Source: Chaetoderma sp. LZ-2023a (Eukaryota; Mollusca; Caudofoveata; Chaetodermatida; Chaetodermatidae). From it: a stretch of DNA of 64,000 nucleotides. Below, piece by piece: positions 1 to 64,000 of the stretch (the first letter of the stretch is position 1; every line of letters starts with the position of its first letter). A program made the position numbers and the translations under genes. The notes below the pieces were generated by a model. The model saw only the letters and a list, made by a program, of their open reading frames with translations. It searched no databases and was not told the origin of the DNA. Location: the NCBI GenBank assembly GCA_034401795.1, contig CM067360.1:124903883-124967882 (forward strand), written 5' to 3'.

Positions 1-2333
1 GCCTCACGCGGGCACTACTCCTAGTGCTAGTTTGGGTGAGGAGTATTATCCTTGTGTGGGCCATCATCACTGAATCCTTGTGAGAGCCAAGTGCCTCGCG
101 CGGGCCTCCGTCTTCGGAAGGTGTCGCCACTACTTAAAGCGGGGAAAGATTAGTAGGCAAAAATGGGCCCACTCTAATATTTCAACCAAAATGTTTGAAA
201 AGAAAAGACCATACCTAGTGAGATTATGACTATAGGGATGCGTGCTGTTTTACATGAAGACGGGATGAACGATTCCCGAGGGATTCCCACGTCGCCATCT
301 TATGTGATTCTTAGAATACTGAATTAGTAGTTGCCGCTTTATTTATGCGGGCCTTCTGCTTTGCTTAATCATTTTTTTAGGTTTTAGGAACAAGAACTAT
401 TTTAGGCCGCAAATGGCTGGTATCTACCTAGCTATTAGACACGGCTGTCATTGAGAACAGATGCCCTAAGACATCAACACTGAAGACAGCGCTCATACAT
501 GTTACTTAGTAAGATCTCCGAACTGGATAAGAATCCGGACATCTCGCTCCGTAACCACATAAAACCTCACAGGACACTGGTTACTTTTCACAAAAGCATT
601 ATTAGGCAACTGTTCTAGCGTTATGGTGGGTGTGGGGTGGGGTAAGAGAGACGAATGCACACCATAAATGTCCTTCCCGTAAGGGTGTGTCAGATCTAAA
701 TATCATGCCCAGACATTTTAACAGAATTCGGTGAGAATACGTATCTCGCCCGTCAACGGGTCCTATGGAACTAACTGTTTAACCTGTCGGTAGGTTCATA
801 TACAAGTTGCAAATTTTGCACTGCGGTGTGGGAGGATTGTCAGTACACAAAATAATAATTAATACATGTGTCTTCGCAGTGCTTTCCTACATTGGCTTAA
901 AGTACTATCTACTAAGTATCCGAAGATACACAGGAGTGTATGTGATACCGCAGCCTAGCCATCACCGCTCGGAAACCCCAACAGTTTCCCAGAGTGATAT
1001 CAGCCCATGGTGCGGATAGGGGCATCCAAACAATTAAGAAGCCACAAGGCTGAGTGGAGGATGAAGAGAGACAAAATCTTGGAGTTATGAGTCTTACCAG
1101 AGTGCGGGGATAGATTATCGCACCACCGGAAGAGAAGAGTATATTACACAGTATGTAATGGAGAAAGTATCTCTAATCATTTTGAGCCTATCCTATCGAG
1201 CTGTATATAGAACAGGTTAGTCGGTAGCATGCCAGGCTAAACAAAGTTATAGCATGGACAGCGACCTCAGTGAAAAATTGTTGGTGGCGGGAGAAAGTGC
1301 TGCATATATAAATGTTGCTGTGTAGTGTTTCCTACGTGCACTGCAGTCCTATATTTTCTATAACTAAGCAAAACAAGTGAACGGATGGCCACTGGCCATA
1401 TACATACATAATCTAACCAGAACAAACAATACGGTGTCAAATGATTAAGATATATATATATATATATTAATACAGGTTAAAGAACCTACTATAGTGTGGT
1501 TAGCAACACATTGAAGAAAAACCTATATAGAGAAATAATTAAACTGTGAAGCATAGTTACTTGAATACTTGGTATTGACACGTCAATCCATAGTCGACGT
1601 GAGATGATGCGCTCTCCGGAAGCTGGAAAGTTCCCGCAAGCTGTTGTCCGCAAACAAGACTTCAGCAAGAACACTCATGGGGGGAGTACATCACTCAGTG
1701 CTGTAGGCCTAATAGAATGTCTAACGAGCAGTTAGTAAAAGATACGATAGTACTAGGTGGTGAAGAAAGTTCCCATACCCGATGGCATGGATGGAAAGTG
1801 TAAACAACCCGTCACAAGCGGGGGTGGGGGGGGGTGGGGTTGTCAGAGGCAAATTAAGATACAAAACAAAGCTTTACGGTGCTGGGTACGTCAACCAGCT
1901 CTGAAGACGCACTGGGCAGAGTTTACTTGCTGTGGTCGAATGTCGAAAGAACCGACACGATGTAAGTGCGGCAATGATTGAAATACCACCTTTCGGCGTG
2001 GCTGGCAGATCCGGCGAGTCATCCATCAAAGAACATCCTGCCTATACATCTGTAGACTCACATATTCATGCCACAAAGGCCTCACCGCAACTTTGTGTTC
2101 CGAATGTAGATGTAGTATTCGTGAACGATTATCAAAAGTTCCAAATTACTGCCGCAGATGGGGAGTTACAAAACTGTTTTAGTGTGGTGGGATGGAGAAC
2201 TGCATGCTACGGGATAAAAACCCGATGCATAGCGAAGGAAGACGCGTAATGTCTGTCAGGCTTGTAGTAACTGGTACAGATCCAACCAGTTCGGCCCCTG
2301 ACCGAGGATGCTCTCGATCACTGGATCGCTTCT

Positions 2334-2481
2334 CCTTTTATACTCTCCGTGACGTCATAGGCACAGGCTTCATCCAATCATCGTTCGAGCAACAGCCAAT
2401 CAGCGCATCGCTCATAATAGCGTCGTCGAACGTTCTAGAACATTCTAGAAGCTTTACGTCCACGTGGTTATGACGTCACAG
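2334..2481 (-). promoter_or_regulatory. U3 promoter of the 3' LTR: TATA, CRE, CCAAT, HSE, E-box
   Basis: Read on the minus strand in order toward the start site: TGACGTCA (2471-2478), CACGTG (2461-2466), a heat-shock element (2428-2450), two ATTGG boxes (2396-2400 and 2374-2378), a second TGACGTCA (2350-2357) and TATAAAAGG (2334-2342). Transcription should start near 2300 and run into the element. This is a complete compound pol II promoter with normal spacing, and it independently supports the minus orientation. In the other LTR the TATA box and CRE octamers are degraded, while the CCAAT boxes and most of the heat-shock element remain. Confidence 0.8.
2428..2450. promoter_or_regulatory. Five-unit perfect heat-shock element
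   Basis: Five alternating pentamer cores, GAA, TTC, GAA, TTC, GAA, each separated by exactly two bases. This is the binding pattern of trimeric HSF. It lies about 90 bp upstream of the LTR TATA box. The right LTR keeps four of the five cores in register (16756-16773). Confidence 0.8.
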
Positions 2482-2880
2482 CAATATTATGAAGATAATC
2501 AAGAAGAGTTTTCCCTGGATAAATCAACCATTTCTCAACCGCTTTTGAAATGGTTTACATATTTTTTACACGAATTCTGGTCTTGACCAATGCCAGACTT
2601 AACGGGAACAGACAATCAATAAGGATTACAGAGTACCAGCTCGGCACACTAAAAGCGCCATCCTATCTAGGTCACAACTACGCGCTCCATAGAAACAGCG
2701 TCCTGGTGCGAATGCGTTTTAATGAACGTAGTCATTTTTGGACACGTTCTCTCTCCCATAGGCCCATATACGCTTATAGGCCTACCCAGAGGGGCGTGTT
2801 CAGGAAACGAATCCTAGACGGGCGGCGAGTACCCAGCTTAGTTGGTACGGCCGGTACCCGACCGGTTGATACGAACTACA

Positions 2881-5436
2881 CGTGTATTCAAGAGACAGAG
2901 CACATAGAGGTGCCAAAGAGGAGAGGGGAGGCATACATTATTTTTTAATTTATATAATAATGTATAAAATATATGTGTATTAAATATATAATTTTCACGT
3001 AACGTACCCTTACGGGGTATTTCAAAATATTATGACTGAATTACTTGCGCAGCCCAGGTAAATAAATGGGCACGCAACACGTATCGTGATTAAAAATATT
3101 TGCGGTCCGTTATAGCGGGTCTGCAACGGGCAGCGCTCGCTGACCCCATAGCCGTCCTGACATCTAAGACAGGAAGAAAAATAATAATAAAAATAGAACA
3201 TAATAATAATAACTCGAAAGTTAGTTTATCAGGCAGCCCCAGCATAGCTGAGACTGCATGACGGGATTATAACATTATTGCACTGCAGGATGTTGTATTC
3301 TTTACGTCGCACACGACGTTCTTACAACACTGGAGTCGGCAGCGCTCATTTTGTGTGGGACACAGCTGGGCAACTAAGTTGCGCAACTGCGTCGGATAAC
3401 CGTAGTCATTCCAGGGACGGGATTCAATTGATCTAACATATATAGTCTTACCTTAGCGTATTCAAATTCTTCGATCAACATAAAAACAGGGTATTACTTA
3501 TTCCCGAGGAGCATCACCTTTTAATTAGCATGATACGGTTTTACAGATTGGATGCTTATAAACTTGCATATTTTAATTTTAGGCGGGAGCGCCCCATGGG
3601 TTGGTGGGAGCCTGGTGACGACAGCGGTAATTACCCCAACTCACCCTCGCCACTCCTCCATCACGCTGTGGTAGTCGCGTATTTGGGTGGCTCATTTGTT
3701 TAAAGCATTTGATCCAATTTACTGGAAATAGCAGTAAAAGTCACGTGGCCCTTGGAAACACGTGGTTGATCGGAAACATATGTGCTGTTTACGGCGATGG
3801 CCGAAATACTGTTGCTGAGGTGTAGTCCTTGCAGATGCGAGACATGGAAATATATATGTTATATCAAGATTCAGTTTAAAATAATGTCTCTATTTGCGCG
3901 GGTTCTTACACATGCGTCTTATAGTTGTCTGTAATAGGTAGTTCTCAGCCCGTGTTGATTATAGACTGGAACGTAAGGAAGAGAATTTTTGAAATTCTCT
4001 TTGTAATTATACTGTTAGATTTTTGATGCTGCTTTACTGGCCCATGCGCTAATGATTTGTAGCATGGTAGAGCAGTTGTGTTCTTAATCAAACATTTAAC
4101 AGTAAAGTTGTAAGTAATTTGATGTGTGGTTTAAACAGATCTATTCAGGCGGTAGATCAACGTTACTGATCCCGACAAGATAGCTGTGTTTTCCGAGTGG
4201 GAGGGCTGCCAAGCATTCTCCTCAATGGGTAGAACTAGCTCTGTCCCGGCCTAGACCGGACACATTAATACCATTTAATAATGGTTAAATTACAGTACAA
4301 CTCGGAGGTGGGCGCATCAGTTATTACAATTTACAATACCTTCGTTTGGAGATTGTGAATACAGTCAACCTGAGTGTCTATGTTTCTGACATGTTGGTGA
4401 ATTGAATCTGATACGCGTGGCTGGTTACCTGTGGATGATACTTGTGCTGTGGTGAAGGTGACGCTTTTATGGCCGCCAGATGCGGGAGGGGGAGGGAGAG
4501 GTGGCGTGATTGTCAACTTTATCGAACCCTGAGGGTATTTCACTCTGTAATGGCTGAGCCCGTGGGCGGGACAGAGTTACTTTAGAGTGCAGATGACCTG
4601 TCGGATGCTGTCGTAACTTTAATCAATCCATTATCGAATTCAACCTTTCGGTACTAAAATCCTACTCGTGACTGACGACAATGCGGGCATCTTGCTCTCT
4701 TAATAATATTGACTGTTATTACGTGTAGGTGAAGTATGTAGACTTTGGCTGTTTCCGTATGACATCGGGGAAAAAGGGAGGGGGGAGGAATGTTGGACAA
4801 ACGTTCCTCCCGTGACGCGTACTGTAGATGGCTGTCGTGCATCCCTTATATCCATATGATCAGTTCTCCCGTAACTGAATAAGAAGGTGTGTGCGGGAGA
4901 TTTGTTGGCTGTTGTCTGTTGATGATAATGATGTTGTCGGGATGTCCAGGCTGCTGTATGATGCCAATGTTATAAGCGAAGTGGGTGGATACCAGTTTTC
5001 CACGCTGGTGAATGCCAAGTCTATTGTTATTGCAGGAGGTGGGGGTTTGCGGGAGATATTATTTCTCCCGCATCTTGTGCGGGAGGAACTGTTGCGGGAA
5101 TTTTTATGTCTCCATCGGGAATTAATTAATACCGGTAGGTGCTGCTAAATGATATTGTGTCCGATGTTGAATGTCTCTGTTATGCTGAGTATAACCGAGT
5201 AGGTATGTGATGTACGCGCAATGACGAATTGACGTATCCAGCCTTGAGGGCAGGTGTGTTCTGTATGTGATGACGTTCTGTCTGTGATGTGATGTCCTGG
5301 CTGCTCACAGGGGAGTATGGTAGGCCGATTGGATGGGGTGGCCTTTGAACAGGGGGATGATGTGGTCATCTCCCATTACACGACAGTTGGTGTTCTGTTG
5401 TAGTTTTTAGACACCCGGAAAATTCGAGCCGAGAGT
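2881..5436. other. Non-coding 3' internal region of element 1
   Basis: This stretch lies between the integrase tail and the 3' LTR. No env-like or other protein is recognisable: open frames are short on both strands. It is AT-rich from 2935 to 3000. Near 4890-5110 it holds repeated GCGGGAGA motifs that form small hairpins (inverted CTCCCGC at about 5060). Next to the LTR, the element strand is pyrimidine-rich (2908-2932) rather than carrying the expected polypurine tract. Confidence 0.5.
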
Positions 5437-7490
5437 CTACTGAATAGGCTGCTTCCCTGCCCACCGTGGGGGTGGGGGGATAATGTTGGTCGGTGCGGTG
5501 CAGGATGCCACCTCCTGTGTTACAGCAGTCTCTCTCAACACGGAAGATTGACAGTCAACAGACGATGAGTGAAGAGTGAAATGGACTGGGCCGGTGATGT
5601 CCGAACTTGGTGTATAGATGAGAGATGCGAATTGGAGTGATGGCTGTGGTGGGACTCTGGGAGAGGGTGTCCCTTGGAGGGAGTGTGGTTTCGCGATTTT
5701 GGGGATTGGTCGGCTACACCTTGTTGTATGGTTTTGCGGTTCTAGACACGCTAAGGCTTCATCCAGCCTCTTCACTTCCATGCTATTCACCATAGGTTCC
5801 ACCCCACAGGAAGCGTGGCTTGGGTCAGCCTCAGCTTCCGCTTGTGGTAGCTCTATGATGGGGGGGGGGGGCATAGCGGAAGTGGGTGGGAATGAGAAGA
5901 GATCGGAGGAACAACTTTTCCATCCAGTCTCTTGGACAAGACAAACACAAAATTCTTCAGATACGACTTCCCAGATTGAGTAGATCCACGCTAAGGAGGG
6001 AGAGGGTGAGTACGTATCTCGTCATCGTCGTCAGCATTAGCTGCTTGTTCATCCACATTCTGGCTTGGTGGTAGAAGTGGGGCTGAACTGGAACTGCGGT
6101 GCTCTGTGCTAACCATGGGAATACTAATTTCCGTGTAAATATCTGTCTGGGTACTGGTGTCATGAGAAATGCCCAGTCCGAGCTCTGGTGCTGGGTCATC
6201 ACTGACACAAGGTTTAAGCTGATTGAAGTGGATGACTGAGGTCAGGCCATCCGAAGCACGGATACGGTCGGTCACGTCCGACGTCTTACCTACTACCACA
6301 TAGGGGCCTTTCCACTGGTAACTCAGTTTACTTGGCACGTTTGCAGATCGTCGTGAATCGTGTACCCAAACAATCCTTCCTGCTTCATACAGATCTCCAT
6401 GCACCCTCCAGTTATGCCATGTCTTTTGCCGCCAGTGTGCAGTGGATACTGTTTCTCTCACTAACTCGTGGGCTTGTTCTAACCTTTGCCGCAAGAGTTC
6501 AACATAGAGAGATGGTGAATTTCTTTCTCCTGGTATCCAAGGCATGGCCAGATCCAGGGATAAGACTAATTCACGGCCTAACATTAACCGAGCAGGGGTA
6601 TAACCTGTGCTGGAATGTACTGAAGTGCGGTAAGCCATGAGTACATATGGGAGCCATAGGTCCCAATCTCTATAATCAAGGCGTGTTTCCTTAGTAACCA
6701 TCTCCACAAGAGTTCTGTTGAATCTCTCTACTATCCTGTCACTCCGGGGGTGGTATGGAGTCGTCCTTGTTTTGACGATATGCAACAATTTGCAGAGCTC
6801 TGTTATGAGCCGGCTTTCAAAATTACTTCCTTGATCGGAGTGTAACCCATAAGGCATACCAATTCGGCAGAACACATTGCTTGCCAGGACCTGCGCTATG
6901 GTGGATGCCTCTTGGTCTGGCAAAGCTTCTACCCACTTCGTAAAATAAGCTTGTAATACGAGGATGTATTTATTTCCATCATCCGTTGTATTCAAGTGTC
7001 CGAGCACGTCAATAGCCACTCGCCACCATGGTGCACCAACAATCTTAATTTGAGATGGTGCGATGTGGTGTTGGCCAACAGTGCGTCTTTGCCATGGGAT
7101 ACATTTGGCAACCCATGCCTTGACACTATCGCGAATCCTGATCCAGTGGAATCTTAATTTGATATGGGCAACAGTCTTTTCCACGGCCAGATGCCTGCCG
7201 TTATCATGCAGTTGTTTTAATATTAGATCACGATAACTTTCCGGGACTACCAGATGGTCATTAATATAGAGAACATTATTTATTAATCGACATTCTTCAA
7301 ACCGTTGGTAATAATATTTTTCCATAGTGGAAAGTGGTGTTACCGATTCCTTGGGAGGACCCTCCTGGATCCATGCGTATATATTTCTTGTCTGTACGTC
7401 TGTTGTTTGGTGGTGCACGATTTTCTCCGGATTCCACTCTGCGCACCTCAATTTGGGGAACTCCAGAGATGGCTGTGTTGACTGTGTCAC
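5437..7490 (-). pseudogene. Integrase of element 1 with GPY/F domain and proline-rich tail
   Basis: A 499-residue open stretch (7490-5991) reads as a retroviral-type integrase. It has an N-terminal HHCC-like finger whose second Cys is replaced by Trp. The catalytic core has Asp in RVAIDVLG, Asp in LHSDQGSNF and Glu in DRIVERFNRTL. A C-terminal SYQWKGPYVVV is the GPY/F motif. An acidic Ser/Pro-rich tail follows. After a frame change, a further proline-rich stretch continues from 5874 to 5437 in another frame. This is the best preserved gene of the element and belongs to the second pol repeat unit. Role in the family: inserts the cDNA into the genome. Confidence 0.85.
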
Positions 7491-7604
7491 GGTGGTAGCC
7501 TCTTCGTGTTCAGTTTCTGCGCCGATTCTACTGAGGGCGTCAGCATTCCCATGTAATTTGCCGGGATGGTGAACAACGTTGAAGTTGTATACCTGCAGGG
7601 ATTC

Positions 7605-8482
7605 CTACCATCTCGCTACATGGCCCTCTGGATTGCTCAAATTCCTGAGCCATCGTAGTGAGGCATGGTCTGTATGGAGTGTAAAAGGGCGCCCATACAG
7701 AAAGTGTTTATAATACTTGATGAAGTGTACCACCGCTAATAGTTCTCGCTTGGTGGTTGCGTATCTTCTCTCCATTTTATTCAGAGTACACGAACCATAA
7801 CCCAATACCTGCTCCGTTCGATCTTCCGTGACCTGAGATAGAACTACGCCAATAGCGTAAGCTGATGCATCAGCGTCTAAGATGAAATCGACGTTTGAAT
7901 TAGGATCAGCAAGAATCAGGGCGGTCATCAAGAGTTCATTCAATGCCCTGAAGGAACCTTCACACTCACTCATCCACTCGAATGGTCGATCTTTTTCGGT
8001 GATCTTGTAGAGGGGGTGACGCAATCTCGCTGAAATGTCGGATGTTACGGCGATAGTACTGGCATAGGCCAAGAATACTTCGTAACTGAAGAGGGCTGTG
8101 GCCACTCTGCTACTGCCTTAGTTTTTGACGGCTGAGTAGCCACTCCATCACTGGATATGACGTGTCCCAGGAACTCAACGCTCTTTCTAAAGGGATGACA
8201 TTTCTTAGGTTTGAGTTTTAAATTGGCCATGCGGAAACGTGATAGCACGGTATCCAAATTTATTAAGGCTTGCTCAAACGTGGGCCCGAAGACTATTACG
8301 TCATCGAGGTAACAGAGACAGATTTCCCATTGCAGGGTAGTTAATACCCACTCAATGAGTCATTCAAAGGTTCCGGGAGCATTGCACAACCCGTAGGACA
8401 TCTTGCAGAATTGGAAAAGGCCATCCCTACAAACGAATGCGGTCTTTTCCATGTCAGCTTCATCCATGGCCACTTGCCAGTA
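7605..8482 (-). pseudogene. Reverse transcriptase and RNase H, second repeat unit of element 1
   Basis: Starts abruptly at the RT motif YWQVAMDEADMEKTAF, fused to the end of an upstream integrase copy. It continues through QFCKMSYGLCNAPGTFE, an in-frame stop (Arg-type CGA changed to TGA near 8357), the catalytic YLDD box (8300-8311) and LKPKKC. RNase H follows in 8105-7605 with DADAS, RELLAVV and TDHASL. At least one stop and a frameshift break it. Together with 5991-7490 it forms the more complete repeat unit of the duplicated pol. Confidence 0.85.
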
Positions 8483-9750
8483 ACACGGTTTAAGTCGATC
8501 GAAGTGGACTACTGAGGTCAGGCCATCCGAAGCACGGATACGGTAGGTCATGTCCGACGTCTTATCTACTACCACATAGGGGCCTTTCCACTGGTAACTC
8601 AGTTTACTTGGCACAGTTGCAGACCGTCGTGAATCGTGTACCCAAACCATCTTTCCTGCTTCATACGGATCTCCATGCACCCTCCGGTCGTGCCATGTCT
8701 TGCCGCCGATGTGCAGTGGATAATGTTTCTCTCACTAACTCATGGGCCTGTTCTATCCTCTGCCGCAAGAGTTCAACATAGAGAGATGGTGAATTTTTCT
8801 CTCCTGGTTTCCGAGGCATGGCCAGATCCAGGGCTAATTCATGGCCTAACATTAACTGAGCAGGGGTATAACTCGTGCTGGAATGTACTGAAGTGTGGTA
8901 AGCCATGAGTACATACGGGGGCCATAGGTTCCAATCTCTACAAGGCGTGTTTCCTTTGTAAGCATCTCAGCGAGAGTTCTGTTGAAGCTCTCTACCATCC
9001 CATCACTCCGGGGGTGGTATGGAGTCGTCCTTGTTTTGATGATATGGAACAATTTGCAGAGCTCTGATATGAGCCGCCTCTCAAAATTACTTCCTTGATC
9101 AGAGTGAAACTCATAAGGCATACCAAAATGGCAGAACACATTGCTTGCCAAGACCTCCGCTATGGTGGACGCCTCTTGGTCCGGCAAAGCAAATGCTTCT
9201 ACCCACTTCGTAAAGTTATCTTGTAATATGAGGATGTATTTATTTCCGTCATTCGTCGTATTCAAGGGTCCGAGCATGTTGATAGCCACTCGCTCCCATG
9301 GTGCACCAACAATCTTAATTTGAGATGGTGCGATATGGTGTTGGCCAACAGCGCGTTTTTGGTATGGGATATATTTGGCAACCCATGCCTTGACACTATC
9401 GCGAATCCCAATCCAGTGGAATCTCAATTTGATATGGGCAACAGTCCTTTCCACGGCCAGATGCCCGGCGTTATCATGCAGTTGTTTTAATATAAGATTA
9501 CGATACCTTTCCAGATGGTCATTAATATACAGAACGTTATTTATTAATCAACATTTATCGTGGTGGAAAGTGGTGTTACCGATTCCTTGGGAGGACGTAC
9601 CCCTCCTGGATCCATGCGTATATATTTCGTGTCTGTAAGTCTGTTGTTTGGTGGTGTGCAATTTTCTCTGGATTCCACTCTGCGCACCTCGATTTGGGGA
9701 ACTCCGGAGATGGCTGTGTTGACTGTATCACGATGGCGGCCTCTTCATTT
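8483..9750 (-). pseudogene. Integrase, first repeat unit of element 1
   Basis: A second copy of the integrase region, clearly homologous to 6207-7500, in three broken pieces (9454-8852, 8906-8661, 8680-8483). The first catalytic Asp is Asn here (RVAINMLG), both finger cysteines are lost (AKYIPYQK), and there are frameshifts. It ends with the GPY/F region and HFDRLKPC, then runs straight into RT sequence at 8482. Upstream it is fused near 9750 to mid-RT. So this repeat unit has lost about 0.8 kb covering the RT C-terminus, RNase H and linker. Confidence 0.8.
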
Positions 9751-10594
9751 CAAATTTGCTGTGCGGAAACGGGAAAGCATGTTGTCCAAATTGATTAAGG
9801 TTTGCTCAAACGTTGGTCCGAAGACTATCACGTCATCGATGGTACGGAGACAGATTTCCCATTGCAGGGTGGTTCAATGAGTCGTTCAAAAGTTCCAGGA
9901 GCATTGGAAAAGGCCATCCATACAAACGAATGCGGTCTTTTCCATGTCAGCCTCATCCATGGCCACTTGCCAGTAACTGCTAGCTAAGTCAAGGGTACAA
10001 AACCACTTGGCTCCGGACAAGGAATCCAAGGCCTGATCTATCCGAGGTAACGGATAAGCGTCATTGATGCTAAGATCATTAAGGCGGCGGTAGTCAATAC
10101 AAAACCACAAGGTTCTGTCCTTTTTGCCCGCTAGTACTATTGGGCTAGCCCATGGAGATGCTGAGGGTTCAATAATACTGGTCCGCGACATGTCGTCCAC
10201 TTGTTGTTGTGCTTCCGCTTCTTTATGAATGGGAAAACATTGTACCGGTTGACGTAAGGGGCAATTATTGCCTGTGTCGATTGAGTGTCGTACGAGATGA
10301 GTCTCTCTGAGATCCATGTCTTTTCCGAATTTCAGGTTTCTGTGATTGCTGTAATCCAACTGTGTCACGTAGATATAAATCATGTAAATGTTCGGGTAAA
10401 TCATTAGTCATATGATGTGGTGTGTCAGTAGGTGTAGGCGATTCCAATGAGATTATGCCCACTAAATGGCCGCAGCGTACTCCTGGTTCCAGAGTGATGG
10501 GGTCTGCGGTACCAATGAACACTCTAAAAGGTATATTTTCCTCATTAGTAGTGTCTACTATCATGCGGGGACTTGCGCATTGTGAGGCGATCAT
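9751..10594 (-). pseudogene. Reverse transcriptase N-terminal half, first repeat unit of element 1
   Basis: Residues read include ASPWASPIVLAGKKDRTLWF, CIDYRRLND, the first catalytic region FCTLDLASSYWQVAMDE, and EKTAFVCMDGLFQ. A short deletion then removes the FCKMPYGLCNAP region. The YxDD box is degraded: the residues before the two aspartates are changed (about 9829-9840). An overlapping frame (10594-10265) carries the RT leader. This is the 5' part of pol next to the protease. Confidence 0.8.
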
Positions 10595-10756
10595 GTAATC
10601 AGGATCGGGTTCTGGTACGGCGATGTGTGTGTTGCTTCCTATCTGTGGTGTGGTGGCCCATAAGATTTGTTTTTGTCCCGGCTCAACTGTGACTGTACTG
10701 GATAATATTACAGCACACGTGTCATATAATGATGATGCCAGTCCAAGAGGTATTCG

Positions 10757-11374
10757 TCAGCTGTGTATGTCGAGTTCGTGTTGTTTGCAATGTATGATGG
10801 CTTCGCTGGCACTGAGAATATCAGATCCAAGGAGGGCATCGTTGTGAATAGAGGTGATGACAACTCGCTGTATGAATTGCATCTCCTCTATTTGGATGAC
10901 TAAATTGTCTACACCGGCTATGGCCACATCAGCTCCCATAGCCGTCTGTAGGTAAATGTTTGTAGGTTTAAGGGGAGGCTTCTTATGAGGTGGGATGCTC
11001 TCATATAAGCACTTGTTAAATATAGTGATTGAAGCACCAGTATTAAAGGTGGCACTGGTGGAAACGCCACTAAACAGACTGGCACTCTTGTATATTACTT
11101 TACGGTGTACCTGTGGAAGAGTTTCCAATGACGCCATCTGCGACAAGGGTGTCAGAGCGGAATCGCTCTGTATGTACACTGCCTGTTTCCGAATTGCTTC
11201 TTTTAATGTGGTGGATGGCTGAGTGACGAAAGGGCCAGTTCGTCGTCGCCGCTGCTGTGAGGGCTGCAGTGAAGGCGGAGCTGGGGGTAGCAATGATGAG
11301 GGAGATGTTGCTGTTTCAGGGTATGCTGTATTAGTGTAGACAGCGGTGCGCACAGGATGACTGATAAGCTCCAC
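10757..11374 (-). pseudogene. Aspartic protease of element 1, active-site Asp changed
   Basis: A 205-residue stretch with a retropepsin layout: a flap-like region, AVIAGVD-type strands, and the C-terminal signature ALLGSDIL. The active site, normally DTGA or DSGA, reads FNTGASITIF, with Asn (codon 11042-11044) in place of the catalytic Asp. The N-terminal 80 residues are Pro/Ser-rich linker from gag. It lies between gag and RT, the normal order. Confidence 0.75.
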
Positions 11375-11825
11375 CTGTGCAAGCCATTTCTTGCAAGCTT
11401 CATTTTATGTTTTGTTGAAGCACAGAAGAAACAGTGATGCCGCCAGGGATGTGTTTTTCCCCGTCTACGTCGGCGCTTGCGAATCCATGAGGTGGAGGGA
11501 ACCGTTTCTCCTGAGTCGCTGCTGTCTGTGGGTGCGGGAGATGATGTTGGGTGGGTTTTGGTTTTTTTGCATACCGCCAAAGGACACCGAGAATTCAGTG
11601 TCTTGATGGCAGTACGTGGTGCTTGCAAAACGTTGTTTCGGCGGAGATGCTGCAACCTACCACTGCCGTTCTACACAGGAAAGAAGGCCTGTTATGTGTG
11701 AAGAAAGAGGTGGATGGCGATGCTGCGGATATGGGAGGCATCATAGGCATTGACATATGTGAAGCCGTGCGTTTTGGTGTAGGTGTAAATGCTGAATTTG
11801 GTTGGTAATTGTTGGCCACCGAACA

Positions 11826-13898
11826 TTATTGTATGAAGGCCGCAGTTGAGCCGGGAAGCGAATACGGGCACCGAGGTGACTCTCTCTTCTGTGCCCCTAA
11901 GAGATTTGCTGGCTTCTCTGGTTGCGGTGTGCTGTGGTCAGGGGCAGGCATTGTCGAGGGAGGTTGGTTAGGACACCGTTCCCTCCAATGGCCTGGCTGA
12001 CCACATCCGAAACAGGTGTTTGGTGGCAATGCGGTGTTGGTGGTGTTTGTTGTCCTGAAGTGAGTCATGGCGAGGTTAGTGCTGAGTGTTGTGACTAAAT
12101 TAGTTAGAGTGGAGATCTGCTTATTGATCTCATCTATACATGCTTTCATGTTGCCATTGTTATTATTGCGCTGGTTCCCGTGCCTGGGGGCCCCGTTATA
12201 GCTTCCTCTGCAGACAGGCGCTTGATTCTGATTGGAATTCTGTACAGCTGGTTGTGGTGATGTTTGTGCTGTTGGTGTTGATGATCTGGGGTAGCACTAG
12301 TGGGCATGGCGACAGTGGCACCTTCTATCTCGTTGATGGGGTGAAGTTGGCATCGGCTAATCTTTCCCTGCTCCAGAAAGTTGTCTATACGGACCGCGGT
12401 TGCCATTAATTGGGCCAAACTACCATGGTCACCTAGAAATAACTTTTTTTCAGGGCGGGTTCACCGCTCAATGCATCGATAATCGTGTCAAGATGCAGAT
12501 GGATTACGCCTTCCGTATTGGTGCTCGGATATGCGTGGGTGACTAGTCGTCAGATTCGACTAGCCAACTCTGGAAGAAATTCTGCTGCTCGTCGTTGGAG
12601 ATTTTTGAGTTGAAAACGACTTGTTTCTCCGAGAGCTGTGTCGCCAAATCGCTCCGTCAATGCTCATTCCAATTGAGTGTAGGTGGGTGTGTAGTCAGTC
12701 CCACGATCCGCAAGAACTTGAAGGGCTTTTCCAGAAAGCTTTGCGGCGCGATATTCACCCATTTACTGATCATTCCAGTGGTTAGTCCAACTTATTGTCT
12801 CGAACTGTATTTTGTAGTTGGTCCAGTCATTTTCCCCGCTAAATTCAGGAGGGAGAATGACTTGGCCAAGACCGCGGGAAGAATGAAGTGGTTGAAACCT
12901 GGCTGGTGGTGGTATCTGTGAGACTGACGAGTATTGTGAGGCTGGTCATTGTGCAGGTGGTGTTGGTGGTGCTGGTGTTGGTGTTTACCGTCGATGCCGA
13001 TGACGAGGAGCGAGAACATGCATACTCCAATTTAGTAAATCCTGCCCGTTTGTAGAACCATAGACTGTCATGGGTCTATGGACGGGAGGTGGAATATTGT
13101 GAAGATTACACGGATGCTCTCCCCAAGGTGAGGACTGATATTCCTCATATGGCGGTGGTGCAGTCGGCTGACGGTCATGATATGTAGCATGACTGATGTA
13201 ATGGTGAAAAGGTGGTGCCGATTCCTCCCAATAATGCTGCGGTGTTCCCCTTGAGTATCGCGTTGCGCTAGAGGGGGCGGTGTGGGAGGTTGTCTGTAAT
13301 GTGGATTGTCACCTGGTCATATGGTCTCCATAGATGACACGGGTGAATGATAGTAGTCAAAAGGATTATTTATATGCCCGTAATTGGGTCTTTATCAGGG
13401 TCGTCCATGATTCGGCCCTGATGGAGCTGGCCCGTCGCAGATGTCCGATATGGTTCTAAACTTTGTTCCCGCCTGGGAGGCATCCCTAAAGGTGCCGTCA
13501 CTGACAGGCGAAAACAGGTTATATTGCGGTGTTGTAGATTCCGCAGGAGAATTTCTGGCATAGGCGGTGAGCATGTGAGCTGTGACTCCATCATATGACA
13601 CTACCTCTTGATCGAGGGAGTCATCGCTAAATGGAGACGGTATAGAACTGAGCTCACTATACAGTGTGGGCGTGAGTTCGCTACATGTTAATAATGATAT
13701 TCTTCGAGCTCCACATCGGGCGCCACTTGTAGCTCGCGGGGTAGTGTCGGGCTGTTCTAGTATCTGATGTCGACTCGCCGTGCCACAAGTGCACGACGAA
13801 TGATGACTCTGGTTAGCTTCCGGTCTCGGGGTGACGGATCCTGTACGAGACTTCCTTACGGGTAACAAAGACCGGCTCCTAAGGCTGGTGGAACTCAA
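11826..13898 (-). pseudogene. Gag polyprotein of element 1 (broken)
   Basis: The capsid part is read at about 12840-12430 in minus frames with several stops: MGEYRAAKLSGKALQVLADR, then TERFGD and FLPELASRI, which is typical Ty3/gypsy capsid. Downstream at 12149-11826 is a CCHC knuckle, CFGCGQPGHWRERC (C-x2-C-x4-H-x4-C), for RNA packaging. A Ser/Arg-rich segment at 13898-13395 right after the primer site may be the gag N-terminus or leader. At least four frame changes or stops break it. Confidence 0.75.
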
Positions 13899-13956
13899 TC
13901 ATTCCGGTGGGGCCATGCGACCATCGTCGCGAACATTAAACACAACGGGCTCATCC

Positions 13957-13974
13957 CAAGAGTTTGTGGCACCA
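13957..13974 (-). other. Candidate primer binding site
   Basis: On the minus strand TGGTGCCACAAACTC starts three bases after a CA that would end the 5' LTR (13978-13979). TGG complementary to the tRNA 3' CCA is the family hallmark. The cognate tRNA was not identified, and the LTR end here cannot be checked against the truncated left LTR. Confidence 0.5.
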
Positions 13975-13977
13975 GTA

Positions 13978-16900
13978 TGCCTGTCCATAGCAATTTCGTG
14001 ATCTATGGACTTACAAGATTTGATTTTTGGTGACCTAATTAAAATATGTTTATACAATGATTTTACCTAAACGGACTGTCGAGTATGCTAGATAAAACTA
14101 ATGAGCGTACCAAAATACAAGACATAGAGACAGCCTGATGAACTTTTAATTGTGGGGCTCCCGGAGGTACCACACAGACTCGTAGGTCCGCAGAGGTATC
14201 CCCGCAAGGGAGGCTCCCGTACACGAGACTAGTGCTAGTTTGGGTGAGGAGTATTATCCTCGCATGGACCATCATCGCTGAATCCTTGCGAGAGGCAAGT
14301 GCCTCGCGTGGGCCTCCATCCCGGGAAAATGTCGCCACTGCTCAAAGCGGGAGAAGAGTAGTAGGCAAAAAGGGGCCTACTCTAATATTTAACCAAAAAC
14401 GCTACAAAGAAAGGACCATACCTAGATTATGACTATAAGGTTGCGTGCTGTTTTACGTGAAGGTGGAACGAATGATTCCCGAAGGATTCCCACATCACTG
14501 CCTTATGTAATTCCTAGTATGCTAAATTAGTAGTTGCCGCTTTATTTCTGCGGGCCTTCTATGCTTAGTCTCACATTTAATTTTTAAAGACAATGATTAT
14601 TTTAGGCCACAAATGGCGGGTGTCTACCTAGCTATTAGACATGGCTGTCATTGAGAACGGATGCCCTAGTACATCAATACTGAAGACAGCGCAAATACAT
14701 CTTACTCAGCAAGATTTCCGAACTGGGTAAGAATCCGGACATCCTACTCCATAACCACATAAGACATCACAAGTTACTTTTCACGAAAGTATTTTAGGCA
14801 ACTGATCTATCGTTGCGGTGGGGGTAAGAGAGACGAATACCAACCGTAAATGTCCTTCCTGTGATGGCATGGCAGATCTGAATATCATGCCCAGACATTC
14901 TCATGGAATTCGGTGTGGATGTGCATCTCGCCCGTCACCAGGTCCTATGGAACTAACCGTTTACACTGTCATTAGGTTTAAATACAAGTTGTCCAGTTTT
15001 GCACTGCGGTGTGGGAGGATTGCTCAGCAAATAAAATAACAATTAAGATATGTTTGCGCAGTGCTTTCCTACATTGGCAGAAGTGCTAACTACTAAGTAT
15101 CCGAGGATACATGGGGAATGTATGTGACATCACACCCTGGCCATCACCGCTCAGAAATCCCAACAGTTTCCCAGGGTCGGATCAGCCCATGGTGCGAATA
15201 GGGGCATCCAAAGAATTAGGAAGCCACAAGGCTTAATGGAACATGAAGAGAGAGACAATATCTTAGAGATATGAATCTTGCTGGAGTGCGGGGCTAAATT
15301 ATCGCAACTACCTGGAAAGAGGCATATACTACAGATTTCCTAACGAAGAAATTGTCTCTAATCATATTAAACCTATCCTATCGAACTGAATAGAACAGGT
15401 TTTAGTCAGTAGCATGCCAGCCTAAACAGAGTTATAGCATGGACAGCGAGCTCAGTGAAAAATTGTTGCTGTCGGGAGAAAGTGCTGCATATAATAATGT
15501 TGCTGTATAGTGTTTCCTATGTGCACTGCAGTCCTATATTTTCCACAACTAAACAAAACATACGAACTGATGACCACTGGCCATATATATATATATATAT
15601 AAACTAACCAGAACAATCAATACAGTGTAAACTGATCAGAATTATATGTCCTTAGTACAGGTTAACGAACCTACTATGGTGCGGTTAGCGAAAAACACCT
15701 TACAGAAAATGAGAATAACTATAAACATATACAGAAATTATAACTAGCGGTCCTAAGACAGTTACGGTACCTTTTAGTCATCGGGACCATTTATACGGAT
15801 ACAATATAATTATCAGAAATATAAGTAACGGAATAATTAAAATGTTAAGTATAGTTACTTGAATAATCGCTAGCCATTCTTAAGTCTGGTCTATCGTGTT
15901 ACTGAAATTGATACATAATTCTTAGGCTGACATGAGTTGATGCATTCTCAGGAAGCTGAAAAGTTCCTGCAGGCTGGTTCCCACAAACAGGATTCCCGCA
16001 AGCAGCTCATGCCGGGAACGGATTGAACTCAGGACTGTAAGCACAATATAGAACGTCTAACGAGTAGTCAGTAAGAGATATAATATAGCATTACTGCTGT
16101 GAAGAAAGTTTCAATACACCGATGGTACGGATGGAAGTTGACAACAACCCAATCACAAACGGGGGTTGTTAGATGCAGATGAATATACAAAACTAAGCTA
16201 ATGGTGCTGGGTACGTCAGCCAGCTCTAAAGATGTACTGGGCAAAGTTTACTTGCTGCGGTCGAAAGATTTAGACGAACCTGCACGAAATCAGTGCGGGG
16301 ACGGTTAAATAATGACTTTTTGGCATGGCCGGCAGATTCGGCGAGTCATCCACCAAAGAACATCACTGCCTCTACATCTGTAGAATCACATTTTCAGGCT
16401 GTAAAGGCCTCACCGCAAGTTCGTGTTCCGAAGTAGCTCTTGATATTCGTGAACAATAACTAGAAAGTTCCAAATTGCTCCTGCAAGACGGGAGTTACAA
16501 AATTGTTTTAGTGCGGTGGGTTGGATAACTGCTAGCTATGGGAGAAGAACCGACAGAAAGCGAAGTAATATGCGTAATGCCTGTCGTACTGATAGTAACT
16601 GTCACAGGTCCAACGTGTTCGGCCCTTGGCCTAGGATGCTCTCGATCTCTGGATCGCATCTCCCGTTATACTACTCGTGACATCACAGGCGCAGGCTCCA
16701 CCCAATCATCGTTCGAGCAACAGCCAATCAGCGCGTAGCTGATAATAATGCAGTCGAATGTTCCAGAACATTCTAAAAGCTCTGCGTCCACGTGGTTATG
16801 ACGCCACGGCAATATTTTGAAGATAATCAAGAAGTGTTTTCCGTGGATAACTCAGCCATTTCTTAACCGATTTTGAAATGGTTTAAAGATTTGAAAAGCC

Positions 16901-17207
16901 CCTGTCGAATTCTGGTGGGAACAGGTAATTAAAAAGGATTACAAGGTACCATCTCGGTACACTAAAAGCGTCATCCCATCTTGGTCATAAACTACATGCT
17001 CTTATCAAAAATAGCATCTAAGCATGCGCATGTGCACTACGCGCTTTAACGAACTTAGTCATTTTTATAACGTGATCTCTCTCATAGGCCCATATACGCT
17101 TATGGCTCTACCCAGGGGGGGGGTGTTCAGGGAACGAATCCAGAATGGGCGGCGCGTACCCAGCTTGGCTTGTGTGGCTGGTACCTGCCCGGTCGATCTG
17201 AACTACA
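13978..17207 (-). repeat. 5' LTR of element 1
   Basis: Direct repeat of 1-2880, reading TGTAGTTC from 17207. By eye the copies differ at very roughly one site in six, with indels, so the insertion is old or the LTRs have been rearranged. A (TA)n run is at 15585-15600. The promoter core is partly decayed: the TATA box becomes TATAACGG, the CREs are TGACATCA and TGACGCCA, and the two CCAAT boxes are kept. The gag-proximal end at 13978 is inferred from the primer site. Confidence 0.75.
16756..16773. promoter_or_regulatory. Heat-shock element in the 5' LTR (four perfect units)
   Basis: GAA-TTC-GAA-TTC cores with exact two-base spacing. The fifth unit has decayed to AAA. Compared with the other LTR, the differences over the first four units fall in the two-base spacers, not in the cores. 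Confidence 0.75.
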
Positions 17208-17290
17208 TACATTATCGAGTGGAATAGCTAATGGAAGTCTTCCTATTCGACCATACGTCAAATAAAAAATGGCATATATCTAGTCGTAGC

Positions 17291-17589
17291 ATTCCAAGGA
17301 TTTCAGGTATGCCATGACAAGCAACATATTCATTGAAAAATGTATCCACTACGTTCCACCCACGCAGAAAAATTATCAATTATCGTCATTGTGTAGATGT
17401 TGCCTTTATTGGATTCCAATAGTGGACCTATCAAATCCATCCCAGTTATCCCATGCAGATAATTGGACATAGGAAATTTTGTATACCTGCGTCAGGTCGT
17501 GATAGGTCGATTGACTTGGCATGTCATACACTTATCTAACATACATACCACATCCTTTCTCAAGGATGGCCAAATGAATGAATCCCTAA
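17291..17589 (-). pseudogene. Integrase fragment of element 2
   Basis: Read through stops and frame changes: FIWPSLRKDVVCMLDKCMTC (second half of the HHCC finger), GMDLIGPLLESNKGNIYTM with the first catalytic Asp, then EYVACHGIPEIL. Homology ends abruptly before the expected second Asp. The truncation faces element 1. Confidence 0.7.
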
Positions 17590-19099
17590 TCATTCCCATT
17601 GTTTTCTTAAGAACTTGGTGACCAGCTCATGGGCTTTCCTGAGCTCTTGCTCATGAACATTACCAGGTAACATGATTCTCGGGTACTCAGCATCCAATGC
17701 TGATGGTGGGGTTAATGAATACACTATTCCATTATTAACCACATATTCTTCTGGCATGTTCTTAAACAATTCAGGGAATTCTTTGATCTGTTTATTGCCC
17801 AGATCAGGATATGGCACATCATACATTTCTAGTGGAACATGCGGTGACACACCCTCTTCCGCCTCTGTTATGACATAGTCACCAGTATCAAGCAAAGTGA
17901 CTTCAATAGGTCGACATAAACTTGACAACATATCCGTGCGAATATTCTTCGCACCCTGGATATACTCAATCTTACACCCATATTCAGCAATTAGACCTGC
18001 CCAGCGCTGTACCTTCATGTTGTTGACCTCACCAACAAATAAACTCTTAAGAGGTTTGTGGTCAGTATACACAGTAAACTCAGCACCAAATACATATGGA
18101 CAAAGCTTCTTTAATGCATAGATAACAGCGTAAGCTTCCTTCTCTATTACAGGCCAGTTTAATTGACTATCCTTCAGGGTTGAGCTAACATACTGAATTA
18201 TATGTTCAATGCTGCTATCATCTATCTGAAGCAAAATTGCACCTATCATATAGCTTGATGCATCCGTATACAAATTATATGGTTTATTCAAATCCAGATA
18301 CATGAGAACGGTCTCACTACACAGCAAGTTTTTCAATTTCTCAAACACTTGCTGTTCTTCTTTTCCCTATTCAAATCGTTTATATTTCTTTGTGAGTTCT
18401 ATCAAAGGTTTAACAATTTCTGCATAACCTTTCGCACAAGATCGATAATAACCAGCAGCTCCCAGAAAACTTATGACTTCACCCACATCATGGGGTGGTG
18501 ACATTTCACTTATGACCTTAACCTTTTGACTTTGAGGAGCTACTCCTTGTCTCGAAATGCGATAGCCCAGTAAGTCTATGGACGCACTCACAAAGTCACA
18601 TTTCTTTTTCTTCAATTGGAGATTGTACTCCTGAATTTGATTCATTACAAGACGTAAATGACGAGCATGTTTGGTTAGATTTCCTGAATAGACAACTATA
18701 TCATCTACAAGGACATGCACACATTTTCCTACAAATTCGCGAAAAATATCATTCATGGCACATTGTAACACTGCACCTGAGTTGCCAATATCCGGACTTC
18801 AAGTCCGTTATAGAAAATAGTGTTGTGCCTTTCATAGAGTCAAAAATATCGGAGATATTATGTAATTGGTAGCTGTCCTTGCGACATACAGAATTCAATT
18901 TCCTAAATTCCACACAGAAATGGGTATCACCATCCTTCTTGGGTACCAAGGTAATAGGTGACGCCCAAGGTGATGACGATGGTCTTATGATTCCTGCATC
19001 TAATATCTCCGTAACCTGATTTTTGACAAGATATGTCTTTGCTAATGGAATACGATATGCCTTCTGTTGAATTGGAGGGTGATCTCCTGTAGGAATCAT
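17590..19099 (-). pseudogene. Reverse transcriptase and RNase H of element 2
   Basis: RT motifs in order: IIRPSSSPWASPITLVPKKD, FRKLNSV and FSITDLKSGYWQ. About 40 residues are then missing (the segment with the NAP motif), followed by VLVDDIVVYSG with the two catalytic aspartates and the thumb GYRISRQGVAP. RNase H in 18348-17800 has YTDASSYMIG, EKEAYAVIYALKK and YTDHKPL, all three acidic motif regions. The tail has an acidic linker toward integrase. Breaks: a deletion near 18770 and a stop near 18366. Confidence 0.8.
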
Positions 19100-19204
19100 A
19101 CATTGTACTTGGGCATATGTCCAAGAGTGTTGGGATGAGCCGTATCGAAATTATTGTAAGTACTTGGTCAATAACTGCATATCTGGTCGTTTCTTTGCAA
19201 CTAG

Positions 19205-19610
19205 CATAAATGTAGACACTTTGAGGTCTGAAGGGTATTTTAAATGGATATCCTTTCTGGAACCATACCACTTCCCTCTTCCCATAGTCGATCTTTGCTT
19301 TACCCATATTCAAAGCATCTGCACCAATCAAACATTCATGCCTCATGGGTTCCACAACCATGATCAAAATTGGCCTGGCATCTTGAAACCTTACTTGAGT
19401 TTCGCCTAATATGTCTATTGGTGAGCCATTTTTGGCTAACAAAGTGTGAGCCTTCCTTAATGGACGAGCATTTAAGATGCTCCTCTATATATCCTTTCTA
19501 ACAAGAGAGGTGCTAGCACCAATATCTATCAATGCATCTAGGTACTCACCCCTGTTGTCCACTTGACCATTCGTTTCAACATCTAGCTGGATGAGGAACC
19601 TTTCAGTCAC
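19205..19610 (-). pseudogene. Aspartic protease of element 2
   Basis: The active site reads ALIDIGASTSLV (about 19505-19540), keeping the catalytic Asp. After a stop at about 19490, the chain continues with HECLIGADALNMG, the second signature of retropepsins. It lies between gag and RT. Broken by a stop and probable frame changes. Confidence 0.65.
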
Positions 19611-20077
19611 TGGCTCCCTCCATATGCGTTTAATGAATGCCTTCTCCCACTAACAGCATCTACATAAAAATTCCACCTGTTCATACTCCATGAGTCTCCT
19701 CTGATACCGTATGAATAATGGCCATACTCATATGTGTGCTCATCTGTTAAGATGAAGCCATCATGTTTGACATATTCTTCATCGCGATTTGCATAGTTTC
19801 GAATCGCCTTCTGAGCGTTCCTGGAATATGATCGCAGTTTGGTATCATGACTAATGTCCTGTGACATGGTCTCATCTTGGTGGAACTGTTTGTCTCATTG
19901 GGTCGGCTGTCGGCGATTGTGCTGCCGATGGTTAACTTCATTTACTTCCATCTGCTCCTTGTAACGATTAGTATCATTACGACTGGATGGGTGGCACAGT
20001 GAATTTTGTTGGTTTCCATTCATCAGACATTCCGCTTGATAGTGTTCGGTTTGTTGAAACCTATAGCACGTAATCAT

Positions 20078-21148
20078 TCATTTCGGCTGATTAGGCTGCT
20101 TGGAATAGCATTCAGAGGCCATATGGCCTAACTTGTCGCATGTGAAACATGTTATCGGTGGTCTCGCTGCCCTTGTTGATTGCTGCATGCGTTGCTGCTG
20201 GTTTCCATTTGGTGGTGGTGCCCTTGCAGATCTACACTCCCGTTTTAGATGGCCAACCTTCCCACAGTTATAACATGTTTGCAGGTCCCATTTTCTTTGT
20301 GCTGACCTGGGTCCAGCTTGACGAGATTTTGGTTGGGATGTGGCTTGAAGATTCTTCATTATGGTACGCAGCTTGCTAATCATCTTGCTCTGCTGCTCAA
20401 TTTGGTTCTTCATCTCTCGGAAGTTTTGTCAAATGCCCCTCCCCCCTTAATGTCGATGGCCATGTCTTCTTCTCCATGCCCATTCATCTGCATAGCTTGT
20501 AGCAGGCCATTGCAGTTATCTTCTTCTTCGGTCATTACCATTGACTCTGCAAGATTTCTCTTTCTTTTGCATACTATACGCTGACCTAGATTCGTGTCAT
20601 GTGGTGCATGTATATATACAGCTAAAACTATGCGTATTGTATCCTGGTTAGCTACAGGATACGCCCACCTCACTAAACTCCTTGTAATGATGATTAAATG
20701 AGATGAGCGTCTCGTTGGATCATTGCTTTAATGCGTCCAGATCATATTTGATCCTTTCAGTTTTGTTTGCAGAGATGAAATTAGTTGTAATAAACTGCGA
20801 TATTTTATCAAAATTGACTACAGCATGGTCTTTATCTACTAAGAACTGATCCAATGCCTTGCATAAAGGACCCCTTGATGCTCGTGTAGTAACATACACC
20901 GGGATTACCGTTAGGGTTCCGCTTGTTGCTTGTATTATTCAGCTGCATTCGTCAAGAAACTGCTGCACTTCTTTTGGAATCAAACCATCACATGGCTTGA
21001 TCCGATGCACCAACTCTCATGCATCTTGACGATGCACCCTGTCCCATTCTCTTCTCTCCTCATCTTTTGCTATCGAGGCAGCGATCTTCATGCTGACTGC
21101 ATTCACCACCTCCAATGTGCTTTAAATGGCTGGCATCGGAGCTGCCAT
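20078..21148 (-). pseudogene. Gag of element 2 with CCHC knuckles
   Basis: The probable start is at 21148 (MAAPMPAI, then a stop). The capsid-like part continues past stops (KISQFITTNFISANKTERIK, FNHHYKEFSEV). The C-terminal 111-residue stretch (20413-20078) carries two knuckles, CYNCGKVGHLKREC and CFTCDKLGHMASEC, both C-x2-C-x4-H-x4-C, with an Arg/Gln-rich linker. A third, degenerate one (CYRFQQTEHYQAEC) follows in the next frame at about 20060. Confidence 0.7.
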
Positions 21149-21819
21149 TGTGCCGTTGTGAGAAAAGATCAGGCTGTTAAATGACTCTATTCTATATAGT
21201 TAATCGTAGTATAACTGTGCTACGACCCATTTCAGTCGAGGTTGTTGTTCGCTTTTGATATCCGTTGTAATATGGATAATACCATTCTCCTGGTATTCAC
21301 AATGTTGGATGACTTTAGGGCTGTCTGTTTGTTTAACAAGGTCTATAAATACAGATACTCTATCATTTAAATAAGTTAAAACTGTTGTTATTGTACTTAC
21401 ATATTTTCACTGATTTGCACTTGCATGGGGATATTAACCCCACCACCACCATCCATCACAACCCATCCACCACCACAACCCCTAATTCCACCAACCACCA
21501 ACAGCACCACCACAAGCAACATCATCAGCACCCACTCCGATTTTTATATCAAGGGATGTGGGGGCCTGGCTGGATATATAGCTACAATCATCAAATCAAC
21601 ATGCCCATAAAGAACCAATGTTTTATTTGTATCCATATTTTTACATTGAAGAAAATATTACATATGATAAAACATATAGTTTCTGTAGCATAAACAAATA
21701 GTCAATGTTCTGTAGATCCATTTATCGATGGGTAGACTGTTCCTTATGGATCAGATCCATACCACTGGAATCATCATCATTATCATCAGCATTAAGATTG
21801 TTCCTTATGTACTTCTAGA

Positions 21820-22354
21820 TCAGAAACTCTCTTTTCGAAAAGCTGAGAAGACTGCTTCATTGTATGCGTACCCCTCGGTGATAAAATCTTTAGTTTCCCG
21901 ACAAATTATTTTAATGAGCGTAGAGTTCTGTAATCTTCTCCACAGGAACATTATATTTATACACATTGCAACTAAAGCTTCAGCATATACGTAAATAGTC
22001 ACATTACCTCTACCAATTGGGTCTGTATTCACTTCACCATCCTCATCTTCTAAGCCTGATTGTTCAGTGTGTAAGACCCGCTTAACATTTTGGAACATGG
22101 CGAATAGTTCCTGATTGCCTATGGCTTCTTTTTCATTTTCACCTTCATCTTCACTCTCAGACTCTGCTGAGTCATCACCGGCTTCACTCTCAGACCCTAT
22201 TGGCTCATCATCTTCGCTCTTCATCTTTGTCATTTCTTCATATTCACTGGCTAGATTTTGCTATCTTCATTGTTATGGAATCGGATCTTATGCCACTTCA
22301 GGTCATTTGACCTATCAGAAGTTGAATCACATTCAGAACATTTACATCTCGGCA
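21820..22354 (-). pseudogene. Decayed copy of the C2H2 zinc-finger acidic protein
   Basis: Starts MPRCKCSECDSTSDRSNDLK with the finger C-x2-C-x12-H-x4-H kept. A one-base deletion after EDSK then breaks the frame. The acidic middle and the C-terminal part (LQNSTLIKII, GYAYNEAVFSAFRK) continue in another frame (22233-21820). A second one-base deletion truncates the tail about 30 residues early relative to the intact copy at 27594-28208. Function unknown. Confidence 0.75.
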
Positions 22355-22542
22355 TATTGATTATAGGATAAATCTAGCAAGCGTTCAAGTTCCAAGGTCC
22401 TTCAAACAAATCCTCTGACTGCCTAAGGCTACCTAACTACTCTGCAGTTAAAATGCACATCCACCCACTTTGGGATATTTAAACTGGAGTGAGAAAAGGG
22501 ATTGAATTTGAACCATTTTATAGGATTATATATACTGCGGCT

Positions 22543-22790
22543 GCAAATCTGCAACATGCGGCTACAAATCCACATATGCGGCCGCAATTCCGCAATATGC
22601 GGCCACAAATCCACAACATGTGGCTGCAAATCCGCACATACACGTTTATATATCGCCAAGGCAACTCTGAACTTCACCTGAATATTAGCAGCCACAAATC
22701 CGGACATGCGACCACAAATCCACAACATTCAGTCCCATATACACAACGTGCGGCCACAAATCCGCAACATGCGGTTGCAAATCCGGGGCT
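22543..22790 (-). repeat. GC-rich 15-21-bp minisatellite, inverted copy
   Basis: Repeats of a unit like GCAAATCCGCAACATGCGGC, the reverse complement of the arrays at 26870-27432 and 29884-30560. It sits directly upstream of the TATA box and leader of the pseudogene copy, as in the other cassettes. Confidence 0.8.
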
Positions 22791-22794
22791 TGTG

Positions 22795-23560
22795 GTTGTG
22801 GTAGTAGTGGCGGAGGCAGCGGCGGCGGTGGCAGGAATCGCGGTTGTGGTTGATAGTGTGGGTGATCGTGGTGTGGATGTAGTGCTGGTTGGCGTGGTGG
22901 ACCTCATCGTGGTGGTGGTGGTGGTGGTGGTGGTGCTTGTGGCTGTGGTGGTGGTGGTGGTGGTGGTGGTGGTGTTTGTGGCTGTTCTGGGTGTAATATT
23001 TCTAGTGGTATTGGTCGTGTTTCTAACAGTTATGATTGTGATGTTTATGGTGCATGTGCTGTTTGGTTGTGGTGATGATTGTGTTTGTGGCGATGGTTCT
23101 GCTGCTGGTGATAGTGGTTCTAGTTGTGTGGTTGTGGTGGTTCTCAGCATGATTGTGGGTTGATGATGATTCTAATGGATTCTGATGGTAGTGGTGATGA
23201 TGCTGATGGTGCATGTTCTGGGTGGGGTGGGGTTGGTGTGGGGTGTTGTTGTTGTTGTTTATGGTGGTGGTTGTAGTGATGGTTGCATGGGTGGTCCTGG
23301 TGTTGCTTTTACTGGTCGTGGTTGTAGTTGCGGCGGTGTTGTCGGCGGTGGCATGGGATGAGGGTGTGGTGGATATGGTGAGTGGTGGTGGTGGTGGTGG
23401 TGGTGGTGGTGGTGGTGGTGGTGGTGGTGGTGGTGGTGGTGGTGGTGGTGGTAGTGGTGGTGGTGGTGGTGTGACTGTAGTGGGGTTTGTGGTTGTTCTT
23501 GCAGTGGTGAATGTACAGATGGTAGTGGCAAGTTTGTGGTCGTGATTGCAGAAGTGGCAG
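22795..23560 (+). repeat. GTG/GGT-rich simple-sequence region
   Basis: Low-complexity (GTG)n with interruptions. The purest run is (TGG)n at about 23383-23470. Long poly-Val, poly-Gly and poly-His frames on either strand are translation artefacts. Confidence 0.9.
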
Positions 23561-23576
23561 CGCCGGTGACAGGAGG

Positions 23577-24776
23577 GATCGTTAGTAGTTAAGGGTGCGG
23601 CTGGTCGCTATTGTTCTTTTCGTTGGAATGTGGTTTTAGCCAATCAAAACGCTCCATTTCATTTTCTAGCGTTTGGAGAAAAATGGCGACCAGGGGCACA
23701 CGCATTCTAGAGGACAATGGCGACTATAACGCCACGTTTTTCTAGATAACAATAGCGACTATATTCACACGTATTTGAGAATCTGCAACACTGGAATGTT
23801 CTATTATTTTGAATGAGTTAACCCTTAAAAGTATAAAAGTTGTGTATTTTACGTTTGAACGTAGTGGCGGCGGTCCCCCCTCCGTGGTTATCTACCATTG
23901 TAAAAATAATAAGAGAGTGATGTAAAATAATAGAGTTTAAGAGGTGGTCTGATAACGGAGGTCGTGGGAGGAGGAGGAGGTTGAGGAGTTTGAGGATGAA
24001 TGCAATGCCGGCCGGCCGAGTGGTCTGATAGTAAACTGTAGAATATTTAGAGATTGCCTGTAAGCTGTTAGTAAGCAACAGCTACCAGTGGATTGTATCA
24101 TGGGTTAAAAAAGTTAACCCTTTCACCGATGAATATATATCTCATTTTCATCGATACCGTACAGGAAAACTGTTGAATATTTTGAAAATAATTTGACTGC
24201 CTGTGTCAGTTGAGGCGGAATGCTATAGTATTCCTCCTCAGTTGATATTGCTGGATGAGGGCGATGCTAGCATACTTGTTTACAAGGTATGCATGATGTA
24301 CGAATATTTTGATAATTTGTTGCTGAATATTTTGATAATTTGAGTGGTAGCTGAATATTTTGATAATTGGTTCCTGAATATTATGATAATCGGTTGCTGA
24401 ATATTTAGATTGGTTGCTGAATAAATTGATTGGTTGCTGAATATTTTGAAAACGATTTGACTGTGTAAATTTCTTATTAGGCGATGTTAGGTAAGAGAGA
24501 GGGGGTCTTATAACGGAGGTCGAAGGAGGAGGGAGGAATGCTATCTAGGCCAGCAAAATGTGTTCCCCAGTCATTTAATTTTCAAAAATCAGACACGTAC
24601 ACAGGAAGTTTTCCTATGCTATTATATAGATAGTGTTATCTATCGTATTTATGTCTCTAAAATGGCAGTCATTTAATTATTAAATTTTCAAAAATATGGA
24701 CAAAATGCATTCCTTGTCAATGGCAATGCATTAATCGACCGCGAACAATAGCGTACAGATGCCCATTTAGAACAGT
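23577..24776 (+). repeat. Left arm of the 1.2-kb inverted repeat
   Basis: Matches the reverse complement of 31223-32426 nearly base for base, with some stretches of over 100 bp identical by eye. Contents inward: CCAAT-like box, three to four copies of a motif like AACAATGGCGACTAT, the hairpin GGGTTAAAAAAGTTAACCC, an AT-rich 24-bp minisatellite (24300-24470), and the common GAATATTTTGAAAATAATTTG motif. Confidence 0.85.
24300..24470 (+). repeat. AT-rich 24-bp minisatellite inside the left arm
   Basis: About six imperfect units of TTGCTGAATATTTTGATAAT type. The mirror array is at 31545-31710 in the right arm. Confidence 0.8.
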
Positions 24777-24792
24777 ATCGTTGGTATTGATA

Positions 24793-25190
24793 CTAGTAAA
24801 ATAATAGAGTTTAAGAGGTGGCCCGATAACGGAGGTCGTATGAGGTTGAGGATGTATGAGGAATTACGGTATTGATGTTTGAAAATAATTTGACTGTTTC
24901 GTCGCTAACGTTATTAGTATACTGTAGAATATTTAGAGACTGTCCATAAGCTGTTAATAAGCAACAGCTACCAGACAGATTAGTAACAAAATATTAAAAA
25001 TAATCTCGTATTAATGGTATGTATGGTTGGAATGGTAACCAAGACTAGGTGGTGATGGATTCATTGGATTGTATCATGGGTTAAAAAAGTTAACCCTTTC
25101 ACCGATGAATATATATCTCATTTTCATCGATACCATACAGGAAAACTGTTGAATATTATGAAATTAATTTGACGTTGTTAACGTTATTAG
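24793..25190 (+). repeat. Degenerate direct copy of part of the left arm
   Basis: Repeats 23920-24190 with gaps: the AGAGTTTAAGAGGTGG block, the AAGCAACAGCTACCAG block, and the GGATTGTATCATGGGTTAAA block including the palindromic GGGTTAA/TTAACCC. This suggests an older inverted-repeat end nested inside the present one. Confidence 0.7.
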
Positions 25191-25830
25191 TAAAACTATT
25201 TTTGTTGAATATTTTGATTGAATTTTAACCGACATTACGCACAAATTGTTTTAAAATACTTTGCAATAACATCAGACGTTTTAGATACGATGTTTAAAAT
25301 GTGGTCATTATGTCTCTGAGGGTTCCGTTTATAGAATTGTATGTCGAGCGTACTTATGCTAAAAATATTATTTGATGCGTATGATTTATCCATACATCTT
25401 GAATAGCCGTGGGATCGGTCCTTAATCGAGTTACAAACACGGCACGTGTTAATAACGAAAGAATGTTAAAGCACCAAGTTCAATCTTAAATTGAGATACA
25501 AACATGTCATGTGTTAAGGAATACTATAAGAATATACCACCCGTCTCATTCTAAGCACGGGATATTACAATGTCCTCGCCGAGAGTTTGTGAAAATCGAT
25601 AATAACGCCCGCTCACCGGCTATTGCTGTTTACCGACGCTTAAAGATATGACAATTAAGAGCAACATTTTGAGCGTAGTAGCATAATCATATATAAATAT
25701 ATCCTTTTGGCTACAGAGCAGTGATACGTTATAACCATGTTTTTAACTATATAATTCAGTCCTGCCCTAAGCGACCACCTCATGTTGCGCCATTACATGG
25801 ATGCTAGAGACTTTCTTAACCCTTTTAACC
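25190..25830. other. No gene seen
   Basis: AT-rich sequence without a recognisable frame, RNA gene or clear repeat. Confidence 0.5.
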
Positions 25831-26815
25831 CTCGAATTTCTTCATATTCATATTTGTGGTACAAGAGAAGACTATTTTTGAAAATGTATCAATGACTGGC
25901 ACTGCAGGCTATCCATTTGTCTAGTCATTGCGCCGGCAAACACCCCCACCAACCACCATCATCACCGCCAACACCCACCACCACCACCACCACCTCCACT
26001 ACTACGACCTACACCCAGCACCATGCATTAACCCCACCAACACTATCACCCATGCACCCGCCAACCCATAGCAAATTTCTTCATATTCATACTTGCATCC
26101 TTAGAGAAGACTATTTTTGAAAATGCATTAACCCTACCACCACCACCACCCACGCACCCGCCAACCCATAGTGAATTTCTTCATATTCATACTTGCATCC
26201 TTAGAGAAGACTATTTTTGAAAATTTATCACCGGAATGACTGACTCTGACAGCTATCCATTTATCTAGACATTGTGGTCGGAATGTGTGAGAGCTCTGTG
26301 TTTGAAAAAATGGCATATAGGTTGGAGAGGGTCATGAGGATTTAATAAAGGTCTCGCTCGTATGCACACATGCTAATACGCAATACTGCTAGTTATATGT
26401 TGTGCGTAGGTGCCTGCGTGCAACACTACGACCTACACCCAACACCAGGCATTAATCCCACCACCAACACCCACCCACCCGACAACCCATAGCGAATTTC
26501 TTAATATTCATACTTGCAGCCCTAGAGAAGACTATTTTAGAAAATTTATCATCGGAATGACTGACTCTGACAGCTATCCATTTGTCTAGACATTGTGGGC
26601 ATAATGTGTGAGAGCGAGGTGTCTGAAAAATGGTATGTAGGTTGGAGAAGGTATGTCATGAGGGTTTAATATAGGTCACGCTCGTATGAACACGTGCTAA
26701 TACGCGATACTGCTAGTTATACGTTGTACCCTTGTGCGTGCCATGGTGTGTGCCCTTGCGCGCATGCGTGCGCCAGAAGACTTTTTGAAAATTTTTCATC
26801 GGAATGACTGGCTCT
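25830..26815 (+). repeat. Irregular tandem duplication with CAC-rich spacers
   Basis: A block starting near AATTTCTTCATATTCATACT and containing GAGAAGACTATTTTTGAAAA recurs at about 25836, 26068, 26172 and 26496, with a partial copy at 26775. It is separated by (CACC)n-rich stretches. A block with GCTAATACGC and CTGCTAGTTATA recurs at about 26370 and 26695. Non-coding. Confidence 0.7.
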
Positions 26816-26869
26816 GCTGGCTAAAATGTATACGTACATGTGCGAACGCATGCGGTCCGCATGTTGTGA

Positions 26870-27432
26870 ATTTGCGGGCGTATATTGTGGATTGCGGGCG
26901 CATGATGCGGATTTGCGGGCGTGTGTTGCGGATTGCGGGCGTATGATGCAGATTTGCGGGCGTATGTTGCGGATTTGCGGGCGCATGATGCGGATTTGCG
27001 GCTGCGTCTTGTGGATGGCAACAAGTGTATGTACATGCCTGAACATGCATACACGCCAAAATATATGCATACATGTGCGGCCGCACGCGGGCCACGTGTT
27101 GCGGATTTGCGGGCGTATGTTGCGGATTGCGGGCGTATGATGCGGATTGCAGGCGTATGTTGCGGATTGCGGGCGTATGATGCGGATTTGCGGTCGTATG
27201 TTGCGGATTTGCAGGCGCATGATGCGGATTTGCGGGTGTGTGTTGCGGATGGCACCAAGTGTATGTACATGCCTGAACACGCATACACGCCAAACTGCAT
27301 GCATACATGTGCGGCCGCATGCGGGCTGCATTTGCGGATTTGTGGGCGTATGTTGCAGATTGCGGGCGCATGATGCGGATTGCGGGCGCATGTTGCGGAT
27401 TTGCGGGTGCATATTGTGGATTTGTGGCCGCA
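26870..27432 (+). repeat. GC-rich 15-21-bp minisatellite upstream of the zinc-finger gene
   Basis: Units alternate between TTGCGGATTTGCGGGCGTATG-like (21 bp) and 20-bp forms. They are interrupted about every 230 bp by a longer conserved insert containing CATGCCTGAACACGCATACA and GTGCGGCCGCATGCGG, giving a higher-order repeat. Open frames on both strands run through it because 21-bp units preserve phase; they are not genes. It ends directly upstream of a TATA box. Confidence 0.85.
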
Positions 27433-27593
27433 GTACATATAATCCTATAAATGGTGCAAGTTCAATTCCTTTTCTCATTCCAGTTTAAACATCGCAAAGT
27501 GGTTGGACGTGTAACTGCAGAGTAGTAAGGCAGTCAGATTTCTTTGAAGAACCTTGTAACTTGAATACTTGCTAGATTTATCCTATAATCAAT
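27433..27593 (+). promoter_or_regulatory. TATA box and leader of the zinc-finger gene
   Basis: TATAAA at 27446-27451 follows the minisatellite. A leader of about 115 bp leads to the ATG at 27594. The block from CAGTACATATA to GGCAGTCAGATTTC (27431-27541) is shared with 30564-30686 and, inverted, with about 22430-22535, so it is a repeated promoter cassette. Confidence 0.65.
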
Positions 27594-28208
27594 ATGCCGA
27601 AACATAAATGTTTTGAATGTGGTTCAACTTTTAATAGGTCAAATGACCTGAAGCGGCATAAGATCCGATTCCATAATGCTGAAGATAGCGAAAATCTAGA
27701 CAGTGAAGATGAAGAAATGACAGAGATGAGGAGTGAAGATGATGTATCAGCGGAGTCGGAGAGTGAAGCCGGTAATGACTCAGCGGAGACTGAGAGTAAA
27801 GATGAAGGTGAAGATGAAAAAGAAGACATAGGCAATGAGGAACTATTTACCATATTCCAAAATACTAAGCATGTCTTAGACGCTGATCAATCAGGTTTAG
27901 AAGATGAGGATGGCGAAGTGGACACAGACCCGCATGGTGTAGGCAATCTGCCTATTTCCGTATATGCTGGTGCTTTAGTTACAAAGTGTATAGACATAAT
28001 ACTCCAGTCGAGAAGATTACAGAACTCTACGCTCATTAAAATAATTCGTCAGGAAATTAAAGATTTTATCGACAAGGGGTATGCATACGATGAAGCAGTC
28101 TTCTCAGCCTTTCGAAAACGAGAGTTTCTGACCAAGAAGTACATAAGGAACCATCTAGATGCTGAGGATAATGATGATGATTCTGTCGGCGATAGATCTG
28201 ATCCATAA
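27594..28208 (+). CDS. C2H2 zinc-finger acidic protein, element-borne (204 aa)
   Basis: An intact 204-residue frame, not recognised as a known family. Residues 5-26 form one classical finger, CFECGSTFNRSNDLKRHKIR plus the last His (C-x2-C-x12-H-x4-H). Residues 30-115 are very acidic (Glu/Asp/Ser), like an activation or chaperone-type region. Residues 118-185 are helix-prone and more conserved (LQNSTLIKIIRQEIKDFID, GYAYDEAVFSAFRKREF), and the tail is acidic. A start at the first ATG after the leader fits a weakly favourable context. An inverted, frameshifted copy (21820-22354) keeps roughly 70 percent of residues by eye, mostly the finger and C-terminal block, which suggests past selection. 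Possible roles are nuclear: DNA binding or regulation of the element. No enzymatic motif is present. Confidence 0.7.
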   Translation: MPKHKCFECGSTFNRSNDLKRHKIRFHNAEDSENLDSEDEEMTEMRSEDDVSAESESEAGNDSAETESKDEGEDEKEDIGNEELFTIFQNTKHVLDADQSGLEDEDGEVDTDPHGVGNLPISVYAGALVTKCIDIILQSRRLQNSTLIKIIRQEIKDFIDKGYAYDEAVFSAFRKREFLTKKYIRNHLDAEDNDDDSVGDRSDP

Positions 28209-28339
28209 GGAATCAGTCATCGATAAATGGATCTCCAGAACATTGACTATTTGTTTATGCTACTGCAACTATACGTTTTTATCATATGTAATATTTACTT
28301 CAATGTGAAAATATGGATACACATAAAACATTGGTTCTT

Positions 28340-28640
28340 TATGCGTGTGTTTGATGATTGTAGCTTCCCAGCCGGGTCCCCCACATCCCTCGATATACAA
28401 ATCGGAGTGCTGATGCTGTTGGCAGTGGTGGCGGTGGTGGGGTTGGCGGATGATGAAAATAGGTGTTGTGGTGGATGATGGTGGTGGGGTTAATGCTTGG
28501 TGGTGGGTGTTGGTGCTTAGTGGGTAGTGGTGCTGATGGTTATAGAGGGATGGTGATGGTGGTGATGGTGATGGAGGTGATGGTCGGTCTTGGTAGTAGA
28601 TGATTGCGGTCGCAATGTCCAGACAATGGTTAGCCAACTA
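28340..28640. repeat. GTG-rich 3' flank of the zinc-finger unit
   Basis: Low-complexity GTG/GAT-rich stretch that follows the gene. The inverted copy has the complementary CAC-rich stretch at 21430-21550, so the simple repeat is part of the duplicated unit. Confidence 0.7.
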
Positions 28641-28794
28641 TATTATTTTTGTTGTCGGGGGTCTCATTGACTAGGTACTCATAATGCATTCATACTGTGT
28701 GTACCCAGACATGGTAATTTTTCCTAGTTTATTACCGTTAACTGGCTGACTGGCGAGGTGTTTCAGACATTCCAGGGATCTACTTCCTAGCAAA

Positions 28795-28935
28795 ATATTA
28801 TGGAAACGATTTGAGCAAAAGTTGATGCAGACAGTCAAATTATTTTCAAAATATTCACTAAATATCATGGAAATGATTTGATAGAAAGTTGTCGCTAACA
28901 CCTCAGTCAAATTATTTTCAAAATATTCGTACAAC
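28795..28935. repeat. Two hairpin-family units
   Basis: Two copies of TCAAATTATTTTCAAAATAT, each preceded by a diverged inverted partner (ATATTATGGAAACGATTTGA, ATATCATGGAAATGATTTGA). They are members of the palindromic family found across the window. Confidence 0.6.
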
Positions 28936-28975
28936 GCGCATTGTAGGCCTTGTAAACAAGTATGCTAGTATACCT

Positions 28976-29805
28976 CATCCCTCGTGCCAGGCATCACCAC
29001 GCTAGCATACATCATCCCTCCTCCTCCTCCTAACTCATTTGACCTCAATTATGCGACCACCTCTACACTCATTCCAGTTATTTTCTGATTCTTCAAACCT
29101 ATATCATGATGCATTGGTAGCTTAAGCGAATAGTTTTGATACTAATTTGACATAGGAAGCTAGAATTCGCACAAGCGCCTTCGTGCGCACAAACTCTTAA
29201 AAGTGCTGTTCAATGCGACAATTTGACATAGGAAGCCACGATTCCGCTTAATTTCAAAATACTTTTTTACTACAACCACGAGGGACCGCATCGACCACCT
29301 AATACGTTAAACGATCCAAGGGTGCTCGTCATTATTCGTCAACGATGACGACGTTGGGCATTGTTCCCACTATTTTTATAACAATTTTTAAAATTTAATA
29401 ATACGAGATGCATGATGATTATATGTATAATATTATGCATACAACATCGCTTGGCTTAGCTATATATTACCCGCATAGAGATATACTTTGCTCTCTGTTA
29501 AAAAAATTAAATAACTGGTTGGAAGCCGCTTAGTTTTGAGGGTTTTAGATGAAGGTTAACGCGTTTGCATACAAATTGAAGGATTAAAAGCGAATCATAA
29601 ATGCTTTATGCACAATACCGAGGTGGTCAGAGAAAACATATTTCCCTGGATACTTTTATAATGCGCACAGATTTTTATGCGCATAAACCATTTAACAAAC
29701 TGATCCATAGCGTCTAGCCCGTGAACATATCCAAGATTTTCGCCTGCATGTATGTGTCATTATATGGAGGCCAGTATGCGACAGTTTTTGATAGGACGCT
29801 AGTCA
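28976..29805. other. No gene seen
   Basis: AT-rich sequence with a duplicated AATTTGACATAGGAAGC motif (about 29145 and 29220). No frame or RNA gene is recognisable. Confidence 0.5.
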
Positions 29806-30560
29806 TCTCACGCGATATTCCTTATATTTTTTTTTGTAGTAGAGCGATGTAGTATAAATGTAAATGTTAATGTCCTTTTGGCTAAAATGTGTTGTGGATT
29901 TGCGGGTGCGTGTTGCGGAACGCACCAAGTGGAAGTACATGCCTGAACACGCATACACGCCAAAATGCATGCATACATGTGCGGCCGCATGCGGGTGTGT
30001 GTTGCGGATTTGCGGGCGTATGTTGCGGATTGCGGGCGCATGATGCGGATTGCGGGTGTGTGTTGCAGATTACGGGCGTATGATGTGGATTTGCGGTCGT
30101 ATGTTGCGGATTTGCGGGTGCATGATGCGGATTTGCAGGTGTGTGTTGTGGATGGCAATAACTATATGCACATGCCTGAACACGCACGCATACACGCCAA
30201 AATGCATGCGTACATGTGCGGCGCATGCGGGCCGCATTTGCGGATTTGCGGGCATATGTTGCGGATTGCGGGTGCATGTTGCAGATTGCGGGCGTATGTT
30301 GCGGATTGCGGGCGTATGATGCAGATGGCAACAAGTATATGTACATGCTTGAACACGCATACATGCCAAAATGTATGCGTACATGTGCAGACGCATGCGG
30401 TCCGCATGTTGCGGCTTTGCGGGCGTATGTTGCGGATTTACGGGCGTATGTTGCGGATGGCACCAAGTGTATGTACATGCCTGAACACGCATACACGCCA
30501 AAATGCATGCGTACATGTGCGGCCGCATGTGGGTCGCGTGTTGCTGATTTGCGGATTTTC
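29806..30560 (+). repeat. Third GC-rich minisatellite with flanking direct repeat
   Basis: The array at 29884-30560 uses the same units and higher-order inserts as 26870-27432. The insert recurs near 29940, 30170, 30350 and 30475. An 80-bp block before it (29806-29888, ending GGCTAAAATG) is repeated at 30688-30772, where it leads into the Cys-rich gene. The array therefore looks inserted at, or duplicated from, that gene's start. Confidence 0.8.
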
Positions 30561-30770
30561 GGCAGCAGTACATATATTCATATAAACGGTACAAATTCAA
30601 TCCATTTTCTCATTCCAGTTTAAACATCGCAAAGTGGTTGGATGTGTAACTGCAGAGTAGTTAGGTAACCTTAGGCAGTCAGATTTCATCTCACGAGATA
30701 TTCCTTATATATTTTTTTTGTAGTAGAGCGATGTGGTATAAATGTAAATGTTAATGTACATTTGGCTAAA
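30561..30770 (+). promoter_or_regulatory. Promoter cassette of the Cys-rich gene
   Basis: Same cassette as upstream of the zinc-finger gene: minisatellite end, CAGTACATATA, TATAAA (30581-30586), and the leader with CATTCCAGTTTAAACATCGC. A second TATAAA at 30737-30742 lies only about 30 bp before the ATG, too close for a normal leader, so the upstream box is the better candidate. Confidence 0.55.
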
Positions 30771-31079
30771 ATGGCCAGCAGTACAAACTTTGACGGATCA
30801 GACACTTGGTATGTGCAGTGTCATTGGTGTTCCAGCGACATCCGCGACACCATATGCCGACGGTCGAAACACGAGATGGTCTGTAGGCGTATGATCAAGA
30901 AAACAGAACCTAAAGAGATGGTGTACACCTGCAAGGAGTGCTATTGTCTATTACCAATCAAACAGTATCTGCATGGGTGTCCTGTAATCGGTGATACTCC
31001 GACTGATATACAAAAAGCAAACATGTCGCAGTTTGTTACCAAACTGACAACCGCGCCTGTGCGGATCTGCGAAGAATGA
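30771..31079 (+). CDS. Cys-rich zinc-binding-like protein with histone-type 3' end (102 aa)
   Basis: An intact frame starting at ATG 30771 (MASSTNFDGSDTWYVQC). An in-frame TTG three codons upstream is less likely to be the start. Residues 17-38 hold C-x2-C-x13-H-x3-C, and residues 55-72 hold C-x2-C-x10-H-x-C, so two compact zinc-binding modules are likely. The linker between them is basic and the C-terminus polar. There is no signal peptide or membrane segment. I do not recognise the family; it is not a histone. Seventeen bases after the stop is a replication-dependent-histone-type stem-loop. The gene lies just inside the right arm of the inverted repeat and shares its promoter cassette with the zinc-finger gene. 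Confidence 0.7.
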   Translation: MASSTNFDGSDTWYVQCHWCSSDIRDTICRRSKHEMVCRRMIKKTEPKEMVYTCKECYCLLPIKQYLHGCPVIGDTPTDIQKANMSQFVTKLTTAPVRICEE

Positions 31080-31096
31080 GACCTATCTCAAAACAC

Positions 31097-31136
31097 GGCC
31101 CTTTTCAGGGCCCACAAATCATTCGAAAGAGAACTC
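31097..31136 (+). promoter_or_regulatory. Histone-type mRNA 3' stem-loop and downstream element
   Basis: GGCCCTTTTCAGGGCC (31097-31112) forms a six-pair stem with a TTTC loop, preceded by AAAACAC and followed by CACAAATC. About 12 bases later comes a purine-rich GAAAGAGAA (31125-31133), as in the U7 snRNA-binding downstream element. Known family function: SLBP binding and polyA-independent, S-phase-linked 3' processing. Spacing after the stop is as in histone genes. Confidence 0.85.
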
Positions 31137-31222
31137 TTTATCTGTTCAAAAAATAAAATAACCTGCTTCACACATGCATACGCAAGCACACATACTGATC
31201 CGTAAAAAGTGGTCGATGGATG

Positions 31223-32426
31223 CTACTGTTCTAAATGGGCATCTGTACACTATTGTTCGCGGTCGATTAATGCATTGCCATTGACAAGGAATGCATTTTG
31301 TCCATATTTTTGAAAATTTAATAATTAAATGACTGCCATTTTAGAGACATAAATACGATAGATAACACTATCTATATAATAGCATAGGAAAACTTCCTGT
31401 GTACGTGTCTGATTTTTGAAAATTAAATGACTGGGGAACACATTTTGCTGGCCTAGATAGCATTCCTCCCTCCTCCTTCGACCTCCGTTATAAGACCCCC
31501 TCTCTCTTACCTAACATCGCCTAATAAGAAATTTACACAGTCAATTCGTTTTCAAAATATTCAGCAACCAATCAATTTATTCAGCAACCAATCTAAATAT
31601 TCAGCAACCGATTATCATAATATTCAGCAACCAATTATCAAAATATTCAGCTACCACTCAAATTATCAAAATATTCAGCAACAAATTATCAAAATATTCG
31701 TACATCATGCATACCTTGTAAACAAGTATGCTAGCATCGCCCTCATCCAGCAATATCAACTGAGGAGGAATACTATAGCATTCCGCCTCAACTGACACAG
31801 GCAGTCAAATTATTTTCAAAATATTCAACAGTTTTCCTGTATGGTATCGATGAAAATGAGATATATATTCATCAGTGAAAGGGTTAACTTTTTTAACCCA
31901 TGATACAATCCACTGGTAGCTGTTGCTTACTAACAGCTTACAGGCAATCTCTAGATATTCTACAGTTTACTATCAGACCACTCGGCCGACCGGCATTGCA
32001 TTCATCCTCAAACTCCTCAACCTCCTCCTCCTCCTCCATGACCTCCTTTATCAGACCACCTCTTAAACTCTATTATTTTACATTACTCTCTTATTATTTT
32101 TACAACGGTAGATAACCATGGAGGGGGGACCGCCGCCACTACGTTCAAACGTAAAATACACAACTTTTATACTTTTAAGGGTTAACTCATTCAAAATAAT
32201 AGAACATTCCAGTGTTGCAGATTCTCAAATACGTGTGAATATAGTCGCCATTGTTATCTAGAAAAACGTGGCGTTATAGTCGCCATTGTTCTCTAGAATG
32301 CGTGTGCCCCTGGTCGCCATTGTTCTCCAAACGCTAGAAAATGAAATGGAGCATTTTGATTGGTTAAAACCACATTCCAACGAAAAGAACAATAGCGCCC
32401 AGCCGCATCCTTAACTTCTATCGTTG
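31223..32426 (-). repeat. Right arm of the 1.2-kb inverted repeat
   Basis: Reverse complement of 23577-24776, nearly identical, including the 24-bp minisatellite (31545-31710), the GGGTTAAC hairpin and the TCGCCATTGTT repeats near the outer end. Homology stops sharply at both sides. Confidence 0.85.
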
Positions 32427-32429
32427 AGG

Positions 32430-32860
32430 TCGTGGTGAGGTTGGGGTGAAGATGGTGGGTGGCGGTGGTGGCGGTGGCAGATGTGGTGGTGGTGGCGGCA
32501 GCCTTGGTGCTGGTGGTGATGGTGGTGGTGGTGTTGTTGATCGTCGTCGTAGTGATTGTGATAGCGGTAGTGATGTTGGTACGTGTTGTTGCGGTGCTGA
32601 TTGCGGTGTGGTGGTGGCGGTGGTGGTCGTCGTGGTGGTGCTCGTTCTAGTTTGGGTGCTGGGTGTGGTGGGTCTATTTTGGGGGTCGTAGTGATGGTGC
32701 TAATCGTGGTGGTGATGGTGGTTGTGGTGGTGGTGGTGGTGCTGCTGCTGGTAATGGTGTTGGTGGTGGTGGTGGTTGTGCTCGTGGTTCTACTAGTATT
32801 GGTGATTGTGGTGGTTGTTGTGGTGGTTCTAGTTGTGGTGGTTTTAGTGGTGGTGTTTGT
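32430..32860 (+). repeat. GTG-rich simple-sequence region next to the right arm
   Basis: Low-complexity (GTG)n in the same plus orientation as the one beside the left arm, so it is not part of the inverted repeat. Poly-Val and poly-Gly/Thr frames are artefacts. Confidence 0.9.
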
Positions 32861-32913
32861 ACTTTTCAGAAAATATACTCCAATCATTTGACGCGCAAGC
32901 ACTTCAAGTGAAA

Positions 32914-33080
32914 TTAGATTCAAAATATTCAACAGAATGTGTATTAATTTACGATTTTCGAGACAGAGCTATATACGTCATTATGATTGTGACGTCAGCT
33001 AACTAGTGTCATAATTGATTATGACGTCAGCTATGACGTCATATACATGAGTCACAGATCGGATTCCTCCACTGGATAGC
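32914..33080. repeat. Half hairpin unit with three CRE octamers
   Basis: Starts with TTCAAAATATTCAACAGAAT and continues with three TGACGTCA palindromes (32990-32997, 33022-33029, 33034-33041). The downstream part resembles the tails of the repeats at 36.9 and 63.0 kb. Confidence 0.65.
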
Positions 33081-33319
33081 TCTGACCAAATAACGTATGG
33101 GTAGAAATAAGAACTAAGCAACAACTTTGAACAAACATTCATTGTATAATTATGTTTCTGATAGAGACTTTTCAAGGAAGCAATATATAATTGAAATTCA
33201 GAACTACGACATATATGCCTAATTGATTAGGTATAACAATCTGGTTGAATTCATCAAATGAATGAATGAGTAGACAACGAATATCATTATTATTGGCGAA
33301 AATTCGTATATATCGATGG

Positions 33320-33479
33320 GTTCTGTCTGTCTGTCTGCCTGTCTGCCTGTCTGCCTGCCTGCCTGTCTGCTTGTTTGCCTGCCTGCCTGCCTGCCTGCCT
33401 GTCTGCCTGCCTGCCTGTCTGCATGTCTGCCTGCCTGCCTGTCTGTCTGTCTGTCTGTCTGTCTCTGTCTGTCTGTCGG
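33320..33479 (+). repeat. (CTGT/CTGC)n tetranucleotide microsatellite
   Basis: About 160 bp of mixed CTGT and CTGC units. It is open in several frames on both strands, none of which is a gene. Confidence 0.95.
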
Positions 33480-33489
33480 TGCCCAATCT

Positions 33490-34095
33490 CACTTGAGCTA
33501 ATATCTCGGAATGGCTATACCATATAGGAACTAAACTTGGACACATGCTTCAAGGGGATGGAGCACAATGATATTGAGGTCATGAGATCAAATTTCAAGG
33601 GCACTGTGACCTTGGTATACAACTCTACCTTTTACGGTTGAGGTTTTGGTTTAGCTCAACATAGCATCTTATATCTCACCATAGCTTCACACTATTGGGA
33701 CTAAGCTTGGACATATGATTACATATATCAATTGGATGGAGCACAGTGATATTGAGGTCAAACACAAAGTGCACCGTGACCTTGGTATAATACTCTATTG
33801 TTTCCGGTTAAGTTTCTACTTGTGTTAAACATATAATTGTATATCTAATTATTGGTTCAGCCTATTGTGACTAAAGTTGAACATATAGTTACATATATAA
33901 ACGAGATGCAGCACAATCCTGTTGAGGTCAAGAGGTCAAATGTCAATGTGACCTTAATATAAACCTTTTTTTCGGTTAAATTTTTGGTTCAACATATTCC
34001 CTTATATCTCAGGATTGGTTCACTCTACTTGAATTTAATTTGTTCACATGTGTATTACATGTTATTCAAAATCTGATGAGGTCATCTAGGCAAAT
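33490..34095 (+). repeat. Tandem array of a 170-178-bp unit (about 3.4 copies)
   Basis: The landmark GATGGAGCACA-TGTTGAGGTCA recurs at about 33556, 33734 and 33903, with a partial fourth copy to 34095. Each unit has one or two AGGTCA half-sites and most have TGACCTTGGTAT. No coding potential. Confidence 0.8.
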
Positions 34096-35428
34096 TGAAA
34101 TCCGAACAGAAGAAAAACACGTAGTATAATAATCTCTAACTCTACATGGTATAATAATCTATGGGTATTCTGTCTGTGAGAGATCGTGCACGGCAAGTTT
34201 TGTCTGTAGTAATATAACTAGGCCCTATAAACATTTAATTAGAAATTAAAGGAAATCTCACCTCATCTTATACTAATCATTCATGTGATAAGAATTCGCC
34301 ACCCAAAATTCATCCCTGTCATTTTGGCTTTTTTATCATGCCGACAACGTAAGATGTTCAGACTTTAGCAGCTAAATGTTGATACATTTCTACAGCCTAT
34401 GATGACTGTCATGGTTTACTTTTCAACCAATCAGAAAAAGCCCCAGCATTCCTGCCTTGGTAGATACGCTTAGTCATAGAGGTGCCTGTTATAGTTTGGC
34501 AATGTAGTATAAAAGCAATTATACAGGGAAGCTGTTGATTATTTTGGAACCAATTTGTTCCAGTAAAATTACTTTCAAAATATTCAACGGGATGAGTATT
34601 ACATAATAAAGAATGCAGTGCATTGGCATTTACATGACATCACACACTATCGCTTGAGGATACAAAATAGTGTCGATCACTGTTCAACATTTATGTGATA
34701 TTACAAAGCAGATAACTGCGATACAGATAAGGGAATGTGACAGGATATGAATGATATGAAATCTATAAACATTAATATATCAGTCCAATACAACATTTGA
34801 GATGAAATTAGCATCCCTTTAATGTGTTGCGGTCTAGTCTGAAAGAGTAAAATTATATCATACAGATACGGCCATTGCGAAAAGATTTGAGTCGCAGAGG
34901 GATAACTCACTATGTCTCCGAGGGGTACCGTGCTATCCGCTCTGTAGTTGATGAATTAAGTTTATCGAGCAATCATATGACGTCATAATCAATCACATAA
35001 CATGTAGGCTGAGGTCATAATCAAATACGCCATGAATCACACGACTTATACCGCCACAAACGCTTAATAGTCCATCAAGTTGTACAAAGTGTATGTTTTT
35101 GTCATTTAATAAACATTCTATCGAATATTTTGTAAGTAATTTGACTGTGCACTGTATGGCAGCACCAACACCCAGTCAAATTAGTTTCAAAAAATTCAAC
35201 ATCTTACCTGTATAGTTCTCTGGAAATTGAGATTCAGAGAGTGCATGGAGCGATTGGTCCCAATATGGGCAAAGTGTGTGTGCAGCTGGAGATGGGCTGA
35301 ACATAGCTAAAGCTGGATTTCACTATTCTCAGTGGGATGACTAGTTATTTATCGCTCTCTAAGTCTCAGAGGGCTAACTGCTCATAATGACTCTATGTTT
35401 TCTGGCGGTGATGGGCTATAAACTCTCT
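34096..35428. other. Non-coding, with two hairpin-family units
   Basis: No gene seen. Hairpin units are at about 34528-34590 and 35108-35205, both between CTGTTGATTATTTTGG-like and CAAATTAGTTTCAAAA-like arms. One TGACGTCA is at 34978-34985, followed by ATAATCAAT, a string also present in the solo LTR at 48776. Confidence 0.6.
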
Positions 35429-35662
35429 AAAGCCTGTCTCCCACTAGGCGACCATTCACCATTAGAGTAGATGTGAGTGCGTCCGAGCGGTTGAGAACTG
35501 CAAGCGAGTGAATGGGCGGGGCATAGCTAAAGATGGAAAGGTTCATTGGATGCAATCGAAAGTAGCCGCGTTTACTCGCTTGAGACCATAGGTCACACAT
35601 TACACATGCATATACTCGTATCTACTACCAAGTAACTGACGACCAAGTGGGAAACATGCTTT
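35429..35662. mobile_element. MITE-like element with 26-bp imperfect terminal inverted repeats
   Basis: The left end AAAGCCTGTCTCCCACTAGG and the right end (reverse complement AAAGCATGTTTCCCACTTGG) match at about 21 of 26 positions. TA lies immediately outside each end, as with TA-target transposons. It is 234 bp long with no frame. Confidence 0.6.
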
Positions 35663-35879
35663 AGTCGCCTAAAGATGGTGATAACATCGTGATTCTTTGA
35701 TTCATAAGATTACAGTTTACATCTCTTAGTGCCGATCATAGTGGGCTATGGTAAATGGGTATGGTATTATACATGCACAGAAAAACCCTGAGAGGATACC
35801 GGTAATAATATTCACAATTCTGGTTTATATACACCCTGCATTTTCTCATATCGCATTGTTGAATTTCATATTTATCGCA

Positions 35880-36092
35880 TTAGTTATTCCTTGATTCTAG
35901 GTCATTCTTCTCCTCAGCTGACATTAATAGTGCTTCAGTCTTTCCTGCCTCAAACGTTATTTCAATTTCGACACCTGGTGGCTTGGCCCATGGTTCCAAT
36001 TCACCTTTCACAAAGATACCAAAAATTAATGCTCCGATAAGGGCGAATGCAGCGCAAAGGAAAAATACTCGCTGCCATTCTTCTTGAAGCAT
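35880..36092 (-). CDS. SLC17-type transporter, last coding exon
   Basis: The 3' splice site is at 36093 (CTATTTTACAG on the minus strand). The exon encodes MLQEEWQRVFFLCAAFALIG, then ALIFGIFVKGELEPWAKPP and an acidic cytosolic tail, and ends with TAA at 35880-35882. The EWQ-x-VF and GE-x-x-PWA motifs and the final transmembrane helix are hallmarks of the sialin/VGLUT/phosphate-transporter family (SLC17, major facilitator superfamily). It joins the previous exon in phase 0, giving LTPN-MLQEEWQ with no gap against the family pattern. Role: proton- or sodium-coupled organic-anion transport in a membrane. The subfamily cannot be fixed from the C-terminal part. Confidence 0.88.
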   Translation of the reverse strand: MLQEEWQRVFFLCAAFALIGALIFGIFVKGELEPWAKPPGVEIEITFEAGKTEALLMSAEEKNDLESRNN

Positions 36093-37155
36093 CTGTAAAA
36101 TAGACATTGATAAAATAATCGAGAACAAGTAACCTCTCCTGTCTCAACAGCACTTCACAGCGCTCAAAATGCCACTTATATCAATGAACCCTTTAATAGT
36201 CAAGAGTTGTAAAAGAAAATAACCTCAGTAAATGTCCATTTCAGGCCACGACAATTACAACAAACACATTCTGTTGTCCTGGAAATAGATGCTTCTGATA
36301 ACTACTGCATAGGCTGTCTTGGTCAGCATGGATGGGCCGGATTATCTAGTAGGCACACTAAGCACAGCTCATAAGGCCTATACAATTTAGGAGGCCATGC
36401 GAAAGTTAGTGGGAGCTTACACAATTTTATGAACTCATTATATATTACAAAGATGTATAACATTAATTGACAAGGATATCGCAAACAAAAGCGATTGGGC
36501 CGAGGATGGATTTGGCCCAGCCATAGATGATTGTTGTTATTATAAGTGACAACATTGACCACAATAGTTCTGCTAAATCTTAATGTATTAGTATTTTAAA
36601 ACTGCCTGTGGCGACCCATTGGACATAACGATTGAAGGTAAGGTATCACACTATCAATATCTATTAGCAACACTATCAAAATTGACCTTTCCAGTTTTAG
36701 ATATTCCCCGCCCATCACTAGCTAAGCTCCACCCAAACCTCACTCGTGTTGCGATCCATCGATCCCTGAACTCCATGACTATTAATTTCCATAAAACTAT
36801 ACAGGTAAGTTGTTAAATATTTCGAAACTAATTTGACTGGGTGCTGCTGTTGTATGCCTATTTCAAAATATTCAACAGAATGTTTATTAAATGGTAAATA
36901 CATACAATTCGTACAACGTGTCGAATCATTCACGGCGTCATCATTATGACGTCATCATACACGTCACTTAGTCTATTATGATGTCATATGACGTCATATG
37001 ATGGGTGGATAAACTCGGAAAGGACCATTGTGTATCTATTCGGGAAAGTCAGGATTCAAAGTATATTAATCGATTCCAATACACGTGAAAACTGGGCTGA
37101 AACTAGTTAGAAATTGGAGGGACATAGCTAGAAATTGGTCCCCTCATAGACTCAC
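36093..37155 (-). other. Intron C-D of the SLC17 gene, with a CRE/hairpin repeat
   Basis: A 1063-bp intron with GTGAGT donor and TTTTACAG acceptor. Positions 36686-37060 are a copy of the roughly 400-bp hairpin repeat also found at 62745-63150. TGACGTCA is at 36947-36954 and 36989-36996. Confidence 0.7.
36686..37060 (+). repeat. Interspersed hairpin/CRE repeat, copy 1
   Basis: Begins CCCCGCCCATCACTAGCTAA at about 36706, then CATAAAACTATACAGGTAAG, a partial palindrome (36805-36884), and a TGACGTCA-rich tail ending in ATGATGGGTG. Same order and orientation as 62745-63150. Confidence 0.75.
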
Positions 37156-37246
37156 GTTCGGCGTCAGTGCTCCATTCACTATTGGGGCAAGCATTCCAGG
37201 AATTGTAGCCAACGTATTTGTGATTCCAAACAGTTCACCAGCAAAC
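37156..37246 (-). CDS. SLC17-type transporter, third recognised exon
   Basis: A 91-bp exon between TTTGTAG and GTGAGT splice sites. With two bases from the previous exon it reads RFAGELFGITNTLATIPGML, then APIVNGALTPN. AG-x-LFGITNT-x-ATIPG is one of the most conserved SLC17 segments. Its acceptor is provided by the end of the 47-bp satellite. Phase 2 in, phase 0 out. Confidence 0.88.
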
Positions 37247-38290
37247 CTACAAATCACAGAGCACAATCAAATCTATCTGTTAGGCATCTAACCATCGCAA
37301 TGGCAGAGTATAATCAAATCTACTTGGTAACCATCTAAACCACGCAATGGCAGCGCATAATCGAATCTACCTGTTAGCCATCTAACCCTTGCAATGATAG
37401 AGCCCAATCAAATCTACCTGTTAGCCATCTAACACTCCCAATAACAGAGCATAATCAAATCTACCTGTTAACCATCTATCCCTCGCAATGACATAACACA
37501 CTCAAATCTACCTGTTAACCAACTAACCCTCGTAATGCCAGAGCATAATCAAATCTACCTGTTAACCATCTAACCCTCGCAATGACAGAGTACACTCGAA
37601 TCTACATGTTAGCCATCTAACCATCGCAATGACAGCGCATGATCAAATCTACATGTTAGCCATCTAGCCCTCGCAATGACAGAGCATAATCAAATCTACA
37701 TGTTAGCCATCTAACCTTCGCAATGACAGAGCATAATCAAATCTACCTGTTTACCATCTAATCCTCGCAATGACAGAGCCTAACCAAATCTACCTGTTAG
37801 CCATCTAACCCTCGCAATGACAGAGCATAATCAAATCTACCTGTTTACCATCTAACCCTCGAAATGACAGAGCATAATCAAATCTACATGTTAGCCATCT
37901 AGCCCTCGCAATGACAGAGCATAATCAAATCTACATGTTAGCCATCTAACCTTCGCAATGACAGAGCATAATCAAATCTACCTGTTTACCATCTAATCCT
38001 CGCAATGATAGAGTACAATCAAATCTACTTGTTAGCCATCTAACCCTCGCAATGACAGAGCATACTCCAATCTACCTGTTAACCATCTAACCATCGCAAT
38101 TACAGAGCATAATCAAATCTACCTGTTAACCATCTAACCCTCGCAATGACAGAGCAAAATTAAATCTAATTGTTAGCAATCTAACCCTCGCAATCACAGA
38201 GCATAATCAAATCTACATGTTAGCCATCTAGCCCTCACAATGACAGAGCATAATCAAATCTACATGTTAGCCGTCTAACTATCGCAGTGT
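37247..38290 (-). repeat. 47-bp satellite, about 22 units, abutting a splice acceptor
   Basis: The unit contains CAATGACAGAGCATAATCAA and ATCTACCTGTTAGCCATCTA followed by ACCCTCG (plus strand). The array starts directly at the 3' splice site of the 37156-37246 exon. Some multi-unit blocks (for example around 37660-37750 and 37860-37990) are almost identical, so it has expanded in larger blocks. Confidence 0.92.
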
Positions 38291-40108
38291 CTCAAATTCA
38301 AGACAACTATATGCGAATGCTGTTGAATATTTCGAAACTAATAGTTTTAAAATATTGAACAGAATATTCCATGTATCATACAGAATTTTATCAGTTCTGG
38401 TCGGGCTGGGGTCAAAAGGTTAATAATATCTGTTTTGTGTGCCCTAAATATGTGACTCTGTAAGGCCTGATAGAAGACACCGTCTTAGATATCAGCAGTG
38501 ACTGTTTGAAAGTCTTTTCCTACCAAAAGTTACTTAGTTCAAACAGAGAGATGATCGGGACACACCATCTATTGCAATCTAAAAATAGAGGCCTGGCTTC
38601 TTCGAGAATACACCTCTAATGTAATGACCGGCCATCTTATTGCGTCATCACAACAACTAGACTGTTGTACAGAGTCCTCTTCTGAGACGAGACATATTGA
38701 GACCCAGTCTTCTCCGTAGCGGACTGTAAAAGGAACACTCGATCGTGTTGATTTTGGCATGATCTTAACCTCTGTATCACTAGGTTGATACAGACATTAC
38801 AATGGACATGATCTATCCAGTGGTTCGTGTGATATCAGCATCTACGTAACGTCAGCAAGTTCCTGACCTTATTTTGTGTGCGACAGATTTAAATTTTAAG
38901 ACTACTATAGGCTTTATATCATCTCGTTTTACGTGAATTAATATTGTCTGGGATGAAGTGAGTAGCGCTCGTATCCCTTTAAATTTAAATTCCTTCTACT
39001 ACCATATTCTGGTTGAAATCACTACGTCAATGATCACTCAATACATACGAGATACTGTTCTCGATCTCGTATCGAAGGCGATCTCACGAGATACGAATGC
39101 ATCAACTGCCCAAGCTTCAATTGTTACACACTCAGTGATTGGCTGAAAACGTCCCCAGCAAGCAAGCATTCCTACATGCCATCTAGTAAATGACCGGGAA
39201 TGTGCCATTTGCTCGGGTGCGAATTAAAATACACATTTGTCTGTTTATTGCACTTCTGATGTAATTTTCGGTTCAGGGAATGTTACTTTATATTAGCTAA
39301 GTGTTCAAGAATATCCGCACAATGCATATGTCATATGAATTAGGACAGTAATACGTGTTCAAAACACAAATCTCCTATCTATTGTTGTCATAGGTGTGTG
39401 TTTTATATACACCTTGTGGAAAGAGTGGGTGTGTGGGGTGGGGTGGCGGTTCGGACAGAATGATGTTCCAGACTCTTTCCTTTAATGGCCAATCCTCACA
39501 TGTTACGAACTCTATGAGCAGCTGAAAACATCCCCGACAATCTGCCGTAGAACTTTAGAGGTATATATGGCAGCAGCTACGCCCATTCAAATTAGTTTCA
39601 AAGTAGTCAACAGAATCTTTATTAAATATTGAAGACATACTATTCGTACAACTAACGGACTATCACAGGTTCATGACGGAGTATTGTCTGTTAATCATGA
39701 TTGTTACATATAGGTTATTTTAGGTAATTGAATATGAAGAATTCATGTACTTGAGTGACAGATTGGATTCATCCATTGATTTAATGACTTGAATGATTTT
39801 CGTGAAAACTGTTCAATACATCACCAGTATCCCCTGAAAACCTCTCCTGGTGAAACACTGTTACTTAAACAACTGGAATGTCACCCAAAACATTAATGAC
39901 TCATCTGTTATGTTAATTATTTAATTGCCAATTCGGCGAAAATGACTTCTATGGACAGGCCAAGAGAATACTTATTATAATTGCGACTATGGCTCGGTAA
40001 ATTAAAAAAACCTAGTCTTCTCTTGGCCTAAAAACAGACAAATAATTAACATTTTGACAACTAATACTTGACTTTAGATTTGATCACGGAGTATGGTTTA
40101 TTATTTAC
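38291..40108. other. Rest of intron B-C, no gene seen
   Basis: Contains a partial hairpin unit (38318-38372) and half of one followed by a diverged tail (39570-39790). No coding exon is recognisable. Confidence 0.5.
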
Positions 40109-40259
40109 CGAGGTCCATAGTCCACGTGGTTGACTAGGTATCCACCCCTGCTCAAAGCCATGCACGAGACACCTAATGACAAATATGCCACACCCGCCAT
40201 GCGATTCTCACAGGTAACAAACCCGGTCAGGATTGTGAACAAAGCTGTTCCAAGAAATG
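40109..40259 (-). CDS. SLC17-type transporter, second recognised exon
   Basis: A 151-bp exon with acceptor TGACGCAG and donor GTAAAT. It reads AFLGTALFTILTGFVTCENR, then MAGVAYLSLGVSCMALSRGG and YLVNHVDYGPR, two transmembrane helices ending in the NH-x-D loop typical of SLC17. The first codon is completed by one G from the exon at 63606-63738 (phase 1). The spliced product then aligns without gap to the family pattern, so no exon is missing between them. Confidence 0.88.
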
Positions 40260-42048
40260 CTGCGTCAGAAATCAAAAGTTAACATGGTAACAACAAAATG
40301 AATAGCAAATAATATCGACATGGTTTTAGGGTATGGGTGGAACGAAGGGCATCTACCCCCATCTCCACAAACCACAAGACTTTAGAAATATAGATTTTAA
40401 ATGCATATACAAGAATTACAGTTAGACTGTTATTGTTCAAAAGTGGTCACAGTGAGCAAAGGGATAAAGGCCTAACATTGGGGAGTATGGATATGTTGCA
40501 CCAAAGCTGGATCGATATTTTTGGTTCAACGTGTTAGGTGACATTTGACCAAAGGAGTTATTAGTTTGATCGGCGTCTATCAAGTCCCCAATTCCAGGTC
40601 CCATTCATTCACACCTTGACTGTTCTTTATTTCAGTATAGTATTGGTAACTTCCCCAGCTTTTACACCCGTACCAATTTATACTCCTGGGTGAAGAGAGT
40701 CAATGAGCTAATGAGATTGTCAATGTTTCTAATGACGAGGAAGAAATAATGGAAGAATTTGATTGATTTAGCCAGGTATCTCAACTTGCTGGCTAAGCCA
40801 ATCAAACTCCTCCTTTTTCTGTTCTGACAGTGATCTATCTTCCTTCTTGTCTGTCTAGCACACCAATGTACTTCTTTCTCTTCTAAAATAGTATAATGGC
40901 TCACCTGGGGAAATCTGTGATCTAAGAAAATAGACTATTTCGAATTTATGGCCACCTGGTACCATGAACAACGCTTTTGTTCAAAGCCTCCTTTGTAAGA
41001 TAAATACAGTAACTCTTCCCCATACCCTCTCAGTGCGCGACCTTACTTCACATAACAACCCCAAGTCCTTCCGTTTTGCAGTACATCTTTGCTTTTTAAA
41101 AGTACCACCTGATCATCCCGACAATTTGAAATTACCGCTATGTGTTACCTTGAATAGAGGATTAGTGTAAAACCTCATTCATGAGAAAAATATAGAGTAA
41201 CTCGAATAAGCACCATTGTACGCCCTACCGCATACGCTCTCAATGCTCAATCCACACAAACCCCAAAGTCCGACTGGAGTCAGATAAACTAGTGGTAAAT
41301 TTTCAAAAATAGTGTTCCATTAGTCTACAAACGAACATGTAATGAGAGAAAACTATGCTGGGCTACTCTAAGTTACATTATTACTTTGACCGAGTGCTTT
41401 GTATCTTTGCGTAGCATTGCTCTGTCTATTTCTGATGACAAACATGTACACATTTAAGTTGAAAGTAGCTGGCGTACAGTGATAATTTTATTATTACCAC
41501 ATAACAGCTATATAAAATATCGTGAAATAGGAAGATGTTCAGTGAATGGCTACTCTGAATCGTATTATAATTTCGCCCAGCATACGAGTCAGCACTTTGT
41601 ATCTTTGTGTAGTGTGCCACTGAATATCACTCAAGACTACCATATGAAAAATCTTAAGTTGTACATGCAATGCTATAGCTCTGACTATAATGTATGATTG
41701 AAGAGTGATCTGTACTTGAATGCATCGAAGGTAGCAAATCATTGTTTAGCATTAGTTTAAGCAAATCAGGTCTATCCAAAATGGATAGAGGATATCATTG
41801 CATCAAATATCCATTGCATAGCAATATTATCATGGATTATGACATTCATTGCTAGAGTTATGAACATGTACCTGTGGCCAAGATACTACTCGAGGAGGTA
41901 ATTCGCATAAACATGTTTACTTAAAAAATTAATAAATAGCACCGGGTATCGGAATCACGTCTACAGCAATTAGGAATACTATAATGTATTCTACATCCAT
42001 CAATTGCATTAGTTGTATCTCTATTTATATATTAATGTCCATCTAAAT

Positions 42049-42493
42049 ATAAAAAGGCTAACATGGAAAAGATATACTGAAATGGTGATATCCAAGGTGG
42101 AAAAGAACATTGGTGTTTTTCGCCAACTCAAATCTTACTTACCCACACACATTATAAAAAACCTAATACAACACATTAATTACACCACACACTGCAACAT
42201 AATTTGGCGTAGCACACATAGATCAACATTCACAAGTCAATCTGTTCTTATAGGAAACAGTGGGTCAAGATGTTTTCAAAAGCGAGCAGATACTGTTATT
42301 AGAAGATATTGGAAAGCGACAGCTATTGCGACATTTAAGGGATTTTTATCATGACAACCTACCAGCTACACTATCCAGACTCTTTCCAAAGCAACACAGA
42401 AATACACTCGTACAACATTTGCAAAAAGTAAGATCTGCATTCACAACAATGTCGCACCGAAATATCCAAACATTAGCCATCCACAATGGCTGA
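42049..42493 (+). pseudogene. LINE reverse-transcriptase C-terminal fragment (plus strand)
   Basis: Reads ISKVEKNIGVFRQLKSYLPT, then LIQHINYTTHCNIIW, and after a frame change QILLLEDIGKRQLLRHLRDF and LPATLSRLFP. This pattern (kinase-like K-x-GIL, Y/N-T-x-x-H, RA-x-x-IL-x-L-x-D) is the region after the RT core in CR1/jockey-type LINEs. It is 5'-truncated and unrelated to the two minus-strand LINEs nearby. Confidence 0.65.
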
Positions 42494-42765
42494 ACATTTA
42501 TGGAATGAAACAGACAACACATAAAGCATATACTCAGAGAAAATTATGAACCCTTTTGCCCTTTAATCTTCAAATGTGTTCAGGAAAATCTCTCTGGCCG
42601 ACTTGAGCATTAAAGGCCTAAATATGGCAGAGGTTCAAGAATTAAATTCTCAGCTTATCGTCAGTTGTGAATCGACGTTTGCAATGGTCTAGCAAGAAAT
42701 AATCAAAATAGGGTGATCAAAATGCACCCCCACCAATCCTGAACATATTCAAACACACTAGACTA

Positions 42766-42807
42766 CTACTGCTGCTGCTGCTGCTACTGCTACTGCTACT
42801 GCTACTA

Positions 42808-42863
<56 letters not shown>

Positions 42864-42886
42864 ACTACTACTACTACTACTACTAG

Positions 42887-42974
<88 letters not shown>
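42766..42974 (+). repeat. (CTA)n / (CTG)n microsatellite at the 3' end of LINE 2
   Basis: About 210 bp of CTA with CTG interruptions. It lies at the 3' end (minus strand) of the second LINE, joined through a short run of A. Confidence 0.95.
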
Positions 42975-42975
<1 letters not shown>

Positions 42976-43347
42976 TTTTGGGTAACATTCCCAAAGGATC
43001 ATGTGGAAATCCTTTACTACCCAAAGAATTATACCGACTGATAAAAACACAAAAAACACCCAAAGGATAACATAGAAAACCTAATGATCATGTGTCAGTC
43101 TAGAGTACACATATATATCAACATAATACAATATTTATTTAAATCTCACCTTTATATTTAAATAAAGGGTAAAATTTAATGTCATTTAAAAATCTTAAAA
43201 ACAAATCCATACTTCACTTAAAGACTATGTAAATATCATTTAAAACGTATCATTATATTTATCCAAAATTCAACAAAGCACCTAGGAGCAATACATTCTC
43301 ATAAGTTTAACATTATAAGGTTAGTTGGCATTACATCTACTATTTTA

Positions 43348-46300
43348 TTAGCACACCAGATATCTGAATTTATCTGTTTGCATTTTCTGTGTCAACCTGT
43401 AAAGTTCATCTTGAAGAAATTGCACCAACAACGCTCTAAATACCGCTTTTAAAGATGGTAATTGAAATATAATATCTGTTTTCAATGCAAGGGCACAGCA
43501 ATATTTCCCTATCGACCAGAGGCTTATTATTAATAAACACATTAGAACATCTTTCATATTTTTCGTAATATGTCTTTTGACAATCGAGATATCTCTAAAC
43601 AGAATTATAACCGCATCTATCTTGACAGACGGGATCCCAAATAACAATATAATTTCCTCAATGTATTTCCAAAATTCTTTAGCCTTTTCACAATTTACGA
43701 AAAGATGTTCACACGTTTCTTCTCCCATTGTGCAAAAGAAGCATTGGTTTCTGGTCGTAACATGGCACTTTTGTAGCAAATGGCCAACCCACAACCTACG
43801 ATGAAGGATGCGCCAAGCTACATCCTGTGCTTTATGAGGCAAAAATGGCAAATGTAATACTTTCCAAACATTATCCCAATCTAACGGCTCATGGTCTTTT
43901 TCTGTCCATTTATCAATGGCCTTTGGTTGTTTAGTATGTTCTTTGATCAGAAGTCTATACCAATCACGAGAAGTTATATGCCATTTAAAAACATCGCCAA
44001 TGTAAATTAAAACTTGAGGGGAACATCGTCACCACCTTTGGAAGTAAGCAAATTGAACCACTCCAATGGAACTGCTTTCTTGATTTGTGTTAACAATCTC
44101 TTGATATTAATGTTCCGTAATGTATATTTAGCTGATAGGCCTATGGTAGAATGCCAAACACATGTCTGTGAATTAACCAAATCTGATAAATACTGAATTC
44201 CAGCACATGCTAATGATCGGAAGTATAGTGACTTGTTCTGTAGCTGAATAAGGTTATTTTCCCCACAAAGGCTGGCGTATAGCATGTTCCCAAACTGATG
44301 GTGATGGAGTTTTTTTAGAACATGCTTAGAGCCTTTCTTTGCTCTTGGTAGACCTCCGGAATTGTGGAGACATTTGGTGGCGTTGTATTTGAGAAAACTA
44401 TACAGCTTACATCAAAAGGACATATATATTTCATAAGCAATTTCAGTAAAACGTTTGCCCAACTAGCTTGAGAATAAATTAGGTCATTTAAGAATTTTAG
44501 TTTTAATGATGTGCATTTGGTCTGAATGTGAACTAAACCCAGCCCACCCTTAAGTTTCTCATTTATACAAACTGCTTCAGATACGAGATTTGTTTTATCT
44601 TTTCACAGATACGAAAGGATTAACTAGTTGATTTTTTCCCCTACATTTTTCGGCATGGGAATGACTGAGGCTGTGTACCGCAAACCAGACATTATCAGAT
44701 TGTTAACCACAAAAGTTCTACCAAAAATAGATAAATGACGATGTTTCCATCGGGCAAACGTTTGCTTGACCTTACTAAGCCGAGGTGTCCAATTTAACAA
44801 AGCATCCATTTTCCTACAGAAATAAAATCCTAAAATCTTTATATCTGACCATTTAATACCCATGGGTTGGCCTGTTCTGTTACGCCATGAACCAAGAAAT
44901 AATCCAACAGATTTTCTCTGTTGATTTTGAGGCCAGACGCTGTCCGGAAATTGTGCAATATATTAACAAGTGAGGGAGTCTTTATTTTGCCCAACAAAAA
45001 CAGTAGTGTCATCCAAGTGCTGCGAAACTTTTAATGGTTTCGCAATACCAGGTACAACTATTCCTCTAAATGAACTATCTTGCCTTAACGTTGCCCCTAG
45101 CGTTTCCATTGCAATCACAAATACGAGAGGTGAAAGGTAACATCCCTGTCACACGCCGCGTGCTAAGTTAATGGGTTCGGTTAAACAGTTGTTCACCAAG
45201 TATCTACTATTAAGATTAGTATACAATACCTTTACCCATTTTACACAATTTTCTCCTAATCCAATACATTTTAATGTTTCAAAAAGGAAATCCCATTCAA
45301 GGCGGTCGAATGCCTTTTCATTATCAAGCCCAATAATGGTTGCTGAGATTTCATCTATTTCAACTAAAGTAATGAAATCTCTTATAAGGAAAGCATTTGT
45401 AAGTTTGATCTGGGTCAATAACATCATGTAATACTTCACTCAGTTTCATTGACAAAGCTCTTGAAATTATTTTATAATCTACGCACAGTAGAGATATAGG
45501 TCTGTAATTTCTCAAATCCTACCTCCCACCCCTCTTGTATAAAATGCGGACATATGCTTGAGACATTGTAGGAACAAGATGGCTATTTTCAAAAATTTTC
45601 ATACCACCAGATGAAACGGAGGACCAAGCAAATGCCAAAATGTGCGATAAAATTCTACAGTCAATCCGTCACATCCTGGACATTTGCCAGCCTTCATGCC
45701 TTGCAGTGACTTGGACAAGTTATCTAATGATAAAGATGTATCACAGCTTTCGTGAGATGCATTGGCAACGTGTTCTCTATATCATCTAGGAAGATTGAAG
45801 TTGTCATAGCATCGCTCCCTTCAAATGTATACAATAAAACTGACACACTACGTCCATCATATCTTCATTAGTATATGCGACATGACTGATACTTGATTTT
45901 AGAGATCTAGTTATTTTCTCAACATCCCTTGCCTTTTCTAAATTACAAAATATTTGGTTGATTTTTCCCATTCTGTTTGCATCTTGTCCCTTGATCTAAC
46001 TTTGGCCCCTTCATATGTATATTGGTCTAATTCAGTTATTTTCCCTTCAATTCAACCATAAGGCTGCTTAAACCTTCTCCCGCGTTGGTTTTACAGGAAC
46101 CTCGATTTAGATGTTTTTCTAAGGCTTTCCTGTGTTTTCGCCTTTCTCGTGCTTTTTTAATCCAGTACTGTCGTGTTTATGTGTGCCAATCCAGACTTGC
46201 CATACTTCCATCATTGAATTAAAGTTTCATAAATGTCTCTCTTCCGTAGCCAATATTTCCAAAATTCTTCTACCCGATGTTGGTATTTAATATCAGACAA

Positions 46301-47068
46301 GAGGGAGTTATTAAACTTTCAGTAGCCTATGCCTCATTTAATTCAGTCAGCGCTATCTAAGGTGATACACACACGATGATGGTCAGAAAATGCCACTGGG
46401 GAAAATTGTATTTGTATCAGATTACCCTTAAGTGACTGTTGTATATAAATCCTATCTAATCAGGATGCTACCTGTCCATTATTTGAAATCCGAGTATACT
46501 CTTTACCATTAGGACATAATATCCGGTAGCTATCAAGTAAATGTTCTCCATCACAGATCTGCTTTAGCTCAAGATATGATGTGTCATTATATGCAGCCTG
46601 TGACCGTCTATCCATATTTGGCTCTATAACACAATAAAAATCACAGGCTAAAACTAAATTTTCAGACGTGCTTTCCTGAATAACTGATGATAAGTTAGTG
46701 AACAAAGCCTGACGACAGCCATGTAAAGAAGGGGCATAAGCGCATAGGTAATTTACAACTGAATCGAAAACATCAAGTGTAACTTTAACCCAACGCCCAC
46801 TTGTATCAGATGCAGATGATATAACGTTGACCGATTTCAGACAGCGAGGAAAAATCAGTATAGCGACTCCAGAACTGTTATCAGGTGATAATGAGTAGTA
46901 TATTTCACCTTTAAAAATCCCTTTAAATAAATCAATATCTTCAGGCTACTGGATTTTAGTTTCTTGAAGCAAGGAAACGTCAACATTTTGTTTTTCAAGT
47001 TCTTCAATTAGACATCTTTGTTTAAAATCCGTATTCAAACCTTTGCAATTTAAGGAACAAATAATCAT
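43348..47068 (-). pseudogene. ORF2 (endonuclease-RT) of LINE 2
   Basis: Starts MIICSLNCKGLNTDFKQR at 47068. Endonuclease motifs include LLQETKIQ, then a stop (47068-46705). ACDFYCV corresponds to the GDFN-type motif. RT pieces at 45439-45149 read GLDNEKAFDRLEWDFLF and RYLVNNCL, and the catalytic box is mutated near 45010. Further pieces are at 44863-44624 and 44285-44007. The terminal piece 43851-43348 has LLHRRLWVGHL and the CCHC-like CFFCTMGEETCEHLFVNC. Broken in at least six places. Confidence 0.85.
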
Positions 47069-47182
47069 AAATATGCAAAGAATAACCAAGACTGCCATAT
47101 TTATCCTAACTGGATTTAGGTTTTTTACTCGCCTTGCCTTTCTTTTTAGCCCATTTCCCCCATTTTACCATTGAAATCGTGA

Positions 47183-50137
47183 TTATTCAGTTGTCAAATA
47201 ATTATATTTTGAAATGTCTGAATCACATCTCAAATGTCTATAATGTACATATTTTGTTGTTATATAGGGTACTAATACCTCGCCATCTTCGGATCGAAAC
47301 ATAACCATCTCATCAGATATTTGGGAGCTCTGGGTCTTAACAGAATATTCTGACCCAGCAGCAGACATACTGTCATCTATATCACTTGCCTCTGCCTTTG
47401 ATTCAGAAATGGAATCTGTTTTATGGCGTTTAAGATTAACTATGTTGCCTTTAATCGCCGCGTCTACAACGTCCATCGCCGGCAATGTATCCCCTGCACT
47501 AGTAGCTTTCGGACTCTCAGCATCATTTGCAACTTCTGAAAACTGACTCAACGGAAATAGGCTCAGAGGAAAGCCAGCGACATCATCTGTAGATTGTGAT
47601 CGGAATTTCCATTGACCAAGAGCCATAGGCTGTGTCAGAGAGAATTTCTCTTCACTTAAATTATTAACATCATCATCATCAGATACAGCATTGGTTGATT
47701 CATTGGATTTCTTACTGTCATCTGGTGTAAGACTTATCCTAGTTTCCAAAACATCAATGCAGTCATTGATGTTTTTTATTACCGGATTGTTGCTAACAGT
47801 TACCTGCCCTTGGCTGCTGGATGAATATCAGCAAGAACAGTGACAACAGCTGGAGGGGGTGGTGGTGGATTTTGAGACTCGCTCGCCAGCTCTTCAGTTG
47901 TAACATTGGAATCTTTATCCAATATTGGTTTGCGTGACCTATTATTTTCTGGACATTGTCTTTTAAAGTGTTCAGTGGGCCCACAATTTAGACACATTGT
48001 AGATATGGGATTGTCTTGTGGGAGTCATGACCCCGCTGGATGTCTTATATTTTCGAGCAAGTCCCAAGAGAAATTTATGATTTGAAAATACCAGGTGAGC
48101 TAAAGGACCGGTTGACTTTATACTTTTAATATTTAACTTATTATTACATCAGCCAGTGCTGATGGTATTCGGTTTTTGATAAATGGATGATGTGGGGATA
48201 TGGCACATTCGAACTTATTAGATAAAGTTTTATCATCAAAATGGAAATAATTGATTAGAATAGATCCCACGGCTCTGAGTTGATGTGTATTTGGAAATAG
48301 TTTGGATGAAAGTTGTTGCTGTTCAGTCGGCACACGCTTTTATAATATTCAGCAGTCGCTTGGAATGATAGTTTAGAAAATAATCAATGTATAATAATCA
48401 GTGGAATTGAACGTGACAAACGGACTTAGTTGATGACGTTAGGCATTCTAGGTTCTCATACGAGAATTGAACAACACCAGCTGGCAATGAGATCATACAG
48501 CTCATGTGCATATTAACTCTAGCATCCTACATGCTTATCCATCGATAGGCAATGGACAGGACACGGACATTGTAGCGTCCTGTAGGAATTAATAACATAA
48601 TCGAAATTTGTATATCAACTATATGTCACTCATACAATGGCATGTAACAACAACACATTCCGTAATGTTGTTAGTTAGCTGACAGATCGCATCAAATCAG
48701 AACCAGTTACCGCCACTTTGTCTATGCGATGCAGCATCTCCATAGAAGAATAGCATGGAGGTTGATTGGTCAGGATGACGTCATAATCAATGAGCGTCGA
48801 TCAAACTCTGTAGCAAAGAATGATATGGAACAGATTTTGGAGTTAACATTGAAATGCGGGGATCGTTGATTGGTCAGAACGACCAACATGTATTAGGTAG
48901 GAACTTCTAAGAAGGAATAAGTAGAAGTTGATTGGGGGACTGATTGTCCGGGTCAATCAAGCTGTGCTTATAACGTACCTAGAAGAATCATCAGAACAGA
49001 TTCGGGTAGAATCTAAATATTTAGATATGTATAGAACCTCAGAATCAGGGATTCTGAGGACTATAAAATATCACTTGCATATATAGGAATCAATCAATCC
49101 ACCATCTCGATTCACTGAACATCTTGTCGATGTTCAGTTAAGTAGCGTAGAAATAAAGTAGCAGTAGAACGTACTTATTTTGTACCAGCAAGGTACTAGT
49201 CTGTTATCTGAGCGATTTTGCTCTTAGTCTGAATCACTTTGTAAAACTTTTGTACAGTTAGCTTAATAAAACATATCATCTTACGTATATGTGAGACAAT
49301 AGTTCGATTTACTCTTTACGTTAGCAGTTAGCATTTAGGAATCTGATCCGTGAATCGGAAGCAACATCTGATCCTTACCCGATCTTCTTTAGTCAGAATA
49401 GGCCCAGCAGTCTTCTAATAAATATCGTCATCTCCATCTTCTTGACGAGGCGAGCCAGACTGTTCTGTATCCTTCTTCATCATCGGCAAGAGGTTGTCGC
49501 AGCAACCGTCACATCATAATCTTACCGATAGTGAAGCAGGACCATCCTAAGTCATCTAGTCCGAACCCGGAGATCCGAAATCTTCAGCATGTTCTTTTTT
49601 GGACAGTACCCTGTCAGGTGGTTGGTGCCTGAACAAATCCGGCATTCCTTTACCTGCCCTCTGTACCTACCATAAAGGCAGGATAAATTTGCTATCGATA
49701 GAAAGTTTATTAGGCAGCGGTTTATCTAGCTTATCAAAATAAACTCTCCTTATTCCTTTCTCAAGCGACCTGTCAAATCGGTATGTCTCCCTTTCAATCT
49801 TCAAGACTTGCCCATACTGAAAAAATTCAGCCATTAGACGGTCATTTGGAATTTCATATGAAGTCTTAATTTTCACTACAAGTTTGTCCGACTCAATTTC
49901 CTCCACCACACACACGGCACCCTTTATTATGAGCTCACTATCGAGCAGCTTATTCTTTACGTCATCAGTACCAACCGTGACGTTCCAGACATTACGAGTA
50001 ATGTTAATAAGTCCCGTAAGGACCAAAGGGCCAGCACCAACGACGTCTTTCAGGCCATGATAAACATCAATGGCTGCAACGTCCCATCCCTTCGTAACGA
50101 TCTTTAAACTCAATGTCCTTTTATATTCTGAAGACAT
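47183..50137 (-). pseudogene. ORF1 of LINE 2, split by a solo LTR
   Basis: N-terminal part 50137-49667: RTLSLKIVTKGWDVAAIDVY, then a frame change. The first knuckle, CRICSGTNHLTGYC, is at about 49640-49600. After the inserted LTR, MCLNCGPTEHFKRQC is the second knuckle (47997-47953). Acidic C-terminal piece 47749-47183: TQSSQISDEMVMFRSEDGEV. The break at 47997/49587 falls between the two knuckles. Confidence 0.85.
47998..49586 (+). mobile_element. Solo LTR (1.59 kb) inserted in LINE 2
   Basis: It interrupts continuous LINE ORF1 homology, starts TGTAG and ends TTCA. The flanks are ACAT (47994-47997) and GCAT (49587-49590), a candidate 4-bp target duplication with one change. In plus orientation it has TATAAAA at 49062-49068 and AATAAA at 49265-49270, the normal LTR order. 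A perfect 10-bp-arm hairpin (CCTCAGAATC, 49038-49060) sits just upstream of the TATA box. A second, with 9-bp arms (CTGAACATC, about 49115-49137), lies just downstream. It also carries TGACGTCA at 48776-48783. Confidence 0.7.
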
Positions 50138-50150
50138 CTTACACTAGCAA

Positions 50151-50975
50151 AGGGTCCGGGATAATTTCCAGAGACAGTAGCTTATGTAAAATAAGATTTC
50201 ATTTTGACGTCTGACTATATCAAGATTGGTCAGCGGTTGAATTTTGTATGACAAATTAGACACATTTAGAAGGCGCGTAAAACACGTGGTTATTTATAAA
50301 TAGACACGTCTCTAAACTCCGGCAATAGCACGAGGAGCATGTCGCTTCAATACAACAGGTAGCCAACTGATCAGCATAGCCCGTCGAAAAGACCACTTAT
50401 AATACGGGCCAATAAACACCGCCAAATTAACACCGACGAGAAAAACGCCACAAAATTAAAAATTCAGGAGACCCCAGAATTATAAACGGGAAACATTAAA
50501 AAACATCAAAGCAAATATATATATATACAAGTTTCAAAATCAAAATATACATAGACAGCAAGACAGGTCAATATGGCCAGGTGACATGCTCCGTTCATGC
50601 AGCAAGTTGACGGCCCAGCCAGGAATGGCGGTCTGCAGTGAGCGAGGACATCATACAATGCTGAAAATCTTGACAAACAACTGTGACCTCCCACAGCAAA
50701 ACACACAAAAATAACGAACGCCAACAAGAACCTGATTAGCTAGACAGCTTTCAAACCCAAAAATAAACAGAAAATCATGACAGGGACAACACAATGAGTG
50801 ATAATAGCAGAGTTCAAACAAGAACAACATTTGTGTCGGAAAGGACATTTTTTGACATTTGGTTAATAAGGTTCCTGATTTCTGCATTTTCACAATTCTA
50901 ATGCTCAATAACTGATGTGCCTGTTATGTTTAATTCACCTGCATGCATCTGGTGAAAGAGGATTTTTGTCCTCTG
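50151..50975. other. Upstream of LINE 2: possible 5' UTR and an interspersed fragment
   Basis: AT-rich, no gene. Positions 50838-50948 repeat 60348-60460 at about 90 percent identity by eye (a block with GACATTTGGTTAATAA and GCTCAATAACTGAT), an interspersed repeat end of unknown family. Confidence 0.55.
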
Positions 50976-50978
50976 GAT

Positions 50979-51173
50979 GGTGGGCCAGTGGGTAGAGCAC
51001 TCGGCTCCCAAACGCTAGGTGGAAGGTGCCGGAGAATTGCCTGGTTCGAACTCCGCTCGGGTCGAAAATTGAAAAAGGTAAAATTACATTCCAGATGATG
51101 AATAAGCTATGTCCTAGTGCCAGTGCGTCGTCAAACACAGGGTTCATAGAACTAATGCTTGACAATAATAAAA

Positions 51174-51176
<3 letters not shown>
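50979..51176 (+). mobile_element. tRNA-derived SINE
   Basis: The pol III A box TGGGCCAGTGGG (50981-50992) and B box GGTTCGAACTCC (51043-51054) are at tRNA spacing. A roughly 90-bp tRNA-unrelated body and a tail AATAATAAAAA run into (CTA)n. The tRNA part does not fold as a clean functional tRNA, and the tail marks it as a SINE. Confidence 0.8.
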
Positions 51177-51210
<34 letters not shown>

Positions 51211-51250
51211 AAGACATGGTTTATAGAACTAATGCTTGACAATAATAAAA

Positions 51251-51338
<88 letters not shown>

Positions 51339-51388
51339 AAGACATGGTTTATAGAACTAATGCTTGACAATAATAAAAACTACTACTA

Positions 51389-51442
<54 letters not shown>

Positions 51443-51444
51443 AT
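51177..51444 (+). repeat. (CTA)n with two extra copies of the SINE tail
   Basis: Three CTA tracts are separated by near-identical 42-bp blocks (51209-51250, 51339-51381) that copy the end of the SINE (ATAGAACTAATGCTTGACAA plus AATAAAAA). The last tract ends at the 3' end of LINE 1 on the other side. Confidence 0.9.
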
Positions 51445-51720
51445 ACTACTTTTCTTCTTCTTTTTTTGAAAATCCGACGCTGACGCAGTCGGATACACTT
51501 CCCAGAGGAACTCCTTTAAAAAGGATTGCAACCCCCCCATAAAAAATCGGTTGAAATAGCAGGCTTTATTAATAGAATAACAATACAAACCTAACATGTC
51601 AAAACAGTGCAAGCTAAAATACTCTATTATCATATACCACAACCGTGGGATAACTACATAGAAAACATAATTAATAAAGAGCTGATAACATGACATAATT
51701 CAACAAAGATATTGCTATTT

Positions 51721-51995
51721 GCACACCGTGTAGTAGTAGGCCCCAATGGCGAGCATAGCTAACCAACAAGTGGTAAAGCCACTCATCAATAATTAACAGT
51801 AAGCTACTGCTAATCATTGATGCCATTGAGCCGATTCATGACCGGCAGGCTAAGTAGATCATATGTAGTTTAACGTAGCACACCGTATAGCAGTAGGGCC
51901 AAATGGCGAGTGCAGCTCGCCAACAAGTGGCGAGGTGACTCGTCAATAAGTAACAAAAAGTCACTCATTGACGGCAGTTAGCCGATTATTAAATA
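51721..51995 (-). repeat. 157-bp tandem duplication in the LINE 1 3' UTR
   Basis: Blocks starting GCACACCGTGTAGTAGTAGG (51721) and GCACACCGTATAGCAGTAGG (51878) repeat with about 80 percent identity by eye, each ending AGCCGATT. Confidence 0.8.
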
Positions 51996-52302
51996 CCCAA
52001 CTGACGTAGTAGCCTTTATATAATATAATGCACAAAGCAAACGTATACAAACTATGACTACTTGGATGGCGCTCTGGGTTCACATTCTAAATTTACTTCA
52101 TTGTAAGTTTTTGCAAATTACCATGGAACAAATACACCTACAGTAAATATTTACAACAGGAAGCTAATTGTAAGATATTACACTCTGTTAACTTGAAAAT
52201 CGGATCACCTCCAGAATATTGCATTACAATTTTAAAATAAAGGCAATTAAATTAAATTAAAATAGCATTTATCAATATACAGCAAGCAGCGAGTGTGCTA
52301 GC

Positions 52303-55300
52303 TTATACAAGTTCCGCTTCTGATATTTTTAGATATCCGTATTCAATTGATACTAGGCCAGTTTTGCACCATACGTCTTTAAATCTACTTTCTCTCCCAT
52401 GTTCTACTAGCCTGTAAAATTCACAATGAATGCAGTTTATCAACAATGATCGAAATATAGCTTGTATGGCTCTCTGATGGTTGTTGCCGGTTTTATCTCT
52501 GGCCTCTGAACACCGATGCTTCCAGATGGCCCACACTCCTACAGATAACAGGGTTATTAACAATTCTTTCTCCTTGCTATTAATGATTCTGGCAATCGTT
52601 GAACAAAATTGTTTCAGCCACTAAATTCACATATTTGGTTCCAAATTTAGCAAGGAGCATATTGATATATACCCAAAAGCCTGTAGTTATGCGACACTGA
52701 GTAAATAGATGGTCTATCGTTTCCTCCTCAGTATTACATAATAAGCACCGGTCTGTACTTGATATTTTACACATATAAGTAAGATGACCGACCCATAGCC
52801 TTCGATGGAGTAATCGCCATGCCAGGTCCCGTGCATTTCCTGGTAGACAAGGTAGATGTATTGCTTTCCAGGTATTTTTCCAGTTCTTTGGCGTGCATCC
52901 TAAATTGTTCCAATGCCTAACCACAATAGGAGTCTGTCTCCGACTTTGCATTAGAATTCTATACCAGTCTCTAGATGCCATGTTGTATTTTATATGTTCT
53001 GACATAAATACTAATGTTGGTTGCAACATATCAATGTTGCCACATGCTTTCGGCAATTTGAACCATACAGCAGGTATTGAATTCTTTATTCTAACAAATA
53101 AGCGCTGAGCATCAATATGTCTCATTGATGTTATTCTTGCTACATCTTGCATCGCAATCCATTCACGAGATTTCGGATTTACCAAGTCAAGTAAATATTG
53201 AATACCATTTTTTGCCATAGAGGGCAAATATACTACATCATCATTATCACGAATCAACTCGTTGCCCCAAAGACAATGCTCTAAGGCATCTTCCCAACAA
53301 TTGGGTTGTGGCATTGCTCGTGTAAATATTTTTAAGGCTTCGAGCTGTTCTTTATATACATTTGGAATCTTTTGATGATTAGGTGGCAATTTATTGCACA
53401 TAAATAAACATTCTACTGGAAATGGGTCAACTTACCTTTGGAGAGGTGCCCTTGAAACACTTGACCAAGATGAGCTTGAAGTAAGTAACTTATTCAAGAA
53501 TTTCAATTTTAAAGAAATACACTTTGCTGAAACATTAACCAAATCCAGGCCTCCGACATGCTTTTCATTGGTGAGGATTGACTGTGATACTAAATGGGCT
53601 TTGCCCTCCCATAAGAAGGACAAAAGTAACGTGTTGATCTTTGACTCTACTGATTTGGGCATATGAACTACAGAAGAGGTATACCACAGTCCAGATAAAA
53701 TTAAATTATTAAGGACAAATGTCCTGCCAAAGACAGTTAGGCGACGTCGTTTCCAATTTAGTAATGCACACTTTAGCTTGGATATCCTTTCTTCCCAGTT
53801 TGGTAATACATTTTGTTCTCTACTAAAGTAAATACCCAAAATTTTTATAACATCATTTGAGCAGTTAATATCCATCACATTATCAGTTCTGCCCTTCCAA
53901 TCGCCAAAAACAATCCCTTAGATTTATCTTTATTGACTTTAAGTCCTGATGCCTTTTGAAAATCTGTTAATACTCCATTTAAAATTCTAAAATCGGTATT
54001 TTTACCCGCAAACACAGTCGTATCATCTGCATATTGAGAAACCTTTAGTGGCCTTTCTACGCCACGTATACATATTCCTTGAAAGTCATTGCGTTGGTTC
54101 AATGTGGCCCCCAACGATTCCATAGCCATGACGAATAGAAGCGGGGACAGTGAGCAACCCTGTCTGACACCTCGTTCCAACACTACAGGTTTGGATAGCT
54201 GATTGTTAACTAAATAGCAACTTGTTATATCAGTATAAAAAATATTGACCCATTTAATAAATCTTGAACCAAAGCCAATATGGTCTAAAGACTTAAACAA
54301 GAAATCCCATTCTAGTCTGTCAAACGCCTTCTCGTTATCAAGTGCTATTATTGCTGCTGGGATACAATCCTTTTCAACTAATTGAATAAGGCCCCGTATA
54401 AGCAAAGTGTTGTTTAATATTGATCTTCCTGGCACAGAGCAGGTTTGATCATCATGAATGACTTCGCATAGGACTGCGCCAATTTGTAATGTTAGTGCCC
54501 GAGTAATAATCTTATAATCTACACAGGGTAGAGAGATTGGTCTATAATTCTGTATTTTATTTCTGTCACCCCTCTTGTATATAAGCCGAACATATGCTTG
54601 GGCCATCGATGTAGGGAGATGCCCTTGCTTAAAAATGCTGGTTGCTATTTCTTCTAATACTGGCCCAAATATGTGCCAGAATGTTTGATAAAATTCAACT
54701 GGAAGTCCGTCACATCCAGGAGACCTTTCTAACTTCATACCTTTGAGGGATTTTGTCAAATCATCAATTGTTATTGATTGGTCACAGCTTTCGCGACATG
54801 AATCTGGAAGTCTTTTCGTTATATTAGCTAAAACATCTCTAGTTGCAGTTTCCTCGCTTCCCTCAGATTTATACAATGATTTGTAAAATTCGGATACTGT
54901 TTCAATCATTTCTGCATTTGAGCACACTGATACTCCATCATTAGTCTTCAGTGAGCGCATTAATTTCTCTATACCTCTTGCTTTTTCCAAGTTACAAAAG
55001 TAAAGTGTAGGCTTTTCGCCCTCGGTGTGCATTTGTGCTCTTGACCTTATTTTGGCGCCATCAAACTGATATTGCTCTATTTCATTTAGTCTACCTTTTA
55101 ATTTAACTAATAGTTCGTAATAAATATATTCCCCATCATTAATTTTCTTATTGATTTTACACAACGACCTCTGAAGCGCCTTTTTACGCTTTCGTATTTG
55201 GCGTGCTTTCCTGATGGAATACTGCCTTGACATATATTTCAGGTCTGATTTAGCATCTTCCCACCAGTCTGTTATACATTCATACGAACCTCTTCTTTCA

Positions 55301-56154
55301 TCCCAATGCCTCCAACAACTTTCCACACATTTGCGGCAGCAACTATCTCGTAGCAATGCTACATTAAGTTTCCAAAATCCATCTCCTCGTTTGACCCAGT
55401 CAGCATTGTCTAATGTGATGGAAAACATATTGTGATCAGAGAAAGTTACTGGTTTTATGTTAGTTTTACACATGTACCCTTTCAATGAACGTTCTACATA
55501 GATCCTGTCTAACCTTGAAGCTAACCTTCCATCGGTTGAAAACCAAGTAAATTCCTGGCCTTCTGGATTTTCAATCCGATAAGTGTCTAACAAGCTTTTA
55601 TTTTCACAAATGTGTTTCAAAATATTATGCGATGTGTCATTAAAATTAGACCTAGAGTTTCTGTCTTTAGCCTCGTCTAATATGCAATTAAAGTCACTGC
55701 CCATAATTAGGTTTTCAGGCGTTCTGTCTTGAATTATTGTGGAAACATCATTTAGAAATTCACGGCGCAGTTGATGAGAGGTAGGTGCATAAAGGCACAT
55801 CAAATTTAAACTTGTGTTTAGTACATCAATTGATACACAAATCCATCGTCCATTTGGATCTTATGACGACGATATAACGTCAACATAGTTGAGACAGCGG
55901 GGCAGGATAAGAATGGCCACTCCCGCACTATTATCTTGTGATAAAGAAAAAAAAATCTGCCCTTTTGAAATATCTTTGAGAGATTCATACACTTCAGCTT
56001 TTTGAATTTTGGTCTCTTGTAGAAAAGCAATATCAACACACTCATTTGCTAATTCTTCAAGCAAGTGGCGCTGCTTGAATTCGGTATTTAATCCTCTGCA
56101 ATTGATGGTGCAGATAATCATAATTTGTAAAATGATGTTTACAACCGCCATCAT
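52303..56154 (-). pseudogene. ORF2 (endonuclease-reverse transcriptase) of LINE 1
   Basis: Begins at 56154. The APE-type endonuclease has TINCRGLN, AFLQETKIQ, SDFNCILDE and TFSDHNMFSI. An in-frame TAA lies at 55861-55863, with the same frame continuing to 53875. RT motifs: YRPISLPCVDYKIITRALTL, VPGRSILNN, IALDNEKAFDRLEWDFLF, RGVRQGCSLSPLLF and the intact catalytic QYADDTTVF (54022-54033). Frames then shift at 53875, near 53410 and near 52570. The C-terminus has RLLHRRLWVGHL and the CCHC-like CLLCNTEEETIDHLFTQC. Known role: nicks the target and reverse-transcribes LINE RNA. Only a handful of changes separate it from an open frame, so it is fairly young. Confidence 0.9.
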
Positions 56155-56162
56155 TAGATTAA

Positions 56163-57508
56163 CTAGATTTTGGATTTTTTAGCTCGTTTCTTAGACCATT
56201 TACCTAATTTTCCTGCGAATTCAATATTTCCTAGTTCTACCACAGACAAATATTCATATTTGGAAATATCAGAATCATGGCGCAGTAGACGATATTTCAC
56301 GCCTCTCGCCGTTACATATGACACTAACACTTCACCCCCTTCTGATCGGTACATTACCATTTCATCTTTCATCTGTGAACTCTGTGTTTGAATGGACACA
56401 TCTGATTCTGCAACTGACATTGTATCATCATCCATATCATTTACTTCAATCTCAGATTCTGAGCTTCTTTGTGACGCTTATTGCTACTTAAGTAACATTT
56501 GGCAGGAGCATCATTTACCATATCCTCAAGCTGATTTCAATCAAGTAGGCTTAGCGGAAAATCGACTGAACTTTCTGTCTTCTGAGTCCTAAACTTATCC
56601 TGTCCTAATTTTAATTCATCTTCTAAGGAATTGTAAACTGGCTCTTCTGTAAGATCATCATTTTCCAGCGTGTCTTTTACAGCAACATTTGGCTCCACTG
56701 CCTTTTGAGTATTTTCTTGTCTTAAGGTTATACCCTCCTCTAATACATGAATTTCATCAACTGTAGTTACTTTAACAGGGTTTGATGATTTGTTTGTGTC
56801 ATTTACAGTGGCATGAACCAAAACAACAGCTTCCGTAGCAGTTGCATCAGAAGCATTTGACTCAGTTGCATCCTTTAATGGGCGATTATCTCCTGATACT
56901 GAGGGCTTGTTTTGATTTTTTGGACAGCGCCATTTAAAATGGTCAACTGAACCACAGAGCAAACATTTGTTTCGATTGGGACAATCTGTTGCCAAATGGT
57001 CAGTACCTAGGCAGATCCGGCATTCTTTAATTTGCCCTCTATACCATAAGGGCAGGACAAAGCTGCTATCAAGAGTCAATCTGCTTGGTAAAGGGCTATC
57101 CACTTTATCAAACCATATACGTCTTACACCATTTTCTAGCGTTCTGTCAAAGGGGTATGTTTCCCGTTCAATCTTTTGCACTTTGCCATACTTCTTGAGT
57201 TCACTCATGATTCTGTCATCTGGAATTTCTAGTGGAACTTTCATCTTCACTAGCAACCTATCTGACTCGATTTCCTCTACGTTACAAACTTCACCTTTTA
57301 CAATAAGAACATCTTCCAGAAGCTTTTCCTTGACCCCCTCATTTGACACTGTTACATTCCATACAGTTTTAGTAACATTGATAAGCCCCTGCAAAGTAGC
57401 AGTTCCCGCGCCAACGACGTCTTTTAACCCATGATACACGTCAATAGCCGTGACACCCCACCCCTTAGTTGTTATTTTAAGGCTTATGGTACGCTTATAG
57501 GTTGCCAT
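56163..57508 (-). pseudogene. ORF1 RNA-binding protein of LINE 1
   Basis: The start at 57508 is MATYKRTISLKITTKGWGVT. About 170 residues form an RNA-binding-like domain. Two knuckles follow, CRICLGTDHLATDC and CLLCGSVDHFKWRC (both C-x2-C-x4-H-x4-C), then a Ser/Glu-rich tail. A frameshift after 56537 moves the last 90 residues (56435-56163) to another frame. It ends 8 bases before ORF2. Known role: binds LINE RNA. Confidence 0.88.
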
Positions 57509-58195
57509 GGTGGTTTATCAAAGGAGGAACCCCATACTACTACAATATATAATACATATATACTTATATAACACCAGGACGTCAGGGAAAGAGCTAAACA
57601 CTAAATAAATAGTGTCCCCTTTTGAAACCCTGACGTCTACCAACCAATATACGAATAGAGAGTACAGTCGTATATTTGTTAGTTTGAACCACTTTCTAAG
57701 TGGTTCACTAACACTTAGCCGATTAAAGTATACTAACAAATATATGAATAGATAGTACAGTCATATATTTGTTAGTCTGTTCGAGTTGACCGGGGACAGC
57801 CAACTGACTATAAGGATTTATATAGTTAAAGAACTATGTTTGTGCTTACAAATGACAAAGGAATTAAATCCACTCACTCAAGCGATCTTGCCAAATATAA
57901 TGCGCTAGCCTACGAACTATAGAAATAGCAGACTGGCGCGGGGAGAAATCTATTGCATTGACCACAGTAAGAGGAGCCCTATTAAATGGCGGAAACCGCC
58001 AGCTAAGAGGAATGCCTTTAGAAAATGGAGACACAAAATGCGCTCCAACCAAGACAAGAATTTACAAATTAAACATAAAGTTTGAAAGGAAATACTAATA
58101 TGAAATATATGTATAAAATCTATCTACAAAATCGCGCTAGAAACTAGCAAATTCGGGCAGCAATTGCAGAGCTAAATAAACGCGTGCGTTCACTT
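57509..58195 (-). other. 5' region of LINE 1 with a roughly 100-bp imperfect repeat
   Basis: A block with TATACGAATAGAGAGTACAG (about 57646) recurs as TATATGAATAGATAGTACAG (about 57740), both followed by TCATATATTTGTTAG-like sequence. This may be promoter monomers of the LINE. No gene. Confidence 0.6.
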
Positions 58196-58498
<303 letters not shown>

Positions 58499-58690
58499 TC
58501 ACTACTGTGATACACAACAATGTGTTTTAAAGTGATTTTGTAAATGTTGTGATTATACTACATGTGGTGAAACTGTGTATGTAAATATCATGCTGGTTAC
58601 TGATCGTGTAATGTTTATAAATAATTTGTTCTATGTGCGCATATATTATTGCCAAATAAATAAATTTGAATTGAATTGAATTGAAATGAA
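58499..58690 (+). mobile_element. 3' end of a plus-strand retroelement
   Basis: An AT-rich segment ending CCAAATAAATAAATTTG, then a (GAATT)n tail. This form is typical of LINE or SINE 3' ends. No coding part remains. Confidence 0.45.
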
Positions 58691-58894
58691 ATCAGAAAAT
58701 TAGTGTATGGAGACCTTTGCAAAGAGAGGTGTATTTTACTTAAGTGTATGTTAATATGTTGTATTTAGAGTAGCGTGAATCCACACATTATTTTAACAGC
58801 TGTTAATAGGCCCTTCTCCTGAGATGTGACAATCCTGGTGTTAAAAAGCGGAGCATCAATAGTTTCCATGATCCCGAAATAACTGTCGACAAAC

Positions 58895-59092
58895 AGGCAT
58901 ACAAGCAGGCAGGTAAGTAGGCAGGCAGGCAGGCAGGCTGGTGCATGGGTGGTAAATAGAGGATAAACAGTTGAGAGCACAGATTGATGGATGAATGGAT
59001 GAATGTATGCACGCACAGACATATGGATGGATGAATAGATGGATGGATGGATTGATTGGTAGATGGAGGGATAGATACATAGACGTTGTGCG
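58895..59092. repeat. Degenerate tetranucleotide repeats (GCAG, GGAT)
   Basis: A GCAG-type run at 58900-58940 and a GGAT/GAAT-type run at 58983-59090. Minus-strand Pro/Ser/Ile-rich frames here are artefacts. Confidence 0.85.
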
Positions 59093-59199
59093 TGCGTACA
59101 TGCCGGTGTGTTGGTATTAACGTAAATTCTGGCATGATTTGGTAGTGTGTGGGGAAGGAAGATGTACATGTACAAGCTTGCGAACACCAACATAGTGAG

Positions 59200-60469
59200 A
59201 ATAAAAGTTAAATTTGTGATTGAAATATGGGCAGTTTTACAGTCCTGGGCTCATTTGAAATTTGACAATTTTCTGCTGATTTATTTGATAACTCTATCGT
59301 GATAATAGACATTTGCAATTGCATAAAATCAATGTGTGTTAACTCTAATAAAATCCAAACACGGACTCAAGATATCTTTACCTGTGACTGAGTAATGGCG
59401 ATTTCACCCCTTAAATAGCTCCAAAATGTTGACTCATTTCAGAAATAAACTACTTAGATGTATGTAAATGTGTATACTTTTAATCATAAACTAAGTCAAT
59501 GACTTATTTATAGCAAGACTGGTGTGTTTTATAAACAATATAAATAATAGAGTAATGTGTTGGGAAATTCTTCCCCCCCCCAAAAAAAAATAGCGATATT
59601 GCACAACATGACTTTTCCGTCAAACAAAATGTCTTTTCCGACACAAACTGCAAAACCATTTTATCCATTATATTGGATAGATTTGGAATTAAGACAATTT
59701 CTGCAGCAATAGTAAGGTATTTGCCACAATAAATAAACTAAGGAAAATTAAATTTAATATTTGGTTAACAAGTGACACAGCATGTAAAATAATGAAGCAA
59801 ATTTCCGTGAAATTGATGTCCTTTCCGACACATCAGATGTGTGCACGGTGCATGCCAATTACAAATAAATATAAACACCAAGATATTATGGGTTGAAATT
59901 GTTGCCTTCGGTTTCACTGAATATATTTACAGCACGCCAAAGTCATGTCAATTATTTATTGTTTTAGTGCTTTATAAGTAATTGAATTGGCTATGTCAAC
60001 ATGTCCTTTCTGACACAACAAAACCTATTACAGTTAAGCTATAAGTAATGTGGCCACAATACGATTTTAGATTTTCAAAGTATTGCAATAGCATCCTCTA
60101 CTCAAAACAAAAGCTGGAGTCAAATATTTTAGTGATTAATTTATTTTAATATAAATTTTGGTAACCAATAATGTAACTTGCAAAATAACAACAAGTTATA
60201 AATAACATGATTCTATAAATATTCAAATTGTTTAGCCAAGATTAACTGACTGACAAAAAGTCCTACCATATTCTATCCGTCAAAGAATTATTTATTACAA
60301 ACAGAACAGCATTACAGCAGTTACCAATATACCAGCCATTTGTGTTGGAAAGGACACATCTCTTGACATTTGGTTAATAAAGTTCTTGATTTCTGTATTT
60401 TCACAATTCTAATGCTCAATAACTGATATGCCTGTTATGTTTAATTCACCTACATGCTTCCACTTAGGA

Positions 60470-60500
<31 letters not shown>

Positions 60501-62740
60501 TTAATTGTCATGTTAGTCATCAATATCCGATTTTATTGTTCAACAATATGCATTAAATATTGCTGAACAATGAAATGCACCCTACCGTCTTTCACAACTA
60601 TGTGACCAACATGTGTTTCATTTTAAGCTTAGGCAAACAAGGTCAATAAACTACATAGATATTTTCCAAATTAACAAAGCTAAATGTGAACGTGCCTGTA
60701 CCGGGCAATGCCTGCAGTAATATTGAGAAGTAAAAGACACAGATAATCAGGCCAGCACTGCCTCTATGACATCTGGAAGAAGCAAATTTACGGTACACAG
60801 ACAAAGCAGCAAGAACTGATGATGCTCTGGAAGACCAGGATATGGAAAAAGGCATGAGGAAGAAGAAAAAGAACAATCCGGAATGTACCATGATGGACAA
60901 TTACAGGAGAAGCAATTAACAAAAGGGAAAGCAGAAACAGAAAAGTGCACAAGCTCGGTGGCGCGACAAGGAATAAGACACGGCATGGACAGTGTCTGCA
61001 AATATTATCGTATGTATCAAGCCTTCGAAACGTCCATGCTCCAAGGAGGAACGATATTTCAAAAGAACCAAGCAGAGCAGCTACAACTTCCCCAGCATCC
61101 CCAACATATTCCCCAGCTGTTGAGACGTTTGTCAACAGAACAGACGAAAAAAGGAAACATCTTAACACTATAGCATTGGTGCTAAAGATTCAAGAAGTAG
61201 ATCAAAACACAGGATTGCCAAGAGATTGTGCGTAACAAGGGTCTTATGGACAAAAAAACAAAGAACAAAAAGCTGTGAGATAATCTCTCTTTAATCATTT
61301 AAAGGAAGATATTTCATACAGAAAAGGGTGAAGAACGGAAATGTTGAAAACCTGTTGCAACATTCCTGTGCAGATATATACAAGATCGGCAGCGAAGTGC
61401 ATCCAAACATGGATATAAGCTTCTGCAATTGAAGCTGGCACATATTTGTGCAATCAGGTATGATGAAAGAATAATCCGTTGCTACAAAGCATGTAAGAAT
61501 GAAAAGTTATTGTTGAATGCTCTATGCATCACCCATAAGCAAAATCATAGAACACAAGAAAGAGTTCTTAAGCAGTAAACATGCTGAGGAAAGGGGTGAA
61601 GATGACTGTCACTGACCTGACAATTGACCTAGGTTCAGAGTTGTAATTAGGCACAGACATACGTGTAGGTGACTGTACATGGTAGCATGTACATCAATGA
61701 CGCAGGTGAGACTGGGCATCCAACATGCATTGAATCATTTGTAGACTTGCTATTTCTTGTCTAATATTTACATTTATATCTGAGCAACGAGTCTGATTGT
61801 TTATGATTGTACAGCAATACAATGTATTTGGAAAAGACCCTAACTGCTATGCATGTGGAATGGTAGTGTGGATCTTTTAAATAAATATCCTTTTCGGCAC
61901 ACTAAATTATCACTATTACTGTTTGCATGTAAGAAAATTCATTGTATATGTATCTGCTAACCTTTACCAGCATTACAATTGATATGCGACCAGATTTTTG
62001 GTTTCCTATTGCTAAACCAGTTTTCTTTTCTGAATGATCATTTTAAAAGTGATTACCAATGATTTTCATAATGGACGGTTATGTTTCATTGTATAGCATC
62101 AGGTGGGTGTAGATATTAGTTCATAAATGCACCACTTACAATTCTTATATATTTCTTAATAATTCTAATTGCTGCATAAATTAATTCAATGATTAACTAA
62201 GATCACAACATAGTCAAAGGCATATGTCCTTTTCAACACATAATGTGTCGGAATGGACATTAATTTTGACTGCCAAAGGCACTAAGTAGACCCAAAATAC
62301 ATAATTCAAACACACCTATGAGACAGTTGACATATCATAAGCATGCCAATTTGATTTTGTGTAGATAGTGTGGCCTATTATTCACTGCCACACAACTTCA
62401 TGAAGGAATTTAAGAGATTTGCTTATTAAGAATCTTGATATTCCATGCAGTTATCTTTTAAATACATATGTTTAAATGGTCTTAGATAAAGTTCAACCAC
62501 CAATTGGCATGCCAACAAGAACACACCTTAATAATTATGTATCGTGGTATTTTAGATTGCATATTGACAAGTTCTTTATGTCTTTAATAAATAAGTTATT
62601 TTCCAACTATTCAACTTCCATCTACGATTTCTCAGTAACCTGATTGGATTGTTTTCCCCCATGCTTATTGTTATGCTAAATCAGAATAAGGTTCAATAAA
62701 GGTCATGGATTGAACACAATTTGGAAGCCTGTGAGACAAT
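59200..62740. repeat. Non-coding stretch with a recurring 17-bp motif
   Basis: The motif ATGTCCTTTCCGACACA or its complement appears near 59628, 59818, 60001, 60343, 61887, 62225 and 62245, and outside the stretch near 50833. A (TA)n run is at 60469-60497. Polar, Gln/Lys-rich frames at 60789-61235 overlap each other and show no recognisable domain. Possibly one old repeat element. Confidence 0.5.
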
Positions 62741-62744
62741 GGAC

Positions 62745-63150
62745 CCTTCCATTTTTAGCTATGCCCCGCCCATCACTAGCTAAGCTCCACCCACACCTCG
62801 CCGTGTTTGGATTGATCAATCCCCCAAATGCCCTAGCTATCAATTTCCTGAAAACTATACAGGGAAGCTGTTGGACATTTTGTAACTAATTTGACTGGGT
62901 GCTGTTGCTGCATATGGCAGCAACAGCGCCCAGTCAAACTAGTTTCAAAATATTCAACAGAATAGTTATTAAATAGTAAAAGAAAACAATTTATACAACA
63001 ACGCATAGACCGTCTTCAAATATGCGTTCGTGACGTACTTATCGACGTCATTCATGTCGTCATTCATTATGATGTCAATGTACACATCACGCAGTTCATT
63101 GTGACGTCATATGATGGGTGAGTACTCTGGAAAGGTGAATTGTGTGCTCA
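62745..63150 (+). repeat. Interspersed hairpin/CRE repeat, copy 2
   Basis: Same order as 36686-37060: GCCCCGCCCATCACTAGCTA, CTGAAAACTATACAGGGAAG, a palindrome (62868-62960), then ATTCATTATGATGTCA, TGACGTCA (63102-63109) and ATGATGGGTG. Confidence 0.75.
62868..62960. repeat. 93-bp near-perfect palindrome
   Basis: Arms of 44 bp match at about 39 positions around a CATATG centre. The outer ends are CTGTTGGACATTTTG and CAAAATATTCAACAG. The inner arm is CTGTTGCTGC/GCAGCAACAG. It is the clearest member of a family of such hairpins in the window. Confidence 0.85.
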
Positions 63151-63605
63151 GGATTGTAAAACAGCCTACATTCATAAAACAAACAAAATATTATTTTATA
63201 TCCACATCTATATATTGAATAGAATATTACATAAACAAATGGTGTAAGCAAATTGTCGATGGTGAAGAGATGGCATTAGGCCATATATAGCCTAACAATG
63301 ATTACTATAATTCTGACACACATCACGCTTTATTCATTTACTTGATGTAGTATTAACTATTTGATTCCCAAATACCAAAATACTTATTCTGCTCAGAGCC
63401 ATTCTGTTGAATATTCTGAATAATTTGACTGAGAGCTACAGGTTCCGGTTCCTCGTAAATTAGTTTCAAAGTATTCAAAACCACACGTGTTTTTCTTAAA
63501 ATGGAAATTCTGGGACTTCAGAGTGCAAAGGGTTAAACAAGTACTTTCACCAGACAACAGAACATATGACGATGAGGAACCCTACTCCAAATTTGTATGA
63601 CTTAC
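63151..63605. other. Intron sequence with another hairpin unit
   Basis: A hairpin-family unit lies at about 63402-63475 (CTGTTGAATATTCTG and TTTCAAAGTATTC). No gene. Confidence 0.55.
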
Positions 63606-63738
63606 CAAAGGTCTGGAATATCCGCCTTGTGGTTTGTGTATTGAGTATTCCCTTTTCTCTGAGCGTATCAGCAACGGTTGCAGCTGTTATTGAAGATACG
63701 TACTGCGTTATGTACGGAATTGCCGACAAGGCGCCATT
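63606..63738 (-). CDS. SLC17-type transporter, first recognised exon
   Basis: A 133-bp exon with acceptor TTTTGTGCATAG and donor GTAAGT. It reads NGALSAIPYITQYVSSITAA, then TVADTLREKGILNTQTTRRI and FQTF plus one base. NG-x-LSA-x-PY, AD-x-LR-x-K-x-x-ST/NT and RRIF are SLC17 signatures of the loop between helices 7 and 8. Upstream exons must lie beyond 63739; none is recognisable to the window end. Confidence 0.88.
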
Positions 63739-64000
63739 CTATGCACAAAAATAATCAATATATAATATAAATTATAGAAACCCTGATGCACATTAAACAA
63801 GCCACATTTCGTGTACATGCAGGTGTAAATAGGTCTGGCATCTTCATAGTTTATCACACATGGTGTCAGGAGAGGGATGTGATCTGAAACTATCCATTCT
63901 TGAACATGAAGAATACATGTTAAGAAAACATTATGAACATCCTGATTGGGACAGTGGTGACCTATATCAAGAATACTACTGATTCAAAAACATATGAGAT
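63739..64000. other. Upstream intron of the SLC17 gene, no feature seen
   Basis: AT-rich sequence. No further exon, promoter or repeat is recognisable before the window ends. Confidence 0.5.

Follow-up and report, generated by a model that had tools for sequence, protein, structure and literature searches.

A Polinton-type element of Chaetoderma with a histone-type 3' end on a cysteine-rich gene

What is a histone-type 3' end doing behind a gene that does not encode a histone and that is carried by a mobile element? The question arises from a cysteine-rich reading frame, ORF B, in a 64-kb stretch of the genome of the mollusc Chaetoderma sp., which was analysed as a whole and is referred to below, at its full length, as the window. 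None of the titles and abstract openings surveyed in the literature links Polintons or Mavericks with histone-type 3' ends, and none of them claims a use of the histone 3' signal by a non-histone gene or by a transposon. What appears to be new here is a Polinton-type element bearing a host histone-type 3' end.

The carrier element and its two genes

ORF B lies inside a discrete insertion with long terminal inverted repeats (TIRs), a flanking target-site duplication (TSD) and virus-like Polinton relatives, which bears out the mobile or viral-derived carrier that had been supposed in the initial annotation. Its boundaries are as follows.

23578..23583, no strand: left TSD, ATCGTT, identical to 32420-32425
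23584..32419, plus strand: mini-Polinton element of 8,836 bp, recognised by its termini, its TSD and colinear copies elsewhere
23584..24777, plus strand: left TIR of ~1.2 kb, 96-99% complementary to 31224-32419
31224..32419, minus strand: right TIR, which pairs with the left arm
32420..32425, no strand: right TSD, ATCGTT, a perfect 6-bp match to the left copy

The element begins with AGTAGTTAAGGG on the left and, read on the complement, with AGAAGTTAAGGA on the right; ends of the form AGTAGTTA are common to many copies, and the right end of the window element reads AGAAGT. The AGTAGT end and the ~1.2-kb TIRs correspond to the long repeats and AG-type ends of Polintons, and the duplication (ATCGTT/ATCGTT) has the 6 bp of Polintons/Mavericks. 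Vertebrate Mavericks are recognised, according to the portion of the source drawn on here, by (AGT)2//(ACT)2 end motifs together with perfect 6-bp duplications (PMC8097293), and the same combination therefore marks the termini of the element as being of Maverick/Polinton type. Twenty long loci were fetched around copies and both ends were located by script in 10 of them, which alone were scored for the TSD: six have a perfect 6-bp duplication, two match at 5 of 6 positions (one inside a TA repeat) and two are mismatched (L035 and L038). A decayed histone cluster, which had been named beforehand as an explanation that would undo the idea of an element-borne signal, is ruled out because what stands here is an insertion with a TSD on either side.

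The gene set of Polintons comprises PolB, a retroviral-type integrase and, in many of them, capsid proteins, as stated in the part of the source consulted (PMC6431247). None of these genes was seen among the ORFs of the window element, which is therefore a non-autonomous mini-Polinton and not an autonomous one. Only ORFs A and B stand out within it and the remaining long frames sit in minisatellites. The window copy thus shares with Polintons/Mavericks the long TIRs, the (AGT)2-type ends and the 6-bp TSD, but differs in its length of 8.8 kb and in its gene content. In having Polinton-type termini and a TSD without genes for replication and integration it resembles the non-autonomous deletion derivatives of DNA transposons, although, unlike these, it is not non-coding and keeps two apparently intact genes. 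The two genes and their upstream regions are laid out in the same orientation.

26823..27432, plus strand: GC-rich minisatellite (units of ~20, 41 and 234 bp), 5' of gene A
27414..27530, plus strand: promoter-like block of gene A, with a TATA-type box and, 31 nt downstream of the first base of the box match, TCATTCCAG
27594..28208, plus strand: ORF A, 204 aa, with an N-terminal C2H2 finger and an acidic middle
29990..30554, plus strand: minisatellite 5' of gene B
30549..30665, plus strand: promoter-like block of gene B, with TATAAA at 30581-30586 and TCATTCCAG at 30610-30618
30771..31079, plus strand: ORF B, 102 aa, Cys-rich, with ATG at 30771 and the stop TGA at 31077-31079

The two promoter-like blocks (27414-27530 and 30549-30665) are 89% identical, and the TATA-to-TCATTC spacing of 31 nt is the same in both genes and recurs in copies; we take the TCATTC to resemble a histone cap-site motif. 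ORF A scores 18.8 bits against the Pfam zf-C2H2 model, below the cut-off of 25.2, and no histone-type stem-loop is present at its 3' end in the window or in the 21 sequences with mini-element copies. ORF B contains two cysteine/histidine patterns, C-x2-C...H-x3-C and C-x2-C...H-x-C, and its product is probably a zinc-binding protein. The claim that this protein is not a histone agrees with the outcome of the Pfam search, in which ORF B has no match at E values up to 1. More broadly, it has no meaningful match in Pfam, PADLOC, PHROGs or the PDB and no candidate relative in a set of 5.8 billion proteins, and neither ORF A nor ORF B has relatives among viral contigs.

Two features of the gene B leader may be recorded here. 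The interval 30666-30722 has the form GT...TTTTTTTTGTAG and may represent an intron of very small size, which would be unusual in a histone-type mRNA. The leader is also duplicated (95% identity, 29828-29889 against 30712-30773), with the copy at 29828-29889 lying upstream of B's minisatellite, as if the minisatellite and promoter had been inserted or duplicated before B.

The 3' end of gene B and the host stem-loop sites

Behind the stop codon of ORF B the following features are found in close succession.

31097..31112, plus strand: histone-type stem-loop GGCCCTTTTCAGGGCC, with a 6-bp stem and a TTTC loop, identified from the sequence, Rfam, a consensus scan and folding
31123..31131, plus strand: TCGAAAGAG, resembling a histone downstream element (HDE), 10 nt 3' of the stem and also present at 3 of 5 fetched host stem-loop sites
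31125..31131, plus strand: GAAAGAG, read directly
31134..31144, plus strand: CTCTTTATCTG, an additional likeness to host stem-loop sites
31152..31157, plus strand: AATAAA, a possible polyadenylation signal, read directly

The gap between the stop of ORF B and the stem-loop is 17 nt, so that the stem-loop originally described 17 bases past an intact 102-codon frame stands at precisely these coordinates, and the GAAAGAG that had been placed at the distance of a U7-binding element is likewise present, with host sites carrying the same motif at near-equal spacing. The flank conforms to the stem-loop consensus of replication-dependent histone 3' ends: the degenerate form GGYYYTHHYHARRRCC matches once in the 64-kb window against an expectation of 0.08, and the 16-nt hairpin has a folding energy of -9.9 kcal/mol (z -2.8). 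The Rfam Histone3 model (RF00032) gives a full-length match at 31092-31137 (26.1 bits, E 4.5e-5 for 701 bases searched), which falls under the gathering score of 34 for this model, and no match of the whole window to Rfam reaches a gathering score.

The host genome provides its own standard for comparison. A genome-wide Histone3 search, with 75 candidates scored, returned at least 48 matches, of which 47 exceed the cut-off. Many are located in ~6.3-kb tandem arrays on contigs C601, C602 and C2637, with another group on C8; tandem arrays are as expected of histone clusters, and we infer that these host sites are histone genes. Five host 3' ends were fetched, and four of them (L050-L053) have exactly GGCCCTTTTCAGGGCC. 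Three of these four (L051-L053) also have the exact TCGAAAGAG, 11 nt after the stem as against 10 nt in the element, whilst L050 has TCGAAAGAA 10 nt after the stem. These identities, in the stem-loop and in the spacing and sequence of the HDE-like motif, uphold the description of the signal as histone-type. The fifth site (L054) has the stem-loop form GGCTCTTTTCAGAGCC and a different downstream part, and this form occurs only 1+1 times genome-wide, versus 259+273 for the form of the element with host sites counted in.

The resemblance continues past the motif, where the host sites read ATCTCTTTAT (L053), ATCTTTTTATCTG (L051) and ATCTATTTATCT (L052) and the element reads AACTCTTTATCTG. As this likeness extends beyond the two known signals, it favours the capture of a host histone 3' flank; a need for extended pairing with U7 could also account for it. 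The host encodes SLBP, whose RNA-binding domain (PF15247) gives four matches above cut-off at two loci. The Rfam search for U7 gave no match anywhere in the genome and its controls were silent too, hence it carries little weight, and a guessed U7 pattern gave one match versus two in the control.

Gene B is thus like the replication-dependent histone genes of metazoans in possessing GGCCCTTTTCAGGGCC, as at four of the five host sites, with TCGAAAGAG 10 nt past the stem, and unlike them in encoding a non-histone Cys-rich protein, in belonging to a mobile element and in having AATAAA after the signal. A parallel for the last point may be offered by the histone genes of C. elegans, where, in the part of the report used here, a hairpin and AATAAA are found close together and the majority of the mRNAs are described as being without poly(A) (PMC1924863). 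The hairpin, a putative HDE and AATAAA follow in the same close order as in gene B, whereas the C. elegans genes, so far as this part of the account goes, are histone-coding and have another HDE core (AATCC).

Copies of the signal and the link to Polintons

Gene B is present in hundreds of copies, B-carrying Polintons included. The exact 16-mer GGCCCTTTTCAGGGCC occurs 532 times (259+273) in the 2.44-Gb genome, host sites counted in, against 0+1 for a reversed-pattern control. The same 16-mer followed after 9-13 nt by TCGAAAGAG occurs 322 times (149+173), again with host sites counted in, and the control gives 0+0. Among 100 places listed of these 322, the spacing is the 10 nt of the element in 95, 11 nt in four and 9 nt in one.

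Retention was followed in the 3' flanks of ORF B fetched from 25 distinct places, the window's own among them. The exact stem-loop is found in 19 of the 25 and GAAAGAG in 21, with both together in 17; TCGAAAGAG is found in 19, and in 16 it accompanies the exact stem-loop. AATAAA is present at +50 to +120 in 22 of the 25. Where the exact stem is absent, the cause is a change of the first base (L002 and L030), substitutions (L039, L044 and L045) or truncation (L006), and in L002-L004 TCGAAAGAG has drifted to TTTGAAAG. The concern, raised at the outset, that other copies might lack the stem-loop is thereby answered, both by these flanks and by the genome-wide total, although the copies descend from one another and the counts accordingly show retention and not independent origins.

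The exact stem-loops of contigs C1-C3 were listed in full. Among the 32 B copies scored there, one stands where expected in 22 and is missing from that place in 10. These contigs hold 94 exact stem-loops, of which 22 are at scored B copies and 26 are accounted for by listed copies of A or B; most of the others are taken as putative B copies outside the best 150. Here too, an exact stem-loop follows 16 of the 36 listed copies of ORF A at a distance of 1-7 kb; the other 20 have none in that range. In the 21 sequences holding mini-element copies there are 16 consensus stem-loops, every one at gene B and none away from it.

The best-scoring 150 copies of each gene were taken from 982 first-look candidates for ORF B and 3,347 candidates for ORF A. 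Among 149 A and 150 B copies so chosen, there are 41 A-B pairings within 8 kb; the distance is 1.5-6.1 kb, and the two genes always point the same way. A dN/dS-like ratio for 24 distinct B copies is 0.39 for singletons, 0.35 for those shared by two or more and 0.77 for those shared by four or more, and the corresponding values for 31 distinct A copies are 0.78, 0.36 and 0.25; the counts for both genes are biased because the copies were chosen by protein score.

A relation of the window element to the PolB-bearing elements of the same genome was found: some Polinton loci have gene B beside PolB, a PC4-like gene or a Cys-rich gene. The PolB search (PF03175) gave 147 matches from the best 75 scored of 2,661 candidates, and B lies on the same strand, 7.6-12.2 kb downstream of PolB, in 3 of the 75 PolB entries compared, which were meant to be one per locus. 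One of the three has a tandem neighbour, which provides a fourth pairing at 17.2 kb. One of these elements is on C15. Its PolB and B are separated by L049, which contains a PC4-like gene (PF02229, 22.5 bits, cut-off 25) and a Cys-rich gene, with no Histone3 match at either. The pair is seen at L049:815-1757, the Cys-rich gene starting ~0.5 kb after the PC4-like coactivator gene. The window element and L049 share no match of more than 150 bp, which shows that B at this locus is not inside a nested full mini-element.

The PC4-like and Cys-rich genes serve as further markers of Polintons. The best 150 scored entries of each, from ~1,800 candidates each, include 86 pairs within 3 kb, and merging the entries listed for the two genes gives 214 Polinton loci. 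At seven of the 214 listed loci B lies on the same strand, 4.9-7.0 kb downstream of one or both genes; most of the listed Polintons are thus without B. There are eight B pairings downstream within 15 kb versus 0.10 expected, eight and not seven because of one tandem pair, and the same tandem pair yields the only upstream pairing, with none on the opposite strand. On C1-C3, 3 of 39 listed Polinton loci have an exact stem-loop downstream versus 0.07 expected, and no exact stem-loop lies within 15 kb of the other 36. The mini-element probably derives by reduction from a B-bearing Polinton. None of the listed PolB, PC4-like or Cys-rich entries has ORF A in its vicinity, so that ORF A may be peculiar to the mini-element. 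BLASTP shows no likeness between ORF B and the Polinton Cys-rich gene, and the latter has six candidates in the 5.8-billion protein set, none at E 0.01.

Accounts of the signal and the surroundings of the element

The account that is considered probable is that a Polinton lineage gained a host histone-type 3' end on gene B, whose transcript would be an SLBP- and U7-processed S-phase mRNA. A Polinton/Maverick lineage would have taken the 3' end onto the Cys-rich gene, probably from a host histone gene, and an internally reduced non-autonomous derivative, represented by the window element, would then have kept gene B and multiplied. Transcription of gene B would start at the gene's own TATA-type promoter, the stem-loop would be bound by the SLBP of the host and TCGAAAGAG by the U7 snRNP, and the pre-mRNA would be cleaved between the two in place of polyadenylation to give a short mRNA without poly(A). 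With such processing the B protein would, it is proposed, therefore be made mainly in S phase, while the element and the host DNA replicate. An element replicating with or alongside host DNA would in this way have a Cys-rich protein timed to replication.

The main grounds for doubting this account are the conserved AATAAA and the altered stems. With AATAAA kept in so many fetched copies, the B mRNA may be polyadenylated. The motif is not decisive, since it occurs beside the hairpin in the C. elegans histone genes discussed above (PMC1924863) and since cryptic downstream poly(A) sites are used in Drosophila lacking SLBP, as described in the part of the source consulted (PMC2781718). The absence of a U7 match, the loss of the stem in 6 of 25 fetched flanks and in 10 of 32 scored copies on C1-C3, and the 36 of 39 listed Polinton loci on C1-C3 without a nearby exact stem-loop also count against it.

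Some of these observations lend weight to a rather unlikely account, in which the histone 3' flank was captured once and merely hitch-hikes, the B mRNA being polyadenylated at AATAAA and the signal being useless. Retention of AATAAA in 22 of 25 copies, the missing exact stem in six and the drift to TTTGAAAG would all be in keeping with such a relic, and as the copies are close relatives, retention of the signal alone is no proof of selection. Against this, four copies (L002, L003, L004 and L035) depart from the window type in their downstream sequence, and the exact stem-loop survives in three of them, GAAAGAG likewise in three; moreover, the signal sits 17 nt past the B stop, as would be expected of the gene's own 3' end.

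Less probable still is that ORF B is unexpressed and that its copies are dead passengers of Polinton enzymes, the signal having been functional only in an ancestral element. An internal stop does interrupt 14 of the best 150 B copies, but the other 136 are open, a proportion that is biased because these are the best scorers of 982 candidates, and the TATA-to-TCATTC spacing is preserved in many copies. A chance hairpin bearing no relation to histone processing can be set aside: although eight of 100 shuffled versions of the window contain at least one match to the degenerate consensus GGYYYTHHYHARRRCC, 25 fixed bases are the same as at host sites with near-equal spacing, and the 322 spaced occurrences of stem-loop and TCGAAAGAG face a control of zero.

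The match between the 3' end of gene B and the signal apparently used by the histone genes of the host suggests that the element borrows the S-phase mRNA machinery of its host. More tentatively, a virus-like element lineage may have taken over the host SLBP/U7 pathway in a manner tied to S phase, which would be the first non-histone use of the pathway in a mobile element. If true, gene B would offer a natural test of the effect that a histone-type 3' signal has by itself on a gene of another kind. It would also illustrate a way in which expression of a virus-like DNA element could be coupled to the replication of host DNA.

The surroundings of the element contain further repeats. Directly to its left, at 21820-22785 on the minus strand, is an inverted, diverged (86-89%) copy of ORF A, preceded by a comparable block and accompanied by a minisatellite; it is part of a second, decayed relative. 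Remains of Gypsy-type retrotransposons, with integrase, RNase H and protease domains, lie at 5437-12296 and 17590-19484 (both minus strand), and a non-LTR retrotransposon at 52580-57514 (minus strand) has ORFs with reverse transcriptase, zf-RVT and zinc-knuckle domains. Between the element and the latter, at 37252-38286, a 47-bp unit is repeated in 22 tandem copies.
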